From: Deefgea tanakiae
Lineage (GTDB): Bacteria; Pseudomonadota; Gammaproteobacteria; Burkholderiales; Chitinibacteraceae
Direction: 5' to 3'
NCBI RefSeq assembly: GCF_019665765.1
Contig: NZ_CP081150.1
Span: 1,240,001 to 1,304,000, forward strand
DNA length: 64,000 nt
Both the position numbers and the translations under genes were made by a program. This document shows, piece by piece, positions 1 through 64,000 of the stretch (positions within the stretch are counted from its first letter, which is position 1; each line of letters starts with the position of its first letter). Under the pieces are notes generated by a model. It was not told where the DNA came from. It searched no databases and was given only the letters and a program-made list of their open reading frames with translations.

Positions 1-1
1 T

Positions 2-283
2 ATCCAAGCCAGTGGCAATAGCTCGGTGATTCGGATTAAAAACCCAACGCCATTTCATCTGTCATTTTCTAATATTGAGGTGAGTGCCGATGGTGTGACT
101 TACACCCACCCAGGCGGTGGCATGGTCGAGCCCTTTGCCGAAAAAAACTTTGATTTACCTCAGTTGAAAAAACCGTTGGCCAGTAGCACTGCCAAAATCA
201 ATTTGAGCTTAATTAATGATTATGGTGGTGACCATAAATTAACCATGGGTCACGACGCTGTACCGGTGGATGCCGAGCAATAG
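2..283 (+). CDS. Fimbrial periplasmic chaperone, C-terminal end (partial)
   Basis: The reading frame is open from the window edge, so only the last 93 codons are seen; the gene starts outside the window. The first visible residues, around VIRIKNPTPFHLSFSN, match the C-terminal immunoglobulin-like domain of PapD/FimC chaperones, where a K-N-P-T/S-P motif precedes a beta strand. These periplasmic proteins cap pilin subunits by donor-strand complementation and hand them to an outer-membrane usher. The next gene, in the same direction, is a fimbrial adhesin/pilin, so this is probably the end of a chaperone-usher operon whose other genes lie to the left. Identification is from the motif and the neighbour only. 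Confidence 0.8.
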   Translation: MQASGNSSVIRIKNPTPFHLSFSNIEVSADGVTYTHPGGGMVEPFAEKNFDLPQLKKPLASSTAKINLSLINDYGGDHKLTMGHDAVPVDAEQ

Positions 284-454
284 AAACGTAGAAGTACAAT
301 CAATCTAGCAGCTAAAAATAATAAATGTCATTTTTTAGCTGGTTTTTTGTTTGTCTTATTGTGAATTTAATTTGGCTGAATTTAAGATGATTGCAATACG
401 ATGGACGATTAATATACATTCTTCTGTTTTATTTTTTTTGATAGGAAACACTTT

Positions 455-1405
455 ATGTTTTTAAAAAAGTCATTGATTGGTGTGTGCCTGATTTTCTATT
501 CAGCATTTGGATATTGTGATTTTCTATGTTCTGGACATACAGTAAGTGTTAAATTACCACCTGTTCTATACCCGGGAGTTACCTATTCCCTTGGTGATCT
601 TTTTTCATGCAGGAATACTAATGATCTTTATGGCAGTTATATATATCCAGAGCAACGCACAACATCTGACTTATACATAAACCCATCGTTCAAAGCGGCG
701 GGTGTAGCCATTGGGTATTATAGGTTGAGCGATTGGACGGAAAATAACGTTATTAGTAATCATAACCCTCCCATAGCAAATATTTTTTGGTATGGAGAAG
801 CCCATGCCTTGTTCGATGACTTTCAAATTACCATGCCAAAATCGATAAAACCATTTTCCCTAAAGGCAGGTGAAAATTTAGTACGGCTTAAACTTGTGGC
901 TAAACAAAGCGATTTCCGCTATCCTAACCATCCTTCACACTATTATATTGGGGATTTAAATTCTTTTGAAGTATATATTAATGCTCAATCAGATTCAAAA
1001 GGTGTCTCTTGTGATTATAGTAAAAGCAATGTAGCAGTGAAACTTCCTGCGGTAAATAAATCTACCTTTAGCAAAATTGGCGTTGTTGCAGCTAATACTC
1101 AATTTAATTTAGGCTATTCGTGCAGTGATGCGGTTATTTCATCGGTGCAGCTCGATGGTACGGCGGATGTTACGGCTGGCAACACGGTGTTGGCCTCTCA
1201 AACGGGCACTGGCTATGCAAGCGGCGTGGGGATTCAGTTTGTTGATGATAAAGGGGCGGTTATCGAGCTAGGTAAACCTTACCCTTTTAGCTCTAGTAGT
1301 TTAATTGCAAATAAAAAATTTTCCGCCCGCTATTACCAAACCCAATCGGCCGTAACACCTGGTCTGGTCAAAGGGACTGCCACTGTGACCTATACCTTTC
1401 AGTAA
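455..1405 (+). CDS. Fimbrial tip adhesin / pilin-domain protein
   Basis: 316 residues with a classical signal peptide (hydrophobic stretch after FLKKS, cleavage near residue 21). Residues about 22-175 form a variable, cysteine-containing domain with no family I recognise. Residues about 185-316 look like a type-1 pilin domain: a Cys pair (CDYS and YSCSD), a GIQFVDDKG segment, and a final beta strand GTATVTYTFQ used for chaperone binding. A variable N-terminal lectin-like half plus C-terminal pilin domain is the layout of tip adhesins (FimH, MrkD type). It follows the chaperone gene by about 170 bases, starts after GGAAAC, and is followed by a strong terminator, so it is probably the last gene of the fimbrial operon. 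The ligand is unknown. Confidence 0.8.
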   Translation: MFLKKSLIGVCLIFYSAFGYCDFLCSGHTVSVKLPPVLYPGVTYSLGDLFSCRNTNDLYGSYIYPEQRTTSDLYINPSFKAAGVAIGYYRLSDWTENNVISNHNPPIANIFWYGEAHALFDDFQITMPKSIKPFSLKAGENLVRLKLVAKQSDFRYPNHPSHYYIGDLNSFEVYINAQSDSKGVSCDYSKSNVAVKLPAVNKSTFSKIGVVAANTQFNLGYSCSDAVISSVQLDGTADVTAGNTVLASQTGTGYASGVGIQFVDDKGAVIELGKPYPFSSSSLIANKKFSARYYQTQSAVTPGLVKGTATVTYTFQ

Positions 1406-1435
1406 TCAGCCTAAAGTACACAAAAGTCCACAACT

Positions 1436-1474
1436 GCACGTAGATCATCATTCTGGTCTACGTGCTTTTTTTAT
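1436..1474 (+). terminator. Rho-independent terminator of the fimbrial operon
   Basis: A perfect 9-base stem (GCACGTAGA at 1436-1444 with TCTACGTGC at 1457-1465) closes a 12-base loop and is followed by a run of seven T. It begins 30 bases after the adhesin stop codon, which supports the adhesin as the last gene of its operon. Confidence 0.85.
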
Positions 1475-2249
1475 TCCTCGTCCTTTGCGCTAAACTTCAT
1501 CACGGGCTTTTTTCCTGCTCAAGCTAGATCGTATTGCGACAAACTGGCTCAAGCTATCGCTATCCGCAGTGATGCATACGCTGGTCGCGGCAAGCCCATT
1601 CTCTGCTAGCCCTACACATCTTTTGCCCATGGGGGCGATATTTTCTGTGCGCGCGACGGCATTCTGAATGTGTCATCGTTATGACTTCAATGGTATTTTT
1701 TCGCTTAAGCTTGACTGCAAAAGTCTTTCTCTTTTGCCGCTGCGTCTCGCTAGACGCTAATGTACCGCACGCAGTCGGGGTTGTTTTTATGCAAATCAAT
1801 GCAAGTTGTGGGCAAAAAATACCCAATGTTTAGGCAATGATCAGATTTGGGGTTGATGTTGAATTGATCTGCAAAAAACGATTACACCCCATCCCAACTT
1901 TCCCCCGTCAAGGGGGAAGTAGCGATTTCAGCTCATTCCCAAGCATATCAACACCAAACCTGAGCATCATCAATTTTAATGTGTTGGTGAGTTGGTGGGG
2001 ATGGTGCTGCTGATTTTTCAGCAATCCCGGATGATTATTCTCTGCTCAATGCTGAGCAGTAGACTAGCGTATGGCAGAGTAAAAAGAGGGGCTTGAAAGG
2101 ACTGTGGACTAGAGGGTCGCCAGCAGGAATGGCGAAAAATTCAGCCGGTTGAGTGCAATAGAATGAATTAAACCAACCATTAAATCTATTCACAACACCG
2201 GCTGATGGTATGCGATGGCAGTATGAAGCGAGGATGCGTAATAATGAGA
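1475..2249. other. Gene-poor gap with a REP-like palindrome
   Basis: About 775 bases without a convincing gene. An 88-codon frame on the minus strand (1560-1826) has low-complexity, Arg/Cys-rich composition and no ribosome site, so I do not call it. A G/C palindrome, TTCCCCC at 1900-1906 with GGGGGAA at 1912-1918, resembles the C-run/G-run REP-type elements found between genes in many proteobacteria. Confidence 0.4.
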
Positions 2250-2735
2250 TTAATTGTATGAAATATGATAAAGCGTATGCGATTTATCTTTCTCAGTTTG
2301 GCTGATGTTCAGTTTGCCAATTTTTAGGCTGGGATCAATTTTTCCGGCAAAAATACGCTTGCCGTGGTGCCCCAATAGCACGGCATAATAATCAGATTCT
2401 TTTGGGGTGCTATTTTTTTTGCTGATTGTTGCTGCTGGTAATGTGACCCGATTGCTTTCAAGGTACATGCTGGCTATTTTGCCAGAAAAGCAGCTTTCAT
2501 TAGCAGCTTCGCCAAATAGCGCAGCATATTCGCCCGCATCCAATGTCATTGCCGGCAGTGTAATTGCTAAATTAGCTTCTTGCCTTGGGCTATTCCAGCG
2601 TATTGAGCATGAATCATGAGTGATTTCACCATGGATATCCATTCCGTCTTGCGCATATAAATTTAATGACGCTAAGCTAAGTACTAGCGCAGCATATGGA
2701 TAGAAAATAAATTGATTAATCTGTTTGTGGTTCAT
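2250..2735 (-). CDS. Secreted fimbrial-like protein of unknown function
   Basis: 161 residues with a signal peptide (hydrophobic core YPYAALVLSLASLNLYA, cleavage near residue 28). The mature part starts with DIHGEITHDSCSIRW and carries a second Cys at about residue 81, as in pilin-like immunoglobulin folds where a disulfide links the first strand to the core. It ends with HTLYHISYN, an alternating pattern like the terminal beta strand of pilins. Against a structural pilin call, it stands alone, reads opposite to the fimbrial genes, and lacks the usual glycine-rich N-terminal strand. It may be an anomalous pilin, a fimbrial anchor, or an unrelated small periplasmic protein. The function is not established. 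Confidence 0.55.
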   Translation of the reverse strand: MNHKQINQFIFYPYAALVLSLASLNLYAQDGMDIHGEITHDSCSIRWNSPRQEANLAITLPAMTLDAGEYAALFGEAANESCFSGKIASMYLESNRVTLPAATISKKNSTPKESDYYAVLLGHHGKRIFAGKIDPSLKIGKLNISQTEKDKSHTLYHISYN

Positions 2736-3038
2736 TTTAATTTCACCGTAATAGTCGTTAATGTTTCTGTTGTATGTAGGGTTAAAATGGCCTTAGTAAA
2801 CAGGCCAACAATAATTGATAATTTAATCTATTGGGGGCATCTTGTGTCTGGAATGATAATAAGGTGAAGATTGAGATAAAAATATTGTATTGAAATGCAA
2901 TTTACGCGAGATGGGGCGGGATTGTTGTTATCGATACTGGCAGCGCAGATGAGGGTTACAATAGACTGTGCAGAAGCTGGATTTGGATGCTAGCCAATGA
3001 GCTTGATTGGCTAGCATGTAGATATTATTCGTTCTGTG
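2736..3038. other. Intergenic stretch, no gene seen
   Basis: About 300 AT-rich bases between two minus-strand genes. No open frame with a plausible ribosome site was seen. The end nearest the EAL gene holds the perfect hairpin listed separately; the end nearest 2735 should hold the promoter of the small secreted protein, but I see no clear -35/-10 pair. Confidence 0.4.
2988..3016 (-). terminator. Perfect 11-base hairpin after the EAL gene
   Basis: TGCTAGCCAAT (2988-2998) pairs perfectly with ATTGGCTAGCA (3006-3016) around a 7-base loop, 22 bases past the stop codon of the EAL gene on the minus strand. There is no T-run after it, so it may be a 3'-end stabilising hairpin rather than an intrinsic terminator. 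Confidence 0.5.
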
Positions 3039-4463
3039 TCATACCCTGGGCATGAAGCTTACTTCGTATGCGCTGCTGTGGTCTTTTGTGATGTGTTTGA
3101 TGAGTTGATCAATTGGCATCGGTCTTTCGAAAAAGTAACCCTGAAAAATATACAACCCTAAATTTTGTAATTCGCTGAGTTGGTGAATACTTTCAACGCC
3201 TTCTCCGATGATGTGCTTGCCATTTTCAAGGGCATAATTATACAGCGGTTGAAGAATAGCGCGGTTGTATTCCGACCGGATAACTTCTTTATCAATCTTA
3301 ATAATATCAATGGGTAGCTTCAATAAGCGATCCAAATTGCTTAATTTAGAACCGTAATCATCCAGGATGATTTTCAGCCCTTCGTCCTTGAGTTGGTTGA
3401 TGTTGTTTAGGATGTGGCCATTGATTCTGTGGTCATTTTGTTCGATGATTTCAACGCCGATATGCGCGTTATTCTTTAGTCTGCGCTGACATTCGATGAG
3501 GCCCTCAACAATGGTGTCGTCTTTCAAATCAAGTAGGCTGACGTTAATGGTTAATAAAAAATTTTTGGCATTTGCGGTGTTAATTGCGCCAATGTTTCTT
3601 TGCAATAGCGAAATAACGTGTTTGGTTAATTCTGGGCCAATATTTGTATCATAGGCCCATGTAATAAAATTTTCTGTTTTAAATAATTGCCCATTCTTCT
3701 TGGTGATTCTCAATAGCGACTCGGCCCCAAAGAATGTACCACTTTGAATGTCGACAATAGGCTGATAATGTAAAATCATTCTGTTTTCACGAATAATTTT
3801 GTTTAACCTTAATTTGTTAATGACACGACTTTTGTTAATGGCACTTGCCAAATTACAAATCATCTTGGTTAGCAATAGGCAAAATATGAAAATACTGCTT
3901 AGGTACAGCATGAACCCAGCTGGGTTGATGGTGTAATTGAGGCTGAAAGAAGTAGGCGAATTATTATCAGTCTCATTGTGATATTTGAACGTAAATGCGG
4001 ACAGCAAACCAGCAAAAGAGCTGCTTGCGAGCTCATCTTCGATGTGATCTTTTAAATACTCGACCGTGGCTACAGGCTGACCCTCGGTGTATATTTTCTG
4101 TGTAACTATCTTATTGCTGTATTGATTGACAATGCCAGATAAAGGTTTGTTATCAATCTTGACGTTGTTGTTTTCAATCGACGTCGAGCATTCGATCACG
4201 TTATTGCTGCCAACAATGTTGATCGATTTAATTTCTGGTGTCGTACTTTCAAATAAAGAATAATGCTCTTTATGTGCATTATTGCATCGCGCGCCTTGGT
4301 GTGCATTGAGCTGATTGTTAATGAACTTGGTGGTACTTGAGAACAAAGTGTTGATGTCGTTGACATTGTGGTTCAATAATGACAAATCGATGGCTAAGCA
4401 GATCACCATACTCATTGTATTTAGCACCATTGTGTGAGTTATGGGTGTATTTTTTGGGGTCAT
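3039..4463 (-). CDS. Membrane c-di-GMP phosphodiesterase, CSS-like sensor plus EAL domain
   Basis: 474 residues. Two membrane segments (about 10-32 and 183-203) enclose a periplasmic region, and a cytoplasmic EAL domain fills about 225-465. EAL domains hydrolyse c-di-GMP to pGpG. Key positions are present: ESLLR for the EAL motif, the Asn of TINVS, the Glu of VEIIE, the Asp pair of LDDYGS, the Lys of IKIDK, EGVES and QGYFF. Activity is therefore expected, although the loop-6 DDFG motif is altered to DDYG. The periplasmic part has two Cys (ARCNN and ECSTS) spaced as in CSS-domain phosphodiesterases, where a disulfide controls activity, but the CSS triplet itself reads CST. The start overlaps the upstream regulator stop by ATGA, so translation is coupled. 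Confidence 0.85.
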   Translation of the reverse strand: MTPKNTPITHTMVLNTMSMVICLAIDLSLLNHNVNDINTLFSSTTKFINNQLNAHQGARCNNAHKEHYSLFESTTPEIKSINIVGSNNVIECSTSIENNNVKIDNKPLSGIVNQYSNKIVTQKIYTEGQPVATVEYLKDHIEDELASSSFAGLLSAFTFKYHNETDNNSPTSFSLNYTINPAGFMLYLSSIFIFCLLLTKMICNLASAINKSRVINKLRLNKIIRENRMILHYQPIVDIQSGTFFGAESLLRITKKNGQLFKTENFITWAYDTNIGPELTKHVISLLQRNIGAINTANAKNFLLTINVSLLDLKDDTIVEGLIECQRRLKNNAHIGVEIIEQNDHRINGHILNNINQLKDEGLKIILDDYGSKLSNLDRLLKLPIDIIKIDKEVIRSEYNRAILQPLYNYALENGKHIIGEGVESIHQLSELQNLGLYIFQGYFFERPMPIDQLIKHITKDHSSAYEVSFMPRV

Positions 4464-5083
4464 GGGTTAAATCCATTAGGTAAGTTTTTGTTTACTTTAA
4501 TTAGTTTTCCATTTTCGACTATGATGTAGTCGCCTTGTTTTAGAGCAAATATGATTTTCTGTACTAGGCTTTTCGAGAGGTTTGTTCTTTCTGCGGTATA
4601 GGCAATTAATTTTATATCCGCTCGGATGTTGTCATTGAGTTTTATAAGTTCTTCAATGGCATATTTAACTTGAATGTATGATTCTGCGTCGATGAAGTGT
4701 TGTGAGCGCATTTCATACATTGAAGTCGAATAGGCCATTACTTCTAAAGTGGCCTTCCATAAATCATGTTGCTCGCACATCTTTTCCCAGGATTCAAAAT
4801 CTATTTTGTAGCCATAGAAAAATGGCACTGAATAATACAGATTGGATCTTCCTCTGTAATACTCTAATAGCCCAATGATCTCTGGGGGGGCTAAGTCATA
4901 TAAAATTACATTGTTTTGCATAATCGTAATTTCTCCCCCTGTAATGAAATAGATATTTTTGCTGTTGGATGGCTCTGGTTTGTAATTTCGTATGTATTGT
5001 GGCTTTATTTGATTTTGGATAATGGCATCTTTTATTCTTTCATATGCCCGTTCTGGTTTGTTGTGTTCAATAAGTATGCTCAT
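4460..5083 (-). CDS. IprA-like winged-helix transcriptional regulator (cyclic-nucleotide-binding fold)
   Basis: 207 residues. The N-terminal part (about 45-125) has the spaced beta-strand/glycine pattern of a degenerate cNMP-binding jelly roll (YFITGGEITIM, APPEIIGLLEYY). The last 60 residues form a winged helix: TNLSKSLVQKIIFALKQG followed by a strand pair and KNLP. This size and ending fit the IprA/YaiV-type Crp-like regulators of enterobacteria. No cAMP-binding Arg signature is visible, so a ligand cannot be assigned. It is co-transcribed and translationally coupled to the EAL phosphodiesterase just downstream, and a paralogue with the same ending sits at 9389-10000. A role in fimbrial or biofilm control is inferred from the neighbours only. 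Confidence 0.65.
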   Translation of the reverse strand: MSILIEHNKPERAYERIKDAIIQNQIKPQYIRNYKPEPSNSKNIYFITGGEITIMQNNVILYDLAPPEIIGLLEYYRGRSNLYYSVPFFYGYKIDFESWEKMCEQHDLWKATLEVMAYSTSMYEMRSQHFIDAESYIQVKYAIEELIKLNDNIRADIKLIAYTAERTNLSKSLVQKIIFALKQGDYIIVENGKLIKVNKNLPNGFNP

Positions 5084-5724
5084 CGCTTTACACTGTGTAT
5101 TGTCATTTGCATAAATATAATCGATAGCCTCATCACTCTGCTTGCCGTGGATATAAATGTACCTTCTGTAGTAAAAATACTCTGAAGAAGGGTATTTATT
5201 TAGATAATTGATATTTTTATCGACTCTAAAGTCGACTTTTATCTCAACAGCTTGGCGATGTTTGTGCCTTGTACGGTATGAGTAAATTTTCAGTCTTGGA
5301 TGGTAGGGGCGGGGCGGGGCTAAGCAGCTCTACTTTCTGAGCTGCTTGATTGCGAACTTATGCGTGGATGCACAATGTGTGACTTTACTTGTGAAGTGCT
5401 GCAGGGAAGGTTAGAGCGATTAATCGCAGCTGTATTTGATGCTGCAGGCTTACTTATCCACCACGGCTTGAAGGATAAATATGCGTTGAAAAACGCTATT
5501 CAGTCAGCTCGGTGTTGTTGAGCCGATCTAAAGATAAAGGTTTGGCCTTTTTTCAATGTTGATCTTTATATCTAGCAATTAGGGCGGCGGGAGCAAAAGC
5601 AGAGTTGCGGCACCTACATTCGTCAATGTCCAGCAGTGCCGCATTTGGCATCAAGCCTTTCATTCAACATCATTGTATGTGCCGCTGAACGCCTTTTCGT
5701 GCTCAAAACACTGGCTCGTTATGA
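5084..5724. other. Gene-poor gap with a hairpin and a possible small reading frame
   Basis: About 640 bases. AAGCAGCTC (5322-5330) pairs with GAGCTGCTT (5339-5347) in a perfect 9-base hairpin. An open frame of 53 codons runs from ATG 5360 (alternative ATG 5375) to TGA 5519-5521 on the plus strand; its product has a helical middle (LERLIAAVFDAAGLL) but no ribosome site precedes it, so I leave it uncalled. Nothing else recognisable was seen. Confidence 0.35.
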
Positions 5725-7266
5725 TTAATCGTTGGCTTTGTTATAGTACGGACGGCAGCCCAGATCGCTGGCCGGATCACTAAGTTCATTAAACTGTATG
5801 GCTTTTAACATCGTAGTCGCTTTTGCAAACTGCCAGCTATCACTGCTTGTGCGATCGGCTGGGAAATCGTCATAGTTATTTTCTTTATTCAGAATAAAGC
5901 TCTTCATTTTGAATTCATCAGGTGCATAAGGATTGAAATATTGATAGATATCGCCAGGGCTTCCTGATCTTGAATGAGACCATTGGCGGCAAAGTGGTCG
6001 ATATGGCATTTTTTCGGCGCTGCCGCGCGGAAAATAAATGTTGTCCACTAAACCAGTTAAGTATCTTGGTCTACTTTCGCCGCGGTAACTACCATTCGCA
6101 TCAAATTCCTTGTAGTAAACAGTCGCAAAAAAGGGGTAACTCCGTCCACGTAACGGAGAGTCTATGCCGCCTGTACCGCCTCCACCACTGACATACATCA
6201 GATCAAGCTTGGGCGAGATTGGGTCTTGCAAACTACTTCTGAGGGTGTAGTTGGTGTTGGCGGCGTTTTGTTTTTTGAACAAGCCCCAGTCGATGCCGTA
6301 ATCAATTTCACCGGCCAGTGGATTATTACTTTTCAAAACGTGTTTTAGAATTCGTGGGGTTCCGGTCAGATTAATTTGATGTGTTTCACTATACCCCCCT
6401 TTGAATTGAAAAAAAGGGCCGGTATTGTCTACTCCAGCTGAAATGCCAACGGAAAATCCAGAGGTGTCCAGCGTTGTAATCATGGCATTCTGACTACTCT
6501 GCGGGAACATCGCGGTTGCGTTATTTTGTTGGGTGAGCCTGAGTGAGTTTGTTAACCAGCTAGGGCAGGAATTGGTTTCTACGCAGGATTTAATCTTTTC
6601 TGAATCATAGTAGTTATCAAATTTTGTAATGGGACCAAAACCCCAGTGCATATTTAAGGTACTAAAGCTATTGGCAGATCCCGTAGAGCTTGTACCGATG
6701 TTTTGGTTGTCTTGCATAAAGCCGGCACCACTACTATTTATCCATAAGTAAATTTGTTCCTTGTCGTAAGAATCTTTATAGATAAAAGCAGCCCATCGCA
6801 CTGTATGATCTGCCATTTTTGACACGCCGTAATAGTTAGCTAATTCATTTTGGCTAAAATGCAGATTGCCAAAGCGTCCATAAGTGCAAACTCGGTCATC
6901 TAAATCCTGATCCGACATTGTTTCGCCATTTATTTCAGCGGCTAATTTTGCTTGTGTGCGCAACGATTGACATAGGCCAATTGGATCTCTATTGCTGAAA
7001 CTAACTCCGCTATTGCTACCGCGTGATTTGAGTAATGTTGTTGTGCCAGAGATCAGATCGCCTGGCGCTACTTGTGCGGGTGGCATGTTATCTGAGCTGG
7101 GGGCAGCAACTTGTGCAGAACCAGTCGTTTGCAAGCTTGGTGGGGGGGCTGCTGTCTTTGTTTGGTCGGGTGCAGTTTCTCCACCACCACAACCTGAAAG
7201 GATCATCGTTGTGGTCGCGATTGTATATATTGATAAAGCGAGTGGTGGTGTTTTAGATGAAGTCAT
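5725..7266 (-). CDS. Large putative lipoprotein, paralogue of the next upstream exported protein
   Basis: 513 residues with a lipoprotein signal: hydrophobic stretch ending LSGC, acylated Cys near residue 26, then a Pro/Ala/Gln-rich linker to about residue 75. The folded part shares landmarks with the protein encoded just upstream (7347-8432): LCQSLR versus FCDALR, a following Cys-Thr, IYLWINSSGAGF versus LYVFITSSQGF, and a Gly-rich strand segment ending GGYSETHQI versus IGYSHSTTRI. That Gly/Ser strand segment, followed by a C-terminal part with paired aromatic residues, recalls the pre-stem and rim of leukocidin-type beta-pore-forming proteins, but the likeness is weak. No family can be named firmly. 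The gene follows its paralogue by 80 bases, probably in one operon. Confidence 0.65.
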   Translation of the reverse strand: MTSSKTPPLALSIYTIATTTMILSGCGGGETAPDQTKTAAPPPSLQTTGSAQVAAPSSDNMPPAQVAPGDLISGTTTLLKSRGSNSGVSFSNRDPIGLCQSLRTQAKLAAEINGETMSDQDLDDRVCTYGRFGNLHFSQNELANYYGVSKMADHTVRWAAFIYKDSYDKEQIYLWINSSGAGFMQDNQNIGTSSTGSANSFSTLNMHWGFGPITKFDNYYDSEKIKSCVETNSCPSWLTNSLRLTQQNNATAMFPQSSQNAMITTLDTSGFSVGISAGVDNTGPFFQFKGGYSETHQINLTGTPRILKHVLKSNNPLAGEIDYGIDWGLFKKQNAANTNYTLRSSLQDPISPKLDLMYVSGGGGTGGIDSPLRGRSYPFFATVYYKEFDANGSYRGESRPRYLTGLVDNIYFPRGSAEKMPYRPLCRQWSHSRSGSPGDIYQYFNPYAPDEFKMKSFILNKENNYDDFPADRTSSDSWQFAKATTMLKAIQFNELSDPASDLGCRPYYNKAND

Positions 7267-7346
7267 TTTTATATCAGCTTTATGATATTAATCTGTGAGA
7301 GATTTAATTTTGGAGTGCGCAGAATCATTTAAAATATTTCTGTTAA

Positions 7347-8432
7347 TCACTCAATATTTAAAACAAGGCCAGAATCGTTATCTGGAGTGGTTGTGATGCT
7401 CAGCTCAGTCACATCTTCGACTTTGTTGTTATACAGTTCACGATAAGTAGAGGTGTCACAGTTCCACCACATCGCTCCGCCACCAAATGGGCTAGATACG
7501 GCGGTGCAGCGTTTGTATTTTTCTGCCTGCATGAGTTGTGCGCCGGTTCGAATTACGACAGGGAAATTGTTATGTAATTTTTCGTCGATGCCTTCGATTA
7601 CGTAAATTGTAGAAAGATCTGGGGTCCAGTTTCCTGTAAGCACTTTACTGACCGCACCGGCACCTTTTCCTGTTTGAATTACAGAAGATACGGCACCTAA
7701 AAGTGGGGCTCCAATTGAAGGGGTCAAGCGCGTAACTAGGTAGCGCTTGTTATCGATGCTCTCAAAGAAGTTTTGTGTACGATCATAGTCGCCATTACTT
7801 GATATGCGTGTTGTGCTGTGGGAGTAACCGATATCTATTTGTGCATTTAAACCATTTCCTGATACGTTAACGCTGCCACCAACTGACGCCGTTGCTGCGC
7901 TTGAGGTTGTAACGCTGCTGTCTTGTGGGGGGGCTTTAACGTAACTCAGTGTGCTGGCGTATGGCCCAACATACGTTTTGGTGAATGCTGACATCAAGTT
8001 GTATGCCCCGTAATATGACCCTGTTGTTATTCCTGGTTCTGCTTTTGCTTTTGGGGGGAAGCCTGAAGTACTGAAGCCTTGTGATGAGGTGATAAAAACA
8101 TATAAGTTGCTTTCATTTTTTCGGCTGGTGGGCACACGGATCGCCGCAATATGATAATTAATGTCATATCTACCGTTTCTTTGAACAATTCTATTGGTAA
8201 ATGTGCAGGCTGAATTTTGTAACGCTTTAATTTGTGTTTCGGTTAATATTTTTGCTTCTGCTTTAGCTGCGGCTAATGCACTTGTTCTAATCTCTTGGCG
8301 TAGCGCATCGCAAAAAGAATCTGCGCCGGTACCATTAAAGATTTGTGGTTTTATTTCAAAGGTGGCGGCAGTTGCAGACGTGCCTGGACAAATAGCAGGT
8401 ATTAATAGAAGCAAATAATTAAGTATTTTCAT
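7347..8432 (-). CDS. Exported protein of unknown function, paralogue of the following lipoprotein
   Basis: 361 residues with a signal peptide (hydrophobic LLLLIPAICPGTSATAA, cleavage near residue 23) and no lipobox. The mature protein begins with a region holding FCDALR and SACTF cysteines, then LYVFITSSQGF, an alternating Gly/Ser strand segment (SVGGSVNVSGNGLNAQIDIG), and a C-terminal part with WWNCDT. These landmarks recur in the same order in the 513-residue lipoprotein downstream, so the two probably arose by duplication, one then gaining a lipid anchor and linker. The Gly/Ser segment could be an amphipathic beta hairpin of a pore-forming protein, but this is a guess. There is no obvious secretion system nearby. 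Confidence 0.6.
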   Translation of the reverse strand: MKILNYLLLLIPAICPGTSATAATFEIKPQIFNGTGADSFCDALRQEIRTSALAAAKAEAKILTETQIKALQNSACTFTNRIVQRNGRYDINYHIAAIRVPTSRKNESNLYVFITSSQGFSTSGFPPKAKAEPGITTGSYYGAYNLMSAFTKTYVGPYASTLSYVKAPPQDSSVTTSSAATASVGGSVNVSGNGLNAQIDIGYSHSTTRISSNGDYDRTQNFFESIDNKRYLVTRLTPSIGAPLLGAVSSVIQTGKGAGAVSKVLTGNWTPDLSTIYVIEGIDEKLHNNFPVVIRTGAQLMQAEKYKRCTAVSSPFGGGAMWWNCDTSTYRELYNNKVEDVTELSITTTPDNDSGLVLNIE

Positions 8433-8996
8433 ATTGAATTCTTTGATGGTTTTTGTAGTGATGGCGGTTTTCGATTAGTGTAGCTTACAAACCCGCTTGT
8501 TTATTGCCCTAATAATATTCCCGTCCGCATTACTGTGTGTGTAATGGGTATTATTATTTTTTGATGAGTATTTTTGTTTGGCTCAGGTTCGGGCGAGCAC
8601 ATATTGATGGGCCGAAAATACGTGGCAGTGGTTGGGTCAATATCCATCTTGTGCACAAGCGGACTTTTTGCTGCGGCAGCTTGCGATTTCTATTCCGATG
8701 CGCCAGCTCACATTAATGGTCTGGTGCACTGGTCTAGGGTGGTAGGGTTAGATGTTCGCTGTGTCGTGCGCCTCGGATTAATATCTTAATGTGCTTCAGT
8801 TCTTGGTGTGAAGTAGCCGAATCTGGCGTTATCGTTTTCATCATTATTGAATGAGCAGCCTATTCAGTAGTAGGTTTGGGCACCGTCATGCACATAATAA
8901 AATTACTATGAAAGTGCTATTTGTATCGGCCTAGGCTGTCAAAATAAATTTATCCATATACTTGCGCTCATTGTTAATTAGATGAGGAGCGAAATT
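8433..8996. other. Gap of about 560 bases, no firm gene
   Basis: A frame at 8574-8789 (plus) includes a signal-peptide-like stretch after MGRKY, but its composition and lack of a ribosome site make it doubtful. The promoter for the exported-protein pair should lie near 8440-8530 on the minus strand. No riboswitch or repeat was recognised. Confidence 0.35.
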
Positions 8997-9161
8997 GTGG
9001 AATCTTATGTTGAGTATCGTATTAAGAAATTGAGTGGTCGTCTTTATTTTATTACTGACCCGGATGAGCGTCGTAAAACGATAGAGGAAATTGAGCACCT
9101 GAAATCATTAAGTAAAAATAATGCATCTGATCTGATTTTATTGCTAAATAGAATTGCATAG
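8997..9161 (+). CDS. Small hypothetical protein (54 residues)
   Basis: GTG start at 8997, TAG at 9159-9161, preceded by GATGAGGAGC with about 8 bases between the GAGGAG ribosome site and the start. The product is soluble and helical with a charged centre (TDPDERRKTIEEIEHLKS) and a Leu-rich end (SDLILLLNRIA). Codon use looks like a real gene, with no low-complexity stretches. A perfect 11-base hairpin follows 65 bases later. I recognise no family. It reads away from the exported-protein pair and toward the second IprA-like regulator, so a small regulatory partner is conceivable, but nothing in the sequence proves it. Confidence 0.5.
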   Translation: MESYVEYRIKKLSGRLYFITDPDERRKTIEEIEHLKSLSKNNASDLILLLNRIA

Positions 9162-9226
9162 GATGTTCGTTATTAAGAAGCTAATTTATAATTTAACTCT
9201 AGGGATTTTCAGGGTGATTCAATTCG

Positions 9227-9264
9227 GACGCTTACCCTAGCTCGCAAAGCTTTGGGTAAGCGTC
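9227..9264 (+). repeat. Perfect 11-base inverted repeat between convergent genes
   Basis: GACGCTTACCC (9227-9237) pairs with GGGTAAGCGTC (9254-9264) around a 16-base loop. It lies between the small protein gene and the convergent regulator gene and could act as a terminator in either direction, though neither side has a long T-run. Confidence 0.5.
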
Positions 9265-9388
9265 GTGGCTCATATGATTAAATTTTTTTGGATTTAAAAA
9301 CTTTTAAGCTACTTATGTACTTACTGATTGTGGTAGTGGTAGATTGGCAAGTGCTCTTGGTATATGTAAAGTATTATTACTATTTTGT

Positions 9389-10000
9389 TTAGTAGCTTTT
9401 GGGAAGTTCTTTTTTAATGTCGATTAAAATTCCATCTTCCATTTCTATATAACCACCTACCCGTAGGTTGTATATAATTTTTGTGATCATGCTTCTGGAT
9501 AAAGGAGAGCGCTCTTCTATGAAAGAAAGAAGAGATTTCTCTTGGTGTTCCTTTTCTATGTAGTCTTCCATGAAGTGTTTGATTTGACGGTATGCTTGCT
9601 TTTCTGTGTAGATCCCAATTTTGTCTTTGAGAAAGGCAAGTGTTCGCCTTAGCTCTTTGAGGGTCATCATCGCAAGATCGTTATTTTCTCCGAGTATGGC
9701 ATCCCATTCTTCTTGGCTAAATAGCGCATAATTTACGCGTGTGCGAGCACAAAGATTAAGTTTGTAGATTCCTGAGCTATAGATCAATCCGTTGAATACT
9801 GCTGGAGCTTCGAATGTCGCAATTAATATATTAGTATTTTCAATTGTACAGTCAATTTTTCCTCTAATGAACAACGCAACAGATTGTTCAGGTATTTCTA
9901 TATCTTGTTTTGCCGGACTAGTTAGTATATTTAATCCAGTAAGGCGCTTAATTAGGCCTTCGGCAGCGTCACTTTTAATGATGGGTTTCTCAAAATCCAT
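9389..10000 (-). CDS. Second IprA-like winged-helix regulator
   Basis: 203 residues, same plan as the regulator at 4460-5083: an N-terminal jelly-roll-like part (SVALFIRGKIDCTI, FEAPAVFNGLIY) and a C-terminal winged helix, RSPLSRSMITKIIYNLRVGG, with a strand pair and the shared K-E-LP ending. Apart from this ending the two proteins are divergent. No cAMP-binding signature is visible. It is a single gene, flanked by the small protein upstream of its terminus and by a gap with an insertion sequence on the other side. Together the two regulators bracket the unknown exported-protein pair, which suggests but does not show that they regulate it. Confidence 0.6.
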   Translation of the reverse strand: MDFEKPIIKSDAAEGLIKRLTGLNILTSPAKQDIEIPEQSVALFIRGKIDCTIENTNILIATFEAPAVFNGLIYSSGIYKLNLCARTRVNYALFSQEEWDAILGENNDLAMMTLKELRRTLAFLKDKIGIYTEKQAYRQIKHFMEDYIEKEHQEKSLLSFIEERSPLSRSMITKIIYNLRVGGYIEMEDGILIDIKKELPKSY

Positions 10001-10575
10001 GCTCGTACTCTTTTTGGTGAGGTGGTTTGAAGAGGGTGTTTAGTGATGACAACGAATCTAGCTTGCTAACGACCCAGAATAGGTGATGAATATTTATCAC
10101 GCATGTAGCGTAAATTTATTCTAATCGTTTAATGTTTACAAGTAAGGAGTGTTGAAAAGATGCCCTTGTGCAAAATGACGAATGGTCATGTTTGTAGTGG
10201 CACACTGATACCGTCTAACGCCAAAGAGATTTTTACTGTCCGTTAAGGCCGATCAGCACTGGCACCAGGCAAAAATAATGAAGGCAGCTACCTGATGGTT
10301 AGCGGCCTTATATTAATGGGTATGACGCAAGTCGTAAAAAAGGCCGAAGGTCAACAACACCTTGTGGGCCATACCTCTTGAACGAGGGGTTCGATTTTTG
10401 TTCTAAAGCCATTGATACATTGCTAGATTTTTACGTGCCTTAGTGAAATCGAAGAAACCAAGCCGCAACTCAAATAGATGGTTCTCACTTTTCAAATATG
10501 CGCCTTTCCAGATGGATACCTCAATCTTCTTTAGTGCTTCGCGAGGGAAACTACCACGTCGCCAGAACATCCGTA
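10001..10575. other. Degenerate gap left of the insertion sequence
   Basis: About 575 bases with only short frames. A minus-strand frame ending near 10403 runs into the insertion sequence; if the element and one copy of the GTA duplication are removed it joins without a stop to the right flank, giving about 68 open codons. This may be a fragment of a decayed gene, but I recognise no family. Confidence 0.3.
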
Positions 10576-10637
10576 TGAATCGCCCCGGGTTTCCTAGACA
10601 CCTAAAGAGCCTCAAAATGAGGTAATTAGGAGGTCTT

Positions 10638-10919
10638 ATGAGCAAATCTAATCGCTACACCGAAGAGTTCAAAATCGAAGCCGTCAAGCAAGTGACAGAA
10701 CGCAACTATCCTGTCGCAGAAGTCGCTGAGCGACTGGGGGTTTCAGGGCATAGCATCTACAGCTGGATTAAGCGCTACGCCACGCCTTTACCAGAACAAG
10801 CGCAAACAACTACTCAGCAGGATGAAATTCGGCAACTAAAAGCTGAACTACGTCGAGTAACTGAAGAGCGTGACATCCTAAAAAAGGCCGCCGCGTACTT
10901 TGCCAAGCTATCCGGGTAA
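10638..10919 (+). CDS. IS3-family transposase OrfA (HTH subunit)
   Basis: 93 residues. A helix-turn-helix (about 20-45, AEVAERLGVSGHSIYSWIKR) that binds the element ends is followed by a leucine-zipper-like helix (DEIRQLKAELRRVTEERDIL) for oligomerisation, the standard OrfA plan. A strong AGGAGG site lies 5-10 bases before the ATG. Near its 3' end, A AAA AAG at 10880-10886 in frame CTA AAA AAG is a classic -1 slippery sequence; a shift there continues into the orfB frame and makes the OrfAB fusion transposase. Without a shift the protein stops at TAA 10917-10919 and probably acts as a repressor of transposition. Confidence 0.92.
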   Translation: MSKSNRYTEEFKIEAVKQVTERNYPVAEVAERLGVSGHSIYSWIKRYATPLPEQAQTTTQQDEIRQLKAELRRVTEERDILKKAAAYFAKLSG

Positions 10920-11791
10920 GGTACGCCTTCATTCGTGACCATCAAGCACTACATCCAGTTCGACGGCTCTGCCAGATGATGCAAGTCCATCCCAGCGGCT
11001 ACTACGCTTGGCTGCAACGACCACAATCATTGCGCACGATTGATGACCAGCGCTTGACTGGCATCATCACTGAAGCGTGGCAAGAAAGCGGCGGCGTCTA
11101 TGGTTATCGCAAGATTAATGATGACTTGCGTGATATGGGCGAACAATGTGGCAAGCATCGCGTCGCGCGCTTAATGCGCTTAGCTGGCCTTTGTTCACAA
11201 ACAGGCTATCGTCGTCGACGTGGTTTTTATGGTGGCAAGCCCACCGTAACGGCACCAAACCATTTGGCTCGGCAATTCAATGTCGATACACCTAATCAGG
11301 TTTGGGTGACTGACATTACCTATATTCGCACACAGGAAGGTTGGCTTTATTTGGCCGCAGTATTGGATTTGTTCTCAAGACAGGTTGTTGGTTGGTCGAT
11401 GGGCGCGCGGATGGACCGTGAGTTGGCGATTAAAGCTTTATTAATGGCGGTTTGGCGACGTCAGCCCAAGCAAGAGGTCTTAGTGCATTCGGACCAAGGC
11501 AGCCAATTCAGTAGTTATGATTGGCAGGATCTACTGCGTGTGCATAATTTAAAACCGAGCATGAGTCGGCGTGGCAATTGCCATGACAATGCGGTCGCGG
11601 AAAGTTTCTTCCAGCTATTGAAGCGGGAACGAATCAAACGACAAACCTACCGTAATCGAGAGGAGGCACGTCGAGATGTGTTCAATTATATCGAGATGTT
11701 TTACAACCCCAAGCGCCGCCATAGTTTCAATAATGGGCTATCACCAGTAGAGTATGAAAAGCAGTATTTCGAAAGGCTCGGCAGTGTCTAG
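10886..11791 (+). CDS. IS3-family transposase OrfB (DDE integrase part, reached by -1 frameshift)
   Basis: The frame opens at the slippery site (10886) with residues such as YAFIRDHQALHPVRRLCQMM, the expected OrfB N-terminus, so it is most likely read as part of OrfAB; an internal ATG at 10976 would give 271 residues. The catalytic DDE triad is visible: Asp in VWVTDITYI, Asp in VLVHSDQGSQF, and Glu in DNAVAESFFQLLK. An HTH_21-like region (GVYGYRKINDDL) precedes the core. Length and order match complete IS3 transposases, with no internal stop, so the element may still move. The stop lies 18 bases inside the right end. Confidence 0.92.
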   Translation, partial: GRRVLCQAIRVRYAFIRDHQALHPVRRLCQMMQVHPSGYYAWLQRPQSLRTIDDQRLTGIITEAWQESGGVYGYRKINDDLRDMGEQCGKHRVARLMRLAGLCSQTGYRRRRGFYGGKPTVTAPNHLARQFNVDTPNQVWVTDITYIRTQEGWLYLAAVLDLFSRQVVGWSMGARMDRELAIKALLMAVWRRQPKQEVLVHSDQGSQFSSYDWQDLLRVHNLKPSMSRRGNCHDNAVAESFFQLLKRERIKRQTYRNREEARRDVFNYIEMFYNPKRRHSFNNGLSPVEYEKQYFERLGSV

Positions 11792-12065
11792 AAAACTCGG
11801 GGCGATTCAGTAACTGGCTACACAATTTGCGAGTCTGCAATCGGAGTTATTGCAGGCGTTCATTTTTCCCCAAATTGTTGCGCTTTAGAGAACTCTTGTA
11901 GCCGGGGCGGCGACTCAAGCCCTGCGGATAAATACGTAAGTGCAGGTGGCGACATCCGATAAGAACGGGTGGTTAAATGGATAAGAATTCGCAGTCTGCT
12001 GGGGTTCAACCACGTCTCTATGCTCGTGGAGTAGGGGACATACAAATTGAGTCGATTTAACTTTA

Positions 12066-12491
12066 ATGGCTTTCTTTGTGTGTAATTATGTCCATGCTTC
12101 TGTTTTATGTTATGTGATTGTCCATGGTGTCTAACTAATCCGTAATGCAGTGGTTAAAACATTGATTATGGAAGATGAGTCAGCCAAGCCATTGGTTGTC
12201 CTTATGCATGGAGATTGCCAAGTTTCTACAAAAGAGTTAGCTCGTCAAATTGGACGAAAAAAAATTGAACCTTGTAAGCCGGAAGTTGCCAATAGGCACA
12301 CTGGATTTTTAGTTGGCGGTACAAGTCCATTTGGAACAAAAAAATTATTATCGGTCTTTGTCGAAAAAACTATTTTAGATTTGCCATTGATTTTCATTAA
12401 TGGCGGACGTCGAGGTTATCTAGTAGGCATCGATCCGGTTGTCTTGTTGCAGTTGCTTGATCCGGTGCTTGTTGAAGTGGCGCTAAACTAA
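12066..12491 (+). pseudogene. ybaK: Truncated ybaK (Cys-tRNA(Pro) deacylase) remnant
   Basis: From about 12135 the frame encodes VVKTLIMEDESAKPLVVLMH, then KELARQIGRKK, GGTSPFGTKK and INGGRRGYLVGIDP, a good match to YbaK/EbsC proteins, which hydrolyse Cys mischarged on tRNA-Pro. The family is about 155-160 residues, but here only about 115 are intact: the N-terminal 45 or so are missing. In the same frame upstream, a short remnant from ATG 12066 (including YVIVHGV) ends at TAA 12132-12134 and may be the decayed N-terminus, which usually has a Y-x-Y-x-x-H-G-G pattern. An internal GTG at 12150 could start a 113-residue product. The damage sits 257 bases from the insertion sequence. Confidence 0.7.
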
Positions 12492-12734
12492 TTCCAGTGT
12501 ATGAGCCACACTGCTCATATTTGCACTCGGTTGGCTTAAGTTAGGCTGAAGAATACGGTGCTATTCAACTCAAGTTGAGCTGAGTTGATGTCTTTGATTA
12601 TCAAATACCTTTATAAAAACAAGTTGCAACTCTCTGGGCCAAGATGTGCCAGAGATTTTGCATTCTTGACACAAGAATCATGACGTTCTGACTTTTAATA
12701 CAGTCATAGCGAGGCTTTCTCGCGGGAGCGCAGC

Positions 12735-13970
12735 ATGATTCATCATCCGACTGCTTTGGCTTATTTAGTCAGTGCCTATCCAGCAGCATCACATACATTT
12801 ATTTTACGTGAAGTTTTGGGCTTACGAGCCCGAGGTTGGCGCGTTGCTACGGTGAGCGTGAACGCGGATAGGCGTGACCCTCAACAGCTAGACTTGTTGG
12901 AACAACAGGAGCAATTCAATACGCTGGTGCTCAAAAACTGGTCGCGTTGGATCATGCTATTTGACTTACTCCAAGTACTTTGGCGGTTTGGCTTTTGGGT
13001 AGTTGTTTCTTCACTCAGCTTGGCTTGGCAGTTGGCAAGGCCCGGTTGGCGAGGACATGCTTTGGCTGTGGCATATTGGTTAGAGGCGATGCTGTTGGCT
13101 CGCTGGATGCACCAGCAAGCGATCACACATCTGCACGTTCATTTTGCTAATGAAGCGTCTTTGGTCGGCCTGCTTTGCAAGCGCATCAGTGCTTGCTCTT
13201 TGTCCTACACCATTCATGGTCCTGATGAATTTCATGATGCCGCCGGTCAGCAGTTAGCCGCCAAAGTGGTTGCCGCCGATTGGATAGTTTGCATCAGTCA
13301 ATTTGCGCGTAGTCAGCTCATGCAATTTAGTGCTCCTGAGTTGTGGTCAAAAATTCAGGTTGTTCGTCTTGGCATTAATGCCGATTATGCGCCGCCGAGA
13401 AAAATCCCATCGAGTGTATTTACCATCTTGTGTGTGGGGCGATTAACGCCTGCTAAAGGGCAAATGGTGCTGCTCAAAGCATTGGACATTTTACGTAATG
13501 AGGGCCAGTCATTTCGCCTTGTGTTGTGTGGCGCGGGGCCGTGTGAGGCGCAAATACGCCAGCAAGTGAATCAATTAAATTTAGGTGGTCAGGTTGAGCT
13601 CACTGGAGCGTTGAGTAAAGAAGCGGTGTGCGCACTGTACGGCCAAGCTGATCTGTTTGTTTTACCTAGTTTTAATGAGGGTATTCCAGTGGTGTTGATG
13701 GAAGCCATGGCTGCTGGCGTGCCATGCATAAGTACGCGGATAGCAGGGATTCCTGAGTTGATTGAGCATAAGGTCAATGGTTATCTAGTTGCACCAGGTG
13801 ATGAATACGCCTTAAGTGACGCGATTCGCACTTTGGCAAACGATGCTGGTTTATGTGAACGTTTAAAACAGCAGGCCCAGATGACTGTGGCAAAAGACTT
13901 TTGTTTAGAAAAAAACTTAGGCCAGTTAGCGCAGTGCTTTGCCGAACATTGTGGAGGTCATCATGCGTAA
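12735..13970 (+). CDS. Glycosyltransferase family 4, first gene of the exopolysaccharide locus
   Basis: 411 residues, GT-B fold. The N-terminal domain starts with AYLVSAYPAASHTFILREV, typical of the WcaL/AmsK-like group that uses NDP-sugars on lipid-linked oligosaccharides. A hydrophobic patch around 75-120 suggests membrane association. The C-terminal domain has VGRLTPAKGQ and the E-x7-E donor motif in FNEGIPVVLMEAMA. The gene begins a tight rightward series; its stop overlaps the next start by 8 bases. The upstream gap (12492-12734) is the likely promoter region: TTGACA is at 12666-12671, but no good -10 lies at normal spacing. Its product adds a sugar during repeat-unit assembly; which sugar cannot be told. 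Confidence 0.85.
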   Translation: MIHHPTALAYLVSAYPAASHTFILREVLGLRARGWRVATVSVNADRRDPQQLDLLEQQEQFNTLVLKNWSRWIMLFDLLQVLWRFGFWVVVSSLSLAWQLARPGWRGHALAVAYWLEAMLLARWMHQQAITHLHVHFANEASLVGLLCKRISACSLSYTIHGPDEFHDAAGQQLAAKVVAADWIVCISQFARSQLMQFSAPELWSKIQVVRLGINADYAPPRKIPSSVFTILCVGRLTPAKGQMVLLKALDILRNEGQSFRLVLCGAGPCEAQIRQQVNQLNLGGQVELTGALSKEAVCALYGQADLFVLPSFNEGIPVVLMEAMAAGVPCISTRIAGIPELIEHKVNGYLVAPGDEYALSDAIRTLANDAGLCERLKQQAQMTVAKDFCLEKNLGQLAQCFAEHCGGHHA

Positions 13971-14595
13971 ATTTATCAGAAAAATGATTGCTGCTTGGGT
14001 ATTTAATCAGGCGCATCAGCACAAAAGGTTTGTGGGCTTATACCGTCGGCTATGTCAACCGTTTGGTCAAGAGTGGGCTGTTTTTTTGAGGCGATGGGGG
14101 GGGCTGCATGCGATGGGGCATGGTTGTGTCATCAATATGAATGTCACGATGACTGATCCTGCCTATGTGCGCTTGGGTAATAACGTTCATTTGTCGGGTT
14201 GCACCCTGTTTGGGCACGATGGTTCCGTCAATATGGTGAATCAAGCTTTTGGCTTGAATTTGGATCACGTTGGCAAAATTGACATTCTTGACAATGTTTT
14301 TATCGGACATCAGGCAATTATATTACCTGGCGTGACGATTGGTCCCAATGCGATTGTTGCGGCCAATTCGGTGGTGACCCGAGATGTGCCTCCCAATTGC
14401 GTCGTAGGTGGGAGTCCGGCCAAAGTGATTTGTAGTTTGGATGACTGGATTGAACGCTTAAAACAAGAAAATAGCCAGTTGCCTTGGGCAACTGAACTTG
14501 GTCAGCGTGAGCATGTGCTGGCCCCCGAAAATTTGGCTTTGTGCGCAGCTCGAGTCGCGTTCTTTTATGGTGAGGAGAATCATCATGTGGCTTGA
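13963..14595 (+). CDS. Left-handed beta-helix acyltransferase
   Basis: 210 residues from ATG 13963, chosen because GGAGG lies 6 bases before it; a TTG 24 bases earlier is less likely. Hexapeptide repeats (I-G-x-x-A-x type) occupy about 60-150: VFIGHQAIILPGVTIGPNAI, then NSVVTRDVPPN and a VVGGSPAKVI ending, as in maltose/colanic acid acetyltransferases. These use acetyl-CoA to O-acetylate sugars. The N-terminal 60 residues are basic, and a helical tail (DDWIERLKQENSQ) follows the helix. It overlaps both the glycosyltransferase before it and the one after, so it belongs to the same operon. Probable role: acetylation of the polysaccharide repeat. Confidence 0.8.
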   Translation: MRKFIRKMIAAWVFNQAHQHKRFVGLYRRLCQPFGQEWAVFLRRWGGLHAMGHGCVINMNVTMTDPAYVRLGNNVHLSGCTLFGHDGSVNMVNQAFGLNLDHVGKIDILDNVFIGHQAIILPGVTIGPNAIVAANSVVTRDVPPNCVVGGSPAKVICSLDDWIERLKQENSQLPWATELGQREHVLAPENLALCAARVAFFYGEENHHVA

Positions 14596-15751
14596 ATTGA
14601 TGTCTGGCATCGCAGCAGGAGCGGCTTTAGTGACACTACCAGGCAGCTGGTCACTCGCACGATGGACTTGGGCGGCACGCCGACCAGTTACCCCGCCAAC
14701 ACTTGCTCCTTCGAATGCGCCAATTTTGTTACTGGTGCCCGCTCACAATGAGTCTGCTTCTTTGCCGCAGACTCTGCCTCGGCTGCTTGCACAAGCACAG
14801 GTTGATGGTAATTGCCGTGTTTTAGTAATTGCAGATCATTGCTCAGACAACACGGCAGAAATCGCTCGTGCTTTTGGGGCTATGGTTTTAGAGCGTAATG
14901 AAGGCGCTCGAGGCAAGGGCTATGCCTTAGCGGCTGCGTTTGCCTTACTGCCCGATGTACCTTGGTATTTGATCGTTGATGCGGATAGCCGGCTCGATGC
15001 CAATTTTTTGGCGGTACTTCGCTGCAAAATGGCAGAAAATCCGGATGGGATTCAGGCACGATATGAGCCTGATTGCGCCAGCGATGATCCTAATGCGGCT
15101 TTACGTCATTGGGCCTTACATGCGTTCAACGTAATTCGCCCTCGTGGCCGCGCAGCACTAGGTGAGAGCGTTGGTTTATTAGGGAATGGCTTTGCCTTAT
15201 CGAATGCCACTTTGCAACGGGTACCTTATCAGGCTGGGTCGATTGTTGAAGATTTGGAATATCAATTGTCTTTGGCCGCGGCGCATTGCAAATTGGCGTG
15301 GTTAGAAGACGTGGCCGTCTACGGCGAAATGCCGCAAGGCGAAAATGCCAGGGTTCAGCGGCAGCGTTGGGAAGGTGGGCGGTTGGCGATGATACGTCGC
15401 AATGTCCTCCCTTTAATGATAAGGATTTGTCGGGGTGAAACTCATTTGTGGCCTATCTTGCAAGAGTTGACACTACTGCCACTAAGCCAACATATGCTAC
15501 TGCTTTTGCTGGCATGTAGCGCTGGCGGATGGCCGCAGGCCTTGGGGTTGCTTGGTCTCTTGGTCTTGATGTTTCACACTGGTTTGGCGCTGTTTGAATT
15601 ACCGCGTGCGCTGCGCAGCAGCGCATTACTCTGCGCGCCTCGGTATGTCGTGTGGAAAATTATGCAGTTGCCAAGCATTTTTCGTGGCAGCCGTTCTGGC
15701 GCCTTGTGGCAACGCTCGGTGCGGCATATTGAGCAGGAGAAAACATCATGA
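14585..15751 (+). CDS. Membrane glycosyltransferase family 2
   Basis: 388 residues from ATG 14585, preceded by GAGGAG at proper distance and overlapping the acyltransferase stop by 11 bases. An N-terminal membrane helix (MSGIAAGAALVTLP) leads into a GT-A domain with LLVPAHNESASL, ADHCSDNTA, VDADSRLD (metal-binding DxD), SIVEDLEY and QRQRWEGG, a Q-x-x-R-W-like motif of processive synthases. C-terminal hydrophobic segments (about 300-345) anchor it. The motifs resemble cellulose-synthase-like enzymes, but with few membrane helices; it probably adds one sugar at the inner face of the membrane. Its stop overlaps the next start by ATGA. Confidence 0.8.
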   Translation: MWLELMSGIAAGAALVTLPGSWSLARWTWAARRPVTPPTLAPSNAPILLLVPAHNESASLPQTLPRLLAQAQVDGNCRVLVIADHCSDNTAEIARAFGAMVLERNEGARGKGYALAAAFALLPDVPWYLIVDADSRLDANFLAVLRCKMAENPDGIQARYEPDCASDDPNAALRHWALHAFNVIRPRGRAALGESVGLLGNGFALSNATLQRVPYQAGSIVEDLEYQLSLAAAHCKLAWLEDVAVYGEMPQGENARVQRQRWEGGRLAMIRRNVLPLMIRICRGETHLWPILQELTLLPLSQHMLLLLLACSAGGWPQALGLLGLLVLMFHTGLALFELPRALRSSALLCAPRYVVWKIMQLPSIFRGSRSGALWQRSVRHIEQEKTS

Positions 15752-16746
15752 GCAATATCAATCCAGCACCTATTTTGAGTGTGATTGTGGTGGCTTATAA
15801 CAATGAACCTGAAATCGCAGAATGTTTAGCAAGTATTCAGCTAGCCTGTGAGGGCGTTGATTATGAAATTATCGTGGTGGATAACGCCAGTCGAGACAAT
15901 AGCGCTGACGAAGTAAGTCAATTTGATGGGCCGGTGGTGCTTTTACGCAGCGAAGTCAATCTGGGTTTCGCGGCGGGGAATAATTTAGCGTTTAAACATG
16001 CAAAAGGGCAATTTTGGGCCTTAGTCAATCCGGATGCTCGGCCTGAAGCGGGCTCTCTGGCTCACGCCCTGCGTTGTTTACAAGATCAGCCAAAGATGGG
16101 CATGCTCGGCGGTCGTTTACTGGCTGAAAATGGTCAAGATCAGCCTTCTGCACGTTGTTTTCCTTCGATTTTGAATGATTTCTTAGTGATCAGTGGTTTA
16201 TCAAGTCGCTACCCCCAATCACGATTTTTTGGCCGCGTAGATCGGACTTGGGCCGATCCAAATTATGCTAGCGTTGTTGATTGGGTGCCCGGCGCTTTTG
16301 TCGTGCTGAGTGCAAAGGTCTTGGCGCAGGTTGGCGTGTTTGATGAACGCTTCTTTTTGTATTTTGAAGAAGTCGATTTGTGTCAGCGAATTAAAGCGGC
16401 AGGGTTCGAAGTCTGGTATCAACCGGAGTGCCGTGCAGTACACATAGGTGGAGTTTCATCGGGAAGGGTTGAAGGCAAACACTTCAACTCACACGGTAGT
16501 CAATTGTCCTTGTGGCGAATGCGCAGTGCGATGTTGTATTACCATAAACACCATGGCGGTTTGGTGGCCTGGGGCGCTTGTCAGTTAGAGCGACTTTGGC
16601 ACGCCATGCGTATATTTCGAAACCAAGCTCGATCTATCCCATGCGCTAACAGCAAATGCGAAGAGTCTCGTGCTTTGCGTCAATTGCTATCACAAGCATG
16701 GCGTGAAACAGCGGGTGGCCGCGTCTCGCCACCTTTGCCATGGTAG
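15748..16746 (+). CDS. Rhamnosyltransferase-like glycosyltransferase family 2
   Basis: 332 residues, ATGA-coupled to the preceding gene. The GT-A domain shows VIVVAYNNE, VVDNASRDNS, NLGFAAGNN, LVNPDARPE (metal-binding region) and FDERFFLYFEEVDLCQRI, a signature of the WbbL/rhamnosyltransferase group that usually transfers dTDP-rhamnose to a lipid-linked acceptor. Donor choice cannot be proved from sequence, and no dTDP-rhamnose genes are in this window. The C-terminal 70 residues are basic and helical. No membrane segment is evident, so the enzyme is probably cytoplasmic and bound to the repeat-unit assembly line. Confidence 0.85.
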   Translation: MSNINPAPILSVIVVAYNNEPEIAECLASIQLACEGVDYEIIVVDNASRDNSADEVSQFDGPVVLLRSEVNLGFAAGNNLAFKHAKGQFWALVNPDARPEAGSLAHALRCLQDQPKMGMLGGRLLAENGQDQPSARCFPSILNDFLVISGLSSRYPQSRFFGRVDRTWADPNYASVVDWVPGAFVVLSAKVLAQVGVFDERFFLYFEEVDLCQRIKAAGFEVWYQPECRAVHIGGVSSGRVEGKHFNSHGSQLSLWRMRSAMLYYHKHHGGLVAWGACQLERLWHAMRIFRNQARSIPCANSKCEESRALRQLLSQAWRETAGGRVSPPLPW

Positions 16747-16759
16747 ATATGGAGGCGCT

Positions 16760-17278
16760 ATGTTTAAGCTGATTCGAGAAGACTGGCAAACCTACCAGCG
16801 TGATCCATGGCGGCAAGGTTTATGGGTAATGGTCGTTTATCGCTTTGGAAATTGGCGTTATACCGTGCGGCCTGCCATATTGAGAAAACCGCTTTCTTTC
16901 GTTTACAAATTGCTCAAAGTGACCAGTCAAATTTTGACTGGCATTGATCTACCTTGTGAAACTCGTATCGGGCGGCGACTGAGAATTGATCATTTTGGTG
17001 GTGTGATTATCAGCGGCGATACGATTATTGGGGATGATGTGATTCTGCGGCATGGTGTTACGTTGGGTTTACGGCATGAAGGGCAAAGCGGCGCGCCGGT
17101 GTTAGGCGATCGCGTTGAAGTTGGCGCAGGGGCAAAGATTTTAGGTGCCATAAAGATTGGTGACGATGCCAAAATTGGCGCCAATGCGGTGGTATTAAAA
17201 GATGTGCCGTGTGGGGCGGTGGCGGTGGGTGTTCCTGCGAGAATTATGTATGCAGTAAAGAGAGATGAACATGTTTAA
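16760..17278 (+). CDS. Serine acetyltransferase-like hexapeptide acetyltransferase
   Basis: 172 residues from ATG 16760, directly preceded by GGAGG; an earlier in-frame start at 16670 would lie inside the previous gene. The N-terminus (REDWQTYQRDPWRQG and FGNWRY) and the beta-helix (RIGRRLRIDHFGGVIISGDT, ILRHGVTLG, GANAVVLKDV, VGVPARIM) match the CysE/WcaB group. In a polysaccharide locus such proteins acetylate the sugar repeat rather than make O-acetylserine; the short N-terminal helical domain, compared with true CysE of about 270 residues, fits this. It overlaps the PilZ gene by 14 bases. Confidence 0.8.
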   Translation: MFKLIREDWQTYQRDPWRQGLWVMVVYRFGNWRYTVRPAILRKPLSFVYKLLKVTSQILTGIDLPCETRIGRRLRIDHFGGVIISGDTIIGDDVILRHGVTLGLRHEGQSGAPVLGDRVEVGAGAKILGAIKIGDDAKIGANAVVLKDVPCGAVAVGVPARIMYAVKRDEHV

Positions 17279-18002
17279 TGTGTTTAAAGTATGGGGCAAT
17301 GCTGAAAAAGACCCGCCTGAAGCGGCTAAGGCATGGCAGGAACATGAGAATTTAATTCAAAACCCTCAACAAATCGTCGCCATCTTAAATCTCATCAACT
17401 TGCATCTACGTGATGGCCCAATCCCCTTACGATTGATGATTCGTGATATGGATCATGGCGAATTGGTGACTACATTCAGGCCAGATGCAAACAAGGCAGT
17501 CATTCGGTGTCGAATTGAGATTGAACACCACTTTGAGCCCGATGAAGAGTTGACATTTATCGCCGGTTGGGAAGGGAAACTCATCGCTTTTAGTGCATTT
17601 ATTATTCAGTCGCACACAATACGAGAATTTACCGTGTCATGGCCACAAGTCATGGTCAAAAGTATTGGTCGAGATACTTATCGAGTGCATCCGCACTTTG
17701 AATTACCGCTGTCAATTGAGTTAGCGAATGTGCATATGTCTGGTCATCTAATTGACCTGAGTGAAGGTGGCATGGCGTGTCATCTATCAACCGCGGATGC
17801 CCAGTCACTAATCAATGCAGGTCAATTAGTGAATGCCAATATTAGGGTTGGGCCCTTGCAATTTCGTGTGGCATTGATGACGATCTGTAGCGAAGTGCGC
17901 ACCCATCACGGCAACTACACTAGGTTGGGTATTTCATTTAAAGGCATATCTAATAATGACTTGGTGTGTATACGTCGTAGCTTGTTGGGGTGGCAGCATT
18001 AA
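17265..18002 (+). CDS. PilZ-domain c-di-GMP effector, YcgR-like layout
   Basis: 245 residues. Residues about 30-125 form a beta-rich N-terminal domain (RLMIRDMDHGELVTTF, IEIEHHFEPDEELTF) as in YcgR N-terminal (flagellar brake) domains. The PilZ domain follows (about 130-240) with both c-di-GMP motifs: R-x-x-x-R in GRDTYRVHP and D-x-S-x-x-G in LIDLSEGGM. Binding is therefore expected. Its place as the last gene of the rightward arm, overlapping the acetyltransferase, suggests that c-di-GMP controls polysaccharide assembly or export through it, as Alg44-type PilZ proteins do in other loci. Its stop overlaps the convergent regulator stop (TTAA at 17999-18002). Confidence 0.85.
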   Translation: MNMFNVFKVWGNAEKDPPEAAKAWQEHENLIQNPQQIVAILNLINLHLRDGPIPLRLMIRDMDHGELVTTFRPDANKAVIRCRIEIEHHFEPDEELTFIAGWEGKLIAFSAFIIQSHTIREFTVSWPQVMVKSIGRDTYRVHPHFELPLSIELANVHMSGHLIDLSEGGMACHLSTADAQSLINAGQLVNANIRVGPLQFRVALMTICSEVRTHHGNYTRLGISFKGISNNDLVCIRRSLLGWQH

Positions 18003-18706
18003 CTGGCTTGGGCGACCGGGGCACTGAGGTTGACGCTTTCTAAACGGTAGCCGTAGCCATAGACTGAAGTCAGTTGCCATTGGTGTGTGCCATCTAGTGC
18101 TAGCTTGCGGCGCAAACGACTGATGTGTGTATCGACAGTGCGAGTGTCAATTTCTACTTTGAGCCCCCAAATTTGCTCAAGCAAATTCATTCTGGAGAAT
18201 AATTTACCGGGGTGTTGAAATAAAAATAACGCTAAATCATATTCTTTTTGCGTCATTTCAATTTCTTTACCAGCAATTCGGATCAGGCGCTGGCTAGTAT
18301 CAATTTCAAAATTGCCCAGATGCAAAACTTGTGGCGCGACTGATTTAAATCGACGCAGCAATACTTCGATTCGCGCAAGTAGTTCCATGGATTTGATGGG
18401 TTTGATTAGGTAATCATCAGCACCGGTTTTTAATGCCGCTACGATATTGCTTTCATCTTCGATGGCTGTGGCGACCATGATCGGCGTTTGCCAACCAATA
18501 TTTTCTCTGACCCATTTGATGATCATGCCGCCCGAGTAATCAGGTAAATTCCAGTCAAGTAAAAATAAATCAAATTGAATAGTTTTTATTGCCTCGAAAA
18601 ATGCCAAACTGGTGTGGAAAGTTTGCGTATGGTGGCCGCCGCTTTGCAAGGTGAGCGCCAATAAATCCGCTTGAATCACATCATCTTCAACAATTGCAAT
18701 CAGCAT
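17999..18706 (-). CDS. OmpR/PhoB-family response regulator
   Basis: About 235 residues from ATG 18706; a GTG 12 bases earlier is also possible. The receiver domain (1-120) has the acidic pair VEDD, the phospho-acceptor Asp in LLDWNLPD and Lys in LIKPI. The winged-helix output domain (130-225) has EYDLALFLF, IDTRTVDTHISRLRRKL and SVYGYGYRLE. It is the last gene of the leftward arm, 50 bases after the HNOBA-phosphatase gene. No dedicated kinase is adjacent; the hybrid kinase at 29859 or an unlinked enzyme may phosphorylate it. It is a good candidate for the transcription factor that reads the gas-sensing module and controls the locus. Confidence 0.9.
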   Translation of the reverse strand: MLIAIVEDDVIQADLLALTLQSGGHHTQTFHTSLAFFEAIKTIQFDLFLLDWNLPDYSGGMIIKWVRENIGWQTPIMVATAIEDESNIVAALKTGADDYLIKPIKSMELLARIEVLLRRFKSVAPQVLHLGNFEIDTSQRLIRIAGKEIEMTQKEYDLALFLFQHPGKLFSRMNLLEQIWGLKVEIDTRTVDTHISRLRRKLALDGTHQWQLTSVYGYGYRLESVNLSAPVAQAS

Positions 18707-18756
18707 CACCACACCCACTCGGTATTTTTCTTGAGTGAGTATAGTAATGGAAGCAA

Positions 18757-20775
18757 TTAATTGCTGAGTTCTTTCAGTTGTAAGCGAATCAAGTTAACTT
18801 GTTCAGCAGGAATTAAATAGTCGACTTGATCAACACAATTTTGAATAATAAACAATCCAAATCCGCCTTCTTTTTTGCCGCTAAAATCGGGTGCTTCAGC
18901 TAGGGTCGGGTCAAATGGGGCGCCTACATAGTAAAACTCAAGTGTCAGCGTAGTGGGTAATTGCAATAAATGCAGCACAAAAGGCGTGTCAGCTAATGGG
19001 GCGCTGACATGGCGAATGATATTGGTTGCTACTTCAACTGCTGCTAAATTGAGTTTGTCGTGCTGAGTTGGGCTCAGTTGAACGCGTTCACTAAGCCAAT
19101 GGCGTATTTCGGCTAGCACGCGCATATTCCGTGGGAATTCGTGACTGTGTAGTCCGCTGATTGGGTGCCGATATAAGCTAATTGCGGTGAAATCATCTGA
19201 GCGCTCATGCGAGTCTTCAAATAGATCAACAATTTGTCTTAATCGCTGCAGCACGATGGCAGCAGGAAGCTGTGCTTGATAAAGCTGTCGGACGAGTTCA
19301 ATAATCGGATCGGTTCCCATTAGCTCAGAATGGCTATTTCGCGCCTCAGTTACGCCGTCGGAGAAAAGCAGTAGTAAATCACCTGGTTTAAAATCATATT
19401 CAATGGTTTTGTAGAGCTCTTTGGGGTCAATTCCAATCGGAAGATTGTCGCCCGATAGCATTTCAACACGGCCATCATCATGAAACAGCAAGCCCTCTGG
19501 GTGCCCCGCATTGATGAAGTGCAAGGCGTTTTTATGCATATCAATACGAGCATAGGCCAAGGTGACAAATGATTCGAGTCGCCGCAATTCAGGTGTGATC
19601 CGCGCATGTAATTGGTTGATGATGCTTTCACATGATGGACGAACCCCTTGTTGTAATGAGGGCCAGAGTGTTTCAGCCATGATTCGAGTGTATTGATTTT
19701 TGAGTGCGGCCCCGATCATTGCCGCGGCAACGCCTTTGCCCATGACGTCGCCCGTCAACACATCAAAGCAGCCCGGTTCAATGGGGAAAAAATCAAAAAA
19801 GTCACCATCAATGCCTTGTGATGGTTGCGTGAAAGCCGAGATTTCCAAGCCCGCAACTTTAATTGGCGCTCCAAAGAGTAAAGATTGCTGAATGTCATGC
19901 CCCATTTTTAATTCACGTTCGCGGGCAGCGGTGAGCGCTGCTTGTTGCGATTTTCTCAAGCTAATGTCACGAATAATCCCCGTAAAGTGGAATTCATCAT
20001 CATAGCGGGTGGCACTGAGGGATAGCTCTGCGGGAAATTCGCTACCATCACTGCGTTTTGCGCTTACTTCACGGCGTTTGCCGATGACATCGAGTTCGGC
20101 CGCTTTGAGAAAGTTAATAATCAATTCAGGAGGAAGGCTTGTATGTGGTTCTGGGGCTAAATTCACTACACTTTGCCCAATGATCTCATCACTTCGCCAC
20201 GCAAACATTTGTTCTGCGGCGGGGTTAAAACTTTCAATCATGCCTTGATGATTAATCGTAATGATGGCATCGGCGGCTGTATTTAAAATACTTTGCAGTA
20301 CCGCCCGTTGTTTCTTTAGCCTTTGCGTGAGCTGGCGGGTTTCTTCAAGTGCGGTTTTTTCATCTTGAATGACTTGTAATAAATCAGCCGTCGCATCATG
20401 GACGGCAAAATTACTGAGTGATAATTGATGCCTTTGTAATTGGCTAACATCGGATAACCACGGTGAGCCAACAAAAATAAATTGCTCTGCGTTTTCGTTG
20501 GTACGAATAAATTGACCGCGTAGCCGAAGATCTGAATCAATACAGCGAAAAACAAATAAAGAATGCTGATTGTTGCGGATTAATTCGCCTGTAAACGGGG
20601 GGTGAGGGCGTTTTAATTGCAGAAAGTGTTCGATGGGTAAGCCAATATCCATCAGCGGCAAAATCAGGGGGATTGATGGCCCAAGGCCGACAAGACATAG
20701 CTCGGCATTGAGCACAAAATGAAAAGGAAATAGGGAGTTGATCGCCCCATTGGGTAATGTAGTTTCGTAGGGCAT
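18757..20775 (-). CDS. HNOBA-PAS-PP2C phosphatase-anti-sigma kinase fusion (H-NOX partner)
   Basis: 672 residues, four parts. Residues about 14-150 match the H-NOX-associated domain of soluble guanylate cyclases: FPFHFVLN, FLQLKRPHPPFTGE, LRLRGQFI, FVGSPWLSDVSQL and LSLSNFAVHDATADLL followed by a coiled segment. A PAS domain (about 165-285) precedes a SpoIIE/RsbU-type PP2C phosphatase (about 290-505) with QGIDGDFFDFF, TGDVMGKGVAAA and LLLFSDGVTEA, and then an RsbW-like ATPase (about 535-672) with AAVEVATNIIRH and GGFGLFIIQN. The phosphatase and kinase ends are opposing activities of a partner switch that acts on a STAS protein. The gene starts 6 bases after the H-NOX stop. This combination is unusual; domain calls are from motifs. 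Confidence 0.88.
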   Translation of the reverse strand: MPYETTLPNGAINSLFPFHFVLNAELCLVGLGPSIPLILPLMDIGLPIEHFLQLKRPHPPFTGELIRNNQHSLFVFRCIDSDLRLRGQFIRTNENAEQFIFVGSPWLSDVSQLQRHQLSLSNFAVHDATADLLQVIQDEKTALEETRQLTQRLKKQRAVLQSILNTAADAIITINHQGMIESFNPAAEQMFAWRSDEIIGQSVVNLAPEPHTSLPPELIINFLKAAELDVIGKRREVSAKRSDGSEFPAELSLSATRYDDEFHFTGIIRDISLRKSQQAALTAARERELKMGHDIQQSLLFGAPIKVAGLEISAFTQPSQGIDGDFFDFFPIEPGCFDVLTGDVMGKGVAAAMIGAALKNQYTRIMAETLWPSLQQGVRPSCESIINQLHARITPELRRLESFVTLAYARIDMHKNALHFINAGHPEGLLFHDDGRVEMLSGDNLPIGIDPKELYKTIEYDFKPGDLLLLFSDGVTEARNSHSELMGTDPIIELVRQLYQAQLPAAIVLQRLRQIVDLFEDSHERSDDFTAISLYRHPISGLHSHEFPRNMRVLAEIRHWLSERVQLSPTQHDKLNLAAVEVATNIIRHVSAPLADTPFVLHLLQLPTTLTLEFYYVGAPFDPTLAEAPDFSGKKEGGFGLFIIQNCVDQVDYLIPAEQVNLIRLQLKELSN

Positions 20776-20781
20776 TGGGTA

Positions 20782-21324
20782 TCACCACCAAACGATGAAT
20801 TGATCGAAGTCGTCTTGGGATTGCCTCACTTTGGTTTGCTCAACATTGACCGGTGTTGAAAATAAAATACCTAAGCCATCGAGTAGTCCGATGACAAAAT
20901 GCGCTAAACCCGGCCGATGTGAGTAGTATTTGAGTTGTATTTTTTGCGGTGCTAGCGCTTCACTAAAAAATTCAGGCGGTTTGAGCTCTGGGTATATGAG
21001 ATTCACCCTCGCATGAAAATTGGGCAAGTTAAGTAGGAATTCAGTCAGATTACTGCCGCCAGCTTCTAATAAACCGCCATAACTACGACGTCCTGTTTCG
21101 AGAACCCAGTGCCGGCCAAAATCTTCTAATAAAGGCGCAGCCTCTAGCTGAGTGACTTCGCAACTGGCTCCCACCAAACGGTAAGTTATTTCGTCGGGAT
21201 AGCCTTCGTTGGATAAAAAGAACTCATCGGCAAGCCCTGCTTTGCGCAGGATTTTGTCCCATGTGGGCTGGCCAAATCGGGTACAAACCATTTCTTCAAG
21301 GGCCTTATTAACAATGCCGTACAT
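20782..21324 (-). CDS. H-NOX heme-based NO/O2 sensor
   Basis: 180 residues, the full length of bacterial H-NOX domains. The family hallmarks are visible: N-terminal MYGIVNKALEEMV, the proximal heme-ligand His in LPNFHARVNL (about residue 104), and the propionate-binding Y-x-S-x-R as YYSHR (about 136). No distal Tyr typical of O2-binding members can be assigned by eye, so NO is the likelier ligand. No membrane segment is present. The next gene encodes the HNOBA domain that contacts H-NOX in guanylate cyclases, so this protein should signal through it. It follows wza by 17 bases in the leftward operon. Confidence 0.92.
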   Translation of the reverse strand: MYGIVNKALEEMVCTRFGQPTWDKILRKAGLADEFFLSNEGYPDEITYRLVGASCEVTQLEAAPLLEDFGRHWVLETGRRSYGGLLEAGGSNLTEFLLNLPNFHARVNLIYPELKPPEFFSEALAPQKIQLKYYSHRPGLAHFVIGLLDGLGILFSTPVNVEQTKVRQSQDDFDQFIVWW

Positions 21325-21341
21325 GGTGAACTCCTTGTTTT

Positions 21342-22340
21342 TTATAAAGCACTCAAGCCCAAAGTCAGTATCGACAATCCAGGGATTAATTGCCGGATTA
21401 CATAACCCGCCTCTGCGATCCCACTCTTGGGAACAAAGACCACATCACCTTCCTCAATGGCAAAATTCAGCATTTTTTCACGGGTCATTAAGGTTAGTAG
21501 TGGGGTTTGCTCTGCCGCTTGTTTGCTTGGCCGATAGATGGCAATTTTGTCGGGAGCAGCATCATCGTTGGGGCCGCCAGCTTGCGATAGTGCATCCATC
21601 AAAGACATATCAGGGGTAAGTCGATAGGCACCAGGTTTATGAACGGCACCAAGCACATACACCATGGTGTCGGAAGAGTCGGGGATGTAAACCAAGTCGT
21701 TCGCTTGCAGTGTGATGTTATAGGCAAGCTGGCCTCGGTTGAGTAGTTTTTTTAGATCGACCCAGATAATGCGGTCACGACCACGAAAGATGGCCACGCG
21801 GGTTAATGTGGCTTGTTTATCAATCACGGGGAGTGAGCCGGCACGCGCCAAGGTTTCTAGTAGTGAAGGCGGGCGATCAAATTGCTGCACCCCTGGATTT
21901 TGTACCCGCCCTAAAACGGTCACTCGATTCCCCGCATACTGCTCAATGCCCACAAAAACGGCAGGCTTTTTTATATAGGTTTTTAATGCGCTATCGATTC
22001 TCCCAGCTGCAGATTCTCGTGTTTCACCTGCTAAACGTAGCGTACCTGCCAGCGGTAAACTCAGTTGCCCATCAGGACCTAATAGTTGTTTTCCTGATAA
22101 TTCCGGGTGATTCCATACTGTGATTTGCAACTGATCGCCTTCTGCTAGCCGATAAACATTTTCACGTGGCGCGTCTAACTCGGCCAATAATTCTGGGCTG
22201 GCGTAATCGATTTGCTCAGATTTTTGCGCCGCTTGGAATACTTGAGTATTCATTGGGATTGCTTCGGGTATAGTGCTGCAGGCATTCATTAATAGTGCCG
22301 CCAGGATAATACTCATTGATCTAAGCATGGTGAGCCTCAA
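21342..22340 (-). CDS. Outer-membrane polysaccharide export protein, Wza/GumB-like
   Basis: 332 residues, lipoprotein signal ending LMNAC. A Poly_export domain (about 60-145) has YRLAEGDQLQITVWNHPELS and VGPDG-like text, then two SLBB domains: VLGRVQNPGVQQF and YVLGAVHKPGAYRL. The C-terminus is hydrophobic (IPGLSILTLGLSAL), as in proteins that form the octameric outer-membrane channel. The protein exports the finished polymer with the Wzc-like co-polymerase coded in the same arm. The gene overlaps the flippase gene by about 20 bases and is followed 17 bases later by H-NOX. The family call is firm; the specific gene name is left open. Confidence 0.9.
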   Translation of the reverse strand: MRLTMLRSMSIILAALLMNACSTIPEAIPMNTQVFQAAQKSEQIDYASPELLAELDAPRENVYRLAEGDQLQITVWNHPELSGKQLLGPDGQLSLPLAGTLRLAGETRESAAGRIDSALKTYIKKPAVFVGIEQYAGNRVTVLGRVQNPGVQQFDRPPSLLETLARAGSLPVIDKQATLTRVAIFRGRDRIIWVDLKKLLNRGQLAYNITLQANDLVYIPDSSDTMVYVLGAVHKPGAYRLTPDMSLMDALSQAGGPNDDAAPDKIAIYRPSKQAAEQTPLLTLMTREKMLNFAIEEGDVVFVPKSGIAEAGYVIRQLIPGLSILTLGLSAL

Positions 22341-23829
22341 GTGAGCGAGTGAAGCAAAGTTTTTGTTTTAGCCATTTTCTTTCGTCAGCATGCAAAATAA
22401 ACCACCATAAGATAAGGAGCTGTAAACCCATGAAGAGGGCACTGGCTAGTAGCAACTCGATCAGTGCGCTGCTACGACTACTTAGTTGCCAAGGCCAAAG
22501 CGAAACAAAGCTGTATGCCAGTAGGTAGTTCAGCGCCAATGGCTTGAAAATCAGCTTAAATAATTGCTTAGGTGCTAATTGCAAAGTTTTACTCGCTAGG
22601 GTTAAGTAAACCAATGACGCTAGGCCCTGACCGATAGAGAATATTTGTAGGAACTCAAGCAAGTTGTTTGCTTGTAAACTCACCAAAAAAACCATGGTTC
22701 GTAATCCATGATAGAAGAACTCAAGGCCAATTTGGTCTTTTCCGCGCAGTGCACTGGAAGCGGGGCCCGTTTGAATGTGTAGATGCCATGCAGGCGTCAC
22801 CCACAATAAGATGGTGACAATCTGCGCCAGTTCTGGACGAGGGCCGAGCCAGGCCAGGTTAAGTGCTGGGGCAGTAGCAACTAAGAGCGGCATCAAGCCA
22901 AGCAGTGAAAATACAGCTAAACGTTGTGCTTGTTGATACAAGCGACTAAATGATGCCGCATCCAAACTTGCTGCATGCGGCATCAGGGCTTGACTGATGC
23001 CTGACGTGATTGAGGTGGCGGTAGCTGGTAATTTGCTGCCCAAATCCATCAAGCCTGTATAGGCGGCACCAAAACTTAAACCTGCAATTAGCCGATCAGC
23101 GGAATGCAATAAAAGTGCCCATGAATCGCTTAGCTGCGCGCGCACGCCTAAGTTTAAAAAGGGCTGTAGATGCTGTTTTGAGAGGTGCTTAGGGTGCAAT
23201 GAAAGTGCGGGCCAAGCCCTTTTGACTCGCCACCACGAGAGTGAAATGGATAAGGCATAACGCAAAGTAAATGCCCACAGCAAGGCGCTAATCCCATACC
23301 CTAAAACCAATAGGGCGGCAGCGATGCACCACTCCAAAATAAAACTGACCACCCAGATGCGTTGTTGCTCATGGATGAGTTTTAGACCGTTTAAAACGTA
23401 ACCCCAAGCGCCCAAGGTTAAGTCAGCTAAAAAAATGAGGCATGTGAGCAGCAGTAAGTTTGAAGCGAGGCTATGCAACTGGGGGCTGATTTTGAACCAG
23501 CTCAATAGCATAGGCATAAAAAAAGCCACTAAAGCACAAAATAGACTGCCTACTAATAGCGCCAAGCCAACGCCGGTACTGAGCATTTTGCTAGCGTCTA
23601 GCGCATCGTCTCGATCTCGCGCCAAGGCAATTTCGCGCACATAGACCGTTGCCAGTCCAGAGACCGAGATGCCCAAATAACCCACTAAAATAAAAGCAAT
23701 CGACCACAAGCCATATTCGGCTAAACCGACATAAGTGAGTACTAAGGGTGGCAAGGCCAGACGACTGATCAGATACAGTGCGCGGGCGAGCATGCTTTCG
23801 AGTGCCACTCGATGAAATGCGGTTGACAT
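22321..23829 (-). CDS. Lipid-linked oligosaccharide flippase (Wzx-like)
   Basis: 502 residues with about 12-14 hydrophobic segments and few charged residues, the layout of MOP-superfamily flippases (RfbX/Wzx). It should move the undecaprenyl-linked repeat unit to the periplasmic side for polymerisation by the Wzy-like protein at 40697. Conserved charges in segments (for example the N-terminal SRLALPPLVL and the R-x-A-L pattern of GPASSALRGK) fit the family, but Wzx sequences are too variable for more. It is overlapped by wza at its 3' end and lies about 85 bases after the methyltransferase gene. Confidence 0.82.
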   Translation of the reverse strand: MSTAFHRVALESMLARALYLISRLALPPLVLTYVGLAEYGLWSIAFILVGYLGISVSGLATVYVREIALARDRDDALDASKMLSTGVGLALLVGSLFCALVAFFMPMLLSWFKISPQLHSLASNLLLLTCLIFLADLTLGAWGYVLNGLKLIHEQQRIWVVSFILEWCIAAALLVLGYGISALLWAFTLRYALSISLSWWRVKRAWPALSLHPKHLSKQHLQPFLNLGVRAQLSDSWALLLHSADRLIAGLSFGAAYTGLMDLGSKLPATATSITSGISQALMPHAASLDAASFSRLYQQAQRLAVFSLLGLMPLLVATAPALNLAWLGPRPELAQIVTILLWVTPAWHLHIQTGPASSALRGKDQIGLEFFYHGLRTMVFLVSLQANNLLEFLQIFSIGQGLASLVYLTLASKTLQLAPKQLFKLIFKPLALNYLLAYSFVSLWPWQLSSRSSALIELLLASALFMGLQLLILWWFILHADERKWLKQKLCFTRSLEAHHA

Positions 23830-23914
23830 GATCAGATCGCCAAGTAAGTTTTTATAAACTTATTAAAGCTTGGCGACGCAGTGCAATGATGGCAGGAGTG
23901 TAAACAATATCAGT

Positions 23915-24541
23915 TTAGCTTTTGAGCTGAGCCCGATATAGGTATTGGACAGCACAAAAAGGCTGCGCCCATGTGCATCGCCCCAGCCAGCGCCAAAAAC
24001 GCGATTGAGCCCACTGTTGTCCCGCGCCCTGAGTTTCGGTCACCTCAAATCCTGCTTGTTCAATCAGACTTTGTGCCGTTTTTTGGGTAAAAAAACGCAA
24101 ATGGGTCTGATCTAAAATACCTGCATCGCTATAGCGCCATTCGCCTTTAAAAAGAAGCGGCATTAAAACACTGTGATGTCGAATATTTGGGATGCTGACA
24201 ATGAGTTGCCCTGTTGGGGTGAGTAAATCACGTAGGCGGCGTAGCATTAACCATGGGTCTCGGAGGTGTTCCAGTACATCCAGACACAGTACCAAATCAA
24301 AACGCCCTAACTCGCTGAAGTCAAGCTGCTCGGCATTGCCTTCGACGATTAGATCGAGTTGTTGTCGTGCCATCGCGCTAGCGTCATGACTATATTCAAC
24401 GCCGATAATTTCGTCACAATGTCCTGTCTGCTTGAGCCAAGCTAAAGTAGCGCCACTGCCGCAGCCTAATTCGAGTACCCGCTTGGCATGGGTGGGTAGC
24501 AAGGGGCTAATTTCGGTTCGTACAAAGCCAAAGTAATCCAT
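23915..24541 (-). CDS. Class I SAM-dependent methyltransferase
   Basis: 208 residues, Rossmann-fold methyltransferase. Motif I is RVLELGCGSGATLAWL, motif II IIGVEYSHDAS, and DLVLCLDVLEHLRDPW is the VLEHxxDP-like post-motif, followed by VSIPNIRHHSVL. This is the Methyltransf_11/UbiE-like group often found in polysaccharide and O-antigen loci, where it methylates sugars. No membrane segment. An AGGAG ribosome site lies before ATG 24541, and the GT25 gene ends 10 bases upstream. The substrate cannot be predicted. Its place between a GT25 enzyme and the flippase supports modification of the repeat unit. Confidence 0.85.
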   Translation of the reverse strand: MDYFGFVRTEISPLLPTHAKRVLELGCGSGATLAWLKQTGHCDEIIGVEYSHDASAMARQQLDLIVEGNAEQLDFSELGRFDLVLCLDVLEHLRDPWLMLRRLRDLLTPTGQLIVSIPNIRHHSVLMPLLFKGEWRYSDAGILDQTHLRFFTQKTAQSLIEQAGFEVTETQGAGQQWAQSRFWRWLGRCTWAQPFCAVQYLYRAQLKS

Positions 24542-24551
24542 GATGATGCTC

Positions 24552-25280
24552 CTAATTCAAAGTGGGGGCACGTCGCCATGCCTGTTTGATTTTGCGAGCC
24601 CATGCTGCGCATTGGCGAATTAGGGGCCAGCGGTCATACCACCAGTGAGCTTGAATATCACTGCGCGAAAAGCGTTGTTCAATCCAGCTTGGCTGGGCAA
24701 TCCAAGTGCGACAACTAGGATTAAATTGACGAAATAAACTCAGTGCACCGTCGTAATGCAAACGCCCTCCCAGTGGATGGCCTGCTGGTCGACTGATGCA
24801 CCCTTCAAGATAAGGTAGGAGCGTATCTAAATAAGCGATCCGAACCAGGTAACCATGTGCGCCAATCACCGGTGCTGCACTCATGTTTAAGCCCGGGGTA
24901 ACCTCCATTTCGCCTGTTACGTGGCAGTGCCCCAAATAAATCAAATCAGCCTGTTCACTTGCAAGTACTTCGGCAAGGACGGGCAACTGCATGTTGAAAT
25001 CACTGGTAAATACCGCGTCATCTTCAAGAATGAGTGCCCAGCCTTGTTTAGCGTGACGAGCATCTTGTAGTGCGGCAACATGGCTTAAAAAACACCCATA
25101 CGCCCCCAGACTAGGGAATTGATTACTATCGACTGGGCGTATGGCTAGCCAGCATATGACTTGATTGGCTTGCCAGTGAATACCTATATGATTGAGGGTA
25201 TGTTCAACTTCCTTTTTTCGATCTGTGCGTTCAGGGAGGTTCAACACATAAATTCGGCTCACAATGTCAGTTAGGATCAT
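24552..25280 (-). CDS. Glycosyltransferase family 25
   Basis: 242 residues. RIYVLNLPERTDRK near the start, ACxxSH-like text (GAYGCFLSHVAALQDARH) and LILEDDAVF, the acidic metal-site, mark the GT25 family that includes LPS beta-galactosyltransferases. The C-terminal 40 residues are basic and aromatic. The start overlaps the Wzc-like stop by 4 bases (ATGA), so the two are translated together. GT25 enzymes are usually found in lipooligosaccharide synthesis; here, the setting points to a branch or terminal sugar of the exopolysaccharide. The acceptor is unknown. Confidence 0.85.
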   Translation of the reverse strand: MILTDIVSRIYVLNLPERTDRKKEVEHTLNHIGIHWQANQVICWLAIRPVDSNQFPSLGAYGCFLSHVAALQDARHAKQGWALILEDDAVFTSDFNMQLPVLAEVLASEQADLIYLGHCHVTGEMEVTPGLNMSAAPVIGAHGYLVRIAYLDTLLPYLEGCISRPAGHPLGGRLHYDGALSLFRQFNPSCRTWIAQPSWIEQRFSRSDIQAHWWYDRWPLIRQCAAWARKIKQAWRRAPTLN

Positions 25281-27514
25281 GATTTGCTCCGCAATAAAGC
25301 ACTGATTTGATGCTGAAGGTCGCGCGGCAAGTGGAGCGCTGTTTGCAGTAGTATTTTCATCGTGCTTGTGATTTGACTTGCAATGCCTGCTTGTTGTTTT
25401 TTTTGCCCACTGATGAATTCATCCATCAAATCATTCACATAACCGCCACCATCGAGTGGCCGTACTTGGTTCACAATGACGCCAATTGATGCTGGATCAA
25501 TGCTTTGCAATACACGTGCCGCACGGGCGACTTCGCCTCGCCCTTGTGCCTCGGCTTCGACAATCGCAATCACCGCAGGCGTTGACCTGAGCGCAAGTTC
25601 CGCATCGCCGCTGACCAATAGTGGCGGCAAATCTACCAGTACGAATCGATATGTGTGGGCCAAATGCGTCAGTGTTTCGCCTAAGCGATCTATGGCGTGA
25701 ATATGCCTATCGTTGCCGGACAAATACAATTGGGCGGTGTCTAAGTTAAGCGCCGATGGAATGCCATTGGCCAGATCATGGTGAGGTGCATTCGCGAAGC
25801 GTGGGTCACGACTAAATGCATTCGCTTCTACAGCGATTGCTGGTAATCCCATATCGGCAAAGGTTTTCTGCAAGTCGAATACGGTCGTTGATGTACCCCC
25901 TTGCGGTTGTAAGGCGGTAAAGCCAAAGACGCGCAATTGGGTACGATCTTGTTCGCGTATCAAGGCACTGGCTAATCGGCGAAGTTGATCGGTACGGAAT
26001 AATTGGCTGTCATTGTCTTTGGCGTGGATCAGCCAGCCCACTGGCGGGAATCCAAATCCACTGACCACATCATTGGGGGTATGAATGCGTCGATCCATTA
26101 AATCGTAAACGATTGGCAATAAGAGGCCTGCAGCCAGCGATGCAATAATTGCCATGAGTAGTAATTTGGTTTTGCCAACGCCCAGTGGTGTTTCTGGCGT
26201 CATCGCTGCGCTAACTAAACGTACAAAACCCAAGGCGCTGGTTTCGGCGGCGAAGAAATTCAAGCGCTCTTGGATCGCATCCAGTTCTTTACGAATTTGC
26301 GTCACATCAGCGGATAAATTTTGCGCTTCTTTAAACAGCGTTGCGAAGTGGCCGCGGGATTTTTCTTGCTCGGTGAGCTCACGCTGTAAATCTGCCTCTA
26401 ATTGAGCGCTTTGGGTCGACGCGGTGCTAAATCTGCTTTGTAGGTTGCGACGTACTTCGCTGGTGATTTTTTCAGTCTGTTGACGAATTTCAGCATCAAT
26501 TTCCGCTAGTTCGATTTTATTTTGTTGATAGCCAGGGTGTTGTGGGGTGAGTCCCGCCATACCAGACACTAAAGTCGCCCTTCGATTATTCAGGCTGGCT
26601 TTGAGGCTATTTAGGCCTGGGTCCACTGACACACTTTCTAAAATAGATCTAACACCGGGATCGGTATCGCCATGCGTCAGAAAGGCTTTTTCATTCGCCG
26701 CGGCTGAAAAACGTTTGATCTTGGCATCGGCCAAGGCTTCGCGTAGTCGTTCGATGGCTTTGTCGTAAGGATTGCCCGCTTCTTCGGAAAAGGTTGCTAT
26801 GCCTAAATCGCCCGCAATGGTGTTGCGCCGCTCGGCTTTTTCATCAATCTGCGTGAGTAAAAGGTCTTGGCGTTTTTGTAATTGCGCAATTCGCTCGTCT
26901 TTGCCAAACACTTGTTCATCGCGAACCCGTTCCAAATAAACGCTCACGACGCCATTAATAATCGGAGCCAGTTCGGCTTTGTTTTTGCCAGATAAGCCAA
27001 TGCGCACCATATAGGTATCTGAAACGGCAGAAACTTGTAAGAGATTACGAAGTCGCTCTACGGCGTGACGCTCGCTCTCATTGGGGCGTTGCCACAGCGA
27101 AGTCTTTTGTGGCTGTGCAGGGGCTTGTGTGATTTTTGAACCGCCAATGGCGTAATCCAATTGCAATTGATTTGTATTTGTTGGGCTTGAAGCTTGTATT
27201 TGGTGGTTTTGATTGGCAAGCCGTATGCCATCGCGCAGGATGTCGTAACGCTGGATGGTATTGCTTTGTTGCTGCACAAATTGGCGATATTGTGAATTGG
27301 ATTGAAAGTCGAGCTCATTATCGTCCTTGAGCGTTTTCATATAACGAGGCGCGATTTGAATGACCGATTCAGCTTCGTAAAAAGATTGACCTTTTATCCA
27401 CACCATCGGTAGGGCCGCCAGAAAGGTCAGTATTACAGCACAAACCGCAAGCCGAGGGTGCTGACGCAAGCTTACGAGCGGTTTGATACCGATTCCTGCA
27501 CTGGCTTGTGCCAT
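25277..27514 (-). CDS. Wzc/GumC-like polysaccharide co-polymerase with degenerate kinase domain
   Basis: 745 residues. N-terminal Wzz domain with two membrane segments (about 22-40 and 425-447) and a long periplasmic coiled region between them (about 200-410), which sets chain length. The cytoplasmic part (about 500-690) has the fold markers of BY-kinases, FVLVDLPPLLVSGDAE (Walker A'/B-like) and IGVIVNQVRP, but the Walker A site reads QPQGGTSTT, lacking the Lys of the usual GEGKST, and no tyrosine cluster is present at the C-terminus. So phosphotransfer is probably lost, and the domain may serve only for assembly. It overlaps the GT25 gene by ATGA and follows the sugar pyrophosphorylase by 2 bases. 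Confidence 0.87.
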   Translation of the reverse strand: MAQASAGIGIKPLVSLRQHPRLAVCAVILTFLAALPMVWIKGQSFYEAESVIQIAPRYMKTLKDDNELDFQSNSQYRQFVQQQSNTIQRYDILRDGIRLANQNHQIQASSPTNTNQLQLDYAIGGSKITQAPAQPQKTSLWQRPNESERHAVERLRNLLQVSAVSDTYMVRIGLSGKNKAELAPIINGVVSVYLERVRDEQVFGKDERIAQLQKRQDLLLTQIDEKAERRNTIAGDLGIATFSEEAGNPYDKAIERLREALADAKIKRFSAAANEKAFLTHGDTDPGVRSILESVSVDPGLNSLKASLNNRRATLVSGMAGLTPQHPGYQQNKIELAEIDAEIRQQTEKITSEVRRNLQSRFSTASTQSAQLEADLQRELTEQEKSRGHFATLFKEAQNLSADVTQIRKELDAIQERLNFFAAETSALGFVRLVSAAMTPETPLGVGKTKLLLMAIIASLAAGLLLPIVYDLMDRRIHTPNDVVSGFGFPPVGWLIHAKDNDSQLFRTDQLRRLASALIREQDRTQLRVFGFTALQPQGGTSTTVFDLQKTFADMGLPAIAVEANAFSRDPRFANAPHHDLANGIPSALNLDTAQLYLSGNDRHIHAIDRLGETLTHLAHTYRFVLVDLPPLLVSGDAELALRSTPAVIAIVEAEAQGRGEVARAARVLQSIDPASIGVIVNQVRPLDGGGYVNDLMDEFISGQKKQQAGIASQITSTMKILLQTALHLPRDLQHQISALLRSKS

Positions 27515-27516
27515 GA

Positions 27517-28698
27517 TTATTGTTGGCCTATGGCAAGCGGCTCAAATTGATCTAGCTGCGCTAAAAAATGCTGCTCGCGATGATAAATCGGTGCAAGCTG
27601 GGTACGACTATCGGCCAGTACCCAGGGAATATCGCTGGCAATCGGATCGATTGTTAGCCCATCTTTACAGGCGCACCAACGACCACTGGCTAGCATTTCA
27701 ATCAGGGAGGCTTGACTACCTACGCGGGTGTAGTCAAAAACTAAGCTGCGTTCGATATGAGCGCCGCGTTCAATGTGCGCGCCTCGACCAATCCAGAGTG
27801 GCCCAATCAATGTGGCGCCATCTTCAATCGTGACACTATCAGCAATTACGATCGGTCCTTGTATATGGCAGCGGCGTGGGTCGAAGCGGGTGTTTGCGCC
27901 GACAAAAACATTGGGGGCAATTTCTCGTCCCGGACGAGGAACGGCGGGAACGTTGCCGCAAATGGCATCCATTTGTACCGCGTAATAATCTGAGACTCGA
28001 CCAATATCCACCCAGTTAAATGGAATTTCAGCACCATACAAAGCCTGCCCGTCACGAGCCAACTGAGGGAACACATCGCTACCAAGGTCATAAGGGGTCT
28101 TTTCGGGGATGTATTTTAGAATTTCGGGTTCAAACACATACACCCCTGTATTGACTAAGTCGCTTTGGGCTTCGCCAAATTTGGGTTTTTCTTGGAAGGC
28201 CATAATGCGGCCAGTGTCATCTAATAGTGCAACCCCATATTGTGAGCATTTTTCTGGTGCGATACGGCTTAGGGCCAAGGTAGCGAGTGCACCAGCTTGA
28301 TGGTGCGCAGCAACCAGTGCGGTTAAATCTAAATCAATTAAGGCATCGCCACAGAGTACCAAAAACGTGTCGTCAAAAAAGCCAGAGTGTTTTTGAATTT
28401 GTCGAATCGTTCCTGCTGAACCTAGCGGGGTGTCGTGTAGTTGGCCATCCGCTTCGTAGCCTTCGTAGCTAAATGCCAACTCAACCCCAAAACGTCGCCC
28501 ACTTGCAAAATAGCCTTCGATCTCGCTCGCTAAATAGCTGGTGTTGATCACGATTTGATCGACTCCATGCTTGGCTAATTGCTCGATCAGACATTCCAAA
28601 ACAGGGCGATCCAGAATCGGCAGCATCGGTTTTGGGCAGTCACGACTCAATGGCATCAAACGAGTGCCTTTGCCTGCGGCTAAAATGAGGGCTTTCAT
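27517..28698 (-). CDS. NDP-sugar pyrophosphorylase (mannose-1-phosphate guanylyltransferase-like) with beta-helix tail
   Basis: 393 residues. The nucleotidyltransferase domain (1-235) starts MKALILAAGKGTRLMPLS, with the catalytic G-x-G-T-R and Lys in CPKPMLPI, plus LCGDALIDLDL and EKPKFGEA. A hexapeptide beta-helix (about 265-335) follows: IAPNVFVGANTRF, IEDGATLIGPLWIG. Such enzymes make GDP-mannose or NDP-glucose from sugar-1-phosphate and NTP; the closest pattern is GMP-type Man-1-P guanylyltransferase, but this is not certain. Start overlaps the STAS stop by 4 bases. It should supply the activated sugar for the locus. A degenerate relative is fused to the WecG protein at 32124. Confidence 0.85.
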   Translation of the reverse strand: MKALILAAGKGTRLMPLSRDCPKPMLPILDRPVLECLIEQLAKHGVDQIVINTSYLASEIEGYFASGRRFGVELAFSYEGYEADGQLHDTPLGSAGTIRQIQKHSGFFDDTFLVLCGDALIDLDLTALVAAHHQAGALATLALSRIAPEKCSQYGVALLDDTGRIMAFQEKPKFGEAQSDLVNTGVYVFEPEILKYIPEKTPYDLGSDVFPQLARDGQALYGAEIPFNWVDIGRVSDYYAVQMDAICGNVPAVPRPGREIAPNVFVGANTRFDPRRCHIQGPIVIADSVTIEDGATLIGPLWIGRGAHIERGAHIERSLVFDYTRVGSQASLIEMLASGRWCACKDGLTIDPIASDIPWVLADSRTQLAPIYHREQHFLAQLDQFEPLAIGQQ

Positions 28699-29033
28699 GC
28701 TTGCACTCCTTCAATTTCATTGAGCGAGTTGAATACTTGAAATACGCGATGCATACGCATTAATTCAAACAGCGCAGACACTGGGCGTTGCAAGCCATAG
28801 AGCGCAAAACTGCCGCCTTGCTCGGTGCAAAAACGTAAACAAGATAAGAGGGCGCCTAAACCAGAGCTATCAACAAAAGAGAGCGCTGACATATCGAGTG
28901 CAATTTTTCCAGATGATTCAAGAACTGGCCGGATTTGTTTGCGAAAAGCATCCGCGTTACTGGCATCAAGGCTGGTGGTGTTAAATGTAATCACAGTTTG
29001 GGTGCTGTGCGTGTGACGAGTAATGAGTTCCAT
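28695..29033 (-). CDS. STAS-domain anti-anti-sigma-like protein
   Basis: 112 residues from ATG 29033, which is preceded by AAGGAG; an earlier in-frame ATG at 29087 is less likely. The core is ALDMSALSFVDSSGLGALLS with the conserved phospho-acceptor Ser of SpoIIAA/RsbV proteins, preceded by TTSLDASNADAFRKQI. In partner switches, the unphosphorylated form binds the RsbW-like kinase and the PP2C phosphatase reactivates it. The same leftward arm encodes a fused PP2C/RsbW-like protein (18757), so the two probably form one system. It overlaps the pyrophosphorylase gene by ATGA, tying the switch to polysaccharide synthesis. Confidence 0.88.
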   Translation of the reverse strand: MELITRHTHSTQTVITFNTTSLDASNADAFRKQIRPVLESSGKIALDMSALSFVDSSGLGALLSCLRFCTEQGGSFALYGLQRPVSALFELMRMHRVFQVFNSLNEIEGVQA

Positions 29034-29195
29034 GATCTGCTCCTTGGGAATTGAACCGTAGCGGTTATGAACTCTATTAAAGATCACTTAGGACGGCAGA
29101 ATGTGAACTAACTGTAAAATCATTCTGTCATCTTTGGATGTTGCGCACAGGCGTCTGGTCTGCCGAAAATTTAAGACCATTAATGCGCGCTGCGG

Positions 29196-29489
29196 CTACC
29201 AAACGTTATGCTGGAGGCATTGCTTAAGGTAGCAGTCAATGGGAACCAGCTCGTGTTTGAGTGTATGTTCGAGTTCACGAGTCAGGCGGCTAATTTCAGC
29301 AAAACCAAGTGAGCCAGCAGCACCTGCGAGACGGTGTAATTCGTTGAGTAATTCAGCACTAGCAGTGTCTTGCGTGCTGTTTTTCCAAGCTGCTTCAATC
29401 AGGGCGAGGCGCTGTGGGAGCTCAATTTGAAAGCGTTGCCGCAATTGAGTGAGGCCTGCGGCGAAAGCGTCTTGATTAAACTCCGGCAT
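29196..29489 (-). CDS. HPt phosphotransfer protein
   Basis: 97 residues from ATG 29489; the longer frame to 29576 would run into the receiver gene. The segment LLNELHRLAGAAGSLGFAEI is the HPt motif with the phospho-accepting His (about residue 53), flanked by helices; the protein is otherwise a plain four-helix bundle. It can pass phosphate from the hybrid kinase coded upstream to the separate receiver proteins here, including those at 29476 and 17999. The start overlaps the receiver gene by 14 bases, so translation is coupled. A gap of about 160 bases separates it from the STAS gene. Confidence 0.85.
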   Translation of the reverse strand: MPEFNQDAFAAGLTQLRQRFQIELPQRLALIEAAWKNSTQDTASAELLNELHRLAGAAGSLGFAEISRLTRELEHTLKHELVPIDCYLKQCLQHNVW

Positions 29490-29871
29490 GAAACTCGCTC
29501 CAGAAATGATTGAGTAGTTCAGGTAATAGCATTGGATCAAAGGGTTTGCTGGCGACAAAGTTGGCACCGGCCGCAATCAGTGGTGCCAGCTCTTCGGTGC
29601 TTGCCTTGGCGGTTAACATGACAATACACACCGCACAGCCATGAGGTAGTGCCCGCAGCAATGGAATAAATTCAGGGCCACTGAGTTCAGGCATCATTAC
29701 ATCAAGCACTATCATTTGTGGTAGGGTATTTCCTTCTAGGTGTTTTATTGCAATGCTTGCAAGTGAATACGCTGTTATTGTATATCCACCTAAAGTCGTT
29801 AAACTGAGTTCTAATAAGCTACGGATATCGGCATCATCTTCAATGATGGCGATTTGATTTAAGGCTTGCAT
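29476..29871 (-). CDS. Single-domain response regulator (CheY-like)
   Basis: 131 residues, a receiver with no output domain: acidic pair IIEDDAD, phospho-acceptor Asp in IVLDVMMPELSG, Thr in MLTAKAS and Lys in ASKPFDP. Such proteins either act by protein contact or shuttle phosphate to an HPt protein. Here the HPt gene follows with overlap, and the hybrid kinase gene precedes with overlap of 13 bases. So the three genes form a phosphorelay block at the head of the leftward polysaccharide arm. The final target is not shown by the sequence. Confidence 0.9.
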   Translation of the reverse strand: MQALNQIAIIEDDADIRSLLELSLTTLGGYTITAYSLASIAIKHLEGNTLPQMIVLDVMMPELSGPEFIPLLRALPHGCAVCIVMLTAKASTEELAPLIAAGANFVASKPFDPMLLPELLNHFWSEFHAGV

Positions 29872-31319
29872 TGCAAAGCTCCTTGCGGGAAGGCCAGTTC
29901 AAAGCAGGTGCCAAGCTCGCTGGTTCGATAATGAATTTGCCCCTCCATCGCTTCGATCAATTGTTTGGTAATCGCTAAGCCAAGGCCGCTGCCGCCGCGG
30001 ATGCGGGCGTCGCCTGACTCGGCTTGGCTAAATGGGGTAAATAATCGAGGTTGAAAGTCAATTGGGATGCCGTTGCCTTGGTCTTCAACTGCTAAGTGGA
30101 GTTGCTCATCATGGATCTGCGCACGCACCGTGACCGTGCCCTGTTTAGGTGAAAACTTGCATGCATTAGAAATAAGGTTGCCTAAGATTTGCATCAAGCG
30201 ATGGTGATCGGTGAGTATTTGTGTATTGCTGATTTCGGGCGCTAAAGCTAATTGGATTTTGACTTGGTGCTGAGCGGCGTAGCCCGCATGCGCCGATTGA
30301 GCTTCGGCAAGTAGTTCACCCAGCGAATGCCATTGCAGATCGAGCTGCAAACTGCCCGCAGCGCTGCGATTAATATCAAGCAGCTCATTGACCATTTTTA
30401 GTAGACGCCCGGCATTGCGATCTGCCATCTCGATGAGTTGGGTGCTTGTGGCATTAAATTGCGCAGCTTGGGTGCCGTGTAGCATTTTAAGTGCGCCAAT
30501 AATCGACGTCAGAGGGGTACGCAATTCGTGGCTGAGTGTTGCGATAAACTGCTGTTTAAGTTGATCCACTCGTTCACGTTCGCTAATGTCGCGCACCGTC
30601 GCTAAAAGATAAGGCTCATCATCTTGATAAAAGAAAGTCACACCCACTTCAACCGGTAACTCACTCCCGTCCAAGCCTTTGGCAAGCAGTACTTGGCTGT
30701 GTAAGCCGGCTTCTGCAGCGCCATTCAATTGAAGTTTAGGTAGTAGCTCGCTCAGCGGGCGACCAATCAGTTGCTCACGTTCTGCATGAAACAGTAGCTC
30801 GCCGCGAAAGTTAATCCCTTGTATTCGTTGATGGGGATCGACCACTAAAATTCCATCAAAGCTATTTTCGGTGATCGCACGAGAGCGAGTTAGCAGCGCG
30901 CTATGCTGCCTTTGCAAGTTTAAAACGCGGGCGAGATTGTTGAGTTTATGCCCCAAAATTTCAGCAGAGATGGGTTTGTGTAAAAAGTCGTCGGCCTGTG
31001 CTTGTAATGCTTTGAGTAAATGCGCCTCACCATCTAAACCAGAGAGCACCACCACGGGGGTCCAACGTTCGCCCTCAGTGGCTTTGATGGCACGAGTCAC
31101 CGCAAAACCATCGATTTCCGGCATTAATAAATCCAGTAGTACGATATCTGGCTGCTCGGCTTCGAATAGACGTAAAGCTTCAGCGCCACCACTAGCTTGC
31201 AGTGTTTTAAAGCCTAGTTTTTGTACGATGCTGCAAATTTGCAAACGGGTAATGGCGATGTCATCTACGACCAAAACGCTGAGATGGGTATTTAATGCGA
31301 TGGGTTGAGTGAGTGGCAT
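29859..31319 (-). CDS. Hybrid histidine kinase: receiver-PAS-HisKA-HATPase
   Basis: 486 residues, soluble. The receiver comes first (about 12-130: VVDDIAITR, LLDLLMPEIDG, LHKPIS), then a PAS domain (about 145-250: ENSFDGILVVDPHQ), the dimerisation helix with the phospho-His in FIATLSHELRTPLTSII (about 265), and the ATPase with N-box ILGNLISNACKFSP, G1 VEDQGNGIP and G2 GGSGLGLAITKQLIE. Lacking membrane segments, it senses an internal signal. It is the first gene of the leftward arm, 77 bases from the divergent sugar transferase, and its stop overlaps the single-domain receiver start. It probably feeds a phosphorelay to the HPt protein. Confidence 0.9.
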   Translation of the reverse strand: MPLTQPIALNTHLSVLVVDDIAITRLQICSIVQKLGFKTLQASGGAEALRLFEAEQPDIVLLDLLMPEIDGFAVTRAIKATEGERWTPVVVLSGLDGEAHLLKALQAQADDFLHKPISAEILGHKLNNLARVLNLQRQHSALLTRSRAITENSFDGILVVDPHQRIQGINFRGELLFHAEREQLIGRPLSELLPKLQLNGAAEAGLHSQVLLAKGLDGSELPVEVGVTFFYQDDEPYLLATVRDISERERVDQLKQQFIATLSHELRTPLTSIIGALKMLHGTQAAQFNATSTQLIEMADRNAGRLLKMVNELLDINRSAAGSLQLDLQWHSLGELLAEAQSAHAGYAAQHQVKIQLALAPEISNTQILTDHHRLMQILGNLISNACKFSPKQGTVTVRAQIHDEQLHLAVEDQGNGIPIDFQPRLFTPFSQAESGDARIRGGSGLGLAITKQLIEAMEGQIHYRTSELGTCFELAFPQGALQCKP

Positions 31320-31396
31320 ATTTTACAAGGTGGTCACAGTTGGGTGGGCAAGGTTTGCTTTAATCAGCATACACAAGGAAATTAGGGGAAGCCAAC
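31320..31396. promoter_or_regulatory. Divergent promoter region of two polysaccharide arms
   Basis: These 77 bases separate the leftward arm (kinase at 31319) from the rightward arm (sugar transferase at 31397), so promoters for both must lie here or inside the first codons. AAGGAAATTAGGGG before 31397 supplies a ribosome site. I looked for a sigma-54 GG-N10-GC pair and found none at right spacing; TTGGGTGGG with TTTGC is one base short. Confidence 0.5.
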
Positions 31397-32110
31397 ATGA
31401 ATACGCCGCTTGAATTATCCCAGCTCAAGCTTTTAGAAAAGCGCTACAGCCAGATCAATATACAACGCTGGCGGGTGAGACTGCTTCGTGGCCGCTTTCA
31501 TTTGCGTTTGCAAGTGACGCGTACGGTGCGCCGAGCGTGGGACATATCTGCCGCAGTGATGGCTTTGCTTTTAGCATGGCCAGTATGGTTGTGTATTGCT
31601 GTTGCGATTAAGTTAACTGATGGTGGTCCTATTTTTCACTGGCAACGACGAGTTGGCTATCGAGGCCAGTTGTTTGACTTTCCTAAATTTCGCAGCATGG
31701 TTATTAATGCAGAAGCCTTGCAATCCGCTTTAGCTAATCAGCATCAAGACAGTCATACCTTTAAATTGGCACGCGATCCAAGAGTCACTTGGATTGGCAG
31801 ATGGATTCGGCGCTTGAGTCTGGATGAGTTTCCGCAATTATGGTGTGTACTTAAAGGTGAAATGACTTTGGTCGGTCCACGTCCACCACTACCAAAAGAA
31901 GTTGCCTTATATGGTTTATATGCACGGCAACGCTTAGAGATTAAGCCCGGATTGACTTGTATTTGGCAGGTTAGTGGTCGCTCTGAGGTGGCATTTATGG
32001 GGCAGTTAGAAATGGATTTGGATTACATCCGCCGTCGTAGTTTGGCATTGGATATCCGTATCTTATTAAAAACAATTCCAGCGGTGGTCTTTGGCCGCGG
32101 TGCGTATTAA
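31397..32110 (+). CDS. Undecaprenyl-phosphate sugar-1-phosphate transferase (initiating enzyme)
   Basis: 237 residues. One hydrophobic segment (about 50-72, AAVMALLLAWPVWLCIAVAI) is followed by the catalytic core: GPIFHWQRRVGYRGQLFDFP, KFRSM, SLDEFPQLWCVLKGEM, LVGPRPP and KPGLTCIWQVSGRSE. This is the bacterial sugar transferase domain of WcaJ/GumD/ExoY. At 237 residues it is the short, ExoY-like form without the four-helix N-terminal part of WcaJ. It transfers sugar-1-phosphate to undecaprenyl phosphate, starting each repeat. It opens the second rightward arm and is followed 13 bases later by the fusion glycosyltransferase. Confidence 0.92.
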   Translation: MNTPLELSQLKLLEKRYSQINIQRWRVRLLRGRFHLRLQVTRTVRRAWDISAAVMALLLAWPVWLCIAVAIKLTDGGPIFHWQRRVGYRGQLFDFPKFRSMVINAEALQSALANQHQDSHTFKLARDPRVTWIGRWIRRLSLDEFPQLWCVLKGEMTLVGPRPPLPKEVALYGLYARQRLEIKPGLTCIWQVSGRSEVAFMGQLEMDLDYIRRRSLALDIRILLKTIPAVVFGRGAY

Positions 32111-32123
32111 GTGGAGGTGTGTG

Positions 32124-34514
32124 ATGAATTCAATCTCTCAATTCAGTTATCAAATGGCCGCCGTCCACTTTGGTCGCGTGATGGCACTATTGTGTTGGTG
32201 TTGCTTAGCACCTTTGGGGCTCGTGTTTGGAGCTTGCCAAATGGGCGCGCAAAACATGAGAAAAGTGGTAGGTAATTCACTACGCTGGATTGGACCTGCA
32301 CAGGGTCAGGCGATGGGCTTGTGTTCGACTTGGCGTCTACATGTACGGATGGCGCTGCCTTTGGGTGATGAGGTCGACTGTGATCAGGCCGACGCTATGC
32401 AAAGAGGCTGGCGCTACGATGCGGCTTTGCTAGTGCGCTATGGGGCTAGTCTATTGATCGGTCGCGCGGCACGCCAAAGTGACGCTCGCTGGCCCTTGTT
32501 AAACTTATGGCTCGACAATCTGCGTCAAACCGAAGTGATTGAGCAATTACAGCAATGGCAGGGCGATGGTCAATTTCATCGCATCGCATTTGTGAATCCA
32601 CATTGCGCCAATTTAGCCAGCCAAAACCCACGCTATCGCGGCATGCTCAATGCTGCGGATTTGTTATTACCAGATGGCAGTGGTGTGCTGTTGGCCAGTC
32701 GGATGTTGGGGACGCCTTTAAAAGAAAATACCAATGGGACGGATCTGTTTCCGGTGTTGTGCCGATATTGGCAACAACAGAAGGCTAGGGTGTATTTATT
32801 AGGCGCTCATCGTGGCGTTGCAGGCCGAATGGCAGAACAATTACTTTGGGAATACCCTGGGTTGCATATTGCTGGAAGCCAACATGGTTACTTTGCAGAA
32901 GAAGATACCCCCAATATTATTCAAAAAATACGCGATACCCATCCTGATGTTTTATTAGTGGCAATGGGCGTACCTAAGCAAGATATGTGGATTGCTGAAC
33001 ATTTAGCGCAATTACAAACGCCGGTGGCGATGGGCGTGGGCGGCTTATTTGATTTTTATTCAGGACGGATTTCACGTGCGCCAGTTTGGTTGCGCGAAAT
33101 TGGTATGGAGTGGAGCTGGCGTTTAATCCAAGAACCACGCCGGATGTGGCAGCGTTATTTGGTGGGGAATTTTACTTTTCTTGCTCGTGTAGTTCGGCAG
33201 CGTTGTCGGTTTGCGTATAGTGCTCATCCTGTCTTATCGGTGCCATCAGTCGCGGCCGAACACCCTGATCAGGTGCACGGGGTGTTACTCGCGGAAATGA
33301 ATGTATGGCCGCAGCAGAGTGAAATGTCGACTTTATTTTTGCCATTGCTAGGGCAAACTTTGTTAGAGCGTACCGTCATACGGATGGTTGAGCAGGGGGT
33401 CCAACAATTGCATGTGATGGTTGATCTAGCTCATGCTGGTATTGAGGCTTTACTCGGGCAAGGTAGTCGATGGGGGATTCAGATTCACTATCACCTTTTG
33501 GGTGCGAATCAGCCTTTGAATAAACGTTTAAGTCACTTGCCGCTAGCAGGCTCAGTATGGGTGGTGGCGCCTGGTTGTTTGCCTGATGAGCCATTGGCAT
33601 CCGACATCAGTGCGCAATGGCAACTAGCCGATGGGACTTGGTCGGGTTGGGCGCTGTGTTTGGCCGATATTTTTCGCAATCCGCCATCGTCATCTCTTGC
33701 TCTGCCAAATAATGCCTTGGTGTTTGAAGGTCTTGGCTTGCGCAGCCCTGCAGAGTTTCTTGCTGCACAAGCGAAGCTTTTGAAGCACGAGCCAAACTAT
33801 GTGCCTGGCTATGCAGAAGAAGGACGTGATATTTGGCTCGCTCCAAATGTATTGATTGAGGAGGGCGCCATTTTGCAAGGACCTTTATTGATTGGCCCAG
33901 ACTGCATCATCCGGAAAGGGGTCGAGCTGGGGCCAAATTGTGTCTTGGCCAGCGGCTGCGTCTTGGATAAAGAGGTTTCAGCTGAGAACACGCTCTTTTT
34001 GCCGGATAGTTTGATTGGGCAAGGTCTGTTGCTGAAGAATTGCATCGTTGGGCGTGGTCAAATCTACTGGGTTGAATCCAAGCTCAATTTGCAATTGGCT
34101 GCTGATGACTGCTTAGTCCAATCCTTAGCCGCGCCTATCGTTAAGGCCGATTTCATCGAGCGACTACAGGCGGCGCTGCTCTGGCTGTGGCTAGGACTAC
34201 AACGTCGTCAATTGGATCCCAAACGGCAGCATATTTTGTCGCAACGTTTGAAAGAAGTCTGCTTGGGAACTCGGCATCTGATTGGCTTACCCGAGTTTGA
34301 TCCAAATACCAACCAGGAGTGGTTGCGTACGGTGCAAAATTTACGTTTAGGTGCTTTGCGTTTATCAGAGCTACAAATCCCAATGTTTCCTTCACCACAG
34401 ATTAGTCGCGACGAACAAGCTTATTTGCTGGATTTGTATGGCGCAGCAGTACCGCAACGTTTCCACTGGTCGCATTTGTCGCATTTACGCATGAGTCTAA
34501 TAAGGACAAGCTAG
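32124..34514 (+). CDS. Three-part fusion: WecG/TagA glycosyltransferase, degenerate nucleotidyltransferase, beta-helix
   Basis: 796 residues from ATG 32124 (GGAGG before it; an earlier frame start overlaps the previous gene). Residues 1-140 are partly hydrophobic and unrecognised. About 150-365 is a WecG/TagA/CpsF glycosyltransferase: FVNPHCANL, LLLPDGSGVLLASRMLG, NGTDLFP, YLLGAHRGVA, MGVPKQDMWIA and MGVGGLFDFYSG. About 395-540 looks like a nucleotidyltransferase lacking the G-x-G-T-R loop (LLAEMNVWPQQSEMSTLFLP, PLLGQTLLERTVI). About 575-640 is a hexapeptide beta-helix, then a helical tail. WecG-type enzymes add the second sugar, an N-acetylmannosamine or similar. The middle part resembles a dead copy of the 27517 pyrophosphorylase family. 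Confidence 0.82.
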   Translation: MNSISQFSYQMAAVHFGRVMALLCWCCLAPLGLVFGACQMGAQNMRKVVGNSLRWIGPAQGQAMGLCSTWRLHVRMALPLGDEVDCDQADAMQRGWRYDAALLVRYGASLLIGRAARQSDARWPLLNLWLDNLRQTEVIEQLQQWQGDGQFHRIAFVNPHCANLASQNPRYRGMLNAADLLLPDGSGVLLASRMLGTPLKENTNGTDLFPVLCRYWQQQKARVYLLGAHRGVAGRMAEQLLWEYPGLHIAGSQHGYFAEEDTPNIIQKIRDTHPDVLLVAMGVPKQDMWIAEHLAQLQTPVAMGVGGLFDFYSGRISRAPVWLREIGMEWSWRLIQEPRRMWQRYLVGNFTFLARVVRQRCRFAYSAHPVLSVPSVAAEHPDQVHGVLLAEMNVWPQQSEMSTLFLPLLGQTLLERTVIRMVEQGVQQLHVMVDLAHAGIEALLGQGSRWGIQIHYHLLGANQPLNKRLSHLPLAGSVWVVAPGCLPDEPLASDISAQWQLADGTWSGWALCLADIFRNPPSSSLALPNNALVFEGLGLRSPAEFLAAQAKLLKHEPNYVPGYAEEGRDIWLAPNVLIEEGAILQGPLLIGPDCIIRKGVELGPNCVLASGCVLDKEVSAENTLFLPDSLIGQGLLLKNCIVGRGQIYWVESKLNLQLAADDCLVQSLAAPIVKADFIERLQAALLWLWLGLQRRQLDPKRQHILSQRLKEVCLGTRHLIGLPEFDPNTNQEWLRTVQNLRLGALRLSELQIPMFPSPQISRDEQAYLLDLYGAAVPQRFHWSHLSHLRMSLIRTS

Positions 34515-34607
34515 TGACATTATCGTGATTTGAATTTGCAATTTGGCCATCATTGGGTCGATTGCGCTGCTGATAATAGAGTTAATTCTTCTTGTCGGAG
34601 TCAGATC

Positions 34608-35648
34608 ATGCGCCATCTTCTTTATATTCTACATAGTGGCCAACTCTACGGTACTGAACGTATGGCCATGGCGACTTTGAAACAGTTAGCTAACAGCGGT
34701 ATACCCGTCTTGTTCGCGCCTGATGGACCTGTGCATCAAGAAGCAAAACGGCAGGGCATGCAAAGTCATGTTTTTCACAATAAGTGGTCATTGGTACGCG
34801 TGTTATGGCCTTACCTAAGTGAAAAAGGGAATGTCTTGTTTACGACCGCTGTGACCCAATCGCTTATTGCTTTGCTACTGAGTAAATTGCGTGGCATCGA
34901 CTTACCACAGTTGCACATTGTTCATGGCGGCACCGATGAGCGTCTTAGTTATGCGCGCAAACATTGGCTGCAACATCTTGGCTTGCCTTTGGTTGCGGTT
35001 TCCGAATTTGTTCGAGAGCGATTGCTTGCCCATCATTGTTCGGCGCAAGGCGTTAATGTAATCGAGAATTTTCTAATCGGTAATCTACCTCAGCGCACTC
35101 CCTTTCAGCACCCAGGGATTCGTCATGTGGCATTGGTCAGCCGGATTGATCCGATCAAGGAAGTCGGCGTTGCGATTGAAGCTTGGCGCTTGCCGGGCAG
35201 TTTGGATATGCCGCATTTGTTGGTGATGGGGACTGGATGGCAGAGTCAGGAGCTGGTTGGCTTAAGCGCAATGAATGAACGTATTCGTTGGTTTGGCTTT
35301 GTGAAGTATCCGGCTGAAATCATGACAGAATGTGATCTTTACGTGCATACCTGCCCGTGTGAGCCGTTTGGGCTTGCTATTTTAGAGGCTATGGCAATTG
35401 GCTTGCCGGTCTTGGTGCCTGATCAAGGGGGGGCTGCATCCTTGGTTGAGGATGGGGTAACTGGATTTCATTTTCGCGCCAGTGATCCACACGATTTACA
35501 AAGGCAGATTCGTCGAATTAACGCACTACCTTGCGCTACGCTCAATGCAATCGTCGCTGCGGCACGGCAACAACTTACTGAGCGATTTTCAGCAGAGGCT
35601 CGGATTGGTGACTATGCTCGCTTGCTGAATTTATCGGAGTCGGTTTGA
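34608..35648 (+). CDS. Glycosyltransferase family 4
   Basis: 346 residues from ATG 34608 with CGGAG six to ten bases upstream; the frame is open 78 bases earlier, but without a ribosome site. GT-B fold: YILHSGQLYGTERMA opens the acceptor domain, HIVHGGTDERL and AVSEFVRERL follow, and the donor domain has VSRIDPIKEVGVAIEA and the E-x7-E motif CEPFGLAILEAMAIG. It is probably a cytoplasmic enzyme adding one sugar of the repeat. Its stop TGA shares its last base with the next start (TGATG). No specificity can be read. Confidence 0.85.
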   Translation: MRHLLYILHSGQLYGTERMAMATLKQLANSGIPVLFAPDGPVHQEAKRQGMQSHVFHNKWSLVRVLWPYLSEKGNVLFTTAVTQSLIALLLSKLRGIDLPQLHIVHGGTDERLSYARKHWLQHLGLPLVAVSEFVRERLLAHHCSAQGVNVIENFLIGNLPQRTPFQHPGIRHVALVSRIDPIKEVGVAIEAWRLPGSLDMPHLLVMGTGWQSQELVGLSAMNERIRWFGFVKYPAEIMTECDLYVHTCPCEPFGLAILEAMAIGLPVLVPDQGGAASLVEDGVTGFHFRASDPHDLQRQIRRINALPCATLNAIVAAARQQLTERFSAEARIGDYARLLNLSESV

Positions 35649-36652
35649 TGTCTAGCCTATTGAGGTCAAATTCCAGTCTTATTTCAGTCGTTGTGATTGG
35701 TCGTAATGAGGGCGAGCGTTTAGTTCGTTGCTTTGAATCAATCGCGGCGTGTGCCTGGCCAAATCTAGAGCTGATCTATGTCGACTCAGGGTCAACAGAC
35801 CAAAGCATGGTTGCGGCACAGGGCGCCGGAGCCTTGGTGTTGCAATCTTTTGAGCGGGGCGCTGCCGCCGCTCGAAATGTGGGTTGGCAAGCGAGTAAGG
35901 CTAACTGGGTGTTGTTCTTAGATGGCGATACCGTGCTAGAGCCCGATTATTTAGGCAAAGCCTTTGCCGCGATGCAATCAGATCCGGATGTGGTGTGCGT
36001 TTGGGGGCATCGCCGTGAGTTAAACCCCTTGCAATCGATTTATGTGCGTGTGCTAGATTTGGATTGGTGCTATCGGCCAGGGCAAACATCGTTTTGTGGT
36101 GGCGATGCGCTCTTTTATCGTCCAGCTTTAGTTGCGGTAGGGGGCTTTGACGCAGGGATGCTGGCCGGAGAAGAGCCAGAGTTGTGTCATCGTTTGCGAC
36201 AAAATGGAGGTACGATTTTGCACATTGATCAGGCAATGACAAGGCATGATTTAGCGATCACCCATTTTGCGCAGTATTGGCAGCGCGCAGTGCGTGCGGG
36301 TTACGCCTATCTAGCGGTGAGCCAGCAGAGTCAGTCTTTTTGGCAAGTAGAGGTACGGCATAACCTGAGGCAGACATTGATTATTGTGGTGTTAATCACC
36401 TTGAGTTTGTTATTGGCCACATTGCAAAGCACGCTGTTTTTTTTGCCGCCTATGGTGTTGCTTGGTTTGATGATGCGCAGCGCATGGCGCGCCCGCTGGC
36501 GCTCTCGTAATGTGCTTTCCCTATTTTTGTATGGCGTACACAGTTGGTTTGAGCAACTGCCTGTGAGCTGGGGGATTTTGCGTTGTTGGTGTGATTTACG
36601 CCAACAAAAAACGGCCCCCTTGATTGAGTACAAAACTAGCCAAGGAGATTGA
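35648..36652 (+). CDS. Membrane glycosyltransferase family 2
   Basis: 334 residues from ATG 35648, overlapping the previous stop by one base. GT-A motifs: [37 protein letters not shown] (metal-binding DGD) and [13 protein letters not shown]. Two hydrophobic segments near the C-terminus (about 238-280, [20 protein letters not shown]) anchor it. The pattern matches the ExoA/WcaA-like group of polysaccharide enzymes. Its TGA overlaps the acyltransferase ATG. The donor is not predictable. Confidence 0.85.
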
Positions 36653-37242
36653 TGATGAAACTACTTTTACTTCATTGTTGCCGCCCTTGGCTGGGGATGC
36701 TTTTACAAGCTGCACAGCGTCTCTATCAAGGCTGGTGCTGGTTGGCCTTGGCGGTGCGAATCCCTTTACCAGCGAGCTGCATTGTCTTGGGCGCAGTTGA
36801 GTTGCATGGAACGCAGCGAGTTTCAATCGGGGAGCGTGGTTTCTTTTATCCAGGGTTGTATTTTGAAACGCAAAACGATGCGCAAATCATAATTGGAGAT
36901 TCAGTAGTGATTTCTCGTGGCGTGCATATTGTTGCGCATCAGGCTGTACGAATTGGGGTAGGAAGTATGATTGGCGAGTATTGCAGTGTGCGCGATGCCA
37001 ACCATTGCCGCGTCCAAGGTGAGCCGATTCGTGAGTCAGGGTTTAGTGCTGCGCCGATTGAAATTGGGAGTGAGGTGTGGATAGGGCGTGGCGCAGTGAT
37101 TTTGGCGGGAGTGCGCATTGGTGATGGTGCTACAGTGGCCGCCAATGCTGTCGTGACCCAAGATGTGGCGGCAGGCTCGACCGTGGGCGGTGTGCCCGCT
37201 CGACCGCTGATTTCTCATCGCAAACAGGAGATGAAATCATGA
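36652..37242 (+). CDS. Hexapeptide-repeat O-acyltransferase
   Basis: About 196 residues from ATG 36652, with AGGAG just before it; ATG 36655 is equally possible. N-terminal helical part, then a left-handed beta-helix: [50 protein letters not shown], then [28 protein letters not shown] and VGGVPARPL. The active-site His is probably in DANHCRV. It is like WcaF/WbbJ acetyltransferases. This is the third acyltransferase of the locus (with 13963 and 16760), so the polymer is likely to be multiply acetylated. The stop overlaps the next start by 4 bases. Confidence 0.82.
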
Positions 37243-38546
37243 ATCGTCAGTTATTGATGGTGGCTTACCAATGCGGCTCTGATATGGGCTCGGTATCGCA
37301 AATTGGCTGGGAATGGTATCAGGGTATGTCGTTGCGTCGCCCTGTGACTTTGATTACGCATTCGCGAAATCAATCCGCCTTGGCTGCGATGGGCGTGTCA
37401 GGGCCAGATGTTCATCTTATCGATACGGAATGGTTGGCTGGGCCTTTGTATCGGCTAGCTTGTCGGCTCTTTCCTGGGCGGGAACATGCGATTTTTTTAT
37501 TAAGTTCGCTCGATTATTTTTTATTTGATCGTTTAGCTTTACGTTTGGCGCGGCGGCTTCGGCGTCAAGGTCAAGATTGGGGGGCGGTCCATGTCCCAAC
37601 GCCAGTGAGTTCTGCTGCGGGGAGCTGTTTAGATCAATTGGGATTGCCATTGTTGCGTGGCCCGTTAAATTGCGGTCTAGGTAATCCGAAGGGATTCGAT
37701 AGTATTTTACAACAAGAGTCGCAATGGCTAAATCACGGGCGTCGCCTCGGGCAGTGGTGGTCAGCATGGCTTGAGCGGCATAGTCCATTACGAATTACGC
37801 TGACGGCAACCCAAGCGACACGCAAGGCGTTACCTTTGGCGCAGCAAACACAAAGCCGCATGTTGCTTGAAAATGGCATTGACCCGAGTCGATTTGTGCC
37901 AACGCCTTATCCCGCGCCAGCCAATGCAAATAATCCATTAAAAATTTTATTTGTAGGGCGGATGTTGGCAGTGAAGGGGGTTGGGTTTTTATTGCAAGCA
38001 GTGGCAAGATTAATTCAGCAAGATGGCATTCCTGTTGAATTAACGTTGGCGGGAGACGGCGGTAAGCTCGCCGATTTCAAAGCGCAGGCTGCTGATTTGC
38101 ATGTTGAGGCCCACTGCCAATTTTTAGGGAATGTCGCTTTGGCTGAAGTGCCTACATTAATGCAGGCGTGTCATGTTTTTTGTCTGCCTTCCGTTCGTGA
38201 GTCAGGGGGGGCTGTGTTACTCGAGGCGATGGCCTCGGCGCGACCCGTAATTGCATTTAATTTTGGAGGCCCCGCGGAGCTAGTAACCCCTGATGTCGGG
38301 ACTTTGCTCGACGCAGATGCGCCGAGCGCCTTGATTGAGCAGCTGTATATTGCATTGCGAGATTGCTATCAGTCGCCCCAGTGTTGGCTTGAAATGGGGT
38401 TGCGAGGTGCCGAGCGTTTACATCAGCCACATGCATTGGGTTTTACATGGTCAGATAAGTTTGATGCTGCAGAGCAAATGTATGCTGAGTTGTCTGAATC
38501 TCTTCAGTCGCCACTCGAACTCAACCCAAGTACGCATCACGCCTAG
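37239..38546 (+). CDS. Glycosyltransferase family 4
   Basis: 435 residues, ATGA-coupled to the acyltransferase. GT-B fold: [20 protein letters not shown] opens the N-terminal domain with a glycine-rich acceptor loop; the donor domain has [33 protein letters not shown] and E-x7-E in [13 protein letters not shown], followed by [12 protein letters not shown]. Unusually long for the family because of the N-terminal part. The enzyme is soluble, probably bound to the membrane surface. Function is transfer of one sugar within the repeat. The next gene starts 6 bases later. Confidence 0.85.
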
Positions 38547-38552
38547 GTGAAT

Positions 38553-40685
38553 ATGATGTGGCGCTTTTGGCTGAGTCTAATTTTTGTCGCAAATATGAGC
38601 TTGGCTGCTACTTTGAGTTTAAAGCCATATCAACCCTTATCAAATGAATCGCTGCCTCGATTTGGTCTGAATTTAGGTGGTCCATCGTATTGGGGGGCTG
38701 AGCAATTGCGAGCCAATATTGTGAGAAACCCTGGTTTTGAGCCCTTATTAGATCGCTCTTTGGTGATTGTCGATCGTATGGATGGGCGTCAAATTACCGA
38801 CCGAGATGCATGGGTTGCACGTCCAGATGGATTTTGGATTGGTGGGCAATTCCAAGTATTAACAGGGGCTCAAGCAGGAAAGTCAGGTCGTATTCGTGAT
38901 TATCGGCGTAATGCAGCGGGGCCTGGCTTATTTTGGCTCGATGACGATTTAAACCGTGTGCAAATTGGCGATGCGATTAGTGTTGAGAAAACGGGAAAAT
39001 TGGCGGGTGTACCCCAATGGTGGCCAGAAGGTCGCGCAAGTTTAGTCGCCGCCGCATCACCATCGGGGGGACAGTACGCTTTGCGATTGCAGTCGAGTAG
39101 CGCGCAAACGGCTCGCGTTTCTAGCTATTTTGATACGCTGGGTGGTTCGGCGGGTCGTTTGTTACCGGTGATTGGCGAGTGGCAGTTGAGTTTTCGCGTG
39201 AGAATGCCACGTACTGGTGCGAAGTTAGTCGTACGCTTTGCACGGGATGGTGCTGAACCATTTGTTTCGAAATCATTTACGCCAACACCAGACTGGCAAA
39301 CTATTCATTTAACTTGGCAGGGTAGTGAGGCGCTAATTGCCAAAGCGGCGCCACTGTCTTTGTCGCTAAGCAGCGAAGGTGATGGTGAAATTTGGCTGGA
39401 TGATGTTTATTTGGGTGAAGCTCCTACGCAGGTCGGCGGTTTTCGCCGAGCAGTGGTAGAGAGCTTAAAGGCGCTTAAGCCCGGATATCTTCGCGATTGG
39501 CAAGGCCAGTTAGGGGACCGGGTACTAAATCGCTTTGCCAGCGAGCTTGTGCGGCAGCCCATTCGTTATCGCGTTGGGGATAGTGAGAGTTTTTTTGCCT
39601 ACAGTATTCCCGAGTTGTTTGCTTTATGTGCTCAAGTACAAGCTTCGCCTTGGGTGATTGGTTCACCTACATGGTCGGCTGCTGAGTGGCAGGAGTTTGG
39701 GCGGATGTTAAGAGTTGCAGCGGATCAACAGAAATTAACGGAGGTGGTACTGGAATTTGGCAACGAAAATTGGAATGCCATATTTCGCCCGGCAGGCTTA
39801 ACTAATGTAAACCAGCATCGTGAAGCTGCAGATCGTGCTTTTGCTGCCGCCAAACGTGGGTTTGGCGCAGGGCGAAGTTTGATTACGGTGGTGAATGCAC
39901 CTTTTTTATGGCCGGATAGTCCGGGCCCAATTCTAGCTTCGACCCAAGCTGACCGAGTCGCCGTTGCGCCCTATTTCTTTTACGAGGTACAAGCGAAAGA
40001 TTCGTTGCAAGTTAATCGCCGTAAAGCATTGCAAAGTCAGAGCGATGTACTCAATAAACAACAGCAGCGGACCGTGGCTTCAGGAAAAAAATTAGCTATC
40101 TATGAGGTCAACTTTCATTCAACACTGGGTAATGCTTCTGCAAAAGAGCGCAACCAAGTATTGACCACATCGATATCCGGTGTGGCTTTGGCAAGACATT
40201 TGTTGGATGCAACCCTGGTAGGGGTCAGAGAGCAGGCCGTGTACAGTTTGGCGGGATTTAGCTTTAAATTAAATGATGGCCTAGGCGATGTGGCTTTGTT
40301 TGGTATTAGCCGAGATTTGTCGGTGGCTCAACGTTTTCGCCCGACTGGCATGGCGCTTGCCATGCTTAATGATGTGGCTGGTGGCCAGCCTTGGCGGTAT
40401 CAATGTCAGGGAGATGCAGAGGTGTGTAGCCAATTTGTCGTTTTGGGGTTTTCTGATACTCCCCAGTCACCTACACGTGTTGCTATTGTTAATGCTACAA
40501 CACAGTCGCACTCGGTGCAGTTTCCTTGTCGTGTTGTAATGCAGTGGCGTATGTTGGATGGCCGCCAGTCGGGTGATAACGAGGGTGAACAAGAAAAGGT
40601 CACTGAATTAAAAGGACAAAGCGCTTGCCGTCAAGGGTTGGCTAGCGTTCAAGTTCCAGCAGAAAGTCTGTTGGTCGCAAAATAG
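38553..40685 (+). CDS. Secreted glycoside-hydrolase-like protein of the polysaccharide locus
   Basis: 710 residues from ATG 38553 (AGGTGA before it). Signal peptide to about residue 20. About 20-290 is beta-rich and ends with a carbohydrate-binding-module-like part (LPVIGEWQLSFRVRMPR, DWQTIHLTW, EIWLDDVYLGE), and about 300-640 looks like a TIM-barrel hydrolase: KPGYLRDWQGQ, VLEFGNENWN (the G-N-E acid/base motif of clan GH-A families such as GH51), then VAPYFFYEV and AIYEVNFHST, a likely nucleophile Glu. Such enzymes in polysaccharide loci trim or release the polymer in the periplasm. The exact GH family is not clear to me. It is followed 11 bases later by the Wzy-like gene. Confidence 0.68.
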   Translation: MMWRFWLSLIFVANMSLAATLSLKPYQPLSNESLPRFGLNLGGPSYWGAEQLRANIVRNPGFEPLLDRSLVIVDRMDGRQITDRDAWVARPDGFWIGGQFQVLTGAQAGKSGRIRDYRRNAAGPGLFWLDDDLNRVQIGDAISVEKTGKLAGVPQWWPEGRASLVAAASPSGGQYALRLQSSSAQTARVSSYFDTLGGSAGRLLPVIGEWQLSFRVRMPRTGAKLVVRFARDGAEPFVSKSFTPTPDWQTIHLTWQGSEALIAKAAPLSLSLSSEGDGEIWLDDVYLGEAPTQVGGFRRAVVESLKALKPGYLRDWQGQLGDRVLNRFASELVRQPIRYRVGDSESFFAYSIPELFALCAQVQASPWVIGSPTWSAAEWQEFGRMLRVAADQQKLTEVVLEFGNENWNAIFRPAGLTNVNQHREAADRAFAAAKRGFGAGRSLITVVNAPFLWPDSPGPILASTQADRVAVAPYFFYEVQAKDSLQVNRRKALQSQSDVLNKQQQRTVASGKKLAIYEVNFHSTLGNASAKERNQVLTTSISGVALARHLLDATLVGVREQAVYSLAGFSFKLNDGLGDVALFGISRDLSVAQRFRPTGMALAMLNDVAGGQPWRYQCQGDAEVCSQFVVLGFSDTPQSPTRVAIVNATTQSHSVQFPCRVVMQWRMLDGRQSGDNEGEQEKVTELKGQSACRQGLASVQVPAESLLVAK

Positions 40686-40696
40686 GAAGGCATTAG

Positions 40697-42070
40697 ATGC
40701 AATATGTGGTTTATCTCGCCTTACTCGTGACCACTATATTAGTGTGGCAACACAGCGCAAAACACGCACTTATTCGCGCTTATTTACCGATTTTACTGCT
40801 GTTACCCGATTCATATAGGGCAATGACCCCTGGCCTGCCAGATCCTAGTTTTAATCAAGCTGCTATATTGCCGATTTTTGTGGCGATCATGGTGTCCAAG
40901 TTTAAATATTGGCGTCCATCCATCACCGATGGTTTGGTTTTTGGGTTTGCTTTTTTTGTGGCGTACTCGGAGTACAGCAATGCAGGCTACGCTGAGGCGC
41001 AAAATTTAATGTTTGCCATGCTCACTTCAGTTTTGGCGCCGTATTTTGCTGCTCGTCTGTGTTTGGAGACCCCAATTGATGATGTTGCGACGGCTCGCGT
41101 TTTTGTAGTCTGCTGCGTTATTGTTTCTGCTGTGAGTATCTATCAATTTCGGTTTGGATTGAATCCATGGAGTGTAGTTCTCCAGCCCTTTTTTCCTGGA
41201 CAAGGCACTGGCTGGGTAACAACGTTTCGCTATGGCGTCGCTCGAATTGCAGGCCCGTTTTCTCATGCCATCTTGGCTGGAATTATGCTGGCGATGGCTT
41301 GGCGACTGGCGCGGTGGCTCGAGTGGGGAAAATGTTGGGAGACGCTAGTGCTGCGTATTCCTCTTCCAGGAAAAACATCAAATTGGGTTAATGGCTTGTT
41401 GTTGCTCGGGATTATCATGACCATAGCCCGCGGTCCCTGGCTTGGTGGCGTGGCAGGCGGAGTCATGATGTGGGTGTCGCGTGGAAAAGAACGTGGAAAA
41501 CGCCTCAAGCTAGTGCTGTGTGTTTTTGTCGTGGGGGGGCTGATTGGCCAGGCGATTTTAGATTCTTATCTTGATATCAAGCCCGGTACTGTGATGACCA
41601 TGTCGCAAGAATCGGCGTTGTATCGAAAAGAATTAATGCAAAAATATGAAGCGATTGCTTTAGATCACGCAGCCATCGGCTGGGGGCGCAATACCTGGCC
41701 CAAAGTGGGGGGGATGGAGTCGATTGACAACTATTATTTACTCCTCGCTTTAATGCACGGCATTATTGCTTTGGCTTTTTTAGTATTGCTGATGGCTTGG
41801 ATGGTGGTTCGGTTAGTCATTAAAGGTTTGCGCGAGCCAGCGTCCCCCAACTCTTTAGCATTTACTTTTGCTAGCATTATTGTCATGGTATTTATTTCGC
41901 TGGGCACGGTCTACTTAGGTGAGCAGCCAATGCCCGCGCTTTTTTTTATCATCGGATGGGCTGAGGCCTTGCTAACAAGAGCCCTCACCAAAGTGCCTGC
42001 TTCACCAGTTACTCTAGCCGATAAAACTAACTTGGCAATAAATGGTGGTTTTAGGCATGTGATGCGTTGA
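40697..42070 (+). CDS. O-antigen polymerase/ligase-like membrane protein (Wzy-like)
   Basis: 457 residues with about 10-11 hydrophobic segments. A larger periplasmic loop (about 290-345: PGTVMTMSQESALYRKELMQ, GWGRNTWPKVGG) precedes the last membrane segments, the layout of the Wzy_C/O-antigen ligase family. In a locus with a Wzx-like flippase, Wzc-like protein and Wza, it is most likely the Wzy polymerase that joins repeat units in the periplasm. Such proteins diverge quickly, so only the topology supports this. It is the last gene of the second rightward arm; a 330-base gap follows. Confidence 0.78.
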   Translation: MQYVVYLALLVTTILVWQHSAKHALIRAYLPILLLLPDSYRAMTPGLPDPSFNQAAILPIFVAIMVSKFKYWRPSITDGLVFGFAFFVAYSEYSNAGYAEAQNLMFAMLTSVLAPYFAARLCLETPIDDVATARVFVVCCVIVSAVSIYQFRFGLNPWSVVLQPFFPGQGTGWVTTFRYGVARIAGPFSHAILAGIMLAMAWRLARWLEWGKCWETLVLRIPLPGKTSNWVNGLLLLGIIMTIARGPWLGGVAGGVMMWVSRGKERGKRLKLVLCVFVVGGLIGQAILDSYLDIKPGTVMTMSQESALYRKELMQKYEAIALDHAAIGWGRNTWPKVGGMESIDNYYLLLALMHGIIALAFLVLLMAWMVVRLVIKGLREPASPNSLAFTFASIIVMVFISLGTVYLGEQPMPALFFIIGWAEALLTRALTKVPASPVTLADKTNLAINGGFRHVMR

Positions 42071-42401
42071 GCAATAGTGACTGGGCAAATAGGCTGTAGT
42101 GTTAAGTCTCACTTAGCTGTATCTACTTCGCGGGTGCTGGTGTGCCAAGTTGTTTGGATCGATGTACGCACTTATACAGATAGGTATTTGATGGTCACAC
42201 AATATTGGGTCTGCGCGTAATGGAAATCGCTTTTCTACCTAGCTTGGTAGTGGTTTGTTTTATTTCTTGGGTGCGGGTTTGCTCATTTTAGTATTAATAG
42301 CATTGCTACAACAGTGAAGTTCCCCCATTCTTACGATTTGCACTTGAGCTTGGCTAGAAATAGTCGATATTTAATGACGACATTAAACAACAAGGCCATT
42401 C
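42071..42401. other. Gap between polymerase gene and receiver-TPR gene
   Basis: About 330 bases with no gene. It contains the possible sigma-54 promoter noted separately. No terminator hairpin with T-run follows the polymerase gene. The ribosome site of the receiver-TPR gene is weak (AACAAGGCC). Confidence 0.4.
42267..42284 (+). promoter_or_regulatory. Possible sigma-54 promoter of the receiver-TPR gene
   Basis: TTGGGTGCGGGTTTGCTC carries GG at 42269-42270 and GC at 42281-42282 with exactly 10 bases between, and TTTGC at the -12 end, as in sigma-54 promoters (TGGCAC-N5-TTGCW). The -24 end has GGGTG instead of GGCAC, so it is only a partial match. It would start transcription about 110 bases before ATG 42402. 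Confidence 0.35.
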
Positions 42402-44021
42402 ATGGCAGAAGAATTATCACAAGCACACGTACTGATCGCTGATGACGCCCCAACCGTCAGGCAATCTTTACGGATGACCTTAGCGCAATGCGGGATCAAC
42501 CGTGTTGATGCAGCTAGCAGCATTGGCGAAACTCGTCGTCGTTTACGCAATGCGCAGTACGACGTGGTTTTGTGCGACTATCATTTTGGCGAAGGCATGA
42601 ACGGGCAAGAGCTTCTAGAGGAGCTTCGGCAAAGTGGAGAGTTGCCGCTTTACACCATCTGGATCATGATTACCGCCGAAGCTGCATACGAAAAAGTCGT
42701 AGCAGTCGCTGAAATTGGCCCTGATGATTATCTAATTAAACCTTTTACCAGTGCACTTTTAACTCAACGACTCACGCTAGCCTGGAGGCGAAAGCGTTTT
42801 CTAAAGCCTATCTACGACAAAATCAATGAGGACGATATCCAGGGTGCAATTGCAGAAGCCCGAGCTTTAATTCCAAAGGCCGAAGGCTTTCGCGGCGATT
42901 TGATGCGTTTACTCAGTAGTCTCTTGCTTGAAGCGGGGCAGCTAGAACAAGCAAGAATGTTATTTGAAGAAATACTCTCCCAACGTATGATCCCCTGGGC
43001 CAAGCTAGGAATGGCTAAGGCGCTGATACGTCTAGGTAAAAAAAACCAAGCCGAAAGCACGCTACAAGCGGCAATTGTAGAACACGCCCAGTATGTGGAT
43101 GCCTACGAAGAACTCGCCTCGATGTATATGGCTGACGGTAGGCTTGATCAGGCGATGGCAGTGTTTGAAAAGTGCCTCGCAATGACTCCCAATAATGTGA
43201 GCCGCTTACAAAAAGCAGGCAATCTGGCCAATATGCTTGGCGACTCAGCCAAAGCAAAATCCTTGTTGGAGCAAGCCGTTAAATGCGGTGGCAACTCCTC
43301 TGCGCTTAGTGCCGATACGGTGCTGCAACTTGCGCTTGCTGCCCGAAGAGAGAACAACTCATCAGACTCTGAAAAGTATCTTCGCTTAGTTAAGGACATT
43401 GCCCGTAAAGACGGCACCATAAAAAATAAAGTAATTGATTTAATTGCATCAGCCATTTACGAAGGAAAGCCTCAATTACTCAACGAAATTGAGGTCTATT
43501 TTAGTCATGCCGAAATGACCCAAGAAATGGCGACTAGTTTTATTATGGCCGCAGATTTAGTCTGCCCAGCCACTGTAGAGGGTGAAGAGCCCAGCGGCGA
43601 AGCAGCACCCTATAAATGGCTGAAGCATATCGCGCAGCGCTTTATTACTACGCGCCATGTTTCAGGTTTGTTGGAGAGTGCGGCGACTATGCGCCCAACT
43701 TGGAGGGACTATATTCAGCAGGTTGGGCAAGAGATTAGCGATTTAAACAACACTGGTGTTCAGTGCATGCTTAAGTCCGAGTTCATAGAGGCAATTGATA
43801 TACTGCTACCCAATGCACAAAGTACTTGCAATAACCGTTTGATGCTCTCCGCTAGTCACGCAATTGTGAAATACATTAAGGCGTCGGACTCAATCGAAAG
43901 CAAGGAACGAAACGCGTTAATTACTATTGCTAGTGGTTTTATCGACCGACTCAATGGCATGATTGATGCAGGTACTCATCACAGTCTTAGTCAAGACTTG
44001 CAACAGCTGTTTAAGTCCTGA
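42402..44021 (+). CDS. Response regulator with TPR-repeat output
   Basis: 539 residues. Receiver domain at 1-130: LIADDAPTVRQS, phospho-acceptor Asp in VVLCDYHFGEG, Lys in LIKPFTS. From about 150 to 350 are TPR-type helical repeats (LLLEAGQLEQARMLFEEIL, LGKKNQAESTLQAAI, MADGRLDQAMAVFEKCLAMT, LGDSAKAKSLLEQAV), and about 350-539 is helical with no recognised domain. No DNA-binding or catalytic domain is present, so it probably acts by protein contacts, as in other CheY-TPR proteins. It follows the polysaccharide locus but has its own promoter region. A link to the phosphorelay there is possible, not shown. Confidence 0.85.
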   Translation: MAEELSQAHVLIADDAPTVRQSLRMTLAQCGINRVDAASSIGETRRRLRNAQYDVVLCDYHFGEGMNGQELLEELRQSGELPLYTIWIMITAEAAYEKVVAVAEIGPDDYLIKPFTSALLTQRLTLAWRRKRFLKPIYDKINEDDIQGAIAEARALIPKAEGFRGDLMRLLSSLLLEAGQLEQARMLFEEILSQRMIPWAKLGMAKALIRLGKKNQAESTLQAAIVEHAQYVDAYEELASMYMADGRLDQAMAVFEKCLAMTPNNVSRLQKAGNLANMLGDSAKAKSLLEQAVKCGGNSSALSADTVLQLALAARRENNSSDSEKYLRLVKDIARKDGTIKNKVIDLIASAIYEGKPQLLNEIEVYFSHAEMTQEMATSFIMAADLVCPATVEGEEPSGEAAPYKWLKHIAQRFITTRHVSGLLESAATMRPTWRDYIQQVGQEISDLNNTGVQCMLKSEFIEAIDILLPNAQSTCNNRLMLSASHAIVKYIKASDSIESKERNALITIASGFIDRLNGMIDAGTHHSLSQDLQQLFKS

Positions 44022-44362
44022 ACCACTGACGGTAGTGCGCCGTCTAGTCTCGCTAAATAGCGCATCAAACCAAAAGCAAGGCCACCAATTAACAAAGTTG
44101 ACACGCGGTGTTTAAATTTGGGCTGTCTGATTATTTGCACAATTTCTCGTTAAGAACGGTGGCCGAGCCTGTATCTCATTGCGGTCTAACGCTGTTTTTT
44201 GTGATCCGGTAGTTCTGTTTTCTCTTGCCATTCAATATGTGCTTGTTGCGTGCGTGGTGATTTTGCATGCCTTAATTCGCAAGGCGCAGTGGGGTAATTC
44301 CTTGTGGTGCAATAAAGCCTCTATGGTGGAGGTAAGTAAAAGAATTAAATATTTTTGGCAAC
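44022..44362. other. Gap before the tRNA-Leu pair
   Basis: About 340 bases. A 67-codon plus-strand frame (44179-44382) runs into the tRNA terminator and lacks a ribosome site, so I do not call it. Nothing else is recognised. Confidence 0.4.
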
Positions 44363-44397
44363 AAAAAACCCCAGCAACTTAACGTTGTATGGGGTTT
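44363..44397 (-). terminator. Terminator after the tRNA-Leu genes
   Basis: Read on the minus strand: AAACCCCA-TA-CAAC, loop, GTTG-C-TGGGGTTT, followed by TTTG. It lies 20 bases past the second tRNA gene and would end the tRNA transcript. Confidence 0.8.
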
Positions 44398-44416
44398 ATG
44401 TCTGACTGAGTCAATT

Positions 44417-44503
44417 TGGTGCCCAAGAGAAGACTCGAACTTCCACACCCTTGCGGGCGCTAGGACCTGAACCTAGTGCGTCTACCAATTCCGCCACCTG
44501 GGC
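44417..44503 (-). tRNA. tRNA-Leu (anticodon CAG), copy 2
   Basis: 87 bases on the minus strand, CCA end encoded. It starts GCCCAGGTGGCGGAATTGGT, with a 7-base acceptor stem closed by CTTGGGC; the anticodon loop is TTCAGGT, so the anticodon is CAG. The long variable arm (CGCCCGCAAGGGTG) is the class II type of tRNA-Leu. Same sequence as the copy at 44534-44620; the two lie 30 bases apart and probably form one transcript. Confidence 0.95.
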
Positions 44504-44533
44504 AATTCTGCTACAGTCTAAAAGTTAAAGAGT

Positions 44534-44620
44534 TGGTGCCCAAGAGAAGACTCGAACTTCCACACCCTTGCGGGCGCTAGGACCTGAACCTAGTGCGTCT
44601 ACCAATTCCGCCACCTGGGC
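44534..44620 (-). tRNA. tRNA-Leu (anticodon CAG), copy 1
   Basis: 87 bases on the minus strand, identical to the copy at 44417-44503 over the whole length including the encoded CCA. It is the promoter-proximal member of the pair. It lies about 85 bases from the divergent rnr gene, so the two promoters share the gap 44621-44704. Confidence 0.95.
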
Positions 44621-44704
44621 TCTTTAACTGCGCTACAATGATACAGCGCCTTTAATGCGAGGGCGCAATAATATTCAAACCTCGATAGGGTGTCAATAAA
44701 AAAT

Positions 44705-47182
44705 ATGAAAAAAACGGTTGCTTTGGATCAATTTCAAAACGAGAAATCTCCAGCGAAGAAACCTGCTCGCGCTAAAAAAATGAAAGGCTTGCGTACGCAA
44801 GATCCACATTTGGCACGTGAACAACAACGATATGAAAACCCGCTGCCATCACGCGAATTTATTTTGCAAGTGATCGAGCAAAGCGGTGCGCCGATGACGG
44901 CGCATGATTTGGCCCAACAATTGGGTATTTTAGAGGTAGAAGATGTCGCATTTGAGCGTCGTCTGCAAGCAATGGGGCGTGAAGGCCAGTTACTGATTAA
45001 TCGAATTGGCGCGCTGTGCTTGCCAGAAAAAGTGGATTTAATTTCCGGAAAAATACAGGGGCACCCAGATGGATTTGGTTTTGTCATTCCTGATGATGGT
45101 AGTGCAGATTTGTTTCTGGGGCCAAAAGAGATGGACAAGGTCTTGCACGGTGATCGTGTGCTTGCCCGAAAAATTGGCCTTGACCGTCGCGGCCGCCCTG
45201 AAGGCGCGATTGCCGAAGTGCTTCAGCATGTGAATATCCGCTTAGTCGGTCGTTTGCACGCTCAGCGTGGTGTGTTTTTTGTAACTGCAGAAGACAAACG
45301 AATTAGTCGTGACATTCAAGTTGCTGCTGGTGATTGCGGCTCAGCTAAGCCAGGCCAAGTCGTGATGATTGAAATGTTGACTCAGCCAGCACGTTACACA
45401 CCGCCTGTGGCACGGGTGACTGAAGTACTGGGTAATTACGATGACCCAGGTATGGAAATTGAAATTGCACTGCGCAAACATAATTTGCCGCACGAGTTTT
45501 CGGCTGAAGCACAAAAGCTGGCCGAAAAAATGCCAAAAAAAGTCAGAAAATTAGACTGGAAACCGGAAAACGGCGTCGAGCGGGTTGATTTGCGCGACAT
45601 GCCTTTGGTGACGATTGATGGCGAAACAGCAAAAGACTTTGATGATGCTGTTTATGCTGAAAAAAGCGGTAAAGGTTGGCGTTTGGTGGTGGCGATTGCT
45701 GATGTGAGTCATTACGTACGCCCCGATGATGCGCTGGACTTGACGGCGATTGAGCGTGGTAATTCGATTTATTTCCCGCGCCGCGTTATCCCGATGTTGC
45801 CAGAGCAGATTTCGAATGGCTTGTGCTCACTGAATCCGGATGTCGAACGTCTATGCATGGTCTGCGATATGAAGGTGAGCGCCAAAGGCGCAATCAAGGG
45901 TTATAAATTTTATCCTGCGGTAATGCTATCCAAGGCGCGTTTTACCTATACCAAGGTATGGGATATTTTGCAAAATCCGAGTGGTGAATTGGCGCAAGAA
46001 TATGCCCCTCAAGTGAAGGATTTGCAGACCTTATATGCCTTATTTCAAACTTTTGCTGCTGCACGCGCTGAGCGTGGTGCCATTGACTTTGAAACGACTG
46101 AAACTGAAATGCGTTTTGACGATAAAGGCAAAATTAGCGAAATAGTTCCGGTTGTGCGTAATGATGCGCACAAATTGATCGAAGAATGCATGTTGGCGGC
46201 CAATGTTTGCGCCGCTGATATTTTGCTAAAAAAAGAGCACCAAGCTTTGTATCGCGTGCATGAAGGTCCAACGCCAGAGAAGTTGAAAAATCTACGTGAA
46301 TATCTGAAAACGGTAGGTTTGAGCTTGGGTGGTGAAGAAGATCCAACTGCAAGTGACTACGCCAAATTACTCAACTCGTTCAAAGACCGTTTGGATGCGC
46401 CGTTGTTGCAAACCATGTTGCTACGCAGCTTGTCGCAAGCGGTGTATAGCCCGGATAATGCTGGTCATTTTGGTTTGAGCTACGAGGCTTACGCGCATTT
46501 TACGTCGCCAATTCGTCGTTATCCTGATTTGCTGGTGCATCGCTCGATTAAAGCGATTTTGGCGGGTAAAAAATACAAGCCAGCCACTAAGTGGGAGGCC
46601 TTGGGCGTGCAATGCTCAATGACGGAGCGCCGTGCCGATGAGGCAAGTCGTGACGTGCAAAACTGGCTCAAATGCTACTTTATGCAAGATAAAGTGGGTG
46701 AGGAGTTTGAAGGTTCTGTTTCTGCAGTAACTGGCTTTGGAATGTTTGTATTGCTCGACAAGGTCTTTGTTGAGGGTTTGGTGCATGTTTCAGAGTTGGG
46801 AACGGATTACTTCCATTATGACGAGAAACGCCGCGAGCTGAAGGGTGAGCATAGCGGCAAAGTGTATCGCTTGACTGACCGCGTCAAAGTCAAAGTCGCT
46901 CGCGTTGATTTAGAAACGAGCAAAATTGATTTTGTATTGGTGCTTGATCCAAAAGATGCACAGTTGGTAGGCAAGCCGATGTCAGCAAGAGGAGCAGCAA
47001 ATCGAAGTCAACGCCAGGGTGCAAAACCCGCGGGTCGTGGCGCTGTAAGTGGCGGAGCCAGAACGCCAAGTGGTTCGCGCGCAAAAACAGGCGTCAAAAC
47101 GGGGGCTGAAGGTGCTCGCGCGACGACTGTTGAACCAAGCAAGCCTACGGGTAAGCCGTCAGGTCGACGTCGTCGCCGCTAA
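44705..47182 (+). CDS. rnr: Ribonuclease R
   Basis: About 825 residues from ATG 44705; a GTG at 44690 is the alternative, and neither has a clear ribosome site (AGGGTG is near). RNase R degrades structured RNA 3' to 5'. Domains: winged helix (about 45-110, REFILQVIEQSGAPMTAHDLA), cold-shock-like domains (about 120-280), the RNB catalytic core with IDGETAKDFDDAVYAE (metal-binding Asp residues), YFPRRVIPMLPEQISNGLCS and FTSPIRRYPDLLVHR, then S1 (about 690-770) with a Gly/Arg/Lys-rich tail. All catalytic residues are in place and the length is usual. A perfect hairpin follows. Confidence 0.95.
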   Translation: MKKTVALDQFQNEKSPAKKPARAKKMKGLRTQDPHLAREQQRYENPLPSREFILQVIEQSGAPMTAHDLAQQLGILEVEDVAFERRLQAMGREGQLLINRIGALCLPEKVDLISGKIQGHPDGFGFVIPDDGSADLFLGPKEMDKVLHGDRVLARKIGLDRRGRPEGAIAEVLQHVNIRLVGRLHAQRGVFFVTAEDKRISRDIQVAAGDCGSAKPGQVVMIEMLTQPARYTPPVARVTEVLGNYDDPGMEIEIALRKHNLPHEFSAEAQKLAEKMPKKVRKLDWKPENGVERVDLRDMPLVTIDGETAKDFDDAVYAEKSGKGWRLVVAIADVSHYVRPDDALDLTAIERGNSIYFPRRVIPMLPEQISNGLCSLNPDVERLCMVCDMKVSAKGAIKGYKFYPAVMLSKARFTYTKVWDILQNPSGELAQEYAPQVKDLQTLYALFQTFAAARAERGAIDFETTETEMRFDDKGKISEIVPVVRNDAHKLIEECMLAANVCAADILLKKEHQALYRVHEGPTPEKLKNLREYLKTVGLSLGGEEDPTASDYAKLLNSFKDRLDAPLLQTMLLRSLSQAVYSPDNAGHFGLSYEAYAHFTSPIRRYPDLLVHRSIKAILAGKKYKPATKWEALGVQCSMTERRADEASRDVQNWLKCYFMQDKVGEEFEGSVSAVTGFGMFVLLDKVFVEGLVHVSELGTDYFHYDEKRRELKGEHSGKVYRLTDRVKVKVARVDLETSKIDFVLVLDPKDAQLVGKPMSARGAANRSQRQGAKPAGRGAVSGGARTPSGSRAKTGVKTGAEGARATTVEPSKPTGKPSGRRRRR

Positions 47183-47188
47183 AAGTGG

Positions 47189-47240
47189 AATCAATATCGC
47201 GCTATAAGATGCGCGATATTGATTATGCGGTTATTTTTTT
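47189..47240. terminator. Perfect 14-base hairpin between convergent genes
   Basis: AATCAATATCGCGC (47189-47202) pairs perfectly with GCGCGATATTGATT (47211-47224) around an 8-base loop, just after the rnr stop, with a T-run 8 bases further. On the minus strand it covers the stop codon of the 47223 gene. It should end rnr and may also affect the convergent gene. Confidence 0.75.
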
Positions 47241-47573
47241 TAAAAGCTGTAATTGCGTGTAATTGGGTGTTTGCAATTGAATTTGATGGCGAAATAAACT
47301 GATGTGACCAATTAGTGCGTTGTCAATAATTTTCCCATGTAAATCAAGGGTGTTTTTATTGCTGATTGCGCCGTCGTATTCAAATACTTCAAGCATAAAG
47401 CGTGCTTCACTACCGGGCTTTAGTGCTGTGGCTGATAACATAATGAGCGTTTCAGAATTGGCTTCAATGATTTTGCCTTCGATCGCTTCAATGTGGTGCT
47501 TTGGTATAATTGCCGCACGCCAACGAACGAATTTGCGCTTAGAATTGTCGTGATTGAATGAATCTTGCGACAT
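47223..47573 (-). CDS. Small PilZ-like protein, degenerate
   Basis: 116 residues. Near the N-terminus KRKFVRWRAAI has the R-x-x-x-R of PilZ domains, and the remaining 90 residues alternate like PilZ beta strands (IEGKIIEANSETLIMLSA, GSEARFMLEVFEYDG, ISLFRHQIQLQ). The second motif D-x-S-x-x-G is missing; the corresponding place reads EANSETL. So c-di-GMP binding is doubtful, and the protein may be a PilZ-fold relative with another role. Its stop codon lies inside the rnr terminator hairpin. No operon partner. Confidence 0.5.
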   Translation of the reverse strand: MSQDSFNHDNSKRKFVRWRAAIIPKHHIEAIEGKIIEANSETLIMLSATALKPGSEARFMLEVFEYDGAISNKNTLDLHGKIIDNALIGHISLFRHQIQLQTPNYTQLQLLKKITA

Positions 47574-47690
47574 GATTTTTATTAATGCCGATGGTATATC
47601 GACTTCTGTAATTTGAATGCTTTATTTTAAAGGTAATTTAAATATGATGTTGGTAAATAGTTTGGCTTGAGTTTTATTTTTGGAGTTTTT

Positions 47691-48050
47691 ATGTTTATTG
47701 TTGATCGCTCTGCGGCAATTATTCGGCCAAAAGCTGATTTTTTAAATTGGCTTAATCAGTTGCCGGGTAATGACGTTATTCTCACCTTGGATGAAATCCG
47801 TGCTGATTGTACGGTGCTGATGGTGCCTGAGGCAGCCGAGCCTGAAGATGCGATTGCATACATCGATGAAATTTCTGAAAAGATTTTTTCGATGGAGTTG
47901 GCTTCTTGGGTGGCCGATGATGCCTTGTGGCCGCAAAAGCGCAATTTGAAAATGTTCTGGGATTGGTTTGATGTTGAAATACATCTTGGCGTGATGGACG
48001 CAGTATCGGATGAAATTCACAACACGCCGACCGATCACGGCTACCATTAA
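47691..48050 (+). CDS. Conserved hypothetical protein, acidic
   Basis: 119 residues from ATG 47691, with GGAG 8 bases before it; an earlier in-frame start at 47667 has none. The protein is acidic (LTLDEIRADCTVLMVPEAAE, EDAIAYIDEISEKIF) with many aromatic residues toward the end (WPQKRNLKMFWDWFD). No signal peptide or membrane segment. I recall no named domain, but proteins of this size with a start like MFIVDRSAAIIRPKADFLNWL are found near rnr in related betaproteobacteria, as far as I remember. It may be cytoplasmic. Function is unknown. Confidence 0.7.
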   Translation: MFIVDRSAAIIRPKADFLNWLNQLPGNDVILTLDEIRADCTVLMVPEAAEPEDAIAYIDEISEKIFSMELASWVADDALWPQKRNLKMFWDWFDVEIHLGVMDAVSDEIHNTPTDHGYH

Positions 48051-48161
48051 TTTTATCCTTTAGGCTAGGGTAAATAGTTTGCTGGTTGGCGTGCTGGCTT
48101 CATCGTACATTTGCGCCTTTAATGATGTTGTCAAGTGACAAACAGGAATGGGGTTTCAGAA

Positions 48162-48869
48162 ATGCGTCATTTTTTAGTTTTAGCAACCTTGTTGACCAGT
48201 GCGGCGTGGGCTGCAGACGTTGCGCCGCCTCGCAACGTGGTTAATTTTGAGGCGCAAGCGACTCGCGAAGTAGCGAACGACTTGGCTTTGGCGACTTTGT
48301 TTGTTGAGTTGAGTGATAACGATCCTGCACGCTTAGCTGAAAAAATCAATGTGGCTTTGGCCGGTGCTTTGAAGCAACTTAAGCAATACCCAACGGTGCA
48401 GTCGGGTGGAACGAGTTTCTCAACTTTCCCTTTGTATACACCTAAAAGTAATAAGCAAGAGGGCTGGCGCAGCCGGGGTGAGTTGCGCGTTTCATCAAAA
48501 GACTTTGCTGCAATCTCTAAGCTGATTGGTGAGCTGCAGAAACCGTCTGTGTCTAGCGCGGCTATGCAATTGGCTGAGGTGAGATATGCTGTTTCAGATG
48601 AGTTACGCAGCAAAGCTGAAGAAGGTTTGATCGAAGAAGGGATCGCGCAGTTTAAGCGTCGGGCGGCTGTGATTCAAAAGAGCATGTCGGCCAGTGACTG
48701 GAAAATGATGAGTATGAATGTGAATACATCATCTTTTCGTCCAGAAATGCGCTCCATGATGATGAAAAATGCTGTCATGATGGATTCGGGTTCAGCGCCG
48801 GCGCCGATTGAGGGCGGTGAAAGTCGCCTGCAGGTGAATGTGAATGGCAGTATTCAGTTGGCTGATTGA
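48162..48869 (+). CDS. SIMPL-domain (DUF541) periplasmic protein
   Basis: 235 residues from ATG 48162. Signal peptide of about 20 residues (LVLATLLTSAAWAAD). The mature part fits SIMPL/DUF541 proteins: NFEAQATREVANDLA, the pairing of even-spaced beta strands, SGGTSFSTFPLYTP and GWRSRGELRVSSKDFAAIS. Related proteins (BP26/OMP28, YggE) form periplasmic channel-like oligomers or protect against oxidative stress. A Met/Ser-rich segment (MSMNVNTSSFRPEMRSMMM) is notable. The stop overlaps the next start by one base, so the YgfX-like gene is coupled. Confidence 0.8.
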   Translation: MRHFLVLATLLTSAAWAADVAPPRNVVNFEAQATREVANDLALATLFVELSDNDPARLAEKINVALAGALKQLKQYPTVQSGGTSFSTFPLYTPKSNKQEGWRSRGELRVSSKDFAAISKLIGELQKPSVSSAAMQLAEVRYAVSDELRSKAEEGLIEEGIAQFKRRAAVIQKSMSASDWKMMSMNVNTSSFRPEMRSMMMKNAVMMDSGSAPAPIEGGESRLQVNVNGSIQLAD

Positions 48870-49294
48870 TGTTGCCGCCGTCATTAACAATTAACCCCGC
48901 GTCTTTATGGCGTCGGGGTTTTTTGTTGTTTGTTTTTTTATTGGCAGTATTTGCATGTATTGTCATGCAAGCATTGATTGGATTTGCTTTGCTGCCAATA
49001 CTGGCGATTTCGTTTGTTATGTATTGGCGAAGCGGTGAGCGAGTCTGTGTTTTGCGGATGCAAGATTCGGGCGAAGTTGAGGTGCATGACCATCAAGGGC
49101 GTGTCGAGTTGATGGTCTTGCTGCCCAGTAGTGTTGTCACGGATGTGTTGATTGTGTTGCATTTGAAGAGCCAGCAAAAAAAGCTCGCCGTCGTATTGTG
49201 GCCTGATAGTGCTTCATCTGAGGTGTTGCGGCAGTGGCGAGTTTGCTTGCGTTGGGCTTGGCAAAATAGCAAGCGAGGTGATGATGTTGGCTAA
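48869..49294 (+). CDS. YgfX-like inner-membrane protein
   Basis: 141 residues from ATG 48869. Two close hydrophobic segments (about 18-50, FLLFVFLLAVFACIVMQALI) are followed by a cytoplasmic part with VLWPDSASSEVLRQWRVCLRW, which matches the L-P-D-S...L-R-x-x-R-V pattern of YgfX proteins. E. coli YgfX (CptA) is a membrane toxin that affects FtsZ and MreB and pairs with YgfY/SdhE; no sdhE is adjacent here. So the family call is moderate, and the toxin role does not follow from it. The stop overlaps the convergent acetyltransferase stop. Confidence 0.55.
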   Translation: MLPPSLTINPASLWRRGFLLFVFLLAVFACIVMQALIGFALLPILAISFVMYWRSGERVCVLRMQDSGEVEVHDHQGRVELMVLLPSSVVTDVLIVLHLKSQQKKLAVVLWPDSASSEVLRQWRVCLRWAWQNSKRGDDVG

Positions 49295-49779
49295 AGTACC
49301 CGATGCATGCACACGGCGTCATCGCCATAACCTTCAACTCGTGGGAATGCCTTTGCAGCAAAGTGATGTTTTTGCCAAAAGCTTTCCGCGCCTTGGACGG
49401 CGACCAGCATAACACGGTCAAGCTGAGCTTGTTTAGCCCAGCTGATTGCGTGTTCAATCAGTTGTTCTGCGAGTTGTTTGCCCCTGCCTGCGGGTAAGAT
49501 CGCCAAGTCATGAATATAAAAACGATCGGGCTGGGCAGGTAATTGGGTGAGTTTTTTGCCGAGTTGCGGTGGTGTGTCGTGTCGCCATGGGTGGCAAAAT
49601 AAATAACCCATTACTTCGCCTTGAGTTTCAATCAGCCATGAGGTGTTGGGTGCTAGCGCTTGTTTGCAAAGCAAGGTTTCCGCGGATTCGATAAAATCTG
49701 CGGGGTAGCATGCCGCTTGAATGTCGAGGATGGCTTGAATATCGCTGGTCGTTTGGTGGCGGATTGTGCTTGATTTCAT
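49291..49779 (-). CDS. GNAT-family N-acetyltransferase
   Basis: 162 residues. IRHQTTSDIQAILDIQAACY opens the GNAT fold, VMGYLFCHPW is the central strand, YIHDLAILPAGRGKQLAEQL is the acetyl-CoA-binding Q/R-x-x-G-x-G/A motif, and ISWAKQAQLDRVMLVAVQGA with ESFWQKHHF the last part. The substrate is unknown; the sequence resembles small-molecule or diamine-type acetyltransferases more than ribosomal RimI. The gene is single, overlapping the convergent YgfX-like gene by 4 bases. Confidence 0.85.
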   Translation of the reverse strand: MKSSTIRHQTTSDIQAILDIQAACYPADFIESAETLLCKQALAPNTSWLIETQGEVMGYLFCHPWRHDTPPQLGKKLTQLPAQPDRFYIHDLAILPAGRGKQLAEQLIEHAISWAKQAQLDRVMLVAVQGAESFWQKHHFAAKAFPRVEGYGDDAVCMHRVL

Positions 49780-49795
49780 GTAGAGAAAAATAGTT

Positions 49796-50125
49796 ATGAA
49801 AAATGAATGTTTAAGTTGTGGTGCTTGCTGTGCTGCTTTTCGGGTGTCGTTTGATCGCTCTGAAATGTGTAGCGAGGGCGGTAAGGTGCCTGATGGCTTG
49901 GCGGATTATGAAACTCAGCAGACCATGCGCTTGCGTGGTACTGATTATGCCCAGCCGCGCTGTATTGCGCTAGTTGGGGTGGTTGGTCAGCAGGTTTCTT
50001 GTGGGATTTACGCGGAGCGACCGTCTCCGTGCCAAGAGTTTGCGCCGATGTCATCGGTAGGTGTCTTTATCGATGCTTGTAATCGAGCGCGTGCTCGGCA
50101 TGGTTTGCCTGCGTTGCCTATATAG
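49796..50125 (+). CDS. YkgJ-family cysteine-cluster protein
   Basis: 109 residues. Cys residues are arranged as CLSCGACC near the start, then C at about residues 61, 74 (VSCGIY) and 84 (RPSPCQEF), the YkgJ/zinc- or iron-chelating cluster (CxxCGxCC...C...C). These proteins are thought to bind Zn or Fe-S; function is not established. The gene begins 17 bases from the divergent GNAT gene, so its promoter is inside that gene or in the short gap. A terminator-like hairpin beyond it belongs to the convergent helicase. Confidence 0.85.
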   Translation: MKNECLSCGACCAAFRVSFDRSEMCSEGGKVPDGLADYETQQTMRLRGTDYAQPRCIALVGVVGQQVSCGIYAERPSPCQEFAPMSSVGVFIDACNRARARHGLPALPI

Positions 50126-50189
50126 TAGGGTATTGCCAGCCAGCCATTTACTTTAAATATCTGCATTTAAATACCTAGTAAAAAATAAA

Positions 50190-50212
50190 GGCAGCCTAGG
50201 CTGCCCTTATTT
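50190..50212 (-). terminator. Terminator of the DEAD-box helicase gene
   Basis: GGCAGCC (50190-50196) pairs with GGCTGCC (50199-50205); read on the minus strand it is followed by TTTATTTTTT. It lies 22 bases beyond the helicase stop codon. Confidence 0.8.
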
Positions 50213-50233
50213 TATCTAATCACGAGTTGGTGA

Positions 50234-52039
50234 TTATTCGAAGCGTCCGCCGCCACGGTTGCCGCTTGGCTTGCCTTGGTAGCCGCCGCCTGTGCTGCGA
50301 CGTTGACCATCGCCGCCACGACCTGCGTAACCGCCTTCGCGATTGCCGCCACCATCACGACTGCCTGCGCCGTCACGACTGCCGCCACCGAAGCCGCCAG
50401 TGCGCGGCGCTGCTGCGTCACGGTTGCCTTGGTAGCCGCCAGTGCGTGGTGCTGCGCCATCGCGATTGCCCGCGTAGCCACCAGTGCGTGGTGCGCCGCC
50501 TTCACGATTGCCAGCGTAACCGCCACGATTGTCTTGGTTGCCTTGGTAGCCACCAGAACGGCCGCCATCACGATCACGAGTTTGGCCTGAGCCAAATGAG
50601 CGTTGTTCACGTGGTTGACCTTGGTAGCCGCCATCACGTGGTGCTGATTCGCTTGGGCGGTGGTGACCTTGGTAACCGGCTTCGCCACGTGGGTGAACGC
50701 CTTCGCTGCGACCTGCATCACGGTCACGATTACCTTGGTAGCCGCCACCTTCACGATTGCCTTGGTAACCACGTCCGCCGCCGTTGCCGCCTGCTGGACG
50801 ACCACGACCGCCTGCTGGACGACCACGGTCATGACCGCCACCGCTACCTGCGCGACCTGGCTGGAAGCGAGCTTCCAAGCCTTCAATAACTTGCGTGCTG
50901 AAATCTAAATTGTATTGGCGACGAATACGCGTCAACAAAGTGAAATCGTTTTTCGTAACCAGTGACACGGCTTCGCCAGTGCGACCGGCACGGCCAGTAC
51001 GGCCGATGCGGTGAATGTAATCTTCGCAGAAGCGTGGCAAGTCAAAGTTCAATACTAAAGTAATACCGGCAACGTCAATACCACGAGCGGCAACGTCAGT
51101 TGCAACCAAAACGTCGATATCGCATTTACGCAAACGATCTAAAGTACGACGACGGTCACGTTGTGCCAAGTCTCCGTGCATTGCCGCGGCTTTAAAGCCT
51201 TCCATTTTTAACCATTCAGCCAATTCGTCAGCGCTGATTTTAGTTGCAGTGAAGACAATGGCTTGATTGCCTTCGTTTTTCTTCAGGAAAGCTGCGGTCA
51301 ATTTTTGTTTGTGCTCGTAACCATCAGCGTAATGTACTGATTGGTCGATTTGCGCTTGCATTGTAGCTTGAGCGGCCATTTCAACCAATTTCGGTGCTTT
51401 CAACATCGGCACGGCGAAGCGTTGTACTGATTCAGTCAAAGTGGCAGAGAATAGGGCGGTTTGACGCTCTTTTGGTAGTGCATCAACAATCGCTTCAACT
51501 TCATCGATAAAGCCCATGTCGAGCATACGATCTGCTTCGTCAAGAACGAGCATTTCCAAGCGTTTGAAATCAATACGGCCACTGCGCATCAAGTCAGTCA
51601 AGCGACCGGGTGTTGCCACCAAAACTTCGTACGGTTGTGACAAAAGTTTGTTTTGTACTGGGTAAGGCACGCCACCCACTACAGTCACTACTTTGCAGCG
51701 TGGGATGTTGCGGCACAAATCAGTTGCTACTTTTGACACTTGCTCAGCGAGTTCGCGAGTCGGTGTCAAAACGAGGATACGTGGGCCACGTGCGGTGTGT
51801 TTTGCTTCTTTGGTAAGGCGATGCAATGCAGGCAACAAGAAGGCGGCTGTTTTACCAGTACCTGTTTGTGCGGAAGCCATGATGTCGTTACCAGCCAACA
51901 ATTCTGGGATCGAAGCCGCTTGAATTGGTGTTGGTGTATTGAAGCCTTGAGCGGCCAAAATGTCTGTTAATTGTGATGCAAGGCCTAGTTCTACAAAAGC
52001 GTTAGGCGTAGTTGATTCAGGCGCAGTAGTGTGCGGCAT
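50234..52039 (-). CDS. DEAD-box RNA helicase (RhlE/DeaD-like) with glycine-rich YQGN tail
   Basis: 601 residues. Helicase core at about 10-375: Q motif FNTPTPIQAASIP, motif I AQTGTGKT, Ia PTRELAEQ, II VLDEADRMLDMGF, III SATL, V TDVAARGID and VI HRIGRTGRAG. The tail (about 405-601) is very rich in Gly, Arg, Tyr, Gln and Asn and made of short repeats (GGYQGNRD, GGYAGNRE, RTGG), longer than in most RhlE proteins. It should bind RNA without sequence preference and may support condensate formation. ATP-dependent RNA unwinding in ribosome assembly or RNA decay is the usual role, often at low temperature. RNase R is coded 5 kb away. Confidence 0.9.
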   Translation of the reverse strand: MPHTTAPESTTPNAFVELGLASQLTDILAAQGFNTPTPIQAASIPELLAGNDIMASAQTGTGKTAAFLLPALHRLTKEAKHTARGPRILVLTPTRELAEQVSKVATDLCRNIPRCKVVTVVGGVPYPVQNKLLSQPYEVLVATPGRLTDLMRSGRIDFKRLEMLVLDEADRMLDMGFIDEVEAIVDALPKERQTALFSATLTESVQRFAVPMLKAPKLVEMAAQATMQAQIDQSVHYADGYEHKQKLTAAFLKKNEGNQAIVFTATKISADELAEWLKMEGFKAAAMHGDLAQRDRRRTLDRLRKCDIDVLVATDVAARGIDVAGITLVLNFDLPRFCEDYIHRIGRTGRAGRTGEAVSLVTKNDFTLLTRIRRQYNLDFSTQVIEGLEARFQPGRAGSGGGHDRGRPAGGRGRPAGGNGGGRGYQGNREGGGYQGNRDRDAGRSEGVHPRGEAGYQGHHRPSESAPRDGGYQGQPREQRSFGSGQTRDRDGGRSGGYQGNQDNRGGYAGNREGGAPRTGGYAGNRDGAAPRTGGYQGNRDAAAPRTGGFGGGSRDGAGSRDGGGNREGGYAGRGGDGQRRSTGGGYQGKPSGNRGGGRFE

Positions 52040-52273
52040 GTAAGTTGTCCTTGTAAGGTCGGGCTGGAATCAATCCAGCGCAGCATCGACGCCAACCAGG
52101 AACAACCGCTTTATCAATTAGCACGCGGGAATAAGGTTAGAGGCGATGACGGGGCTATATGTAATCGTGTGCTTCTAAAGGAGGGACACGGATGAAGGAG
52201 GCGAATTATGCCAACCTATTGCCAATTATGCAACATATTTATTACGATAGTTTGAATAGTGACTCGATTGCTG
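52040..52273 (-). promoter_or_regulatory. Long leader region of the helicase gene
   Basis: About 235 bases separate the helicase start from the MscS-like gene. Helicase genes of this type often have long 5' leaders that control cold expression, but I see no defined structure here. A 34-codon frame on the plus strand (52192-52296) with a perfect AGGAGG site was noticed, but it overlaps the MscS-like gene end and looks accidental. Confidence 0.3.
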
Positions 52274-53125
52274 TTAGACGGATTCGCTCGGGCTGAACTC
52301 GCGCAAAAATTGCCGCAGGATGCGCTGCTCAATTTTTGCCCGCAAACCCAACGGTGCTGGTAGTTGTAATTGAAGACCTATCGTATCGATATCATCCAAG
52401 ATGATACGTACTCGCGGCTCTTGCAGCGGTGTGTCGATAATGTAATCACTGGCGATTTCCTTGGCGTGATCTACCAAGTCCTTGGCATATTCGGCAATGG
52501 TATTGCGTCCGCATTCAAGTAAAATAGTTTCGGCCATCTCCCAGTCGGCGCTGCGCTCAATATGGATATGAATGGTTTGAATGGCAAAATGCCCCATCAT
52601 GGTTTCGTTGTAAACTGGATTGGTGAACAGCATTGAGTTCGGAATTTTGATCCCGCGACCCACTGTGCCCTTGTGGTTTTCGGCACGGCTCGATTCAATC
52701 AATGTGGTTGAAATCAAATTCACATCAATGACTTGACCTTTAATTCCGGCTATTTCAATCCGATCGCCTAGCTCATAAAGTCGGCTGCTTGTGCGGTAGA
52801 CCGAGCCCAGCATGCAGAGAATGACCTCTTTAGTTGCTAATACAAAAGCAGCGGCAACGGCGACTAAAGAAACGGCAAAAGTTTGGATTTCCTGCCCCCA
52901 AATTAATATCGCACCCAGTACGGTCAAACCCAGTATGACGTTGCGCAGCGTGACCAGCCAGCGGCGCTTGGTCTCAAGGCTGAAATCATCACGATGCAGG
53001 ATCGCTTTGCGCATACCTGCGCGCAAAGTCAGCATCAATACGATCAGCAGGACGCTTAAAATAAGGTCGCGCAACAGACCTCGATCAAGTAAAAATGGCA
53101 AGTTTTGATTGATGCTGTCTATCAT
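52274..53125 (-). CDS. Small-conductance mechanosensitive channel family (MscS-like)
   Basis: 283 residues. Membrane segments at about 18-36, 62-82 and 86-110; the third includes FAVSLVAVAAAFVLATKEVI, the glycine/alanine-rich pore helix of MscS. The beta domain has LGDRIEIAGIKGQVIDVNLI and a C-terminal alpha/beta vestibule part (FAIQTIHIHIERSADW, VRIILDDI). It probably opens on membrane tension during osmotic downshift. At 283 residues it is close to E. coli MscS in length. The gene stands alone between the helicase leader and the VanZ-like gene. Confidence 0.85.
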   Translation of the reverse strand: MIDSINQNLPFLLDRGLLRDLILSVLLIVLMLTLRAGMRKAILHRDDFSLETKRRWLVTLRNVILGLTVLGAILIWGQEIQTFAVSLVAVAAAFVLATKEVILCMLGSVYRTSSRLYELGDRIEIAGIKGQVIDVNLISTTLIESSRAENHKGTVGRGIKIPNSMLFTNPVYNETMMGHFAIQTIHIHIERSADWEMAETILLECGRNTIAEYAKDLVDHAKEIASDYIIDTPLQEPRVRIILDDIDTIGLQLQLPAPLGLRAKIEQRILRQFLREFSPSESV

Positions 53126-53192
53126 GGGTATGTTCTTCTAGGTAATGATAATATTGGATTTTAGCTAGATACGTTCGTTTTTTTCGAGGGAG

Positions 53193-53537
53193 TTACTTCC
53201 GCTTTAACCACGCGCTGGCCAAAAGAACGCCGCCCAGTGCTCCAACGCCATTGGCGATCATGTCGTGCGTATCAAAACTGCGATATGGGGTGAGCGCTTG
53301 CGCAAATTCGACAGTAATCCCCATTAGTGCCGCACCAAGCCAGACTTTGCTCGGTTGGCGCCAGATCAATTGCGCCAGCAAGGCCAGCACACCGTAGCCA
53401 ATAAAATGCTGGATCTTGTCGCCATTTTCAATGCTGGGCCCGCTCATGGGCATCAATGAGCCAATCCAAATGGCTACAGTCCAAGACCAAAACAGGCAAG
53501 GCAAGACGAGCTTGGGATTTGAAAGTGAGAGTTTCAT
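53193..53537 (-). CDS. VanZ-like membrane protein
   Basis: 114 residues with four hydrophobic segments (from LPCLFWSWTVAIWIGSL to GALGGVLLASAWL). The motif DKIQHFIGYGVLALLA in the middle and EFAQALTPYRSFDTHDMIANGVG near the end are typical of VanZ-family proteins. VanZ gives low-level teicoplanin resistance in enterococci, but most family members are of unknown function. The Smr gene stop and this start are adjacent (overlap of one base), so the two are co-transcribed. Confidence 0.8.
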   Translation of the reverse strand: MKLSLSNPKLVLPCLFWSWTVAIWIGSLMPMSGPSIENGDKIQHFIGYGVLALLAQLIWRQPSKVWLGAALMGITVEFAQALTPYRSFDTHDMIANGVGALGGVLLASAWLKRK

Positions 53538-54163
53538 TATTTCGCCGACTTAACAAGAACCAAGACTGCGCCAGCGCAGCCTTGAAATGGGTTGGCTTGC
53601 GCAAAAGCTAAAACTTCCGGCATTTGGGCTAGCCAGTTTTTTAACTTGAGTTTTAACACGGGAATACCGGATGCAGAGCTAAGTCCTTTGCCGTGAATGA
53701 TCCGTACGCACCGAAATTGCCTTTGTTGGCAGTGATACAAGAATTGCGCAACTTGCGTCCGAGCCGAATCGATGTTTTCACCATGCAAATCGAGCTCAGC
53801 TTCGGCTTGCCAGTCGCCACGCTTAAGTTTACGTAGTGTGTCGAGCTTTTGACCTGGCTTCATATGCATCAATTGTTCGCCTGCTTCCAGCTCATCCCAA
53901 GGCCAAAAATCGCTCATGGAGTCATTTAAGACGGGGCTTTCCACGTACAAGCCTTTCGGCCATGGGCTTGGTGCGGGCGGAATGTGGCTGATTTTTTCTG
54001 AATTCTTGAGTGGCGCAACATCTTTCATTGCCGCTAAAAACAGGGCGTGATGGTCAGGCTCAGCAGGCTTTTCGCGAATGACAGGCTTGTAGCGCTGATT
54101 TTCTTGCGCTTCACGCAGTTGTTTGCGTAGCTTTTTAAGTTGTTGTGTGGTGTTTTTATCCAT
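53537..54163 (-). CDS. Smr-domain protein
   Basis: 208 residues. The N-terminal half is charged and disordered (LKKLRKQLREAQENQRY, then EKPAEPDHHALFLAAMKDVA). The C-terminal Smr domain (about 115-205) has AELDLHGENIDSARTQVAQF and RCVRIIHGKGLSS, the LDLHG and HGKG motifs of MutS2 Smr domains, and ends GCAGAVLVLVKS. In E. coli, YdaL/SmrB-like proteins are endonucleases; SmrB cuts mRNA at collided ribosomes. So a nucleic-acid cutting role is possible. It is upstream of the VanZ-like gene and divergent from hslR, with a short shared promoter region. Confidence 0.85.
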   Translation of the reverse strand: MDKNTTQQLKKLRKQLREAQENQRYKPVIREKPAEPDHHALFLAAMKDVAPLKNSEKISHIPPAPSPWPKGLYVESPVLNDSMSDFWPWDELEAGEQLMHMKPGQKLDTLRKLKRGDWQAEAELDLHGENIDSARTQVAQFLYHCQQRQFRCVRIIHGKGLSSASGIPVLKLKLKNWLAQMPEVLAFAQANPFQGCAGAVLVLVKSAK

Positions 54164-54219
54164 ACCGGCGCATTCTGATCGTCGTAGAATGCTATTTTAA
54201 CAGCGGAATGCGTTGCGAC

Positions 54220-54612
54220 ATGCAAGATAAAGTGCGTTTAGATAAATGGCTGTGGGCGGCGCGTTTTTTTAAAACACGCTCGTGTGCCGCCAAGGCCATT
54301 GAGGCAGGCCATGTGCATCATCAAGGTCAGCGCGCCAAGTGCGCCACCGCACCAAAAGTGGGCGACATGCTCAAAATCCAAGCTCCACATGGTGTTTTTG
54401 AAGTGCAGGTGGTTTTGTTGGCAAGTCAACGTAGTTCGGCAGAGGTGGCTCGCACTTTGTATCAAGAAACGCCAGAGAGTGTAGTGCGGCGTGAGCGTGA
54501 TTTGTTTGCGCAAAAAATGCAGCCGCACTTCGATCATCCTGATATTAAAGGCCGGCCGACTAAAAAATGGCGGAGACAGTTGAATCAGGCGGTGGGTTTT
54601 ATTGAAGAGTAG
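54220..54612 (+). CDS. hslR: Ribosome-associated heat shock protein Hsp15 (S4 domain)
   Basis: 130 residues from ATG 54220 (alternative ATG 54208); neither has a strong ribosome site. VRLDKWLWAARFFKTRS opens the S4 RNA-binding domain, followed by AKAIEAGHVHHQGQRAK. The C-terminal part (ESVVRRERDLFAQKM, RPTKKWRRQLNQ) is basic as in E. coli HslR. Hsp15 binds stalled 50S subunits with peptidyl-tRNA and helps rescue. Length and sequence fit well. It diverges from the Smr gene; the two share about 55 bases. Confidence 0.88.
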   Translation: MQDKVRLDKWLWAARFFKTRSCAAKAIEAGHVHHQGQRAKCATAPKVGDMLKIQAPHGVFEVQVVLLASQRSSAEVARTLYQETPESVVRRERDLFAQKMQPHFDHPDIKGRPTKKWRRQLNQAVGFIEE

Positions 54613-54633
54613 GTATGAGTTGTGCGTCTGAGC

Positions 54634-55476
54634 TCAAAGCATCATGCCAATATTGTCGACCATGTCTTCAAACTCTTCGAGCTTAAAAGCAAGGTGATTG
54701 AGTAGCACAGGTTCAATGCCGCGCCATTCAATATGCTCAAACTGTTTTACGTTCATTTTTAAAATGTGCTCAGCCAAGCTGGCAATGGCAATCAAGGTGC
54801 ATATATGATGCCATTCTGCATCTTCACCATGTTCAAATAAGCTGTAGTCGTGGTGATTTAAGATCGCCAGCTGCGTGTCTTCCGGCAAGTACCAAGTTCG
54901 GCCCAGCAAATAGCCAACCACATTGTGGCTGGTTTGATGGCGGCGATTTTCGAGCTCGATGAACTCTTGTCGAGACATGCGCTCGCCGCGTTCTAGCGTT
55001 TCCATGTAATTAGGAAAACGCCCCGACATTAAAACTTGCCCGCAATTATGAAATAACCCAAAGGTATAGGCTTCTGCGCTATCAATGCCATGCACGTTTT
55101 CGCTGAGTGCCGCTGCAATCATCGCCATTCGATTGGCGCTATCCCAGAAATAATCCATCTGATTGTTATTGCCACTTAAAACTTGTCGCAACACGACACC
55201 TTCGGTGATGTTGCAAATATTGCGTAAGCCTAATAGTTTTAAGGCCTCATCGACTGAGTTGATGCGTTTGTTGAGTTGGTAAAATGGTGAGTTCACTGTT
55301 TTAAGCATGGCGGCCGACAGCGTGAGGTCTGAATTAATCAGGCGAGCAATTTCATCAAAGTCAGGATCTTCGGCCTCTTGCGCCTTTTTGATTGCCGTTA
55401 AAACATCTGGACGAGTTGGGATCACCATGCTTTTGAATAGCGTTTCAGATTCGGTAGGAGAAATGTCGCGCAACAT
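54634..55476 (-). CDS. HDOD-domain signalling protein
   Basis: 280 residues, nearly all HDOD (about 15-215): RPDVLTAIKKAQEAEDPDF, INSDLTLSAAMLKTVNSPFY, VDEALKLLGLRNICNI, and FGLFHNCGQVLMSGRFPN with NVVGYLLGRTWYLPE. HDOD lacks the full HD metal site of HD-GYP phosphodiesterases, so hydrolysis is not expected; the family takes part in signalling and motility regulation. No other domain is attached. A C-terminal helical part (about 240-280) follows. The gene is downstream of the amino-acid-binding protein gene, 80 bases past its terminator, so it has its own promoter. Confidence 0.85.
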   Translation of the reverse strand: MLRDISPTESETLFKSMVIPTRPDVLTAIKKAQEAEDPDFDEIARLINSDLTLSAAMLKTVNSPFYQLNKRINSVDEALKLLGLRNICNITEGVVLRQVLSGNNNQMDYFWDSANRMAMIAAALSENVHGIDSAEAYTFGLFHNCGQVLMSGRFPNYMETLERGERMSRQEFIELENRRHQTSHNVVGYLLGRTWYLPEDTQLAILNHHDYSLFEHGEDAEWHHICTLIAIASLAEHILKMNVKQFEHIEWRGIEPVLLNHLAFKLEEFEDMVDNIGMML

Positions 55477-55530
55477 AGTGTGCCGGCTTTTGTTAGAGAA
55501 GATGATTTAGTGTAGGCGATGGCAAAAAAA

Positions 55531-55560
55531 AATACGGCGATTAAGCCGTATTTTTTCTTA
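55531..55560 (-). terminator. Terminator of the amino-acid-binding protein gene
   Basis: AATACGGC (55531-55538) pairs with GCCGTATT (55545-55552); read on the minus strand the second half is followed by a run of nine T. It lies just after the stop at 55558, so the gene is monocistronic. Confidence 0.85.
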
Positions 55561-56298
55561 TTTATTACCGAAGTATTTGGTGTGAATTTTTTGATAAGTA
55601 CCATCCGCCTTGATGCCAGCTAGACCTGTATTAATCTCATCAAGGAGCTTTTTGTTGCCTTTACGTACGGCGATGCCGTATTGCTCAACAGCAAAGCTTG
55701 AGTCGTCAATGAGGCGGAATTTTTGCCCTGGATTGTTGATTAAATAGTTTTTAACCACCGCATTATCGGCAACCACAGCGCTGACGCCGCTATTGGAGAG
55801 TTCTGCGAGTGCGAGGGTGATGTTTTCGTAGCGGCGAATATCTGGGCTAGTTTTGCCAAATTGTTTTTGAACGACCGTGTCGCCCGTGGTGCCATTTTGT
55901 ACGCCGACTTTTTTGCCTTTTAAATCGCTTAGTTGCTTAATTGGGCTGCCTTCCTTCACAACGATGAGCTGTTTGGCATCAAAGTAGGGGGCTGAAAAAT
56001 CCATGCTTTTTTGGCGCTCTGGCGTGATGGTTACGGCCGCAATGACAATGTCGCGCTCGCCATTGTTGAGACTGGCAAACAAGCCTTCCCATGGCGTATT
56101 GTTTAGCTTAACTTTGAAGCCTTGTTTTTTTGCGATGGCATTGATGATGTCAGCATCAAATCCAACGATTTCTCTGTTTTTATTGAGCGACTCGAACGGC
56201 GCAAAAGTAGCATCGGTTGCTGCTGTGTACGTTTTTTCTGCCATTGCAGAGCAAGAAATAAAACCGATGGCGAGGGAGAGGGCTAGCTTTTTGAACAT
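55558..56298 (-). CDS. Periplasmic amino-acid-binding protein of an ABC transporter
   Basis: 246 residues with a signal peptide (LALSLAIGFISCSAMA, cleavage near 20). The mature protein has the SBP_bac_3 pattern: YTAATDATFAPFESLNKNRE, VGFDADIINAIAKKQG, PWEGLFASLNNGERDIVIAA, TITPERQKSMDFSAPYF, KKVGVQNGTTGD and YGIAVRKGNKKLLDEIN. It is closest in style to GlnH/ArtJ-type polar or basic amino-acid binders. No permease or ATPase gene is nearby, so it works with a transporter coded elsewhere. A promoter should lie at 56300-56380. Confidence 0.88.
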   Translation of the reverse strand: MFKKLALSLAIGFISCSAMAEKTYTAATDATFAPFESLNKNREIVGFDADIINAIAKKQGFKVKLNNTPWEGLFASLNNGERDIVIAAVTITPERQKSMDFSAPYFDAKQLIVVKEGSPIKQLSDLKGKKVGVQNGTTGDTVVQKQFGKTSPDIRRYENITLALAELSNSGVSAVVADNAVVKNYLINNPGQKFRLIDDSSFAVEQYGIAVRKGNKKLLDEINTGLAGIKADGTYQKIHTKYFGNK

Positions 56299-56382
56299 AA
56301 AAAGACTCCAGTTGACTGAGTGATGCCAGTCAGAATGCGCCCCACAGATTGCTCGGTCAATGCGAGAAATCCCGCAGTAAGC

Positions 56383-56814
56383 TTACATGTTGCTGTGTTG
56401 TTTGATGTGCGTCACGATGGCTTTGAGCCCATTGCCACGGCTTGCGGAAAGGAAACGCTGTAAACCTAATTCATTGAGCCAAGCGGTGAAGTCAAAGTTT
56501 TGGATGTCTGTTGCACTTTTGTCGTGATAGGCCGCCAATATCAGTGTGAGCAACCCCTTAATTACTTTTGAGTCGCTATCCGCAGCGAGTAGATAGCAGT
56601 CGTCTTTTCGCTCCAGCCAAAGCCAAACCTGACTTTCGCAGCCGCTGACTCGATGTTCATTGTCGCGCATCTCAACTGGAAACTCGGGTAACTCGCGAGC
56701 CAGTTGTACTAAAAGTCGGTTTTTTGCCTCCCAGCCTTGCGCTTGGGAGAGCCGATTGCTTAAATCGCTTAAGCTAATTTCGGTGCCAAATGGGTGGTGG
56801 GGTAAATTACTCAT
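56383..56814 (-). CDS. sufE: SufE-like sulfur acceptor
   Basis: 143 residues. Family markers: LSQAQGWEAKNRLLVQLARE, RVSGCESQVWLWLER, where the Cys in SGCES is the sulfur acceptor, and DSKVIKGLLTLILAAYHDKS. SufE takes sulfur from the cysteine desulfurase coded just upstream and passes it on for Fe-S cluster assembly. Its ATG shares a base with the sufS stop (TAATG), so the pair is translationally coupled. CsdE is a close alternative. No sufBCD genes are seen here. Confidence 0.88.
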   Translation of the reverse strand: MSNLPHHPFGTEISLSDLSNRLSQAQGWEAKNRLLVQLARELPEFPVEMRDNEHRVSGCESQVWLWLERKDDCYLLAADSDSKVIKGLLTLILAAYHDKSATDIQNFDFTAWLNELGLQRFLSASRGNGLKAIVTHIKQHSNM

Positions 56815-58019
56815 TAGCCTAATATCTCAAGAGTTTCGTGAAGTGCGACTAGAAATGCATCAACGTCGCTACTCGTGTTGTAAGCTGCGAATGAGGCGCG
56901 TAGCGTCCCGCTGACGCCTAGGCTTTGTAGCAAAGGTTGCGCGCAGTGGTGGCCCACCCGTACGGCAATGCCTTTGTGATCTAAAAACTGTGCCACATCA
57001 TAAGGATGGGCGCCAGCAAAAGTCATTGAAGTCAGTGCTGCTTTGTCAGGGCTTTGACCGTGAATGGAGATGCCAGTCATTTGAATTAGGCCTTCTTCAA
57101 GCTGTTGCCGTAATTGCTGCTCGTGATTCAGTAGCGCAGCTCGGTCTAGGGCGCTTATCCAAGTGAGTGCTGCACTAAGGCCAACGGCTTGGGCAATGGC
57201 TGGTGTTCCGGCTTCAAATCGATACGGTGCAGCGGCATAGGTGCTTCCACTGAATGAAACGGCTGCAATCATCTCGCCACCGCCTTGCCATGGCGACATT
57301 GAGTTAAGGGTATTGCTCTCTACCCAAAGAGCGCCAATGCCCGTGGGGCCATACACCTTGTGGCCGGAGAAGGCGTAAAAATCAGCGCCGAGTTCTTGTA
57401 CATCAATATTTAAATGTGCAACAGCTTGGGCGCCATCGACCAAGACCTTGGCACCTGCGTGGTGTGCTGCCTCGCAAATTAATTGAATTGGCTGAATGCT
57501 CCCAATCGCATTCGAGACGTGGCTAATGGCCACTAATTTGGTTTTGTTGCTTAATAAAGAAGAAAAATGTGCAAGATCAACCGCACCATGCTCATCCAAC
57601 TTAATGATTTTTATAATGACGCCTCGGCGCTCTGCCAGCATTTGCCATGGCACGATGTTTGCGTGATGCTCTAGCGTCGACAAAATGATTTCGTCGCCAG
57701 TATTGAGAGAGTTGCCCCAGCTATTCGCAACTAAATTGATCGCCTCAGTGGTTCCGCGAGTGAAAATAATCTCTTCGTGACTTGGCGCATTAATAAACTG
57801 CGCGACAACATGCCGTGCGCCCTCGTAGGCATCAGTTGCTGCAGTCGCTAAGCGATGCGCGCCGCGGTGCACGTTGGCGTTGTGATTCTCGTAATAAAAC
57901 CGCTCCGCGTCGAGTACGCACAAAGGCTTTTGCATCGTCGCAGCGTTATCTAAATAAATGAGGTCAGGGTGGTTGCTGAAAATTGGGAACTGTTTTTTGA
58001 GTTCAATTGCATCAAACAT
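56814..58019 (-). CDS. sufS: Cysteine desulfurase, SufS/CsdA type
   Basis: About 401 residues from ATG 58019; the frame reaches 58061 but earlier starts lack support. Class V aminotransferase fold: IYLDNAATMQKPLCVLDA, NANVHRGAHRLATAAT, FTRGTTEAINLVANSWG, LVDGAQAVAHLNID and SGHKVYGPTGIGALW with the PLP-binding Lys (about 225). The active-site Cys should be in RVGHHCAQPLL. It removes sulfur from cysteine as a persulfide and gives it to SufE. Full length and coupled to sufE. Divergent from nudB, with about 55 bases between. Confidence 0.9.
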   Translation of the reverse strand: MFDAIELKKQFPIFSNHPDLIYLDNAATMQKPLCVLDAERFYYENHNANVHRGAHRLATAATDAYEGARHVVAQFINAPSHEEIIFTRGTTEAINLVANSWGNSLNTGDEIILSTLEHHANIVPWQMLAERRGVIIKIIKLDEHGAVDLAHFSSLLSNKTKLVAISHVSNAIGSIQPIQLICEAAHHAGAKVLVDGAQAVAHLNIDVQELGADFYAFSGHKVYGPTGIGALWVESNTLNSMSPWQGGGEMIAAVSFSGSTYAAAPYRFEAGTPAIAQAVGLSAALTWISALDRAALLNHEQQLRQQLEEGLIQMTGISIHGQSPDKAALTSMTFAGAHPYDVAQFLDHKGIAVRVGHHCAQPLLQSLGVSGTLRASFAAYNTSSDVDAFLVALHETLEILG

Positions 58020-58075
58020 GAGATTTAGTATCAAAGAAGAGCTGGCAGCATGGACTTGCAATTGTATAATGCGTC

Positions 58076-58513
58076 ATGCCCTATAAACAGCCTATTTCTA
58101 TATTACTCGTTATCCATACGTCCGATTTGCAGGTATTGCTGCTCGAACGGTCTGATTTTGCCGGTGCTTGGCAATCCGTCACCGGCAGCAGTGAGGCGAA
58201 TGAAGTCTTGATTGATACTGCTCGCCGCGAGTTATTTGAAGAAACTGGCTTGGTGGTGAGCAATGACGACATCGTTGATTGGCAACAATCGACCGATTTT
58301 GAAATTTTTGAGCGCTGGCGCCACCGTTACGCCCCCGGTGTAACCCATAACACCGAGCATGTATTCAGCGTGCAAGTGCCTATCGACAGTATCATCACCA
58401 TCGCGCCACGTGAACATACACAATATTGCTGGACCAATATTGATGACGCGATAGACAAAGTCTTTTCACCTTCGAATGCCGAGGCTTTACGCCAACTTCC
58501 TGAAAAAGTATAG
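58076..58513 (+). CDS. nudB: Dihydroneopterin triphosphate diphosphatase
   Basis: 145 residues. MPYKQPISILLVIHTSDLQV is the family N-terminus; the Nudix box reads G-x5-E-x7-REL-x-EETGL (within SSEANEVLIDTARRELFEET). Also DFEIFERWRHRYAPGVTHN and EHVFSVQVP, which are specific to NudB (FolQ). It removes pyrophosphate from dihydroneopterin triphosphate in folate synthesis. Length is as in E. coli (150). It stands alone and faces the FAD oxidoreductase gene, with 3 bases between their stop codons. Confidence 0.88.
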   Translation: MPYKQPISILLVIHTSDLQVLLLERSDFAGAWQSVTGSSEANEVLIDTARRELFEETGLVVSNDDIVDWQQSTDFEIFERWRHRYAPGVTHNTEHVFSVQVPIDSIITIAPREHTQYCWTNIDDAIDKVFSPSNAEALRQLPEKV

Positions 58514-58516
58514 TTT

Positions 58517-60232
58517 TTAGCGCGCCAATATCTTTTTGGCCGCTACATCGCCCCACCATGCGGCCTCTTCAAAAATCGATATGCCACTCAAATCGCTATG
58601 TGCGAATTGAATACGGCTGTTTTGTTGTAATAGACTTTCCACTCCCGTATTGTTCAAAAATCCCACCGTAGGGCTGCTCATCGCGTGGCCGCGCAGGGTG
58701 ATTTCTACCTGTTGCACCGATTCTCGTGCTTTGAATTGACTGCCCCAGCCATAAGCAGCGTCTAGATCTTGCGCTGCGATGGCATACAGCTCGTCGCCAG
58801 TAGCGCGCTCAAGTCGCTGCCGGACAATTTTGGGGTCTTCGTTCGCGTAAGCGTGGTAGGCCGTCATCACGCTGTATTCGGGCTTTGCGGTGCGGATCAA
58901 TTGATGCGTGCCATTGACGAAACCCAGGCTGCGACTGCCATACACGACATTATCCCAAGCCAGCGGATGATGTTCGGGCTCGGTGGGGAAGCGGTTGATT
59001 AAGAAGTTACTGACCTGCCATGGCGCGTGGTGCGTGCCGTGCTGTTTAAGATCGAACCCTAGTCCTTGAATCTCGGGAATGATATGCGCCGCGACATGCA
59101 AGGGCATCGCGCAGATGACATGATCGGCAATGAGTCTAGTTGCCGTTTTAGTGCTGGGGTCTAAAACATCGATCGATACGGTTTGACCTTGCTCTTGAAC
59201 CCGTGTCGCAACGCCCGTCATGCGCTGATTGGCAGTGAGCTTTGATGTCATGTGTCGTATAAGTGGATTGAGCCCGTCTGGCCACGTGAGCACTGCGCCT
59301 TCATGGGCGTTGCTGGCTGTTTTGCTATGTTTTGCGCCGGCGCGGCTTGAATGTTCTATTTCTTCGCCTCGCCTCGAGTCGTTGGTTTGCTCGCCTCTGC
59401 TCGCAAAGTAATGCAGTCCAGCCCATGCCGATGTTTGTGCTAGGCCAATGCCGTAATCGTCGCGGCAGGCGTAGTCGAGATACCAAAGTAGACTCGGGGC
59501 TGTGTATTGATGGCGTTTTAACCAGTCGGCAAAACTGATGTCATCCAGTTTGCGCCATGCAGTGTCTTGGCTTGAATGTGCCATAGGTACACAAAATGGC
59601 CGTTTTCCATCGCTGCCTTTTTGCTGCTTGATTTGCTCGATGTATTGAAAAAAACGTTTCTGCTCAGCGATTTCTGCAGCAGGAATGCCTTGTTGCGGAA
59701 TAAGTCCCTCTTGCCACTGTCCGTTAATCAAAAGCCGATCTTCGGGGGCGTGCACCAATACGCGCTCGTCAAATAGGGGATTGGGCATAAAAGCATTGGC
59801 TTCAATCACGCCCATATCGAGCAATAGCTCGCGAATGTGCGTTGATTCCATCGATGGCAAGGGCAGGTAATGTGCGCCGCGTGGATAGTGGATGTTTGAG
59901 TTGGTATTAGGCGAAAATTGCCCATTGGCGCAATTGCCGCCCCATTCAGGGCCTTCAACCAGCACAAAATCTGTAAATCCATCTTGCACTAAGCGCCACG
60001 CAGCAAATAGGCCCGCCGCGCCCGAGCCCAAAATCGCCACTTTGACGCGTCGTTCACTGCTCGGTTGAATGGGTGATGTATTGTCTCTTAGACTATGTCC
60101 AGCTTCTATTCCCGGTAAATACACCGTAATGGGTAAGCCCCAAGAAGTGAATTTTGTACAGGCAGGAAGTGTGGTCGCTAAACCGAGTGCCGCGCTGCGC
60201 TGTAAAAACTGGCGACGGTTGAGCTGCCACAT
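58517..60232 (-). CDS. Tat-exported FAD-dependent oxidoreductase (amine-oxidase-like)
   Basis: 571 residues. The signal region has a twin-arginine motif (NRRQFLQRS) and LPAC near residue 25, so it may be a lipoprotein exported by Tat with FAD bound. The FAD fold begins VAILGSGAAGLFAAWRLVQDG (about 65-85), then VLVEGPEWGGNC; later HVICAMPLHVAAHIIPE resembles the second nucleotide-binding region. It belongs to the NAD(P)-binding/amine-oxidoreductase superfamily; no catalytic substrate is evident. Stop and start of this and the upstream spermidine-synthase-like gene coincide at 60232 (overlap), so they are one operon, suggesting a polyamine-related substrate. Confidence 0.75.
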   Translation of the reverse strand: MWQLNRRQFLQRSAALGLATTLPACTKFTSWGLPITVYLPGIEAGHSLRDNTSPIQPSSERRVKVAILGSGAAGLFAAWRLVQDGFTDFVLVEGPEWGGNCANGQFSPNTNSNIHYPRGAHYLPLPSMESTHIRELLLDMGVIEANAFMPNPLFDERVLVHAPEDRLLINGQWQEGLIPQQGIPAAEIAEQKRFFQYIEQIKQQKGSDGKRPFCVPMAHSSQDTAWRKLDDISFADWLKRHQYTAPSLLWYLDYACRDDYGIGLAQTSAWAGLHYFASRGEQTNDSRRGEEIEHSSRAGAKHSKTASNAHEGAVLTWPDGLNPLIRHMTSKLTANQRMTGVATRVQEQGQTVSIDVLDPSTKTATRLIADHVICAMPLHVAAHIIPEIQGLGFDLKQHGTHHAPWQVSNFLINRFPTEPEHHPLAWDNVVYGSRSLGFVNGTHQLIRTAKPEYSVMTAYHAYANEDPKIVRQRLERATGDELYAIAAQDLDAAYGWGSQFKARESVQQVEITLRGHAMSSPTVGFLNNTGVESLLQQNSRIQFAHSDLSGISIFEEAAWWGDVAAKKILAR

Positions 60233-61743
60233 CAGCGAATCACCTTCGCCCAGTCTTGCTCAAAATAATTCACCAGCGATTGATTATTCAGCTGATTGAT
60301 TTCAACTTTGACTGGCTGCATATCGGGCGGGAAGAAAAACATTTGCCGCGTGGTTTCTGCATCGAGGAATTTCGTTGCTACGCGATAACTTGTCGGTGGC
60401 GTGTAGCCCGTTTTCTTGCTGGCCAGAATAAAACCCCATTCGCCAAAAGAGGGGACAAAGGCATGATATGGGGATGTATGTAGTCCTACGCTTTGTAGAG
60501 TGGCGTTAATGCACCAATACGAGTAGGGGGCATGTAGCGGTGAGGTCGATTGCACCACCATCAGGCCGTTCTCGCTCAAGTGTTTCATCACCAAGCGGTA
60601 CATCGGTACCGAGTACAGTTTGCCGAGCGCAAAGTTAGAGGGGTCTGGAAAATCAATGATGATGGCGTCAAACACGCCTTGGTCGTTTTCTAGCCATTGC
60701 CCCGCATCGGCATTGATGACTTTGACTTTTGGATTACTGAGTGAACGTTGATTAAAGCCAGTCAGTTTTGGATTGTGCGTAAAGAGGTCGGTCATCGCAG
60801 GATCGAGATCGACCAAGGTGACGTGTTCGATTTGCGGGTATTTTAAGATTTCTCGCACCGCCAATCCATCGCCACCACCCAGCACCAGCACACGGCGCGC
60901 TTGCGGCAGTTTTTCCAAGACGGGATGCACCAATGCTTCGTGATATCGGTATTCGTCGCGGCTAGAAAATTGTAGATTGCCATTGATGTAGAGGCGAGTA
61001 TCGTTTTTCCACTGGGTAATTAAGAGGCGTTGATAGGGTGTGGTTTGGGCGTGGATGATTTCATCGCCATACAGAGCTTTTTCACTCCAACGCGTGAGGT
61101 GATCGGAGGCGAACATCGCACCGACCAAAACAATCAGTGCGATACCCGCCCGCATCAGTTGAATACTGGGTGAAGCCAGTTGCTGGCGAAAAATATGGAT
61201 GGTTAAAAGTGCAATGCCCACATTGATAATGCCAAATAAGATCGCCGAGCGCGCCAAGCCTAAATGCGGTGCCAAGATCAACGGAAACACCAGCGAAACG
61301 GCCAGCGCGCCCATATAGTCGAAAGTCAGAACGCGGCTGACGATTTCATTGAATGAAGTTTGCCGCTGATTCAGTACCCGCATCACCAGTGGCACTTCCA
61401 TCCCCACCAAAATGCCTGTGATAAATACCAGCGCATACAGCACGGAGCGAAACGGTGTACTCGCCCAAGCGAATACGACAAATAAAAGTGTGGCAGACAA
61501 ACCGCCAATCAGGCCGACCAAGAGTTCGACTTCAATAAACGTATCGAGCGTACGTTCTTCTTTCACATATTTAGAGAAGTGCGAGCCAATCCCCATGGCA
61601 AATAAGTAACAGCCAATAATCGATGAAAACTGCAGGATGGAATCGCCCATCAGGTAGCTGGCGAGCGCAGCGGCAATCAATTCGTAAGCGAGTCCGCAGC
61701 TAGCTACAACAAAAACCGAAAGGATCAGCAGTTTATCTCGCAT
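60232..61743 (-). CDS. Membrane-bound spermidine-synthase-like protein
   Basis: 503 residues. About 1-215 has seven hydrophobic segments (LLILSVFVVASCGLAYELIA, then VFVVF-type helices). About 220-460 is a spermidine-synthase fold: VLVLGGGDGLAVREILKYP, VTLVDLDPAMTDLF and FDAIIIDFPDP, in place of the usual D-x-x-D-P of SpeE; the SAM-binding loop is intact, but key polyamine residues cannot be checked by eye. Such TM-SpeE fusions are common in bacteria, and their activity is debated. It is followed with overlap by the FAD oxidoreductase. The gene diverges from the DUF350 gene by 61 bases. Confidence 0.85.
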   Translation of the reverse strand: MRDKLLILSVFVVASCGLAYELIAAALASYLMGDSILQFSSIIGCYLFAMGIGSHFSKYVKEERTLDTFIEVELLVGLIGGLSATLLFVVFAWASTPFRSVLYALVFITGILVGMEVPLVMRVLNQRQTSFNEIVSRVLTFDYMGALAVSLVFPLILAPHLGLARSAILFGIINVGIALLTIHIFRQQLASPSIQLMRAGIALIVLVGAMFASDHLTRWSEKALYGDEIIHAQTTPYQRLLITQWKNDTRLYINGNLQFSSRDEYRYHEALVHPVLEKLPQARRVLVLGGGDGLAVREILKYPQIEHVTLVDLDPAMTDLFTHNPKLTGFNQRSLSNPKVKVINADAGQWLENDQGVFDAIIIDFPDPSNFALGKLYSVPMYRLVMKHLSENGLMVVQSTSPLHAPYSYWCINATLQSVGLHTSPYHAFVPSFGEWGFILASKKTGYTPPTSYRVATKFLDAETTRQMFFFPPDMQPVKVEINQLNNQSLVNYFEQDWAKVIR

Positions 61744-61804
61744 GGATATTTCGAATGTTTTGGGTCAGAATGACAGCATTATGCCTGAGCAGAGTAAGGA
61801 ATGA

Positions 61805-62209
61805 ATGATGTTAGCCAGTTATTTGCCCCCCTTGATTGGATATTTCAGTTACCTCGCGTCGGCTCTTGCGATGCTGATTGTGTTTGCAGTGTTGTACATC
61901 AAAGTCACGCCGTTTGATGAACTTGCCTTGATCCGTGATGGCTGCACCGCAGCGGCGCTGTCGTTTGGCGGGGCGTTGGTCGGCTTTTCGTTGGCGCTGG
62001 CCTCCAGCGCATTGCATCTCAATCGCTTGGAGTATTTCATTATCTGGGGTGCATTGGCCGGTGTCATTCAGATTCTGGTTTATGTGTGCCTTACACGCTG
62101 CATCAAAGAAATGCCGCAGGCGATTATGGAAAACAATGTTGCAGTGGGCGCGCTAGCAGGGAGCGTTTCCTTGGCGGTCGGCGTGATTAATGCGGGTTGT
62201 TTGTCTTAA
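61805..62209 (+). CDS. DUF350 membrane protein (YjfL-like)
   Basis: 134 residues with four hydrophobic segments (YFSYLASALAMLIVFAVLYI; ALSFGGALVGFSLALASSAL; YFIIWGALAGVIQILVYVCL; GALAGSVSLAVGVINAGCL). The pattern K-x-x-P-F-D-E at about 35 (KVTPFDELALIRDG) and R-C-I-K-E-M-P-Q are typical of the DUF350/YjfL family. Function unknown; in E. coli yjfL lies near yjfJ (PspA family). ATG 61805 or 61808, preceded by AAGGA. First gene of the rightward end segment, facing away from the SpeE-like gene. Confidence 0.85.
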   Translation: MMLASYLPPLIGYFSYLASALAMLIVFAVLYIKVTPFDELALIRDGCTAAALSFGGALVGFSLALASSALHLNRLEYFIIWGALAGVIQILVYVCLTRCIKEMPQAIMENNVAVGALAGSVSLAVGVINAGCLS

Positions 62210-62229
62210 ATTTTAGGGTTTTGAAAGAA

Positions 62230-62526
62230 ATGAATGCATCGCTTTTTCGTTACACACTGGTCGTTCTTGCATTTTTACTGGCGGGGCTAGAGGCTTATCA
62301 GTTTACGCAAACCTTTGCATGGAGCGACGCGCTGATTGCCCTTGGTTTTTTGTTGATGGGGATTTCGATGTGGAGTAACCCGAGTTTGGTGTGGCCTTAT
62401 GAAGTGGCGAAACCGAACGAGATGGCACGAATTACGCCACAAGTTTCGCATGCGATGTATTCGATTGCGCGCATTTTGGTTGCGGGCGGTGTCGTGATCA
62501 AGGTTTTTCAAGCTTTTGCGGTGTGA
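62230..62526 (+). CDS. Small membrane protein of unknown function
   Basis: 98 residues from ATG 62230 (GAAAGAA before it). Three hydrophobic segments: TLVVLAFLLAGLEAYQF, ALIALGFLLMGISMW, and IARILVAGGVVIKVFQAFAV; a short cytoplasmic loop NPSLVWPYEVAKPNEMARI lies between the second and third. I do not recognise a family. It follows the DUF350 gene by 20 bases and probably works with it in the membrane; nothing more can be read. Confidence 0.65.
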   Translation: MNASLFRYTLVVLAFLLAGLEAYQFTQTFAWSDALIALGFLLMGISMWSNPSLVWPYEVAKPNEMARITPQVSHAMYSIARILVAGGVVIKVFQAFAV

Positions 62527-62602
62527 GTTGTGCTGTGGATTTATGAATTGAGTCATTCTGACTCAATTGTTGTTTCCTAATCGTGATTTTGGAGCTTGGA
62601 CT

Positions 62603-62902
62603 ATGGCATTCGGTAATGTGGCAGTGGATGGGAGAAAGGTGGTTGATGGTTTTCAAGTCGGCAATCTTCATATTCTTGCTGGCGGCGTTTTGCGAGTGAA
62701 TGGCTTTGTGATTGGAAATTTGATTGTTGAAGCTGGCTCAAAAACGGTGATTTCTGGGTTCTTGATCGGGAATCTTGTTCGTCGCGGCGGCGAACTTGAA
62801 GTGGGTGGTTTTCATGTTGGTAATGTGATTGATCAGTCCAAAGCCTTGGAACAAAAGTTTTTAAAACCAGTCGCGCCAAAACGCGTTCATCAATTGAAGT
62901 AA
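62603..62902 (+). CDS. Beta-solenoid repeat protein (bactofilin-like)
   Basis: 99 residues from ATG 62603, with TTGGAG before it. It contains four imperfect repeats of about 17-18 residues that each begin G-F-x-[VI]-G-N-[LV]: GFQVGNLHI, GFVIGNLIV, GFLIGNLVR, GFHVGNVI. This gives a regular beta-helix like bactofilins, whose turns are spaced similarly, but the repeat is more exact than in usual bactofilins. The tail is basic. It may assemble into filaments at the membrane next to the SPFH protein coded downstream. No name can be given with certainty. Confidence 0.65.
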   Translation: MAFGNVAVDGRKVVDGFQVGNLHILAGGVLRVNGFVIGNLIVEAGSKTVISGFLIGNLVRRGGELEVGGFHVGNVIDQSKALEQKFLKPVAPKRVHQLK

Positions 62903-62927
62903 TCAGTCTATCAATTTGGAGATCGTC

Positions 62928-64000
62928 ATGAGTCTCGGTTCATTTATTAAAAAGCAATTTATCGACATTCTGCAGTGGAATGAAGACAGCGATGGCGTGT
63001 TGGCTTATCGCTTTCCAATGGCTGATTTTGAAATTCAGTACGGTGGCAGCCTCACGGTGCGCGAATCGCAAATGGCGGTGTTTTTGAATGAAGGCCAAGT
63101 TGCTGATGTATTTGGCGCTGGCATGTACAAGCTCACCACGCAAACGCTGCCAGTACTGACTTACCTGAAAAACTGGGACAAGCTGTTTGAGTCGCCATTC
63201 AAATCGGATGTGTATTTCTTTAGCACCCGCCTGCAGCTTGGCCGTAAATGGGGTACCCCGCAACCAATTACGATTCGCGATGCTGATTTTGGTATGGTGC
63301 GAATGCGTGCGTTTGGTGTTTATTCGTATAAATTGGTCGATCCCAAATTATTCTTTACCGAAATCAGCGGTACGCGTGAAGTCTATACCCGCGACGATTT
63401 AGAGCTGCAATTGCGTAATTTGGTGATCTCAACGATGACCAGCGCCCTTGGCGGATCAGGCGTGCCATTCCTTGATATGGCGGGTAATCAAGGCTTGATG
63501 GGACAAAAAATCAGCGAAGCGCTGGTTCCTGTGTTCGCCAAATACGGTTTGGAACTCGACAACTTCGCCGTTGAAAACATCAGCTTGCCGGAAGAACTAC
63601 AAAAAGCCATTGATACGCGGATTTCGATGGGCATGATTGGCGATATGGCCAGATTCACCCAATACCAAACCGCCACTGCGATTCCTCTTGCCGCACAAAA
63701 CGAAGGCGGCATGGCCGGAATCGGCGCAAGTATGGCGGCGGGTGTGGGTATGGGTCAGATGATGGCGAACGCCATGAATACAGCCATGAACCCAAATGCT
63801 CAAGCAGCGCCGCAAGCGGGCGTTGGTGTCGGCATGGGAGTTGATGGTGGTATGGGTGTAGGACTATTTGCTAATGCAGGACAGCAAGCAATACCCGCAG
63901 CAGCATCGCCAGCACCTAGTGCGCCACAAGCAGTCGCTATTGATCCAAATAGCCCTCAGGCCAAACTCGGTCAACTCAAAGGCTTGCTCGACCAAGGCTT
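62928..64000 (+). CDS. SPFH/Band-7 protein, YdjI-like (3' end outside window)
   Basis: Open frame from ATG 62928 (GGAG 7-10 bases before it) to the window end, 357 codons and incomplete. It begins MSLGSFIKKQFIDILQWNED, then ITIRDADFGMVRMRAFG and the SPFH core LRNLVISTMTSALG, and ENISLPEELQKAIDTRISMG, as in YdjI-type virion-core-like/SPFH proteins. A Gly/Ala/Met-rich linker follows (about 255-330), and then a segment SPQAKLGQLKGLLDQG likely to start a C-terminal zinc-ribbon or SHOCT-like part not seen. These proteins gather at membranes and are linked to stress. Last gene of the rightward end segment here. Confidence 0.85.
   Translation, partial: MSLGSFIKKQFIDILQWNEDSDGVLAYRFPMADFEIQYGGSLTVRESQMAVFLNEGQVADVFGAGMYKLTTQTLPVLTYLKNWDKLFESPFKSDVYFFSTRLQLGRKWGTPQPITIRDADFGMVRMRAFGVYSYKLVDPKLFFTEISGTREVYTRDDLELQLRNLVISTMTSALGGSGVPFLDMAGNQGLMGQKISEALVPVFAKYGLELDNFAVENISLPEELQKAIDTRISMGMIGDMARFTQYQTATAIPLAAQNEGGMAGIGASMAAGVGMGQMMANAMNTAMNPNAQAAPQAGVGVGMGVDGGMGVGLFANAGQQAIPAAASPAPSAPQAVAIDPNSPQAKLGQLKGLLDQG

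Follow-up and report, generated by a model that had tools for sequence, protein, structure and literature searches.

What might a heme-NO-binding (H-NOX) protein control when the HNOBA-type protein encoded beside it does not end in a cyclase? This question is raised by a locus of Deefgea tanakiae in which the two genes, separated by 6 nt, lie among exopolysaccharide genes. The window analysed is the whole 64,000-nucleotide stretch from position 1,240,001 to 1,304,000 of contig NZ_CP081150.1, and its relevant features are collected in Table 1. A preliminary description had proposed a split sensor like soluble guanylate cyclase (sGC), with a phosphatase and an RsbW-like kinase as output, and its coordinates and gene calls for both ORFs, including the spacing between them, were correct.

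Table 1. Features of the H-NOX locus and its surroundings, numbered from the first letter of the window
Feature	Position	Strand	Evidence
H-NOX (heme-NO-binding) protein, 180 aa	20782..21324	-	PF07700, E=5.5e-46, residues 2-163
HNOBA-PAS-PP2C-HATPase protein, 672 aa	18757..20775	-	
HNOBA domain and signalling helix, residues 1-165	20281..20775	-	PF07701, E=1.2e-19
PAS domain, residues 160-271	19963..20298	-	PF00989, E=3.3e-15
PP2C/SpoIIE phosphatase domain, residues 335-534	19174..19773	-	PF07228, E=5e-37
RsbW/SpoIIAB-type HATPase domain, residues 553-665	18781..19119	-	PF13581, E=1.9e-12
OmpR/PhoB-type response regulator, the next gene after the pair	17999..18706	-	PF00072, PF00486
PilZ-domain protein, gene convergent with that of the response regulator	17265..18002	+	PF07238, E=3.7e-9
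Six exopolysaccharide genes between STAS and H-NOX	21342..28698	-	Wza: PF02563; gene order
STAS anti-anti-sigma-like protein, 112 aa, motif D55-S56-S57-G58	28695..29033	-	PF01740, E=4.5e-18
Hpt phosphotransfer protein (start codon picked by eye)	29196..29489	-	PF01627, E=1.6e-12
Single-domain receiver	29476..29871	-	PF00072, E=8.4e-17
REC-PAS-histidine kinase	29859..31319	-	Pfam scan

Domains of the protein pair

Comparison of both proteins by HMMER with the HNOB, HNOBA, SpoIIE/PP2C and HATPase_c_2 profiles bore out the proposed composition, all Pfam matches lying above the curated cut-offs (156.9 bits against 25.5 for H-NOX and 71.2 against 23.4 for HNOBA). The HNOBA match is found at the start of the 672-residue protein, where it had been placed, and falls in two stretches, residues about 7-80 (genome search) and 82-155. 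An AlphaFold model of this region (pLDDT 83) gave sGC beta-1 and Nostoc H-NOXA as its best matches, and all 23 Foldseek matches at E<=0.001 were sGC or Nostoc H-NOXA domains, the structure of HNOBA being known from a Nostoc punctiforme kinase (PDB 2p04/2p08). On this model the domain is predicted to have a PAS-type fold of the sGC kind. The PAS and PP2C domains follow in the order originally described. The nearest solved relative of the PAS domain is the FixL heme PAS (E=1.3e-21). In the PP2C domain the motifs GDVMGKG, FSDGV and DDFT are intact, and DGDFFD (residues 323-328) comes shortly before the domain as delimited in Table 1; a motif scan found the set complete in 8/8 family rows, and the fold matches SiaA, RssB, Rv1364c and SpoIIE.

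The Pfam scan detected no class III cyclase catalytic domain in the 672-residue chain, which carries PAS, SpoIIE and HATPase_c_2 domains instead. The pair thus differs from animal sGC (beta-1) both in its separate H-NOX, which is fused in the animal protein, and in its PAS-PP2C-HATPase output in place of a cyclase. For the full model, the top Foldseek match was Mycobacterium tuberculosis Rv1364c (PDB 3ke6, E=5.6e-18), in which PP2C (RsbU) is likewise followed by an RsbW domain in one chain; the match is domain by domain (rmsd 14.9), and the two domains sit differently with respect to each other. We know of no H-NOX or HNOBA input to Rv1364c.

The surrounding cluster and relatives of the pair

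The pair stands, as had been claimed, in an exopolysaccharide setting of 13 same-strand genes, running from 31319 down to 17999, which include Wza and a Wzc-like gene. Most of them overlap or follow one another closely, the wider gaps measuring 162 and 85 nt, and together they presumably form a single transcript; scans of promoter-like sites gave fewer than expected by chance (10 against 20.0 in shuffles), and terminators were at chance (21 against 17.0). The six genes between STAS and H-NOX are sugar nucleotidyltransferase-like, Wzc-like, glycosyltransferase family 25-like, a methyltransferase, Wzx-like and the Wza export protein. Library comparison covered Wza and Wzc (both scoring below the NCBIfam cut-offs), the other names being our own assignments from sequence. 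The STAS protein, which the preliminary description did not list, scores 63.3 bits against TIGR00377 (cut-off 53.45), and its DSSG phosphosite motif occurs in 8/8 orthologues.

Within the Deefgea family the pair is found in 8 of 43 genomes, with both ORFs intact in every case and with catalytic and heme residues that are invariant at identities down to 52%; the split sensor with its phosphatase/RsbW-type output is a conserved unit rather than a peculiarity of one genome. The H-NOX gene, the HNOBA-PP2C gene and the regulator are contiguous in 8/8 clusters despite two overall arrangements, and in the seven others a regulator orthologue of 78-90% identity lies directly downstream of the pair. In the other arrangement it is the PilZ gene that adjoins STAS.

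A split pair is not unusual in itself, because H-NOX directly adjoins 9 of the 13 HNOBA genes without PP2C that we examined (L052, L054-L057, L060 and L174-L176), and we rejected it as the novelty of the locus. As for the remaining four, H-NOX is 3.3 kb from L053, L177 is at a contig end, and no H-NOX was found within the 19 kb examined around L058 and L059. Eleven of the 13 carry histidine-kinase domains, one carries GGDEF-EAL and one is cut by a contig end; the many PF07701 matches of the order-level search that covered only profile positions about 149-216 (the signalling helix) were excluded as HNOBA. Bacterial H-NOX and HNOBA pairs of the common kind thus lead to a histidine kinase where the present one leads to PP2C-HATPase, and it is this output that is unusual. 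HNOBA with GGDEF has already been noted (PMC8846402, in part). The partners of H-NOX described in the available part of PMC8738867 are histidine kinases, diguanylate cyclases/phosphodiesterases and fused chemotaxis domains, and the legend of its Figure 6, on neighbour families present in at least 20% of a group's genomes, names neither SpoIIE nor STAS.

The domain order had also been thought undescribed. We found no description in the literature of a PP2C output for the H-NOX/HNOBA sensor family, but the order itself is not private to the Deefgea family: a contig scan with two short peptide patterns, which undercounts distant cases, yielded at least one Eremiobacterota contig (L073) with the same H-NOX plus HNOBA-PAS-PP2C-HATPase pair, and at least two contigs with H-NOX plus PAS-PP2C-HATPase and no HNOBA. 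A single clade of L073 and the Deefgea family was weakly rejected in the PP2C-HATPase tree (p-AU 0.031, with long branches involved, and with rows grouped by architecture when the tree was already known) and was not rejected in the HNOBA tree (p-AU 0.486); the former omits L080, L082 and L084, whose fragments are short. Among 72,556 plasmid records 707 matched, none with at least 80% query coverage. The best of these, Vitreoscilla plasmid pVF1, covers residues 134-665 of the 672-residue protein, shows no H-NOX among its annotated neighbours within 4 kb, and encodes a protein that is sister to the eight family rows in the PP2C-HATPase tree (97/95). Overall, the sensor module of this locus is a known one, and its output is a genuinely new variant.

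A putative gas-controlled partner switch

The reading towards which we lean is a partner switch dedicated to exopolysaccharide and controlled by a diatomic gas, NO. The heme of H-NOX would bind NO, and H-NOX, as a separate subunit, would dock on the HNOBA domain as the fused domains do in guanylate cyclase, so that ligand binding would alter the HNOBA-signalling helix-PAS stalk and set the activity of PP2C. The phosphatase would dephosphorylate Ser56 of the operon's STAS protein, its likely candidate substrate, which the RsbW-type domain would bind and may also phosphorylate; the phosphorylation state of STAS would then choose its partner and move exopolysaccharide output up or down, while transcription would be set by the OmpR-type regulator and by the HK/REC/Hpt proteins of the same cluster. 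As to sign, our guess is that NO would switch the phosphatase on.

We favour this partner switch because of the domains themselves, the HNOBA fold specific to sGC and H-NOXA, the complete PP2C motifs and an NO-type heme pocket, together with the contiguity of the three genes, the first match of the PP2C-HATPase part to the RsbU-RsbW protein Rv1364c, the top rank of its HATPase_c_2 domain in the genome, and the occurrence of STAS in the same eight genomes. Phosphatase, RsbW-type and STAS folds are all encoded in one cluster in 8/8, the kinase motif of the second being incomplete. There is also precedent for control of polysaccharide or biofilm by a kinase/phosphatase and a STAS protein. SypE-SypA of Vibrio fischeri combines such an enzyme with a small STAS protein (Ser56) inside a polysaccharide locus and controls biofilm, although SypE, in the available parts of the accounts, is a response regulator whose input comes from histidine kinases and not from a gas sensor (PMC3843225, PMC8256260). 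HsbR-HsbA of Pseudomonas aeruginosa has PP2C and an RsbW-type kinase in one protein, a STAS target and an Hpt protein in the pathway, whereas its input is described, in the part available, as a REC domain phosphorylated through HptB (PMC6482189). In the heme-based oxygen stressosome of Vibrio brasiliensis a gas-sensing heme domain does feed an Rsb-type phosphorylation switch, but there the sensor is a globin joined to STAS as part of an RsbR/S/T complex, where the present one is fused to PP2C, and the available part of the account describes no H-NOX, HNOBA or PP2C fusion (PMC4976288). The present system is probably a partner switch of the SypE/HsbR kind that takes its input from a gas.

The RsbW-like kinase of the preliminary description is upheld as a fold and is in doubt as an enzyme. 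A 10-row profile of the domain matched RsbW (E=1e-19), phmmer with the domain alone found no PDB match, and 9/9 aligned rows keep the N-box residues Glu581 and Asn585 and the EGGFGL-box glycines without change. However, the Asp of the RsbW D-x-G motif is replaced by Tyr616 in the window and by Tyr in 8/8 family rows, which weighs against the favoured model, since the kinase step may then not exist. The same position is His in L073, L074 and L075, Tyr or His in L076-L079 and L083, and Cys in L178 (the last two groups read by eye); among the relatives read, with L082 unreadable there, only L081 has Asp. These replacements would suit a switch that works through the phosphatase only, the HATPase domain docking STAS (or a sigma factor) and another enzyme phosphorylating STAS. 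We consider this rather unlikely, as the N-box and glycine residues are kept, the genome's 15 other HATPase_c_2 matches all score well below this one (38.6 bits for the next against 51.8), and loss of Asp in so many relatives could equally reflect an alternative adenine pocket.

The partner switch also depends on the operon's STAS being the substrate. A close STAS orthologue (at least 68% identity in the seven other genomes) is present in the eight genomes with the pair and absent from the other 35. The Wza export gene has an identical distribution, so the co-occurrence reflects one inherited cluster and is no proof of a specific partnership. In favour of the model, STAS stands inside the exopolysaccharide cluster and in 7/8 genomes (by ORF calls) overlaps the sugar gene by 4 nt. 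In four genomes it lies 19-22 kb from the phosphatase gene, and this distance and the Wza pattern both weigh against the model. Its neighbours are HK/REC/Hpt or PilZ genes and never the pair, which would fit, as would the Wza pattern, a pair acting on another STAS or sigma pathway, with the operon STAS belonging to the HK/REC/Hpt branch. This we judge unlikely, given that the orthologue is missing from every genome lacking the pair and that such PPM/PP2C phosphatases have STAS anti-anti-sigma proteins as substrates (PMC11418112 and PMC8256260, in the parts available).

The ligand of the partner switch is probably NO, to judge from the heme pocket. The closest solved structure to the window H-NOX is Nostoc Alr2278 (PDB match E=4.1e-47), followed by sGC beta-1, and the heme-pocket residues, among them those that had been picked out in LPNFHARV and YYSHR, are retained: His104, Pro117, Tyr133-Ser135-Arg137 and Trp73 all align with Alr2278 and, in an alignment of 20 H-NOX proteins, are identical in the seven other family members and L073. 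The proximal His and the Y-x-S-x-R motif are kept in 9/9 H-NOX proteins partnered with HNOBA-PP2C. Neither of the two findings that would have overturned the preliminary description, a missing HNOBA match or a lost heme-ligand His, was obtained. The pocket, with Phe143, is of the Alr2278/sGC type, and no Tyr was seen at the distal positions inspected in that alignment. A distal Tyr is required by O2-binding H-NOX (PMC8738867, in part), which argues, with the two nearest structures, against a response to oxygen, carbon monoxide or redox. We think such a response quite improbable, although a redox-responsive, heme-free H-NOX is described in the same source. The FixL-like PAS domain would also speak for it, with His in 5/8 family rows at what we take to be the column of the FixL heme ligand; L073, L074 and L075 have His there too, and the window has Pro.

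A doubtful, wider scenario is that H-NOX was wired to PP2C switches more than once (with HNOBA in the Deefgea family and Eremiobacterota, without it in Acidobacteria), that the FixL-like PAS of the fuller versions also binds heme, so that the phosphatase would read NO through H-NOX and O2 through PAS, and that Deefgea lost that second heme but retained, for exopolysaccharide, a serine-phosphorylation switch gated by NO. It is very improbable that the sensor is a hitchhiker or in decay and has no role today: the cluster is patchy, and in the trees G019, which belongs to the window's genus, groups with genomes from other genera, a pattern expected of a mobile cassette, but the intact ORFs and invariant residues noted above argue against decay.

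If the partner switch operates as proposed, its PP2C output would give NO sensing a direct route to serine phosphorylation and to polysaccharide synthesis, and would show the guanylate-cyclase stalk (HNOBA and signalling helix) driving an enzyme beyond cyclases, histidine kinases and c-di-GMP enzymes. In addition, as the two genes encode separate proteins, ligand-dependent docking of H-NOX on HNOBA, which is hard to isolate in the fused guanylate cyclase, would here be measurable.

Gene row and its STAS protein

The genome holding the 64 kb window consists of one contig of 3.56 Mb, and the closest named relative of the locus (among the best 80 of 320 relatives) is Deefgea salmonis, with 88% identity across the full 672-aa HNOBA-PAS-PP2C-HATPase protein, which makes the organism a Deefgea or a very close relative. 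The gene for this protein lies in a row that runs from a REC-PAS-histidine kinase gene through receiver, Hpt and STAS genes, six exopolysaccharide genes and the H-NOX gene, and ends, after the HNOBA-PP2C gene, with an OmpR-type regulator. Neighbouring genes mostly overlap or are separated by ≤38 nt; two gaps are larger, one of 162 nt ahead of STAS and one of 85 nt from the methyltransferase to Wzx. The preliminary description placed H-NOX 6 bases from the phosphatase gene and within an exopolysaccharide setting; we measured 6 nt, and the six exopolysaccharide genes lie between STAS and H-NOX in the same row.

Features of the gene row and its surroundings in the window
Feature	Position	Strand	Remark
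REC-PAS-histidine kinase	31319 (start of row)	-
STAS protein	28695-29033	-	passes NCBIfam anti-sigma factor antagonist cut-off
H-NOX	20782-21324	-
HNOBA-PAS-PP2C-HATPase	18757-20775	-
PAS domain of the 672-aa protein	19963-20298
OmpR-type regulator	17999 (end of row)	-
PilZ-domain protein	17265-18002
Transposase-like ORF	10976-11791		rve and HTH_21 domains; just outside the exopolysaccharide cluster

The switch proposed previously retains its phosphatase and RsbW-type parts, and the STAS protein had been overlooked. This protein carries the phosphosite motif D55-S56-S57-G58, unchanged in 8/8 orthologues. Parts of two papers describe comparable sites: SypA of Vibrio fischeri is phosphorylated on Ser56 by SypE, within a polysaccharide locus (PMC8256260), and Ser56 of Pseudomonas aeruginosa HsbA is acted on by HsbR (PMC6482189).

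Sensor and output domains

In the alignment, Trp73, His104, Pro117 and Phe143 give H-NOX a pocket of the Alr2278/sGC type. At the column of Phe143, which we take to be a distal-pocket position, Met is found in 9 of 11 H-NOX proteins without an HNOBA-PP2C partner. Tyr is absent at residues 141-144 and 147 in all nine partnered H-NOX proteins (eight from the family and one from L073, an Eremiobacterota contig) and, according to part of a review, O2-binding H-NOX proteins require a distal Tyr (PMC8738867), which would make NO the best guess for the ligand. Two H-NOX genes apiece occur in seven family genomes (G023 and G029-G034), and the profile search of family genomes gave no HNOBA match in G029-G033.

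The closest solved relatives of the PAS domain are FixL heme domains (E=1.3e-21). The alignment column that we assigned to the FixL heme-ligand His holds His in 5/8 family rows and in L073 and two contigs without HNOBA (L074 and L075); within the Deefgea clade it holds Pro (window), Ser (L051) or Tyr (L050). A second heme, lost in the Deefgea clade, is possible, and is a lead only, since PAS domains that bind no heme may likewise have His at this column.

The PP2C motifs are whole in 8/8 family rows and in L073. In the domain described as an 'RsbW-like kinase', the EGGFGL box and both N-box residues (Glu581 and Asn585) are kept. RsbW and SpoIIAB have, in the D-E-G motif, an Asp two positions ahead of the Gly that contacts adenine; here this Asp is replaced by Tyr616, so the term 'kinase' calls for caution. 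All eight family rows have Tyr in this column, and L073, L074 and L075 have His. As Asp is kept only in L081 among looser relatives with a readable HATPase domain, its absence is, judging from the alignment, a trait that a broader group of PP2C-HATPase fusions shares. The genome has 16 HATPase_c_2 matches, six passing the family cut-off, and the 672-aa protein ranks first (51.8 bits; next 38.6).

Distribution within and outside the Chitinibacteraceae

HNOBA was found in 9/43 family genomes, including that of the window, eight with PP2C output and one (G010) with a histidine kinase, and H-NOX adjoins the HNOBA-PP2C gene in 8/8. At E≤0.001, 13/43 genomes have a STAS match; matches at ≥68% identity are confined to the eight bearing the pair, and Wza orthologues (E≤1e-60) are found in exactly the same eight. 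These data indicate that switch and exopolysaccharide cluster are inherited as one patchy block, which is missing from 3/7 genomes of the window's genus. In four genomes (window, G012, G021 and G023) the STAS and phosphatase genes share one gene row; in the others (G005, G009, G019 and G034) they are 19-22 kb apart in the cluster. In both arrangements H-NOX, HNOBA-PP2C and the OmpR-type regulator remain contiguous and STAS remains joined to a sugar-nucleotide gene. In trees, G019, from the window's genus, groups with G005, G009 and G034 of other genera, which fits cassette transfer. The transposase-like ORF, presumably IS3-type, possibly bears on mobility of the cluster. The PilZ-domain protein has a counterpart near the regulator or STAS in 7/7 other clusters (26-38% identity in six, 67% in L051).

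Outside the family HNOBA is rare, being found at E≤1e-6 in 3/369 class-level and 4/398 phylum-level genomes, the window's own counted in both. At order level 47/399 genomes match at E≤0.001 and 18/399 exceed the cut-off, many order-level matches being confined to the profile's signalling-helix end. Among the HNOBA genes inspected, thirteen (one family, 12 outside) lack PP2C: 11 have histidine-kinase domains, L060 is cut by its contig and L175 encodes GGDEF-EAL. In the latter (L175:2454-4839, genome G617), H-NOX directly precedes HNOBA-GGDEF-EAL, a split guanylate-cyclase-like sensor with c-di-GMP output.

Genome contigs were scanned with two peptide patterns. Among the best 80 loci of 320 relatives, L073 (Candidatus Eremiobacterota MAG) was the sole contig outside the family with HNOBA-PAS-PP2C-HATPase; its H-NOX overlaps the start of that gene, whose product is 34% identical to the window's 672-aa protein over residues 12-652. 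In L075 (7225-9635, Acidobacteria MAG) H-NOX immediately precedes coil-PAS-PP2C-HATPase without HNOBA; the near-identical L074 (1-2126, uncultured bacterium) has the same pair, its H-NOX cut by the contig end. All three are single contigs, and binning errors are possible for MAG contigs. Common ancestry of L073 and the Deefgea type is weakly opposed by the PP2C-HATPase tree (p-AU 0.031, from a test applied with the tree already known) and not opposed by the HNOBA tree (p-AU 0.486).

A proposed gas-gated partner switch

HNOB and HNOBA were reportedly defined in a 2003 paper, which may mention a PP2C/SpoIIE or partner-switch output; among the matches listed from open-licence PubMed Central full texts, none joined H-NOX or HNOBA to such an output. 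It was likewise absent from parts of PMC1592074, PMC8846402, PMC6473078, PMC4976288, PMC2828450, PMC5847659, PMC3843225, PMC6482189, PMC8738867, PMC11418112, PMC8256260 and PMC12088040. Part of the 2006 signalling-helix paper names HNOBA and PP2C among domains around the helix, the combination not being found there. A survey from 2025 of how PP2C domains are arranged in bacterial proteins (PMC12088040) nowhere uses the word 'heme'.

In the switch, NO would activate the phosphatase, a sign guessed from guanylate cyclase. The opposite sign, with NO lowering phosphatase activity, is possible, since in Vibrio cholerae an oxidised H-NOX inhibits its kinase as far as the NO-bound form does (part of PMC8738867). 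The weakest links of the model are the STAS protein as candidate substrate and the kinase step. The preliminary description stands as an observation and in part as an interpretation; with moderate confidence, we favour a gas-gated phosphatase partner switch that would act on the STAS protein and on polysaccharide.
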